Positions 1 to 22,476 of a DNA stretch of 22,476 bases are shown piece by piece. Each line of letters begins with the position of its first letter. Positions within the stretch are counted from its first letter, which is position 1. The translations under genes and the position numbers were made by a program. The notes under the pieces are model-generated. The model saw only the letters and a program-made list of their open reading frames with translations, was not told the origin of the DNA and did not search any database. This DNA is from a virus. The stretch lies in the IMG/VR virus record IMGVR_UViG_3300047562_003017, positions 1 to 22,476 of that record, one strand, 5' to 3'.

Positions 1-3000
1 CTTTCAACCATGTGTATGCGCCAACAGTTTCTGTTAGTTGGTCATTGACAACATTGTCTGCACCAACCGTACCAGAACGATATGCAAGTCCGTTAAACAC
101 AGCGTTGAAGTTCGAACCAGTCAACACGTCACGTTTTACAGCATCAATGATGTAACCAGTGTCGCGTGAGCACTTATCTGCATCATATGTGAAGTAAGTG
201 TTTGCAAGATATGCAACAACTTCTTGTGCAAGGAAGTCACGGTTTTTCTGTAGTTGATTGAATGCGTTAACTTCATCAGTATTACCATGAAGGACTGCAA
301 CCGCATTTTCCGCTACACGAACAAGAGTGTGTACACCACCAGAACCGATGCCAACATTAACTTGAATTGTGTTGACATCTGGAACCCCTGTAATTGTCAA
401 TGGAGTTCTGTATGGTGGATCAGATGGACGTGGGTGTGAAAGTTCGATCAACCCGTTATCTGAATTACAAGTGAATGTAAAGGAACCTGGCATCAACTCT
501 ACACGATCACCAGCAAGCAATCCATGGTTCGGAATTGTTATGGAGAACACTCCAGTAGCTGGTACGTAAGAACCACCAGTCGGTGTTTTGAATTCTGCAT
601 AAGATGCGGGATCGCTATAGACGATAACGTCATCACGGATGCAATTTGGTTTTGCACTTACAAATGTGTGTGCACCAGTGTAACCACCAGCGTTACCAAC
701 ATTAATAGTAAATGTTGTTTCACTTGCAGACTTGATCTTAATAGGTTTCTTGTTGAATGGGTCTGTCGCACGAGGATGTGTAATTTCGATAATTGCACCA
801 TTCGCTGCGGCACAAGAGAACGTCATGCTCTCTGGTTCCAATTCAACATAAGAACCAACCGCAAGATTGTGTACCCCAATGGTAACAACCATATCACCCG
901 TTACTGGGTCATATACTGCAGTTGTTGGAGTATATGTATTCTTGCGTACTTCATTATAGACTGAAACTGCGTCTTCGTCAACACTATAGAACGTATGAGT
1001 ACCAGTATATCCGCCTGCAGGGCCAGGATTTACTGTAATAGTTGTTGCATTTACCGCAGTGATTTCAAGTGGTGTCTTATAAGCTGGGTCAGTACGTCTT
1101 GGGTGAGCGATAATCTGATTGTTTGCACCACACTCAAATCTAAATGATTCAGGTGCAATCAAAATCTTATCATCTGTTGTTAGGTTGTGTACACCAAGAG
1201 TGATAACCATTTCACCAGTTACTGGGTTGTATGTCGCAGTGGTTGGTGTGTATGCACGACCAGAACCTTTCATGATGTGAATGATTTCATCAAATGCTGC
1301 GCCTGCAGTTTGAATTGCAGAACTGTCGTGAACGAGTTGTTTTACTGCGTTGTGTTGTGCAGAAACAAATGTGTGTGCACCAGCATAACCGCCTGCATCG
1401 CCACCGTTAAATGTAATGGTTGTTGTGTTTGCAGCAGTCACAGGAATTGGTTTATCAAACAATGGGTCGCTGACACGTGGGTGAGAAATTTCAACCGTGG
1501 CAGAAGATGTTGCATTAACGCAAGAGAATGTGATACCCTCTTTAGCAAGTTTAATTGCGTCACCAACCTGAATGTTGTGATTAGGAATAGTTAGAATAGT
1601 TTCACCAGTCAGAGGATCGTATGATGCATCTGTAGGTGTGTATTCCGCACTTGTCATGTCAGAGACAAGAGACTTCAACTCCTTAACCGCACCAACTGTT
1701 TCTGGCAACTGATCACCAACAACTTCACTTGCAGTACCGAAGTAATATCCAACACCAGTTTGTACTGAGTTGAAGTTTGTTCCCAATACCATGTCTTGCT
1801 GAACAGCTGGAAGAATGTGTTTTTGAATGTCACGTGCACACTTTTCACTGTCGTAGATGAAATAATTGTTGTCAATCCATCCCATCATGTAGTCTTGGAT
1901 GTACTTCTTGTTAGCCTGTAGTTGTTTACGTGCGTTTCTCTTATCTACAGAAATCGAAGGATCATCACTGAATCTAATACCAGTTCCTACAACTTGAATT
2001 GAATTTTCTAGTGTTCTTTGATAAGCGTGAACACCGTTATATCCGCCCGCGTCACCAGCATTAAATGTGATAGTGTACGGTGTTACAGATAGAACCTGAG
2101 TTGCGTTTTTGAACAGAGGATCAGAAGGACGTGGGTGTGAAATTTCCACAGTCTCAAGAGTTGCAGTATTGGTGCAGCTGTATGTGATACCGAATGGTGA
2201 AATTTCAATAAGATCACCAGCTTCGATATTGTGCAATACATCGAATGTAACAACTGTTACACCAGTTGTTGGATCGTATGTTGACCCAATTGGAGTGTAT
2301 GAATTTTCTGCAAGTCTAACCGCCTCGGCGTCAGCGCTTACAAAGAAGTGAATTCCTGTATAACCCTTGGCTGTACCAACCTGAACAACAATCGTAGTGT
2401 CAGTCACTTCAAGAATAGGAAGTGCTTTCTGATAGGCAGGGTCTGTTGTTCTTGGGTGAACGATTTGTTGTTTCGGAATACCACATTCGAAAGTGAAACT
2501 TTCTGTTTCAAGAACAATTTCTTGCCCTTCCACTAGACGGTGCTTGCCAATTTCGATTTCCATGATACCAGAAATTGGATCATATTCTGCAAAAGTTGGT
2601 GTATAAGTCTTGCGGTTTTCTTCCAACGCATCGATGATGTTATCAAAAGCACGATCTGCACGAATAGAACCGATTGCAGAGTTTTCATCGATGATTTCGT
2701 TTGTTTGTTCTTTTAGTCTCTTATATGCGGCAATCGTTTCATCACGTTGGTTGTTGATAACCTTTGCAGCTGCATTCATGTAATATGCATTACCTGCAGT
2801 AACTGAGTTGTAGTTGGTATCCAACAACATATCACGTGCAACTGCAGGAAGAATGTATTCCTGAGTGTCACGGCGGCACGTCGCACTGTTATATGCGAAG
2901 AATTCGTCGTTGTCTTCGATCCAGTCGATCAACTCATCTTGAATAAACGAACGATTGTCTTGAAGTTGCTTTCTTGCAGCAGTATATGCATTAACAACTT

Positions 3001-3410
3001 CAGTGTTTCCAACTTCTGTCCAGATAATTGGGTTCGCATATTCTTCTCCGTTTTCAAGAATGTTCAACAATTCGTCATAAGAAGTGTTTGCACGCTCAAG
3101 GATTTCTGTGTTTGCGTTACCAAAGATTGTTCCCAAACGACCCTGTAGATAACGGTTTGCACCCGCTGTTTCTTCGAGCTGTTCGCCAGGAACTACGTAA
3201 GAGATTGGTGAACGGTATGTGATACCACTCAAGCGGCCCCAATAGTTAGAACCAGTTTGAATATCTTCTGACAGTTTGTCAAGGATGATACCAGTGTCAC
3301 GATAACACTTCTCTGAGTCATATCCTTGATATCCAAGACCACCACTTGTCGTATTAGACGTTAGGTAATCAACCATATCGTCAATGATATTGTTTGCATT
3401 TAGGAGAATT
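1..3410 (-). repeat. Fibre repeat module B, four copies of about 90 residues
   Basis: Four helical-looking copies lie at about 3130-3410, 2707-2997, 1665-1955 and 1-275 (the last is cut by the window edge). The shared plan is QLQxNxxxIQD, a tyrosine-rich (Y/F)xYDxEKCxRD segment, I(L/I)xAVxxD, then (G/D)(S/T)N(F/Y)NxVxxGxxYY and QLxETVGAxxxLK. The first copy is the most divergent, with YLTSNTTSGGLGYQGYDSEKC at its start. The central Cys-x-Arg-Asp is present in all four. The order along the protein is B B A A B A A A A B. Confidence 0.85.
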
Positions 3411-5722
3411 GTGTCACCGAATGCAGTATTTCCACCCGCAGTAGGGTCAATAACTGCCGATGTATCTCTAGGAGCATAGAAGGTTGTTGTTCCCTTCGCT
3501 CTCATAGAAATGTCACCAAACTGTGTACCAGAGTTGTTAAGTGTAAGTTGTCCACCGTTCAATGCATAGAACGCACAACGGGTAAAGATTGACAATGAAC
3601 CGATACCGTTAATACCCGCACCATCTCTGGCGACATAGCCGAGACCGTTTTGAGTACGAGGTGTGAAACCGAATGTCAATACGTAAGTATAGAGTGAGTC
3701 TGGGTCAAGAACACGGCGGTCTGCAAGCACACATCCACCACCACGACCCACAAGCGGGTTCGGGAAGTCATCGATACCAATAACCGCAATGTTACCTGTA
3801 CCACCAGATTCGGAAATGATTGTGTCACCTACGTTTATTTCACCCTTTAGGTTACGAACATAGATACGATTATCTGACGCAACGTCTTGGTCCCAAGAAA
3901 CGTAACCCTGTGCACCAGAACCAAATACAATTTCATCACCTTCTGCAAAGGTGCCTGTGTGTCCTGGCGCCATGAAGATTTCACGACCAAGGTCGGCAAG
4001 AGTACCTTTGGAGTTAAATGGTTGTAGTGGTGGTTCAACATCCGCACGAAGGAAGTTCGACAACTGGGATGAGTCACGAATATATGGTGAACGTCTTAGT
4101 TTTGCGCCTGGACGATACGCAATCGCGAAACCGCCTTCTGGGTAGTCAAAGTTATCTACTTTCCAATTAGTGTAAGAGAAACCTTGTACGTAACAACCAG
4201 AACCAACTAGAATTGCGTTATTGAATTCGTAGCCAGGCAACGCTTCGATAACTGTTGCGTACTGTCCAGAAGTTGAAGTCAATGAACAGTCGTCTGGAAG
4301 CGCAACGCCACCCTTGGTATAGTAAGTGCCTGGACCACAAGAAATGTGAACTGCGTTGTTCACGTCATTACGGGAATAGACACCGCCTGCTTTTTCAAGA
4401 GCAAGTTCTGCAGCGCGTTCTAGTGTTCTTACGGGTTGTAAGATTGTGCCAGGGTTTCTGTCGTCACCACTTGAAGCTTCAACATAAACCTTCAACGCGG
4501 TTCTTGTTGTTCTGGAGATTTCATCAAAGAATTGACGATAAGTTATCTTCTCAGTTTCACCAGTTTTTACATTCTTGATTGCAAAATATGCATTTTCATC
4601 GATACGAGGTTCAAACTCGTTTGCGATATCCATATTGAAGTCAACAAGTTCTGGACGATTAATTCTTGAGTCATTAATGTCTGCATTTTTGACCTCACCA
4701 CCTTCGAAGGTAGACTGAGAAATGCCTGTGTTGGACATAGAGGAAGAAGTAATTTTCGCATCTTGTAGAGAAATATCTGAGAGTTCACCAGTGAAAGTGC
4801 TGTTTGCAATAACAGAATCTACAATTAGGCCAGTATCAATAGTTGTATTTGTGAATACGTTATTGTTACCAGTCCCATCAGAGAAGTCTGAATTTGTGAT
4901 TGTAAGGTTATTTGCGGTTGAATCGTAGATTTCACCGTTTCTGAATACGGAAACATCAATCTCAAAGTTTGTTGCTACTACGTTATTTGCAGTACCATCA
5001 TTAAACTGTGAATTGGTGATAATTAAATTGTTCGCAGTAGAATCACCAATGAAACCGTCTGTAAATCTTGACTGATCAATTTCAAAATCGTATGCAAAGA
5101 CATTATTTGCGGTACCGTCATTAAACTCTGAGTTCGAAATAATTAAGTTGTTTGCAAACGAATCTGTAATAATACCATTAGCAAAGGTAGATTCAGTTAT
5201 TGCTATGTTGTTTGCAGTTGAGTCTGAAATACTACCATTCGAAAATGTAGATTCGGTGATTGTTATGTTGTTTGCGGTAGAATCTGTGATGACGCTATCA
5301 TCAATAGTGGAGTTGATCAGAGTAACGTTGTTACCTGATACTGTTTCCATCGTACCGAAGTTGAATTCTGAATTAGTGATTACGAGATTGTTCGCAACGG
5401 AATCGTATAGTTCGCCGTCATAAAATACGGAATCTTCGATATCTGCGCGATTAATATCTGTGTCATTGACCGATCCACGATTAAACTCGTTATCGTTCAT
5501 GACGTTGTCTCTGATTAGGTTATCAAAGATCGTCGTGCCACTGATGGAACCACCAGTGATTGTAATTCTATCGAAAATTTCGTACTGAATGGCCTGAACG
5601 AGTTCTCTTCTCGTAATGTTTTTAGTACCGTCATCGCCTTGTACTAGGTTAACGATGACAAATAAGTCTTCCGTCCTAGTATTAGCGCCGGTAATGGAAC
5701 CTAATTCAGAAATTTTTGACAT
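1..5722 (-). CDS. Giant modular tail-fibre-like protein, 3' end outside window
   Basis: An uninterrupted frame starts at ATG 5722 (MSKISELGSITG...) and is still open at base 1, giving at least 1907 residues. I see these regions in order: an N-terminal ~45-residue segment resembling phage fibre attachment ends; about ten 20-residue tandem repeats (residues ~88-308); a segment with VYVEASSGDDRNPGT and HISCGPGTY (~415-465), typical of the start of right-handed beta-helix fibres; a middle domain; then two interleaved repeat modules from residue ~770 onwards. The start has a weak AAGG ribosome site and an AATAAATA octamer 28 nt upstream. The likely role is a peripheral fibre or host-contact structure on the virion. 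This is inferred from modular repeats, size and position after baseplate genes; no receptor-binding or enzymatic motif was recognised. The C terminus, where a binding tip or chaperone would usually be, is not visible. Confidence 0.88.
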   Translation of the reverse strand, partial: MSKISELGSITGANTRTEDLFVIVNLVQGDDGTKNITRRELVQAIQYEIFDRITITGGSISGTTIFDNLIRDNVMNDNEFNRGSVNDTDINRADIEDSVFYDGELYDSVANNLVITNSEFNFGTMETVSGNNVTLINSTIDDSVITDSTANNITITESTFSNGSISDSTANNIAITESTFANGIITDSFANNLIISNSEFNDGTANNVFAYDFEIDQSRFTDGFIGDSTANNLIITNSQFNDGTANNVVATNFEIDVSVFRNGEIYDSTANNLTITNSDFSDGTGNNNVFTNTTIDTGLIVDSVIANSTFTGELSDISLQDAKITSSSMSNTGISQSTFEGGEVKNADINDSRINRPELVDFNMDIANEFEPRIDENAYFAIKNVKTGETEKITYRQFFDEISRTTRTALKVYVEASSGDDRNPGTILQPVRTLERAAELALEKAGGVYSRNDVNNAVHISCGPGTYYTKGGVALPDDCSLTSTSGQYATVIEALPGYEFNNAILVGSGCYVQGFSYTNWKVDNFDYPEGGFAIAYRPGAKLRRSPYIRDSSQLSNFLRADVEPPLQPFNSKGTLADLGREIFMAPGHTGTFAEGDEIVFGSGAQGYVSWDQDVASDNRIYVRNLKGEINVGDTIISESGGTGNIAVIGIDDFPNPLVGRGGGCVLADRRVLDPDSLYTYVLTFGFTPRTQNGLGYVARDGAGINGIGSLSIFTRCAFYALNGGQLTLNNSGTQFGDISMRAKGTTTFYAPRDTSAVIDPTAGGNTAFGDTILLNANNIIDDMVDYLTSNTTSGGLGYQGYDSEKCYRDTGIILDKLSEDIQTGSNYWGRLSGITYRSPISYVVPGEQLEETAGANRYLQGRLGTIFGNANTEILERANTSYDELLNILENGEEYANPIIWTEVGNTEVVNAYTAARKQLQDNRSFIQDELIDWIEDNDEFFAYNSATCRRDTQEYILPAVARDMLLDTNYNSVTAGNAYYMNAAAKVINNQRDETIAAYKRLKEQTNEIIDENSAIGSIRADRAFDNIIDALEENRKTYTPTFAEYDPISGIMEIEIGKHRLVEGQEIVLETESFTFECGIPKQQIVHPRTTDPAYQKALPILEVTDTTIVVQVGTAKGYTGIHFFVSADAEAVRLAENSYTPIGSTYDPTTGVTVVTFDVLHNIEAGDLIEISPFGITYSCTNTATLETVEISHPRPSDPLFKNATQVLSVTPYTITFNAGDAGGYNGVHAYQRTLENSIQVVGTGIRFSDDPSISVDKRNARKQLQANKKYIQDYMMGWIDNNYFIYDSEKCARDIQKHILPAVQQDMVLGTNFNSVQTGVGYYFGTASEVVGDQLPETVGAVKELKSLVSDMTSAEYTPTDASYDPLTGETILTIPNHNIQVGDAIKLAKEGITFSCVNATSSATVEISHPRVSDPLFDKPIPVTAANTTTITFNGGDAGGYAGAHTFVSAQHNAVKQLVHDSSAIQTAGAAFDEIIHIMKGSGRAYTPTTATYNPVTGEMVITLGVHNLTTDDKILIAPESFRFECGANNQIIAHPRRTDPAYKTPLEITAVNATTITVNPGPAGGYTGTHTFYSVDEDAVSVYNEVRKNTYTPTTAVYDPVTGDMVVTIGVHNLAVGSYVELEPESMTFSCAAANGAIIEITHPRATDPFNKKPIKIKSASETTFTINVGNAGGYTGAHTFVSAKPNCIRDDVIVYSDPASYAEFKTPTGGSYVPATGVFSITIPNHGLLAGDRVELMPGSFTFTCNSDNGLIELSHPRPSDPPYRTPLTITGVPDVNTIQVNVGIGSGGVHTLVRVAENAVAVLHGNTDEVNAFNQLQKNRDFLAQEVVAYLANTYFTYDADKCSRDTGYIIDAVKRDVLTGSNFNAVFNGLAYRSGTVGADNVVNDQLTETVGAYTWLK
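316..2605 (-). repeat. Fibre repeat module A, six copies of about 92 residues
   Basis: Six copies of a beta-rich module occur in the giant fibre, at approximately 2330-2605, 2022-2299, 1361-1642, 983-1252, 653-934 and 316-592. Each follows the same plan: YTPT..YDP.TG, then a His in an (N/V)HN(L/I)..GD turn, a Cys in the TF(S/E)C strand, the motif HPR..DP, an ITxxNxGxAGGY strand and a final G-x-H-T-F. Copy 1 is the first translated. Copies 1-2 and 3-6 form two runs separated by one module B. I do not recognise a named domain; the modules probably extend the fibre shaft or form side domains. Confidence 0.88.
4861..5461 (-). repeat. 60-bp / 20-residue tandem repeats, about ten units
   Basis: Within the giant fibre gene the translation repeats with an exact 20-residue period. 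Example units begin STANNLTITNSDFSDG, STANNITITESTFSNG, STANNIAITESTFANG and SFANNLIISNSEFNDG. The core is A-N-N-(L/I)-x-I-x-(N/E)-S-x-F-x-(D/N)-G. Units alternate in part with a more divergent type (VFAYDFEIDQSRFTDG, VVATNFEIDVSVFRNG). Two or three degenerate, slightly shortened units continue down to about 4680. Alternating hydrophobic residues with Asn and Gly at turns fit stacked rungs of a beta-helix or beta-solenoid; that fold is inferred. Confidence 0.85.
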
Positions 5723-5749
5723 TATAGTCTACCTTGTAATGTTTCTTTT

Positions 5750-5757
5750 TATTTATT
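5750..5757 (-). promoter_or_regulatory. Candidate late promoter before giant fibre gene
   Basis: The minus strand reads AATAAATA, seven of eight bases of the T4 late promoter octamer TATAAATA, in the 54-nt gap before the giant fibre gene and 28 nt from its ATG. The T4-type octamer is established for T4-like late genes; its use here is inferred from position and from two similar sites in the window. Confidence 0.5.
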
Positions 5758-5776
5758 ACAGACTTATCATATCAAA

Positions 5777-6745
5777 TCAAAATTCATCCAAGTGATTTGC
5801 ATCATCTGAATAAATTTTTTCACCGTTTTCCAACCGATCTACTTTTTCACTCAATTCCTTTATAGCCTGTATCAATAATGGTATTATGTTATCGTAACGG
5901 ACGGCTTTGTGGCCTTCTTCGTTTATCTCGAAAGTGATATTTGGGAGAACTTCTTCCACTTCTTGGGCTACAACACCCGCCACTCTTTCGTTAGGCCTGT
6001 CGATATAGTTAAAAGTGTATCCTCCAATTGATTTTACTTTATCTAAAGCATTATCAATTAGTTCAAGGTTTTCTTTCAATCTAATATCAGAAATATTCCA
6101 GTTCGTTGCAACGTCACCAGCAAACAAACCGTCTCCAGTGACTGTTAGGTTCCCATTGATAGTAATGTCGTCGTCAAAAGAAAGACCTGCAACCCCACTT
6201 AAACTTCCAGAAAATGTGATGTTGTTTGCAAAAAGATCATCACACGTCACGTCATTGTCGAATGTAGCGTTGTTGCCAGTGATATTTTCTTCTAAAGCAA
6301 TGTTAAAGGTTGACACCGTACCAGAAGGAGAAATAGAAAACTTTCTTTCTCCAGTACCAGTGTCAATAATGAATTCAGCATTGACGGTATCTTCCATACC
6401 AATGTCCCAAGATATCACTCCATCCGTATATCTTGTTTTACCACCAGCTGATGGGAAACGGAAAGTTGCACAGATTCCGTTGGACAACGCATTATGGATT
6501 GTTGGTGAACCGAATGTTACGCTACCACCATTGGTGTCTGCTTCGATAAAATCAGTCGCGACATTAGCGGTAATGAGAGAAGCGTTAAAGTTACCAACAA
6601 GTGTTGCGTTACCAATAGTCGTGTCACCACCAGCCGAAGCGGTCATCGCCTCAGAACGGATGATACCTGTTAATTCGTTTGTTTTGTCAAACCAATTTTG
6701 AAAGGTTTGAGTTACTACGATATTGGCTATTGACGGTTTTGCCAT
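5777..6745 (-). CDS. Tail fibre protein with S74 intramolecular chaperone domain
   Basis: This 322-residue protein has a beta-rich body (roughly residues 35-215, with repeated N.T..GN and DD.T.NG.LTVTGDG strands) and a C-terminal Peptidase_S74 / intramolecular chaperone domain. The domain is identified by SDIRLKENLELI, GYTFNY, VAGVVAQEVEEVLP and RYDNIIPLLIQAIKEL, ending in a short coiled coil. In this family the C-terminal chaperone trimerises the fibre and then cuts itself off just before the Ser of the S-D-x-R-x-K motif; here that is Ser219, with Lys224 as partner, leaving a mature fibre of about 218 residues. Its start overlaps the stop of the preceding 65-residue gene (TAATG), so the two are translationally coupled. 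Likely a short fibre or fibre-tip component of the baseplate region; its attachment partner is not identifiable. Confidence 0.88.
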   Translation of the reverse strand: MAKPSIANIVVTQTFQNWFDKTNELTGIIRSEAMTASAGGDTTIGNATLVGNFNASLITANVATDFIEADTNGGSVTFGSPTIHNALSNGICATFRFPSAGGKTRYTDGVISWDIGMEDTVNAEFIIDTGTGERKFSISPSGTVSTFNIALEENITGNNATFDNDVTCDDLFANNITFSGSLSGVAGLSFDDDITINGNLTVTGDGLFAGDVATNWNISDIRLKENLELIDNALDKVKSIGGYTFNYIDRPNERVAGVVAQEVEEVLPNITFEINEEGHKAVRYDNIIPLLIQAIKELSEKVDRLENGEKIYSDDANHLDEF

Positions 6746-6942
6746 TACTTATTTTCCAACTGTTTTATTTTTTCGCACATTATACGCAAAGTCATTTGAA
6801 TTTCATTGACATCAGACTGAAGTTTGTCTATCTTTCTATAATACATTCTTTCCGTTTTATATTTAGTCAGCGCAGCAGCATCTGTGTTCAATAGAGCACC
6901 AGAATGTTGATCCCTCTTCAGTGTGTCAACTAACTTTGTCAT
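6745..6942 (-). CDS. Small coiled-coil protein, unknown function
   Basis: This 65-residue protein begins MTKLVDTLKRDQHSGALLNTD and has a C-terminal half with heptad-spaced hydrophobics (IDKLQSDVNEIQMTLRIM and following), suggesting a coiled coil. It overlaps the end of the 1818-residue gene by 4 nt (ATGA) and the following fibre start by 1 nt (TAATG), so it is coupled on both sides. That arrangement, with a GAGG site upstream, supports it being a real gene. I do not recognise a family. From position it could be a fibre adaptor, a short bundle protein in the baseplate, or a fibre assembly factor. Confidence 0.7.
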   Translation of the reverse strand: MTKLVDTLKRDQHSGALLNTDAAALTKYKTERMYYRKIDKLQSDVNEIQMTLRIMCEKIKQLENK

Positions 6943-9900
6943 GTCAATGCAATACCTCTATAATCTTTAACGATTGGTACGTTGTAGACATTTGGTGACA
7001 ACAATTCAATTCTTACAGCAAATCTTCTGAAAGTTTTATAAGTTGCACCAGCCCCACCGCGTGTCGTATATCTAAACACACCAGAACCATCTTTGTTTGC
7101 GGATGAAATTCGATATCTAAATTCACGATAATCGTCCAAGTTCAAAGAAGACGAATATGTTTCAACGCCTTCAAACTTTTCTAATTCGATCCAATCCAAC
7201 TCATCGAAAGACTGCACGTCAAAAGTATTTTGCGCACGAATATAAGTTTTAATATCCGTTCCAATCGGTCTGTATGCAGAAAGAATTAAGTTAAAGTCTT
7301 CAGCGTCAAAGTCTTCTGCTAATTCTACTATCTTCGAAATGAAATTCGCAGTTTCGCCTGGTGTGTTTGTTATGTCATATTTATAGGCCAAAAGTTTACT
7401 TGTTTCAATATCAATAAACGGAGAAGAAACCAAGTTTCCACCGTTCTCCATGTTTACTTTAATCTCAAATTTCAAACTACCAGAAAGGTTATTTGTTTTA
7501 CTATAAAGAATGACCCCACCTTTGTTGAAGTTGTTATTGTCATTAAACTTCATAGGCATGTTATAAGTCGAACCAAGGTTTGCAGGCGATATAAACGTAC
7601 CAGAAAGATCAGTTCTTGTCTTACTGTTATTTACACGTTGGATAAATGGTTGTACGTAACTCAAATTAATGTTATCAATACTTACTATGTCTGCAGTAGC
7701 TCTAGAATCTGATCCAGTGATAGTGGACCCCACACTGAATACTTTACCACTTCTAACACTACTATTGTCAAGATACATAATTTCTGGTTCTATGATATCA
7801 TAGTAAGAAAGTTCTCCAGCTACAACTGGAGTACCAGTCGCATTACTGTACGTTTGTGTTGCTGGTTTATTCGTTGTGATGGTATCTGCAGTAACAGCCG
7901 TAACACGGAAAATGTCTAGGTTATCTGTATTTGCAGTTTCATTAACTTTGATGAAATCACCAACAGAGTAGACCGTGTCGAAATTCGCACCACTTGTTCT
8001 GTTAATTGTTGTATTTGCAGATGCAATGCCGACAACTTGTGCAGTACCTGCATCTTGATATACAACTTCACCACGGTTGAATTGACCAGTGATATCTGTT
8101 ACTGTAAAGAATTCGTGGTCTTTGTTAGTGAGTACGAGTTCACCTTGGTTAGCATTGAAAACGTGACGGTACAGTGTGAACTTAACGTCTTCGTCTTGGT
8201 ATGATTGCCACGCACGGTTGTTTGTTGACGTGAAGAGAACACCATCACCCCAGTCTTGGGTGATAGGTCTTCCTTGTGTCGCGCCGGGTGTCAAATCATT
8301 ACCACCAACCTTAGATGTGAAAATCAAGTAATCTGGATCATTTGCATCAGGCATCACGACAAAACAATATTCCTTTTCCAATTCCAATTGAACTGGAGCA
8401 GGGAATTCAATTGTAGTTGCAACACTTGCATCGTCCGAAATGTTAACTTGAGAAGCAAGAAGGTGAACTTTACCGAATGGGATTATTGTCGATGCTGGAT
8501 AACCATTAATAACTTCACGCAACATAACTGTTACGCCGTTTACACCACCGCCGCCAACAAGTGTGGAAGATGATTTACGCTTGAAATACAAATCCAGTTT
8601 TGAAATCATTACGGAGTTACTTCCCTGACCCATACCTCTCTTAAGGAAGAAAGTCTGTGCAAGTGGGTCTGGATTGCGCCCGCGATCATTGTCATTATCA
8701 TCTCTAGGTGGTGGAGGCGGACGGAACGTAACACTTCGATCACTTCTTGAAGAAGTTGTAATAGAAGTTTCCGGCATACGAGTAGACAAACTTGACTTCT
8801 CGACACTGAAGTTGTATGCACGGTAAGTAATTTTCGATTTAGATGTAGCTGCGCTACCAATTGTATCATAATTGTCGGTATCCGCGATTTCTAATACACG
8901 ATCACCAACAAAGAAAGTATTTGGTGGCAATCTGAACACCGCACGAAGAATACCATTTTCATCTGATAGAACTGCAGCGCCAAATGCCCCATTACGTTCT
9001 ACAGAAGTGACTGAGTTCGAAAGTGTGCCTGGACATACGTTATTATTAACCGATATTCTATCAAAGAAGAAATAATGACGTGTATTTGGTCTCAAACCTG
9101 ATACATAAATCTTAATGTCACGAGGGGACATGTAAGGTTGGAACTGTATGTTAGACACAAAGTCACCAACTCTATTTGCTTCAGCACCTGATGTGACTTG
9201 CAACGATCCTATAGTATCAGTGAATGTTACAGTACCGCCATTCGCACGGGCACGGCGAATTTGCTCTTGCACGGCCGCACTGAATTCATTAGTGCTTAAT
9301 CTTGCATCCGTCAAAGGAATAAATCTTTGAATGGATTCTGCGAAATCTACGAAAGGCTGCGTAAAGTCTATTTCTACTGGGTTGGTAGTAGTGTCATAAG
9401 TTGCATCGAACTCTGGACTAATACTTGCCTGACCAGCGTAATTATAGAAATTACTTACGCAGTTTCTAAAAGAAGTTGCATATGGTTGACTGATTACTTC
9501 AGCGTGTGCATTTCTGCTTAGAGTGCCCACAACAGGAACTTCTGTCAAGGACGGTGCAGGGAATACGGTAGAGTTTGTTGAAGTGAGATACTTAAGATCA
9601 AGGTCAAAGGTTCTCACCGAAGGCGTCATAACCTTTTTATTGAAATGCACAGCAGCATTATACTTTGGATCTCTTACGTTGGCAAGAGACAAGTTGTTAA
9701 AAGGATCAACAATAAATCCGTTTTTAAATCTTGTCAACCCGTTTTCGTCGAGAACTGTAAGGTTATTTGTCTCTTGTTCCAATTGGTTCAATGAAGTGTA
9801 ATACACAAGTCTATCGATTTTTTCTTCGATGCTTCTGATATCCTTCATTGTATAACGTCTCGTGCCTTTTGGTTTTGCACGTACTGCGTATTCTCTCTTA

Positions 9901-12395
9901 CCTTGTTCATTAGCTTCCTTAGGTGAAAGAACAGGAGCGCCTGGAACAAAGATTTCAGAAACAACCAATTGGTCGTCTCCAAGTAGAGGTGGTTTTGGAC
10001 TTCTTTCCTCTTTACCTTGGATGTAATTGAATGTACCATATGAGTCGATAGTGATTACGTCATAACGTGGCAAGTAATATTCAATATCACCCGTTGCAAA
10101 TTGTTGAACCGCAGGAAGTGTGTACGTACCTGTAAAGGTTGGAGGTTGACTATCAATGGTGTTTTGGATCGCCACAGTCATAGTAGGAGCAGTCGCAGGA
10201 TTAGTTGCGGAATAACTCATTGTCGCTACTTTGTCAGCCTGTGGTCTAAAATCTAGACAATCTCTCAAGTTAAATTTGTTTCCAGATTCTGAAACATAAA
10301 CTGGAATATCTTGTGGGTCAACTCCAGTGTAGGAATTGATTGTGTAAAAACTTTCACTTCCTACAGGAACACTCGTTTCAAAAACTTTAATTTGGATTGT
10401 CAACTGTTCATTGCCTGGGCGAGGTCTGCCTTGAATGTACTCAATTGACGAAAGACCATAATACTGATCTTTCTGATTTGGATTTAGACGGAAACTGTTT
10501 AGGTAACTCTTACCTGTACTATCAACAATAGAAACAATCTGGTAAACATCTGGGAAACCCAAAGAGAACCTAGTTCTTGTTGTCACGTGATCAAGTTTCA
10601 AGTAAGTTGTTCTAGGAGTTTTTTGACGAACCGTTGCATCGATTGCACGATAGTCATAGTAACAGATCACCGTGACACCGTCAGAGACCGCGCCAGGCTG
10701 CAAGCTTACTGTCAAACGACTATTCCCCAGAGAAGTCGCAGTACCCGTTACTGTAACACGTGTGCCAGTCGAAGTGATAACCAGAATGTTGTGTTGTGTC
10801 AATGCGAAGTCCGTGCCAGGACTTGCAGAAATTTCAAACTGGTTACTATTTACTGTAAAACTTCCTTGTCCTCTAATAGGTACGTTTAGATCGTCTTCTT
10901 TAATTTCGTAGAGGTAATTCATACCTGTGTCGAAAATAAGGGACCTCTTGTCGGTACCCTTAAGAGTGTTTCCAATAGTGATTTCGCCAGTTGTTGCACC
11001 ATCAATTTTTGCGACATCTGAGAAGTCTTTACCTGCATTTAATTCAACGCCCCAAATGTAGGCGCGTGTAGATGTTAAGTTTGAGACAAAACACTCACCA
11101 ATTTTTGCATTCGATGCGTCTAGAAGGTCTTGTGTAGAAGAAAGGTCGATATCGATGTGACCACTGAAAGCAGTTACATCAACATAGTTACCGTATTCAA
11201 AACTGATTGGTTGCGAAGTCTCGATTTCAGTAGTTGTTGGTGCTGCAATCTCGAAAGCTTGTGTGCCAATACTTTCTGCACGATAACCTTTTACATATGC
11301 TACACCCTCACCTATTAACGCTTCCAATACAGCAGTGTTTGCAGAATTTCTTTCTACAGTTACAGGGAAATCTCTAATGAAATAGTTACCAGACTCTTCG
11401 TATGTGCGTCTTGCCGTAACATCTCCCAAAACATTGTACTGTGATACATCTCGTATTTGTACAGCATTTCCGTTTTGATAACGAATTAGTGTGAAGAATG
11501 ACGAATCAGCTTTAGCTTCATCTGGTGTTAATTTTGTGAGAATAGGAACCATCTGTAGACGATCTGCGCCAGGCGCATTCTCGTTTTTAGACCCATTGGC
11601 ATTATCATACAAAGAACTGTCTTGTAGATAATTAACCAAGTTTTCCTGAATTCTAAAACCTACGTTTTGATCTGTAGGTACGTTGCTGTATTTTTCTACA
11701 ACAAGGATTTGTTCTTCAACAAAAAGGAAATGTCCTTTTTGGAAAACGATACCAGGCGAAACAATTATACCAAAAGAGTCCCCTACTGGGACTAGAGAAT
11801 TTGGCGCTACGTTAATCGAATCCACACCCTGTTCAACAGGAGTTAGTGGTTCTGTGGTTCCAGCTTTGTATTGGTATTTGTCAATACGAATAGTTTCACC
11901 CGCATCGAACTGTTTCTTAGAACCAGTCGTGTTCAAATAACGTATGAAAAATGTGTTTAGGTTTGGCGGTCTAGTTACGAAACCATTAGACGCAGAAATT
12001 ACTTGGGCACTAACTTGAGACTGAGTACCATACAAGACATAGACAATGTCTACTTCAGTTTCTACACCACCTGTTGTATCAGTTGTCGTAGTTCTTCTAC
12101 TGATGAAAGCCTCAGGACTAAAGTAAGTCGTGCCGTCTGCTTGCGCTTCACGATTGACCACTTTTACATATTTTAGGTCATCTAAACTCGTAAAAGTACA
12201 CCCTTTAATGATGCTACCTTCTTTGAAGATATTATCCCCAAACTGTTCTACCTGATTTTGTAGAATGGTTTGTAATTGCGTGAGTTCTCGAGCCTGGACT
12301 GCAAACCCTGGCTTGAATAATACCCGATAGAATTGATTTTCTTGATCAAAATCATCGAAGTATGGTGCAACATTTAAGTCTGTGTTAATAGGCAT
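6939..12395 (-). CDS. Giant virion structural protein, DUF4815-type N terminus
   Basis: This 1818-residue protein is the largest complete gene here. The N terminus (PYFDDFDQENQFYRVLFKPG followed by QARELTQLQTILQ) and a KGYRAE segment match what I recall of the DUF4815 family of structural proteins in T4-like marine phages. A mostly beta middle is followed near residue 1225 by a proline run (FRPPPPPRDDNDNDRGR), directly before DPLAQTFFL at about 1243. The part after it (SKLDLYFKRK, NGYPASTIIPFGKVHL, LELEKEYCFVV) resembles a widespread phage tail/baseplate beta domain. An AAGGA ribosome site lies in the 12-nt gap after the gp8-like gene, so the two are probably cotranscribed. A peripheral baseplate or fibre-base role is inferred from neighbours; no enzymatic motif was seen. 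Confidence 0.85.
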   Translation of the reverse strand: MPINTDLNVAPYFDDFDQENQFYRVLFKPGFAVQARELTQLQTILQNQVEQFGDNIFKEGSIIKGCTFTSLDDLKYVKVVNREAQADGTTYFSPEAFISRRTTTTDTTGGVETEVDIVYVLYGTQSQVSAQVISASNGFVTRPPNLNTFFIRYLNTTGSKKQFDAGETIRIDKYQYKAGTTEPLTPVEQGVDSINVAPNSLVPVGDSFGIIVSPGIVFQKGHFLFVEEQILVVEKYSNVPTDQNVGFRIQENLVNYLQDSSLYDNANGSKNENAPGADRLQMVPILTKLTPDEAKADSSFFTLIRYQNGNAVQIRDVSQYNVLGDVTARRTYEESGNYFIRDFPVTVERNSANTAVLEALIGEGVAYVKGYRAESIGTQAFEIAAPTTTEIETSQPISFEYGNYVDVTAFSGHIDIDLSSTQDLLDASNAKIGECFVSNLTSTRAYIWGVELNAGKDFSDVAKIDGATTGEITIGNTLKGTDKRSLIFDTGMNYLYEIKEDDLNVPIRGQGSFTVNSNQFEISASPGTDFALTQHNILVITSTGTRVTVTGTATSLGNSRLTVSLQPGAVSDGVTVICYYDYRAIDATVRQKTPRTTYLKLDHVTTRTRFSLGFPDVYQIVSIVDSTGKSYLNSFRLNPNQKDQYYGLSSIEYIQGRPRPGNEQLTIQIKVFETSVPVGSESFYTINSYTGVDPQDIPVYVSESGNKFNLRDCLDFRPQADKVATMSYSATNPATAPTMTVAIQNTIDSQPPTFTGTYTLPAVQQFATGDIEYYLPRYDVITIDSYGTFNYIQGKEERSPKPPLLGDDQLVVSEIFVPGAPVLSPKEANEQGKREYAVRAKPKGTRRYTMKDIRSIEEKIDRLVYYTSLNQLEQETNNLTVLDENGLTRFKNGFIVDPFNNLSLANVRDPKYNAAVHFNKKVMTPSVRTFDLDLKYLTSTNSTVFPAPSLTEVPVVGTLSRNAHAEVISQPYATSFRNCVSNFYNYAGQASISPEFDATYDTTTNPVEIDFTQPFVDFAESIQRFIPLTDARLSTNEFSAAVQEQIRRARANGGTVTFTDTIGSLQVTSGAEANRVGDFVSNIQFQPYMSPRDIKIYVSGLRPNTRHYFFFDRISVNNNVCPGTLSNSVTSVERNGAFGAAVLSDENGILRAVFRLPPNTFFVGDRVLEIADTDNYDTIGSAATSKSKITYRAYNFSVEKSSLSTRMPETSITTSSRSDRSVTFRPPPPPRDDNDNDRGRNPDPLAQTFFLKRGMGQGSNSVMISKLDLYFKRKSSSTLVGGGGVNGVTVMLREVINGYPASTIIPFGKVHLLASQVNISDDASVATTIEFPAPVQLELEKEYCFVVMPDANDPDYLIFTSKVGGNDLTPGATQGRPITQDWGDGVLFTSTNNRAWQSYQDEDVKFTLYRHVFNANQGELVLTNKDHEFFTVTDITGQFNRGEVVYQDAGTAQVVGIASANTTINRTSGANFDTVYSVGDFIKVNETANTDNLDIFRVTAVTADTITTNKPATQTYSNATGTPVVAGELSYYDIIEPEIMYLDNSSVRSGKVFSVGSTITGSDSRATADIVSIDNINLSYVQPFIQRVNNSKTRTDLSGTFISPANLGSTYNMPMKFNDNNNFNKGGVILYSKTNNLSGSLKFEIKVNMENGGNLVSSPFIDIETSKLLAYKYDITNTPGETANFISKIVELAEDFDAEDFNLILSAYRPIGTDIKTYIRAQNTFDVQSFDELDWIELEKFEGVETYSSSLNLDDYREFRYRISSANKDGSGVFRYTTRGGAGATYKTFRRFAVRIELLSPNVYNVPIVKDYRGIALT

Positions 12396-12407
12396 CTACT
12401 TTTTTCC

Positions 12408-14096
12408 TTAAAATTCCATTACGAATTTGAACTCTTCTCTTGAGTTTATGGTTCTAGGTAACGCAAAAAAATCTTCCAAGAAGTATATTCTTCCTGATCT
12501 TTGTGTATAAGTCGGAACTACCACATTATTTGCTACTGGGGTATTTATTCTTATAATTTGTCCCGTTTCGTTACGTAGAGATAAATTCAAATTCAAAGAA
12601 TTTGACGTATTTGGTTGGTTAACATACGGACCCATATACTCAGCGAGGAATATGGTGTTGCTTGTATAATCAATATCGTGAACTGTTGCCTCAAAAACCA
12701 CTTGGTTATTACTGTCTACTTGTTGTACAATAGAATTTATAGTTGCATACGAATAATCGTTAGTTGTTATTGCAATACGATTATCAAAAACCGCTGGTGT
12801 GTTGTTTGCGGCAATTAAATCGTTGTTTGCGTCTCTGAATTCTGGATTTCTAACCAATGCAACAGAGGAATATGTGTTGTTTGCACCAATCAAAAGATTG
12901 TCTTCACCAGTTATATATGCATAAACTCCAAAGTGATGGCAATGGAACTCATCTATCAGGTTTTGATTGTGACCATCTGGTGGCGACAAGATAGCGCGAA
13001 GAATTGCACGTTCATCTGTTCTGGTTGGGTCTGTAGGGTTGAAATCATAAAGAGGGTCCACAACTCTTGCAACAATATTGTTGTATCCAGAACCACGATT
13101 TAGGAGTGTGACACTTCTAATTCTTCCTGTGCTGTCGATAACAGGAACGCCGGCTGCGCCTGATCCATCACCATCAATTTTTATTTTTGGTAAAATGGTA
13201 AATCTTGTGGCGCCGCCTGGGAATATGTATTGTGTGTTACCAGAACCGTCTACGATTGTGTCAAAAATTCTGTATCTGCCAGTTAGGCCTACGTCCGTAC
13301 CAACTCTTATTTCTATACGACCGTTTGCAGTGTTGTAACTATAATAAGTTATGTCAAATAGTTCTGAAACGCCCGTATTCTGATTTACTGCATAAAGAGT
13401 TTGACCATAGTAATAGAAAAATATCTGACTAATTGAAGCATTATCTGGGAGACAAATTATTGAACCAGTGTTGAATGGGTTTTCAAAGAAAGAACCTGTG
13501 GTTTCCCTATACCCGAAGTTATCGTCTGCATTTGTAACAAAAATGTCGGAAACGTTTCCACCACCTGTATTAGCTACAGGGTTCACGTCAAAGGAACCCC
13601 TCAGAGGAATGTAACCCAAAGAATTGTACGCATCAAACTCGATTTCAGTTAGATTGTACATATACTTCCACAAATATCCATCTGCAGTTTGATAAATTTG
13701 ATTGTCGGTGTTTGCATTCCACGCTGGAGGCGAGGTAACCTTTGCCCCATCATTGTTGAACAAACATTTGAAGATTCTATAATCACCAGTATCATTGACA
13801 GTAGGACCTACTACAGCATAGAAGTTTTGATCTTCTAGATTTACTGTATCGTCGTATTGAGTGTATACTCCATCTCTTTGCCAAGGGTAATACTTGATCA
13901 TGAAATGAACATCGTCATTATAGACTTTTTTGCCAAACAAAACTTTCTCTAAGAACTCATTCTTAGAGAATTGAGAGTTTTCGGAATCTAATCTATTAAT
14001 TCCAGACACCATCATATAATAGTTGTTGGACAATATGTCTTCAACAAACAATCTAGTGGCATCTGATTTAAAGTCTGTAGTTAGAATTTCGGGCAT
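12408..14096 (-). CDS. 8: Baseplate wedge protein, gp8-like
   Basis: This 562-residue protein begins MPEILTTDFKSDATRLFVEDI and carries FEDILSNNYYMM-like and TADGYLWKYMYNLTEIE segments that I associate with the gp8 baseplate wedge proteins of T4-like marine phages. T4 gp8 is 334 residues; the marine homologues are longer as I recall, so the size is not a problem. In T4, gp8 dimers clamp gp7 and gp10 in the wedge. The gene starts its own transcription segment: a 44-nt gap with an AATAAATA octamer 34 nt before the ATG and an AGAGAGAAA ribosome site. The following giant structural gene is 12 nt away. The gp8 name rests on position plus short motifs and could be wrong in detail; a baseplate structural role is more secure. 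Confidence 0.62.
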   Translation of the reverse strand: MPEILTTDFKSDATRLFVEDILSNNYYMMVSGINRLDSENSQFSKNEFLEKVLFGKKVYNDDVHFMIKYYPWQRDGVYTQYDDTVNLEDQNFYAVVGPTVNDTGDYRIFKCLFNNDGAKVTSPPAWNANTDNQIYQTADGYLWKYMYNLTEIEFDAYNSLGYIPLRGSFDVNPVANTGGGNVSDIFVTNADDNFGYRETTGSFFENPFNTGSIICLPDNASISQIFFYYYGQTLYAVNQNTGVSELFDITYYSYNTANGRIEIRVGTDVGLTGRYRIFDTIVDGSGNTQYIFPGGATRFTILPKIKIDGDGSGAAGVPVIDSTGRIRSVTLLNRGSGYNNIVARVVDPLYDFNPTDPTRTDERAILRAILSPPDGHNQNLIDEFHCHHFGVYAYITGEDNLLIGANNTYSSVALVRNPEFRDANNDLIAANNTPAVFDNRIAITTNDYSYATINSIVQQVDSNNQVVFEATVHDIDYTSNTIFLAEYMGPYVNQPNTSNSLNLNLSLRNETGQIIRINTPVANNVVVPTYTQRSGRIYFLEDFFALPRTINSREEFKFVMEF

Positions 14097-14129
14097 AATT
14101 TCTCTCTATTCATTTTTTCATGTTTAAGA

Positions 14130-14137
14130 TATTTATT
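14130..14137 (-). promoter_or_regulatory. Candidate late promoter before gp8-like gene
   Basis: The minus strand reads AATAAATA (one mismatch to TATAAATA) in the gap between the protease and gp8-like genes, 34 nt from the gp8-like ATG. Spacing is similar to the other two candidate sites. Confidence 0.45.
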
Positions 14138-14140
14138 TGT

Positions 14141-16018
14141 CTATCCCACACGTATTTTTCTACGTGGGTATTGTTGTTTTGTAGAAGAATAGTCGTTATA
14201 GTGAAAATTGTTTTTTACTGTAGAATTATATCTGGTTCTTGTGTTATTCGTTATGTAGTACGGAATAAACACACGTTTTGTGGTTGAACCATAAAGATCA
14301 CTCAAATCTGATCCACCATTTTGAAAATCATTTTCATCAATTCTATTCAAGGCAGAAGAACTGTACAATCTAGCTGAAGTGAAGTTTCCTGCTGTAGGTA
14401 CATTCGTCCAGTCAAAATAATTTTCACTTACTAAACATTCTTTAGCCGATTTCTGCATAAGATCAAGTAATTGTTGTTGAGTCGGATAATCACCACGTGT
14501 TTCGTAAAACCAATCTACAAACAAGGCTGCTGCGCCTGCAGTCCATGGTGCAGCACAACTGGTACCACTAAAATATCCCCATTCACCATCAGGCAAAATA
14601 AAAGTGGGGTAAGAGGTCCACGTGAACGCACCAAACCCCCATATGTCTATGTACTGTCCACGGTTGCTATAGTCGTCGCCAAGAGGGTTTCTGGTACTGT
14701 GTTGACATGCGCCAACAACGATTACATTTGAAGACGCACTTGTTCTACTTCTTGACGGATATTGCGTATATGGACCAGCTGATCCTGTTACAGGACTAAA
14801 CGTGTAACGACCATTTCCATCAACATTAAGATCGATATAATTTATTGTACTGTCAGTTACAATCGTTGTGTCCCATCTTGGATGATTGCGTTTGACGCCG
14901 ACGCCTCCGTTATTGCCTGCACTTTTAAAATGGTATATACTACCATCTGCGACATAACTCGCCAATGTCACATCAAACGTAGTGTCGAAGAAGTTATTGG
15001 GAATTGGTATGTACCATTTATCTGTGGAATCAAAAGGATCATTCAAAACCCTTGGAGCAATGCCTGCGTTAACGAATGCACTTAAGTTACTACCCCAACC
15101 GCCGCCAGGCCTGTTAGTTATTGTTTGGTTTCCTTGATCATCATACGATGTTATTTGTGCAATCTCGTCAACCCTAATTGCAATTTCGTGGTCAACTCCA
15201 CCATAACCCCACGAGCCAGTGGTTATAGTTGCATTTCGTCTTCCTGTCGCGGGATTGATAGGTTTGTTTTTGTGCCAGTTCAGAACGGCGTTGTACACAG
15301 AAGTTACACCATCACCAGAACCACCAATATAAATCACTCTAAGACTACTTACCTTGGCCCAACCGCAGATCAAACCGCCAGCTGCACTTAAAACGCCTAT
15401 CGCATGGTCTGAAAGATAATTTGTTCCGTTTGTGACTTGAAGGTTTGCAGACGCAAAAATAGAACCCCACAAGTTCCAGTCCATTTCAACAAAACGACTC
15501 GCAGCCGAATCATCCAATGCGTCTGGATGATTGACCCAAACGTCATTTGCAACTTCTGGAGTACCCGCTTCAATAGCTACAATATCAACGTATTGTCCTG
15601 CATAGTTTTGACTGATTGTTTGGTTTTCGAGATATGCGTCTTCACCACCGAAAGGTGGACCACCACCTTGGAAATATCCAATTGGGCCCGTATTAGCAGT
15701 TATTTCTTGGTCACTTGAGAGGAAAAACCCCGTGGATGCATATCTTGCACCCTCCAGTGAAACAGAATACCTTGTCAAATAATGTTTCGTCATTGACCTC
15801 GGAACAGGAGAGTCTTCAATCGGCATGTCTTCTTTTTCTACTGCAACGATGCGTTCGCATTTTTTTAGTTTTTCTGCTTCCTCTTCAGTCAGCATCATTG
15901 CAACAACACCATTCAATTGAGGAAGTTCATCCGCAATTTCCATACCGCAACAATCTTCTTCAAGAACATGACTTTGCATGTCCCCGGCGCATAGAACGAT
16001 GTTATATCTTTGTTTCAT
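14141..16018 (-). CDS. Subtilisin-like (S8) serine protease with I9-like prodomain
   Basis: This 625-residue protein has an N-terminal segment (residues 1 to ~65, with LNGVVAMMLTEEEAEKLKK and ERIVAVEKE) that looks like the I9 inhibitor/prodomain of subtilases. A subtilase domain follows: YVDIVAIEAGT (143-153) at the Asp position, SDHAIGVLSAAGG with His205, SAGNNGG with the oxyanion Asn369, and FSGTSCAAPWTAGAAAL with nucleophile Ser487. His, Asn and Ser are all in the expected order and motifs, but the residue aligned with catalytic Asp is Glu150. A ~110-residue C-terminal extension rich in Asn, Ser and Tyr follows. No signal peptide or membrane segment is seen, so it acts in the host cytoplasm or in the virion. 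It lies 3 nt after the gp10-like gene and among baseplate genes, which suggests a virion component or assembly protease; substrates are unknown. Confidence 0.85.
   Translation of the reverse strand: MKQRYNIVLCAGDMQSHVLEEDCCGMEIADELPQLNGVVAMMLTEEEAEKLKKCERIVAVEKEDMPIEDSPVPRSMTKHYLTRYSVSLEGARYASTGFFLSSDQEITANTGPIGYFQGGGPPFGGEDAYLENQTISQNYAGQYVDIVAIEAGTPEVANDVWVNHPDALDDSAASRFVEMDWNLWGSIFASANLQVTNGTNYLSDHAIGVLSAAGGLICGWAKVSSLRVIYIGGSGDGVTSVYNAVLNWHKNKPINPATGRRNATITTGSWGYGGVDHEIAIRVDEIAQITSYDDQGNQTITNRPGGGWGSNLSAFVNAGIAPRVLNDPFDSTDKWYIPIPNNFFDTTFDVTLASYVADGSIYHFKSAGNNGGVGVKRNHPRWDTTIVTDSTINYIDLNVDGNGRYTFSPVTGSAGPYTQYPSRSRTSASSNVIVVGACQHSTRNPLGDDYSNRGQYIDIWGFGAFTWTSYPTFILPDGEWGYFSGTSCAAPWTAGAAALFVDWFYETRGDYPTQQQLLDLMQKSAKECLVSENYFDWTNVPTAGNFTSARLYSSSALNRIDENDFQNGGSDLSDLYGSTTKRVFIPYYITNNTRTRYNSTVKNNFHYNDYSSTKQQYPRRKIRVG
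14145..14168 (-). other. Imperfect inverted repeat at the 3' end of the protease gene
   Basis: Arms CCCACGTA and TACGTGTGGG enclose a six-base A-rich loop on the minus strand; they pair over 8 bp with a 2-nt bulge. The repeat overlaps the last codons of the protease gene and ends just before its TAG stop. No U-run follows, so it is not a standard intrinsic terminator. It may stabilise an mRNA 3' end just upstream of the next promoter, or be chance. Confidence 0.3.
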
Positions 16019-16021
16019 ACC

Positions 16022-17065
16022 TTATTCTTCTAACTTTAGGCCAGTCAAAGTGACGGCAACTGCGCTGGTACTTCCTGACAAATTTGTTACTCTTACAGGA
16101 ATAGTATTACCTGTTTCGACAAACCCATAAACTCCTGGCGTAATTAGGAACGTGTTCGCAGCAGATGAAATAAATTCTGCGATGACACCAGTACCTTCTA
16201 TTGGGTCCGTACCTTGAAGTCTAGAATTATCAGCAGTTCGACTACTAGTGTCTGCATATATGCGAACCCAAGATGCACGATCTACTGCAATTTTGTGAAG
16301 AACGTAAGAAATGCCAAGGTTTCCAAATTCAATATCTGCAGATGCGTTATCCGCAATGCTCGTTGTAGAAACAGCTTGAGTAACACGTGTTGGTGTAAAT
16401 CCACTAACACCACCACCAGAAGTGTTTGCAGTAAAGGTTATCGTATCGGTAGTTGGGTTTGTTGTGATGGTAATACCAGACCCAGCCACAAGTGTTAACG
16501 TATCTGTTGTGGTCTCTGCTACAACATCTGTTTGTCCGCTGACTGCAATTGTACTAAAGGTGTTTGATGCAACGCCACCACCACCGCCACTGACTACTGT
16601 TTCAAAAGTGAAAGTTCCGTTACCATCAGTCATCAAGACTTGACCGTTTGAACCATCCACAATACCTAGGTCCAACAAGTTTCCTGTGTAAGCAACATTC
16701 GCAAGACTGTCAGCATATGACGTAACATCATTATTTGCGTTATCTGTTAAAAGTTTGTTCCACTTCTGGTGAGCATAATATACCGCACCAGTAGAGTGAA
16801 CATGCGCAATACACCCATGGTATGCACTTGGGTTTAATGCATAAAGTTCAGCCTCATCATTCAATAAGAATGATATTGGATTATATACACCCAAAACTTG
16901 AATTGCATTATTGGAAACCATATTGAGTAGGGTATTTGAACCAACACCACCAACTGCACGATAAACTTCATCAAAGTTATCGTTAATTTTGTCCATAGCT
17001 GTTCTTAATGGATCGCCCGTTCCATCGTTTGGTACTGAACCAATATTAACAGTTTGTTTTGCCAT
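16022..17065 (-). CDS. Baseplate/fibre protein with gp10-like N terminus
   Basis: This 347-residue protein starts MAKQTVNIGSVPNDGTGDPL followed by a KINDNFDEVY segment. This matches, from memory, the start of T4 gp10 (NIGNVVDDGTGD...KINENFDELY), a motif shared by several phage baseplate and fibre proteins as an attachment module. The rest is unlike gp10. A VHSTGAVYYAHQKWNKLL segment follows, then a Gly-rich linker (GGGGG near residue 165), beta-rich Ser/Thr/Ala repeats and a compact C-terminal beta domain ending LTGLKLEE. At 347 residues it is much shorter than T4 gp10 (about 600). It has the strongest ribosome site in the window (GAGGAAGG, 7 nt before ATG) and a perfect TATAAATA 29 nt upstream, so strong late expression is likely. 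A small fibre or baseplate appendage is inferred. Confidence 0.7.
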   Translation of the reverse strand: MAKQTVNIGSVPNDGTGDPLRTAMDKINDNFDEVYRAVGGVGSNTLLNMVSNNAIQVLGVYNPISFLLNDEAELYALNPSAYHGCIAHVHSTGAVYYAHQKWNKLLTDNANNDVTSYADSLANVAYTGNLLDLGIVDGSNGQVLMTDGNGTFTFETVVSGGGGGVASNTFSTIAVSGQTDVVAETTTDTLTLVAGSGITITTNPTTDTITFTANTSGGGVSGFTPTRVTQAVSTTSIADNASADIEFGNLGISYVLHKIAVDRASWVRIYADTSSRTADNSRLQGTDPIEGTGVIAEFISSAANTFLITPGVYGFVETGNTIPVRVTNLSGSTSAVAVTLTGLKLEE

Positions 17066-17093
17066 TCTCAGACCTTCCTCGGAGTTTTTAAAT

Positions 17094-17101
17094 TATTTAT
17101 A
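17094..17101 (-). promoter_or_regulatory. Candidate late promoter, perfect TATAAATA
   Basis: The minus strand carries TATAAATA, an exact match to the T4 late promoter octamer, in the 66-nt gap between the gp7-position gene and the gp10-like gene, 29 nt from the downstream ATG. This is the best of the three candidate late promoters and would drive the gp10-like and protease genes. Confidence 0.65.
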
Positions 17102-17131
17102 TTAACCCAATAACAATTATGTCGTTTTCTG

Positions 17132-19432
17132 TTATACTGACGAATCATTATCTGATGTGATCAAAATTTGATCCACATAGATATTGTCCATGTCAGAAGT
17201 AAGATTTGCAGTATTACCGATATCCAATGGTGAAGTTGATTCGCCATCGTCGTTAAATATACGGATAAATCTTTGTTTCACACCATTAACGTCTGGTCCA
17301 GCTCTAAACTTACGATTGTAGTAGAATTCACCAAACAGTTTTGTACCTGCAGTGTGCATGGTGTCTTTGAAGAAATCCTCGTATTGAGGAAGACCCATCA
17401 TGCTACGAATTTCATAAGAGTATTCTTGATAGTAATTTGAGTCTTGAATTTTCATCGAAGAATCAAAATATGAATAGTTATTCGCACCATCAACTCTATA
17501 ACCATTTAGGTGAGCTTCAAAATCAGACCAATAACCCTCTGTCACACCTTGGGAATCAGCTGTAATTGTTCCCCTAGCTACTTGAATATTATTGTTTGCA
17601 AGATAACCAATTTCGTTGGATGTGTATCCAAATCCAGAGTTGAAAATTCTGGCTTCTTTAATTTTACCAATCGCGAATTCTGTTTCTGCGTCGATTACTG
17701 CGTTATCACCAAAATTTCTAGAACTGTAGTCTGTTTCGACACCTAGAACGTTGAACACATCATTGTTTGGTCTTACAATATTGTTTGAACCACTAAATCC
17801 ATAATAAGCATATGGAGTTACTGTGATGTAACCAACTGATGTGTTGATACCACGAACAATACCCTGAACAGAAGTGTTGGCTTCTGAAATGATTTCTCCA
17901 ATGTTAAACGACCCTGCAGATGCAGGCGTTGTCAACTGAATAATTTGATCTTTGCGTTCAAAGATTTTCATTTGACTGTCTTGCGCAATTGCAAACACGT
18001 CATTTGTATAATTGATGCCTGGATCAATATTTCTGAAAATATCAATCGCCCCAATATCGAATGGAGTCAAGTCAAATGCTTCATCCAATGGCGTTGCAAG
18101 ATTAACTGGGTCTGCAACTCCAGACATAGGTTGTGTCGCAGGCGGATCATTGTAGTTTGAAGCGTTGATTGAAACAAGAAGGAACGGTTGTATAGGGTCC
18201 GTTATCAGCGAGACGGTTTCGATGTTTCTAATTACAGCTGTAACTTGAGTGTTCGCATCTGGTGGACTACCATCTGGATACAGAGGTCCAGGCGAACTAG
18301 AGTTCTTATTTGTGATATTAATAAAAGCAATATCTGTATTTGAAAAATCTCTACGGCGTAGTTGTGGTGCTGCATTTGGGTCGAATGTATCTCCATCATT
18401 CATCTTGACGCCGATAGCGACTTCGCTGAAACCAGTCAAAATGCCTTCGTTTCCAAATCTGTCGCCGATTGTTTCACCCAACTCCCACTGAGTGTTCACT
18501 GAAGCCGTATCAAGGATGACAACTTGGTCACTGACAAGTAGTCTTGTGTTTTCTACTGTATATCCGAAACCACCATCGATAATTTCGTATGCGATTGTGC
18601 CAGTAATCTCATCTGAAATTGCTGTAACAATTGCACGACCGCCGTAACCAAATTCACCTTCCACATCAAATAAATCACCAATGTTATTATTGGTCGTCGC
18701 AAAAGGCCAAGCTGTGTCAATGTCTATTCTAACTAGAGAACCATTGACTTTTCCAAAAGAAACTGTTTCCCCATTAATTGTGCAAAGAATATCATCATAT
18801 TTTATATAACTGCCTTGCAAGTTATCGATGTAAATAATAGGTGTGATAATACCATTCAAAAGAATGAAATTGATTTTATTTACAGACGACTTTGCACCAG
18901 AGGTCGAACCATTAATGTTTCTGCCTAATAAATCAAGGTATGTGTATTCTTTATTTGATTTGGAAATAAATTTCTTTTCGATGGTATTTGGAAACATCTG
19001 CAAAAATGTACCTGTTCTCCAATTAGATGAAGAAGTTTTAAACATTTTTTGTGCAGGGTAATAAACTTCGATATCCTCTTGATAGAAGATTCTGAAAAAC
19101 AATTTAATACCTTGTTCCGTACCCTTTGATCTGTACAGATCCATAATGTTTTTTACGACAAAAACAACCTGATCTTCTTTTAATGGCAGACCCGCAAGAA
19201 ATTTTCTTTGCCAATGGATAACCATGCTACTTAAAGTAGAAGAAACATCACGGTATTCGAATATTCTACGAATGTTATATACTGATTGATTTGTTTCCGT
19301 TTCTAGGAACGTGTAATAATCTCTTACAAGTTGAATTAATTCTGGACCATACTCCTTATACAGCGCAGGAAATTGCGCATCAACAAAGAAGGATACGGTT
19401 TTAAGAATTTCTGCCTGATTATAAGTTGCCAT
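17132..19432 (-). CDS. 7: Baseplate wedge protein in the gp7 position
   Basis: This 766-residue protein directly follows gp6 (TAATG overlap), the place of the wedge initiator gp7 in T4-like phages. Its first ~150 residues (FPALYKEYGPELIQLVRDYY, FLETETNQSVYNIRRIFEYR, MDLYRSKGTEQGIKLFFRIF, EDIEVYYPAQKMF) form a helical domain that recurs in phage baseplate/structural proteins. Beyond this it is beta-rich, with GFGYTVEN and GFGYTSNE turns like those in gp6/gp8-class proteins. T4 gp7 is 1032 residues, so this version is shorter, and I cannot align it to T4 gp7 by eye. The name is therefore positional. A GGTGG ribosome site lies in the Gly-rich 3' end of the gp6 gene. Structural baseplate role likely; gp7 identity moderate. 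Confidence 0.6.
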   Translation of the reverse strand: MATYNQAEILKTVSFFVDAQFPALYKEYGPELIQLVRDYYTFLETETNQSVYNIRRIFEYRDVSSTLSSMVIHWQRKFLAGLPLKEDQVVFVVKNIMDLYRSKGTEQGIKLFFRIFYQEDIEVYYPAQKMFKTSSSNWRTGTFLQMFPNTIEKKFISKSNKEYTYLDLLGRNINGSTSGAKSSVNKINFILLNGIITPIIYIDNLQGSYIKYDDILCTINGETVSFGKVNGSLVRIDIDTAWPFATTNNNIGDLFDVEGEFGYGGRAIVTAISDEITGTIAYEIIDGGFGYTVENTRLLVSDQVVILDTASVNTQWELGETIGDRFGNEGILTGFSEVAIGVKMNDGDTFDPNAAPQLRRRDFSNTDIAFINITNKNSSSPGPLYPDGSPPDANTQVTAVIRNIETVSLITDPIQPFLLVSINASNYNDPPATQPMSGVADPVNLATPLDEAFDLTPFDIGAIDIFRNIDPGINYTNDVFAIAQDSQMKIFERKDQIIQLTTPASAGSFNIGEIISEANTSVQGIVRGINTSVGYITVTPYAYYGFSGSNNIVRPNNDVFNVLGVETDYSSRNFGDNAVIDAETEFAIGKIKEARIFNSGFGYTSNEIGYLANNNIQVARGTITADSQGVTEGYWSDFEAHLNGYRVDGANNYSYFDSSMKIQDSNYYQEYSYEIRSMMGLPQYEDFFKDTMHTAGTKLFGEFYYNRKFRAGPDVNGVKQRFIRIFNDDGESTSPLDIGNTANLTSDMDNIYVDQILITSDNDSSV

Positions 19433-21369
19433 TAGTAATATCCACCACCTGCTCCACCCGCAGAACCAGAACCGCCGACACTTGAACTAACTACTGAGGT
19501 GCCAGCTGGTGCGACCACAACCACTGCTTCGGTGCTGTTTCTCGTTGTGGTAGTCGTTGATGTTTTCACTCCATCTACGTATACATTGACACGAACATCT
19601 TCATCGCGGATTAAGAAAACTCTACCTTTTGGTGATCTAATATCATCTTCTTTTGTGTTTGCATAGATTTTAATTGCAGCGCCTGGGTAACTTTCTGTTT
19701 CGAAGTTAATCAATTTTACCTCACCAGTAACGTAATCCACAGTACCCGCATTTGGGTTTACAATCTGTGGGTTTGTTCTGTCGTCTGTCACGATTTGAAT
19801 ATTTCCACGACCATCATCTTGGAAGAAGACACAAGTCCCGTTTTGATCAAAAACACTACTTACGATAGCTGGTTTGTAATTTGCAAATCCTGTGGAGACA
19901 GAATAAGCATAAGGACGTAGAAGTTCTGTACCAAATCTGAAGCTTGGATTAGAGACGATGTTAATTGTTGGCGAGAATTCAATTATAGGTTTTGCATCTA
20001 TTGAATTACTTTCAATCGCAGTATCGATATCATCGATTTGTTTGGAAAGTTTAGACAAACGCAGGATTGCTCCAAACGTATTCAAATTGGTTAAAGACCA
20101 ATTTTTAATTGTGTTGCGTACTAAAGTTTCAATCTGCCCCGCAGACTTTTCTGTTTCTTTAGAAGTGTAATAAACATTAACCATCAAGTCTGCATACAAG
20201 AAGTCAGTCTTGACAAAGAATGGTTCAATAGTCAAGGGGGTGCGTTCTTTTAGGAATTCAATATAAGAATTTGCAAGTGTCTGAGAAATTAATTGTGCGT
20301 TGTCGTTTAGATAAACGCTAATTGCTACCTTACCAAACTGTGGAGGATCAAGCGCATCCCCACCGAATGCTTGTACTGCCGAGATTTCGGGGAATTGTTG
20401 TTTCAATAGAATTTCATAATCGTTTGTCGTGATTGCACGATCTTGAATTTGTAAAGCCTTTGGTGCATTGAACTTAATACTATCAATAGTTTCTCTTTCT
20501 GCGCCACCAGCTGCTACTTGAACTGTCGTTACTGTAATTTGAACATTTGGAACAAAAGAAGTTGTAAATGAGTTCGCACCGTTAGGTTCCGCACCACTAC
20601 AAATTCTATAACGCACTTTTACGTCTTCGAACTCAGAAGGTTGAAGTCCAAATATGTTATTTCCAAAATAAATGTTATAACGATTGTCGAAGTAAGGTTC
20701 GATGTAGAAAACAGGGTCTGTCGGTCCTACACCAAAGATGTTTGTTCTGTACTGGAAGACATTTTGGTCTTCAGTCGCTTCTGCATCGATGAAACACACG
20801 ATAGAATCTGTATCAACTTCTGGGTTAGAAAGTGCAACTCTCAATACACCATCGTCGTCAACCAAAAACCCTTCACGTTCAAAACTTGCTAACATTTCAC
20901 CTTCGAAGATTTCTACCTCGCCGGTTTCGAAAGTAGTAGGTCCAGTCTTTCTCGCAACGTAAGTTTCGTTTGTCACGAAATTATAAGTTGTACCCAAATA
21001 TGTCGTTGTGAACTCAGTGTATGTTGGGATTACCACTGTTTGATCTGTAATGGTTCTTTGAGGATCGTCAATACGTATTCTGACAACAGCCTTTGCAGAC
21101 TTACGTGAACGAGGAAGGTAATTGAGTTCTTTAGCATGTGACACAACGCTATTGCGCAACATTGCAGAGTCGAGAAACATCTCGTTAATTGCCATGTTGG
21201 TATAAAAGTTGTTGTGGTATGTGTTATATGCAAGAACATCCAACAAGACACTCATGTTCGATCCTTCAAAGTTGTAATCTTTGAATTGAGTTTGGGATCG
21301 TAAGTATGCTTTTAACTGATTTTTGACTGCTTCAAAATCCAGTTCAACTATTGGTGTTGGCGTTGCCAT
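19432..21369 (-). CDS. 6: Baseplate wedge subunit gp6
   Basis: This 645-residue protein (T4 gp6 is 660) has the conserved gp6 N-terminal region: DFEAVKNQLKAYLRSQ, FEGSNMSVLLDVLAYNTYHN, MAINEMFLDSAMLRNSV and AKELNYLPRSRKSA. In T4, gp6 dimers join neighbouring wedges into the continuous inner ring of the baseplate; the family is related to phage gpJ-type baseplate proteins. Mid-protein segments such as ALQIQDRAITTNDYEILLKQ also fit baseplate J-like proteins. The start overlaps the gp25 stop (TAATG), with a GAGAGG ribosome site inside gp25, and the stop overlaps the next start the same way, so wedge proteins are translated coupled. Unusually, the C terminus ends in a Ser/Gly tail of about 25 residues (SSSVGGSGSAGGAGGGYY) after a run of Val and Thr. 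Confidence 0.9.
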   Translation of the reverse strand: MATPTPIVELDFEAVKNQLKAYLRSQTQFKDYNFEGSNMSVLLDVLAYNTYHNNFYTNMAINEMFLDSAMLRNSVVSHAKELNYLPRSRKSAKAVVRIRIDDPQRTITDQTVVIPTYTEFTTTYLGTTYNFVTNETYVARKTGPTTFETGEVEIFEGEMLASFEREGFLVDDDGVLRVALSNPEVDTDSIVCFIDAEATEDQNVFQYRTNIFGVGPTDPVFYIEPYFDNRYNIYFGNNIFGLQPSEFEDVKVRYRICSGAEPNGANSFTTSFVPNVQITVTTVQVAAGGAERETIDSIKFNAPKALQIQDRAITTNDYEILLKQQFPEISAVQAFGGDALDPPQFGKVAISVYLNDNAQLISQTLANSYIEFLKERTPLTIEPFFVKTDFLYADLMVNVYYTSKETEKSAGQIETLVRNTIKNWSLTNLNTFGAILRLSKLSKQIDDIDTAIESNSIDAKPIIEFSPTINIVSNPSFRFGTELLRPYAYSVSTGFANYKPAIVSSVFDQNGTCVFFQDDGRGNIQIVTDDRTNPQIVNPNAGTVDYVTGEVKLINFETESYPGAAIKIYANTKEDDIRSPKGRVFLIRDEDVRVNVYVDGVKTSTTTTTRNSTEAVVVVAPAGTSVVSSSVGGSGSAGGAGGGYY

Positions 21370-21785
21370 TATCTTGTCCTCTCTAGTATCACATCAAGTG
21401 ATATTGGCTGTTCTCTATTGTTTATGTAGAACAATACGTTGATATATACTTCGTTTGCATCAAGTGAACCAGATACGGTAACATCAATAATGTCAGCACG
21501 AGGTTCGTAAATTTCTAATGTTGTTCTAACACGATCTTTAATGAGTTCCAAAACAGCAGGCGTCAAGTTTTCAAAAAGTAATTCTTTTAATCCCGCCCCC
21601 AGATTGGGTTGCATTAAACGTTCCCCACGGTCAGTCATCATGAGATTACGCATAGCTTCTTTCACTGCGTCCTCGTCTCTTGTAACCGCAAGGTCGTCTG
21701 TCAAAAGATTAAGTTCCAGATCTTTTTTAAAATCTGAATACAGACTAATCTTTTTTGTTTGTGGCGTAAAAACGTTTAATGTCAT
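21369..21785 (-). CDS. 25: Baseplate wedge subunit gp25
   Basis: This 138-residue protein (T4 gp25 is 132) carries the gp25/GpW family signature: MMTDRGERLMQPNLGAGL, LLFENLTP and the EPR motif at residues 94-96 in EIYEPRADIIDV. The EPR core is shared with TssE of type VI secretion, and in T4 gp25 sits at the inner wedge next to gp6 and gp53, starting sheath assembly. It is one base from the hub gene upstream and overlaps gp6 downstream by one base. A GGAAAG ribosome site precedes the ATG. The assignment is secure from motif, size and neighbours. Confidence 0.92.
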   Translation of the reverse strand: MTLNVFTPQTKKISLYSDFKKDLELNLLTDDLAVTRDEDAVKEAMRNLMMTDRGERLMQPNLGAGLKELLFENLTPAVLELIKDRVRTTLEIYEPRADIIDVTVSGSLDANEVYINVLFYINNREQPISLDVILERTR

Positions 21786-21786
21786 T

Positions 21787-22476
21787 TTATCTTTCCGTTG
21801 TATCTATATGGATGCCCCAACTGTATTGTTTCATCCACTTGAATCCACATCTACTTGCATCATCAATAAATTTACTTCTACTCCAGTTTCCCCACGCCAC
21901 ATCAACAGCCTTACCAAGAAGGTGTTGGGAGAAAAACGCTACCCCATAAGTCCAACCCCTTCCTTCTACGTATGTACCACGATCTTTTCCTTGGGCTGCA
22001 TACCTTCTTCTAAGTTCCGCTTGGTACTGTTCGCTTCTATATCCACTAAGGATGGTTAGTTTTGCACCAGTCAATGCTTGCAATTGCATCAATCTAGCTT
22101 TAGTATCTTGCGCAAGACCAGTCCATCCTAGTTCGCCCATACCAGAGGTAAATTCAATTCTTGGATCATTACCGTCTTTAATTTGATCCCATGTAGGTAT
22201 TCCATCAAAATCAGCTGGGGTTGGTGGTGGTACGTTATTTGGTGCTCTACCTGTCGGAGTGTGGTGTTGTGTTGGTGTAGTTTCTTCAATTTCACAACCC
22301 GTATAAGTGTCTGGTAACCTTTCGATGCGATCAACATCTGCAGTTCTTACTTCATCTTGTGGGTTTGGTGATCCTTCTCCTGCAACTGGGGCCGGTGCTT
22401 GCCATTGTTCTCTCATTCTATTTATTTCTTCTTGTCTAGTTTGACTATCAAAACGAATCGCACCAGCTGCAACTGC
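21787..22476 (-). CDS. C-terminal part of baseplate hub protein with M15-type peptidase, gp5-like; 5' end outside window
   Basis: The frame ends at TAA 21787 and is open to the window edge (AVAAGAIRFDSQTRQEEINR precedes the first Met at 22416), so only about 229 C-terminal residues are visible. A Pro/Thr-rich linker is followed by a zinc D,D-peptidase-like domain. Numbering from that Met, it shows SGYRS (124-128), SQHLLGKAVDV with zinc ligands His165 and Asp172, and GIHID with His203. The His-x6-Asp spacing is that of the M15 (VanX/VanY, T5 endolysin) family. Position just before gp25 and gp6 suggests the hub/tail lysozyme gp5, with the glycosidase domain replaced by a peptidase that cuts peptidoglycan cross-links during injection. 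The hub part itself is not visible, so the gp5 link is inference; the alternative is a separate tail-associated endopeptidase. The general-base residue could not be assigned. Confidence 0.78.
   Translation of the reverse strand, partial: AVAAGAIRFDSQTRQEEINRMREQWQAPAPVAGEGSPNPQDEVRTADVDRIERLPDTYTGCEIEETTPTQHHTPTGRAPNNVPPPTPADFDGIPTWDQIKDGNDPRIEFTSGMGELGWTGLAQDTKARLMQLQALTGAKLTILSGYRSEQYQAELRRRYAAQGKDRGTYVEGRGWTYGVAFFSQHLLGKAVDVAWGNWSRSKFIDDASRCGFKWMKQYSWGIHIDTTER

Follow-up and report, generated by a model that had tools for sequence, protein, structure and literature searches.

Our analysis suggests that the giant fibre encoded by this viral DNA is built on a tandem spine of B modules, which appear to be distant homologues of phycobiliproteins that keep a Cys-x-Arg-Asp (CxRD) motif, and that A modules sit in the loops of the B units as decorations. 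We consider this architecture probable. The role of bilin is rated apart. That the virion has a bilin-bearing, pigmented adsorption fibre is a tentative proposal that we lean somewhat against, and the heme oxygenase-bilin reductase cassette on which it draws is known from relatives, the window record being too short to reveal it. The window is the whole stretch of DNA analysed, a complete virus record of 22,476 bases.

The giant fibre gene and its neighbours

The fibre is encoded by the open reading frame P0001 (Table 1). Its frame contains no stop codon up to the window edge, and the fibres of complete relatives reach up to 4,182 aa, so roughly the first half of the protein lies within the window. 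The modules are therefore placed mid-protein, not in the C-terminal half of the fibre as the earlier note had it. P0001 matches the PHROG profiles phrog_701 (virion structural protein, E 6.1e-72) and phrog_5342 (tail fiber, E 5.3e-53), and the genes around it form a baseplate cluster (gp25, gp6, wedge, VrlC and S74). Both its profile matches and this cluster are those of a tail fibre or T4-like cyanophage virion structural protein. We infer that a T4-superfamily phage carries this product in its virion as a giant fibre linked to the baseplate. A DNA-level search for the fibre among phages gave no match. The nearest relatives of gp6 and VrlC are in Sinorhizobium phages, VrlC being 34% identical to its counterparts in phiN3 and phiM12. 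The host of the window phage is probably a marine alphaproteobacterium.

Two further features of this region were noticed. Residues 50-360 or so of P0001 contain N-terminal repeats of the type NNITITESTFSNG, which by their sequence probably form a beta-helix; a Pentapeptide_4 match to them is below the cut-off. Amid the baseplate genes lies a gene for a 625-aa subtilase-like protein (PF00082; window 14141-16018, minus strand), which matches the tail fiber family phrog_15006 and could conceivably be a protease carried as a virion component.

Two unrelated modules

Table 1. Positions of the fibre gene, its neighbours and its modules in the window, and loci of the bilin gene cassette in related phages. 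Module numbering by HMM follows the stop-to-stop ORF, which is P0001 numbering + 2.
Feature	Coordinates	Strand	Basis and remarks
Giant fibre ORF P0001	2..5722	-	1,907 aa visible, open at window edge
S74-chaperone tail protein, neighbour	5777..6745	-	PF13884 E 1.7e-14
VrlC/DUF4815 baseplate-region protein, neighbour	6939..12395	-	PF16075 E 2.3e-48
B1 core, CYRD	3167..3412	-	HMM B 76 bits; ORF residues 773-854
B2 core, CRRD	2735..2977	-	HMM; folded unit, allophycocyanin Z 14.4
A1	2318..2605	-	HMM; inserted after helix FDNIIDALEENRKT of B2 unit
A2	1997..2299	-	HMM
B3 core, CARD	1697..1933	-	HMM
A3	1343..1642	-	HMM; in B3 unit at B-HMM position 94/95, before helix AFDEIIHIMKGSGRA
A4	965..1252	-	HMM; after helix AFDEIIHIMKGSGRA
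A5	638..934	-	HMM
A6	299..586	-	HMM; then GNTDEVN and B4
B4 core, CSRD	26..265	-	HMM
HO-FDBR-gp59-gp32 loci	L119 8998-13499, L120, L121, L319, L311, L329-L331

A BLASTP self-comparison of P0001 gave no off-diagonal rows, and the module copies were established by anchors, HMMs and pairwise shuffles in its place. The earlier note had described six A and four B modules in the order BBAABAAAAB; the HMMs and the anchors both recovered exactly this arrangement, and the coordinates proposed for the module region fit. In pairwise alignments of the window copies (segments offset by 2 residues relative to P0001 numbering), all 15 A-A pairs reach z 19-50 with 33-52% identity (200 shuffles) and all six B-B pairs z 10-43 with 30-50% identity, whereas the 24 A-B pairs stay at z <= 1.0 (100 shuffles). 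Since every A-B pair is at chance, A and B are unrelated, which agrees with the same note. Shuffled ORFs from the window and 103 loci gave no match at iE <= 0.01 (best 2.4 for A and 0.98 for B). The CIRD at P0001 residue 1694 was rejected as a B copy; it sits in an A-A linker.

AF2 models (pLDDT mostly 80-90) bear out that A is beta-rich; the module measures about 96-101 aa and not 92 residues. Modelled B units are helical, and the conservation of their CxRD holds widely. Relatives were collected in two scans of viral contigs, which gave 35 loci through the fibre and 67 through the neighbouring VrlC gene, and sets of similar proteins were reduced to a total of 25, each with at least 7 modules, before spacing, flanks, motifs, A conservation and insertion sites were counted. 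Of the 280 B units whose matches cover HMM positions 25-45, 264 have CxRD and 268 have the Cys. The 12 units that lack the Cys are all the final copy of their fibre, and every one of them reads T[RY]RD; short fibres of 716-763 aa have this Cys-less copy alone. Cyanophage B copies keep C..D where it is covered, with the Arg relaxed in some units.

Module A has near-invariant residues of its own. In 141 full copies from 25 proteins, His22 (0.99), Cys41 (1.00) and His88 (0.99) stand out besides Gly13 and Pro53, and on this conservation a Cys/His/His metal site is possible. Module A also resembles a domain of the ubiquitin-activating enzyme E1, which we take to be the FCCH domain, with Z about 7-8 over about 80 residues, a level at which the likeness possibly reflects a common arrangement only; there is no functional link between the two.

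Module B resembles phycobiliproteins

The B2-A-A-B3 segment of the window was modelled with AF2 from a 131-row alignment (mean pLDDT 69), the B unit having pLDDT of only about 44-66 per block. The B2 unit, which makes up the first 118 residues of the model, is closest to allophycocyanin (Z 14.4, rmsd 1.9 A, 112 residues), a score to be read with the caveat that helical models may reach Z 13-14 through a common arrangement. Against solved structures, its 20 best rows (Z 11.7-14.4) comprised 19 phycobiliprotein or phycobilisome entries and one 'bacterial fluorescent protein'; the first unrelated helical row had Z 8.0. An AF2 model of a B-B tandem from the related fibre L003 has pLDDT 90.6 and pTM 0.82, and its best 50 rows are 49 phycobiliproteins and the same bacterial fluorescent protein (Z 10.9-12.0). 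Foldseek also ranked phycobiliproteins at the top, with probability up to 0.97 and nothing at E <= 0.001. In a viral structure library, the B fold was found in several cyanophage tail proteins as well.

Sequence comparisons point the same way. A profile of 73 B units gave nine matches among PDB chains at E <= 10, eight of them phycobiliproteins (best E 0.034), and in the PDB sequence alignments the CxRD of B falls on KCARD. In Pfam searches with the 73 units, PF00502 came first with 29 matches (best E 3.1e-4), and the next family matched four. A B unit of L003 scores 13.5 bits against PF00502, under the curated 22.2; the window B copies do not match this family at E <= 10, nor does P0001 match it, and a profile of the B-A-A-B segment returned two weak unrelated matches only from PDB sequences. 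In hhalign, B aligns with a profile of eight phycobiliproteins from cyanobacterial plasmids at 92.9% and a score of 46.9, while 100 column shuffles of the comparison gave at most 1.5% and 18.3. The CxRD of B lies opposite Cys84, Arg86 and Asp87 of the CpcA of L107, and at the level of sequence it coincides with the bilin-attachment motif. On these alignments and models we describe the B units as distant phycobiliprotein-type globins, the window copies not being filed as PF00502 members, and we infer that B shares an ancestor with phycobiliproteins and with bilin-binding globins more broadly.

Heme oxygenase and bilin reductase genes in related phages

Most of the contigs are fragments, and the gp32-containing ones are therefore the fair denominator for the cassette. 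Among 48 contigs of the clade, chosen for size, five have a strong gp32 match; bilin reductase is present in exactly those five, with heme oxygenase beside it in each, although the five are relatives and do not represent five independent events. Three extra gp32 matches (E about 1e-4) were dropped, as they lie inside a 1816-aa ORF that by its length is probably the VrlC gene. Three of the 31 contigs with a fibre or VrlC locus have bilin reductase and heme oxygenase side by side, and psbA was found in none of the 31. The gene order HO, FDBR, gp59, gp32 recurs in eight clade phage loci (Table 1), gp32 not being reached within L330.

Four of the five cassette contigs have CxRD units in their fibre (1, 9, 11 and 11), and the fifth, G029, has zero. 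In the Pelagibacter phage Mosig, the cassette adjoins neck genes and there is no B unit. Because G029 and Mosig have the cassette without a Cys-bearing B, there must be one or more other uses or partners for it. Of 22 contigs fetched through bilin reductase, most of which are short pieces, the 183-kb G063 alone contains B units. In the Prochlorococcus phage P-SSM4, pcyA is accompanied by no B unit at E <= 0.001. All 19 phage records that match bilin reductase are cyanophages except Mosig. No B unit was found in the heterotroph phages phiM12, Cr30, Melnitz-2, DLP6, RHph_I1_18 and OC.

One 3.6-Mb Rhodobacteraceae bin contains three different clade fibres (L320-L322), each with 11 CxRD units, and three HO-FDBR-gp59 loci are also present in it. 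This bin, which is weak host evidence, and the Sinorhizobium-phage gp6 and VrlC point to alphaproteobacterial hosts.

The conserved CxRD and the cassette together make bilin attachment to B plausible. Each of the roughly ten CxRD units would hold a bilin covalently, and the bilin would be supplied by the phage's heme oxygenase-bilin reductase pair and, in cyanophages, also by the host. The fold and the motif fit this reading, but G029 and Mosig uncouple the cassette from B, and our confidence in it is low accordingly. We give a nearly even chance to the alternative that B has the phycobiliprotein fold by descent and has lost bilin binding, the Cys, Arg and Asp being kept for folding or packing. 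It differs from our preferred explanation in the last, proposed step only, and the confidences in the two overlap. Loss would account for the Arg-Asp that is kept in the Cys-less last copy and for the relaxed Arg of some cyanophage units, and the uncoupling in G029 and Mosig also speaks for it. The last copy persists without the Cys, yet the 268 others all keep it, and they do so although the rows of alignment A3 share only 24-81% identity with its first row. This retention, and the CxRD units of the other four cassette contigs, argue against loss.

A modules lie in loops of the B units

The preferred reading of B as a spine draws on the distances between B units, measured over 255 B-B intervals in the 25 proteins. 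Without an A between them, the median spacing is 149 aa (IQR 139-161, n=177). In intervals with 1-7 A, the raw medians are 271.5, 348, 444.5, 556, 555, 659 and 767 aa, and after excision of A they become 166, 151, 156.5, 165, 165, 173 and 182.5 aa; some one-A intervals still measure up to 231 aa. Once the A copies are cut out, all 78 of these intervals are matched by a 136-position profile built from A-free B units. In addition, the helix FDEIIDILNNG of A-free linkers reappears as FDNIIDALEENRKT ahead of A and as AFDEIIHIMKGSGRA between copies of A. The collapse of the spacing on excision and these common linker segments argue that A lies inside the B unit.

The site of the first A on the B-HMM is at positions 113-131 in 34 of the 78 intervals, at 94 in 11 and at 96-111 in 13, with 20 unplaced. 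The alignment resumes at least 5 positions past the first A in 11/34, 11/11 and 4/13 of these groups, respectively. A single insertion site common to all A was looked for and not found. A full A may also lie inside another A, as in L020 and L028 (HMM 1-56, full A, 55-98) and in a second case in L020 (HMM 1-21, full A, 21-98). From these sequences, we favour a reading in which A is an insertion domain that occupies loops of the B unit and B forms a spine by repeating in tandem every 139-149 aa or so.

With A inserted in B loops, extra copies of A need not make the fibre longer, and the joint that recurs is the one between B and B. The row of B units would be the load-bearing spine of the fibre, whose length would depend chiefly on how many B units it has. 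The A domains would decorate the spine, plugged into B loops or another A, and perhaps make surface contact. The earlier note had instead taken A and B as alternating blocks in series, and had attributed fibre length and joints to the shuffling of both; the modules do vary, but length would come mainly from B and the joint is that of B with B. We consider unlikely a serial alternation of two independent blocks whose shuffling sets length and joints. Such a scheme fits the frequency of both modules and their varied order, but the spacing collapse and the common linker segments put A inside the B unit, and the loci examined include all-B fibres free of A but no all-A fibre.

Copy number and order vary among relatives

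At least nine distinct module orders occur among 21 complete long fibres, a count that merges two pairs differing by one weak match only, so that copy number and order differ between relatives as had been anticipated. At the fewest-A extreme, L024 and L025 have 9-10 B and zero A; at the other end is a series of 22 modules, BBABAB followed by 16 B. A scan with a single L024 B unit found six loci, mostly distant. In the close relatives L002 and L003, 18 of the 22 L002 modules are collinear orthologues with their best match in the same place. The other four (15B, 16A, 17B and 19A) have no positional partner in L003 or match better elsewhere there, and L002 has an extra A where L003 has none. On these alignments, modules are gained, lost and replaced against a background of mostly collinear descent, and the A copies in particular would have been gained, lost and replaced over time. 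The idea that the fibre evolves by duplication and shuffling is thus upheld for the exchange of the four L002 modules, but most modules were inherited in place.

The C-terminal tail of the fibre, ending in GRTGRIEGRPFTSSVRKLARRASNSR (L003 20597-21286 and relatives), is highly conserved, in contrast to the variable modules. Its conservation holds across eight aligned fibres, one short fibre included. A conserved tail with variable modules is the opposite of the usual variable fibre tip. In L019, the fibre is in two overlapping frames (3-4595 and 4498-7983), which reflects either a frameshift or an assembly error.

Discussion

Phycobiliproteins such as allophycocyanin, phycocyanin and phycoerythrin share with B a globin-type helical fold over about 110 residues, in predicted models of B, and the CxRD is in register with the bilin Cys; the sequence similarity is weak but first-ranked. 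B differs in occurring as tandem units within one giant virion protein, and its match begins near phycobiliprotein residue 30-41, the N-terminal helices of the latter, through which alpha and beta chains pair, being mostly unmatched. Least probable, and only slightly credible in our judgement, is that B is a generic helical bundle whose match reflects convergence and a chance CxRD: middling Z scores are common for helical models and the single-sequence Pfam matches are weak, or absent for the window copies, but Pfam and PDB sequence searches rank phycobiliproteins first without structure, the hhalign score with the motif masked is 26.8, above every shuffle (maximum 18.3; probability down to 18.9%), and the Cys, Arg, Asp, Asn8 and Gly50 of B are all aligned in register with phycobiliproteins.

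The architectures usually given for tail fibres are beta-helices, triple beta-spirals and coiled coils. If our preferred reading is true, phycobiliprotein-type globins strung into a spine, with beta domains nested in them, would be another way to build a fibre. A full-text literature search, covering titles and abstract openings, found no report of a phycobiliprotein fold in a phage fibre. A bilin-bearing fibre, if true, would also explain bilin synthesis by phages of non-photosynthetic bacteria.

Other relatives of phycobiliproteins are known outside photosynthesis. According to the accessible text of one study, bilin biosynthesis-associated globins (BBAGs) are phycobiliprotein paralogues of heterotrophic bacteria; two kinds have CXRD, in non-photosynthetic bacteria they accompany heme oxygenase and a bilin reductase, and they take up bilin without a lyase (PMC10151467). 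As far as that text describes them, BBAGs are cellular proteins encoded beside bilin genes, whereas the B units are repeats of a virion protein far from the cassette; the two are likened here by description. In aquatic phages, heme oxygenase adjoins bilin reductase (hemO-pcyX/pcyA), and alphaproteobacterial hosts were proposed for some of these phages (PMC11480375, accessible text). The purpose of the phage genes was called enigmatic there, and binding to BBAGs was floated (PMC11480375). The accessible text of that study names no phage-encoded bilin acceptor, and the B units offer a candidate acceptor of this kind for the bilins of aquatic phages.

Among cyanophages, the giant structural proteins (phrog_701) of S-RIM2, ACG-2014h and Sf-CH1b contain both A and B modules. 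They differ from P0001 in having fewer, more divergent B units and different surrounding genes. In S-CREM2, the long tail fiber ORF85 (about 14.9 kb) is present in virions, where, in the accessible text of the study, it is represented by 286 unique peptides (PMC10665884). Likened by that description, ORF85 is perhaps a giant cyanophage analogue of P0001.

Follow-up and report, generated by a model that had tools for sequence, protein, structure and literature searches.

What would a subtilisin-like protease be doing among the baseplate genes of a T4-like phage? The question arises from a virus record of 22,476 bases, the whole of which was analyzed and is referred to here as the window. It comes from a marine, cyanophage-like virus, and its minus strand carries a T4-like baseplate block. 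The protease gene (14141..16018, minus strand) is an intact ORF encoding 625 aa; the product scores above the gathering score of PF00082, its predicted structure is a subtilase fold, and it belongs to a clade of S8-like proteins in which a catalytic Asp is replaced by Glu. The first-pass annotation had placed the gene correctly, 3 nt from a gp10-like gene and ahead of a gp8-like gene, and left the strand unstated; the plus strand of 14141-16018 holds many stops, and the ORF is open on the minus strand. The reading that we favor, and to which we give about an even chance, is that the product is a virion-borne subtilisin-fold protease with a Glu150-His205-Ser487 triad, which uses its tail to dock on the C-terminal domain of the gp10-like protein (gp10C) and cuts a host surface protein during adsorption.

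The neighboring genes, all on the minus strand, give the locus its baseplate character. Upstream lie a gp25-like baseplate wedge gene (21369..21785; PF04965, E 2.7e-15; PHROG 261), a gp6-like baseplate wedge gene (19432..21369; PHROG 219, E 5.6e-144; PF21379) and a further baseplate wedge gene (17132..19432; PHROG 17744, E 4.8e-94), followed by the gp10-like baseplate or tail-pin gene that is the partner of the protease (16022..17065). The gp10-like protein (347 aa; PHROG 677) has a T4_gp9_10_N domain (PF07880) at residues 3-42 (E 4.7e-7), and its gene ends 3 nt upstream of the protease gene. The gp8-like gene (12408..14096; PHROG 438, baseplate wedge subunit, E 1.4e-44) starts 44 nt downstream, and a gene of 1818 aa (6939-12395) belongs to the same block. 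Farther along the same strand are a fiber gene (5777..6745), which matches tail fiber PHROGs and whose C-terminus, judged by eye from the sequence, resembles an S74-like intramolecular chaperone, and an ORF of at least 1907 aa (2..5722) that runs off the end of the window, contains TESTFSNGSISDSTANN-type repeats and probably encodes a fiber or baseplate protein. No homology of the protease to T4 gp21 was found, as its Pfam and PHROG matches are to subtilases or tail fibers and none is to a prohead protease.

The assignment to the subtilases rests mainly on structure. The PF00082 match (32.3 bits against a gathering score of 21.8, E 8e-8) covers residues 404-525 only. An AlphaFold2 model built on 68 relatives (pTM 0.78) was compared with solved subtilases, and the best match had a Z of 30.6 with an rmsd of 2.6 over 272 residues, a likeness far beyond chance; the strongest matches were proteinase K-like enzymes and PCSK9 (Z 28-31). 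Structure prediction against subtilases had been proposed as a check on the initial annotation, and it bears the fold out. The catalytic domain, matched to the proteinase K-like enzymes, spans approximately residues 130-525 (14444..15631, minus strand) and forms the core of the model, where most 10-residue blocks have a pLDDT >70. Residues 1-66 (15821..16018, minus strand) form a putative I9-like propeptide. Within it, residues 1-62 are predicted to run strand-helix-strand-strand-helix-strand, an order that fits the alpha-beta sandwich of an I9 propeptide. The Pfam model PF05922 has no match in the window protein and weak matches in 3 of the 68 relatives (best E 0.056), and an I9-like prodomain is plausible from the predicted secondary structure. 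A PF08793 (2C_adapt) match at residues 247-261 was below the cut-off and is regarded as spurious. Nor is the protein an S53 peptidase, as it keeps His205 and has no PF09286 match.

Whether the fold still houses an enzyme depends on the catalytic residues, which were compared across 100 non-redundant relatives. His205 at the catalytic base position (15404..15406), Asn369 at the oxyanion-hole position (14912..14914) and Ser487 at the nucleophile position in the motif SGTSCAAP (14558..14560), all encoded on the minus strand, are invariant in 100 of 100. The place of the catalytic Asp32 is taken by Glu150 (15569..15571, minus strand); this residue is Asp in 87 of the 100 and Glu in all 13 members of the window protein's own clade. 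The residue following the nucleophilic Ser separates the same two groups, as Cys stands there in all Glu members (GTSC) and in none of the Asp members (GTSM, GTSA or GTSS), and the residues after His205 differ as well, with HGTHVAG or a similar motif in most Asp members and H-x-x-G-(V/T)-LS in Glu members. The earlier description of a complete S8-type protease therefore holds for the subtilase fold and for His205, Asn369 and Ser487, but because the equivalent of Asp32 is Glu150, the protein is not a canonical complete S8 and is filed as an S8-derived Glu variant.

The Glu variant is a lineage of its own. Its 13 non-redundant proteins, which include one from phage S-CAM1, all retain the Glu, His, Asn, Ser and Cys488, although only 67 of 625 alignment columns, the catalytic ones included, are invariant and the window protein is about 31% identical to the other members. 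The clade is monophyletic with a support of 1.0 in a tree computed without the two diagnostic columns, and the window protein is its deepest branch. Sequencing error or decay at Glu150 can be dismissed, since 13 non-redundant proteins have the same residue, and the contigs and isolates that encode them are independent, and Asp145 is not a substitute for the lost Asp because it is invariant among Asp-type members as well. No Glu-type relative was found in bacteria or archaea by a pattern-based, non-exhaustive search of 84,980 genomes, in which none of the 109 pattern hits encoded a relative. Domain composition varies in the wider family: S-CAM1-type Glu proteases (L006, L015, L017, L019, L021 and L025) have a plastocyanin/cupredoxin-like domain, missing from the window protein, inserted between Glu and His, and other S8 members carry such a domain at the C-terminus instead. 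Two contigs, L053 and L057, have a tandem pair of S8-like genes, the first with a GTSA nucleophile motif.

Judged from conservation, the constellation argues for selection for catalysis in an S8-like family, and certain lipases and esterases work with a Glu-His-Ser triad. With the canonical Asp gone, activity could nevertheless be weak or single-turnover. An alternative is that, like PCSK9, the protein cleaves its propeptide at most once and thereafter acts, mounted on gp10C, as an adhesin or receptor-binding tip, with general protease activity missing throughout the Glu clade. The change of Asp to Glu and the presence of PCSK9 among the strong fold matches speak for such a binder, as do the occurrence of gp10C on fiber and baseplate proteins and the fact that another family found in the same genomic slot, GNTGW, lacks a recognizable enzyme domain. 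Against it, every Glu member keeps the His, Asn and Ser, and in one lineage the slot is filled by an S53 protease with its catalytic residues intact. We consider the binder unlikely, and retain an active protease as the preferred reading.

The second line of evidence concerns the gene next door. The gp10C domain, about 120 residues long (approximately residues 223-347 of the gp10-like protein; 16025..16399, minus strand; PHROG 15343 and 9627), is predicted to be a beta sandwich, mostly with a pLDDT >90. The C-terminal part of the gp10-like protein has no Pfam match and only generic jelly-roll matches (Z <8), and we propose gp10C, a portable jelly-roll, as the docking domain for the protease. 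A search with gp10C alone found 80 IMG/VR loci with 81 gp10C genes, 79 of which have an S8 gene directly next. Since that query drew on protease-linked copies and was biased accordingly, a second query was made from copies without an S8 gene next (isolates S-BM3, S-SCSM1 and Sf-CH1b, and the first copy in L145); the next gene in this sample was S8 in 49 cases, GNTGW in 27 and another in 1. Pooling gave a non-redundant set of 86, in which the next gene was S8 in 67, GNTGW in 16 and something else in 3, with one at a contig end. The three exceptions were the S53 gene of L157, an L145 gene with a GNTGW-type N-terminus and an incomplete gene in L203, so that with L145 counted as GNTGW the 86 cases comprise 67 S8, 1 kumamolisin-type S53 and 17 GNTGW. 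The isolates with S8 after gp10C are S-CREM1, S-H38, S-RSM4, S-WAM2, S-CAM1, S-CAM4, S-H9-1, S-MbCM7, Sf-FR1 and ACG-2014i.

Proteins with a gp10C domain vary in length between 215 and 1377 aa and differ in their N-termini (T4 gp9/10-like, Mtd_N, collagen-like and head-fiber-like). The protease gene is not confined to the baseplate block. It is one half of a near-obligate, mobile two-gene cassette whose other half, gp10C at the end of the upstream protein, recurs on unrelated fiber proteins. Distances between gp10C sequences correlate with those between proteases (r 0.47, shuffled maximum 0.16), a correlation to which we give little weight because adjacent genes are co-inherited; the gp10C partners of the Glu-type enzymes were not recovered as a single clade (best clade, 8 of 13). 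The GNTGW proteins, the main alternative to a protease after gp10C, are a large family without a Pfam match, a recognizable enzyme domain or the C-terminal tail described below (e.g., L177:5380-7203, L179:5388-7355, L182:5383-7677 and L184:5365-8151), and are possibly another tip module.

Genes for fiber chaperones usually lie directly downstream of the fiber gene, and the arrangement of the cassette would also suit a non-catalytic assembly chaperone for the gp10C trimer built on a subtilase scaffold. Invariant catalytic His, Asn and Ser residues and replacement by an S53 enzyme would be unexpected of such a chaperone, however, and several siphovirus genes with gp10C-like domains (from PSS2, S-CBS2 and S-CRES) have no protease downstream. 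We regard this explanation as highly unlikely.

How might the protease dock? Its last residues (593-625; 14144..14242, minus strand) are predicted to be disordered (pLDDT <50) and end in QQYPRRKIRVG. Proteases linked to gp10C share a tail with the approximate consensus K-x-R-P-x-S-G-x-V-(Y/F/W)-P-R-x-(R/K)-I-R-R, and the core motif [YFW]PR follows the catalytic domain in 100 of 103 gp10C-linked S8 proteins versus 0 of 21 unlinked S8 relatives, a statistic that is not phylogenetically independent because the linked and unlinked proteins fall largely in different clades. That the tail tracks gp10C rather than the rest of the S8 family suggests, at the level of sequence, stable docking, and we propose the tail as the docking tag. 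It is not a feature of all occupants of the slot, as the GNTGW family shows.

A replacement in the L157 lineage bears on both the tail and the enzyme. In the 7 contigs of this lineage, the place after gp10C is taken by a full-length S53 protease of the kumamolisin type (PDB match E 6e-59), in which a propeptide (Pro-kuma_activ) and the S53 catalytic residues are present. The enzyme was noted at L157:2024-3667 and in L271-L277. A gp10C gene lies upstream in 6 of the 6 contigs that reach it, and the S53 tail is NKQRYPRYTT. If proteolysis is what the slot requires and the tail is what plugs the enzyme in, one would expect to meet a second protease family there, carrying the same tail. The replacement was seen in a single lineage, and S53 has the same overall fold as S8 (clan SB). 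Among 50,697 records of isolated phages, none matched the S53 enzyme.

The median gap between the gp10C gene and the next gene is 1 nt. Such immediate adjacency would also fit a maturation protease, one that trims gp10C or a different tail protein while the particle is being assembled, without having to remain in the finished virion; phages do possess self-cleaving fiber chaperones such as S74. Conservation of the C-terminal tail with gp10C, and not in other S8 proteins, points instead to stable docking. Records of virion proteins weigh on the same side. In the S-SCSM1 record, gp140, a GNTGW protein and thus one of the large proteins that also fill the slot, is tagged 'virion protein', as are gp144, a distant Asp-type S8 relative that continues into a long fused C-terminal part, and gp145, the partner encoded upstream of it. 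Mass spectrometry of S-SCSM1 virions identified 45 proteins (PMC9602691), and since 47 'virion protein' tags were counted in the record, the tag follows that list only roughly. The gp144 tag is moreover indirect for the window protein, because its subfamily has neither gp10C nor the YPR tail. Assembly-stage trimming is, on balance, quite unlikely. A virion-borne protease, one of the roles suggested in the first-pass annotation, is the most likely role; the tagged S8 relative stands behind it, while presence in this particular virion is something that we infer.

Computation establishes the fold, the conserved Glu-His-Asn-Ser constellation, the tail motif and the cassette; from these we infer the catalysis, the docking and the substrate. 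We envisage the following sequence for a tail-docked protease. Synthesis would yield a precursor that begins with an inhibitor-like domain, and the enzyme would be active with Glu in place of Asp. Its disordered tail would bind the jelly-roll end of the gp10-like protein encoded upstream, and docking would bring the enzyme to the edge of the baseplate, where it may cut a protein on the host surface at adsorption, much as tailspike depolymerases act on surface sugars. If this is true, it bears on how cyanophages pass host surface proteins, a little-understood step. The conserved and divergent Ser-His-Glu clade makes a third natural solution directly testable, and the gp10C-protease cassette, together with the exchange of S8 for S53 with the same tail, predicts a general way of mounting proteases on the tails of marine phages.

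The presence of an S8 gene at this locus is not new, since cyanophage homologues are already annotated as subtilisin-like proteases or peptidases, and S8 peptidases were noted in P-HM1 and P-HM2 in 2010 (PMC3037559). A search of open-licence papers, weak evidence in itself, found none on a Glu-His-Ser subtilase or a tail-borne subtilase, and the Glu clade, the gp10C cassette and docking module, the tail motif and the S53 swap appear to be undescribed. The conserved locus anticipated in relatives does exist, with S8 genes directly after a gp10-like gene in S-H38, S-CREM1 and many IMG/VR contigs. The proteins of S-H38 (QPB07966.1, 'subtilisin-like serine protease') and S-CREM1 (SCREM1_165, 'peptidase') are homologous to the window protein, are encoded directly after a gp10-like gene with gp10C and have a YPR-type tail, but they have the canonical Asp-His-Ser triad and GTSM, are about 25% identical and are separated from gp8 by one extra gene. 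The S-CAM1 'tail fiber protein' SXBG_00005 (PHROG 15006) shares the Glu clade, GTSC and a gp10C-bearing gene immediately upstream, but lies in another tail/fiber block, has 751 aa, including a cupredoxin-like domain inserted between Glu and His, and is 33% identical. P-SSM2 PSSM2_297 and S-SCSM1 gp144 likewise follow a fiber-type gene directly, but have an Asp triad, another C-terminal domain in the upstream protein and no YPR tail. A second S8 subfamily with a VVIQDSG motif (L033, L036, L039, L048, L059, L062 and L085) was also seen after fiber genes with other C-terminal domains; the upstream proteins end in, for example, NGAWVDLH or DGSAWNALY, and neither gp10C nor the YPR tail is present.

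Among better-known enzymes, the proteinase K-like subtilases and PCSK9 have the fold in common with the window protein (Z 28-31), but theirs is an Asp triad and they are not virion proteins. In one viral lineage, a kumamolisin-like sedolisin (S53) takes the position after gp10C and carries the same tail, but it has a Ser-Glu-Asp triad and a kumamolisin-type propeptide. Tailspike depolymerases have a beta-helix fold, act on polysaccharide and are not separate docked proteins; the likeness that we propose lies in the mode of action, in which a surface polymer is cut by an enzyme carried at the edge of the tail.
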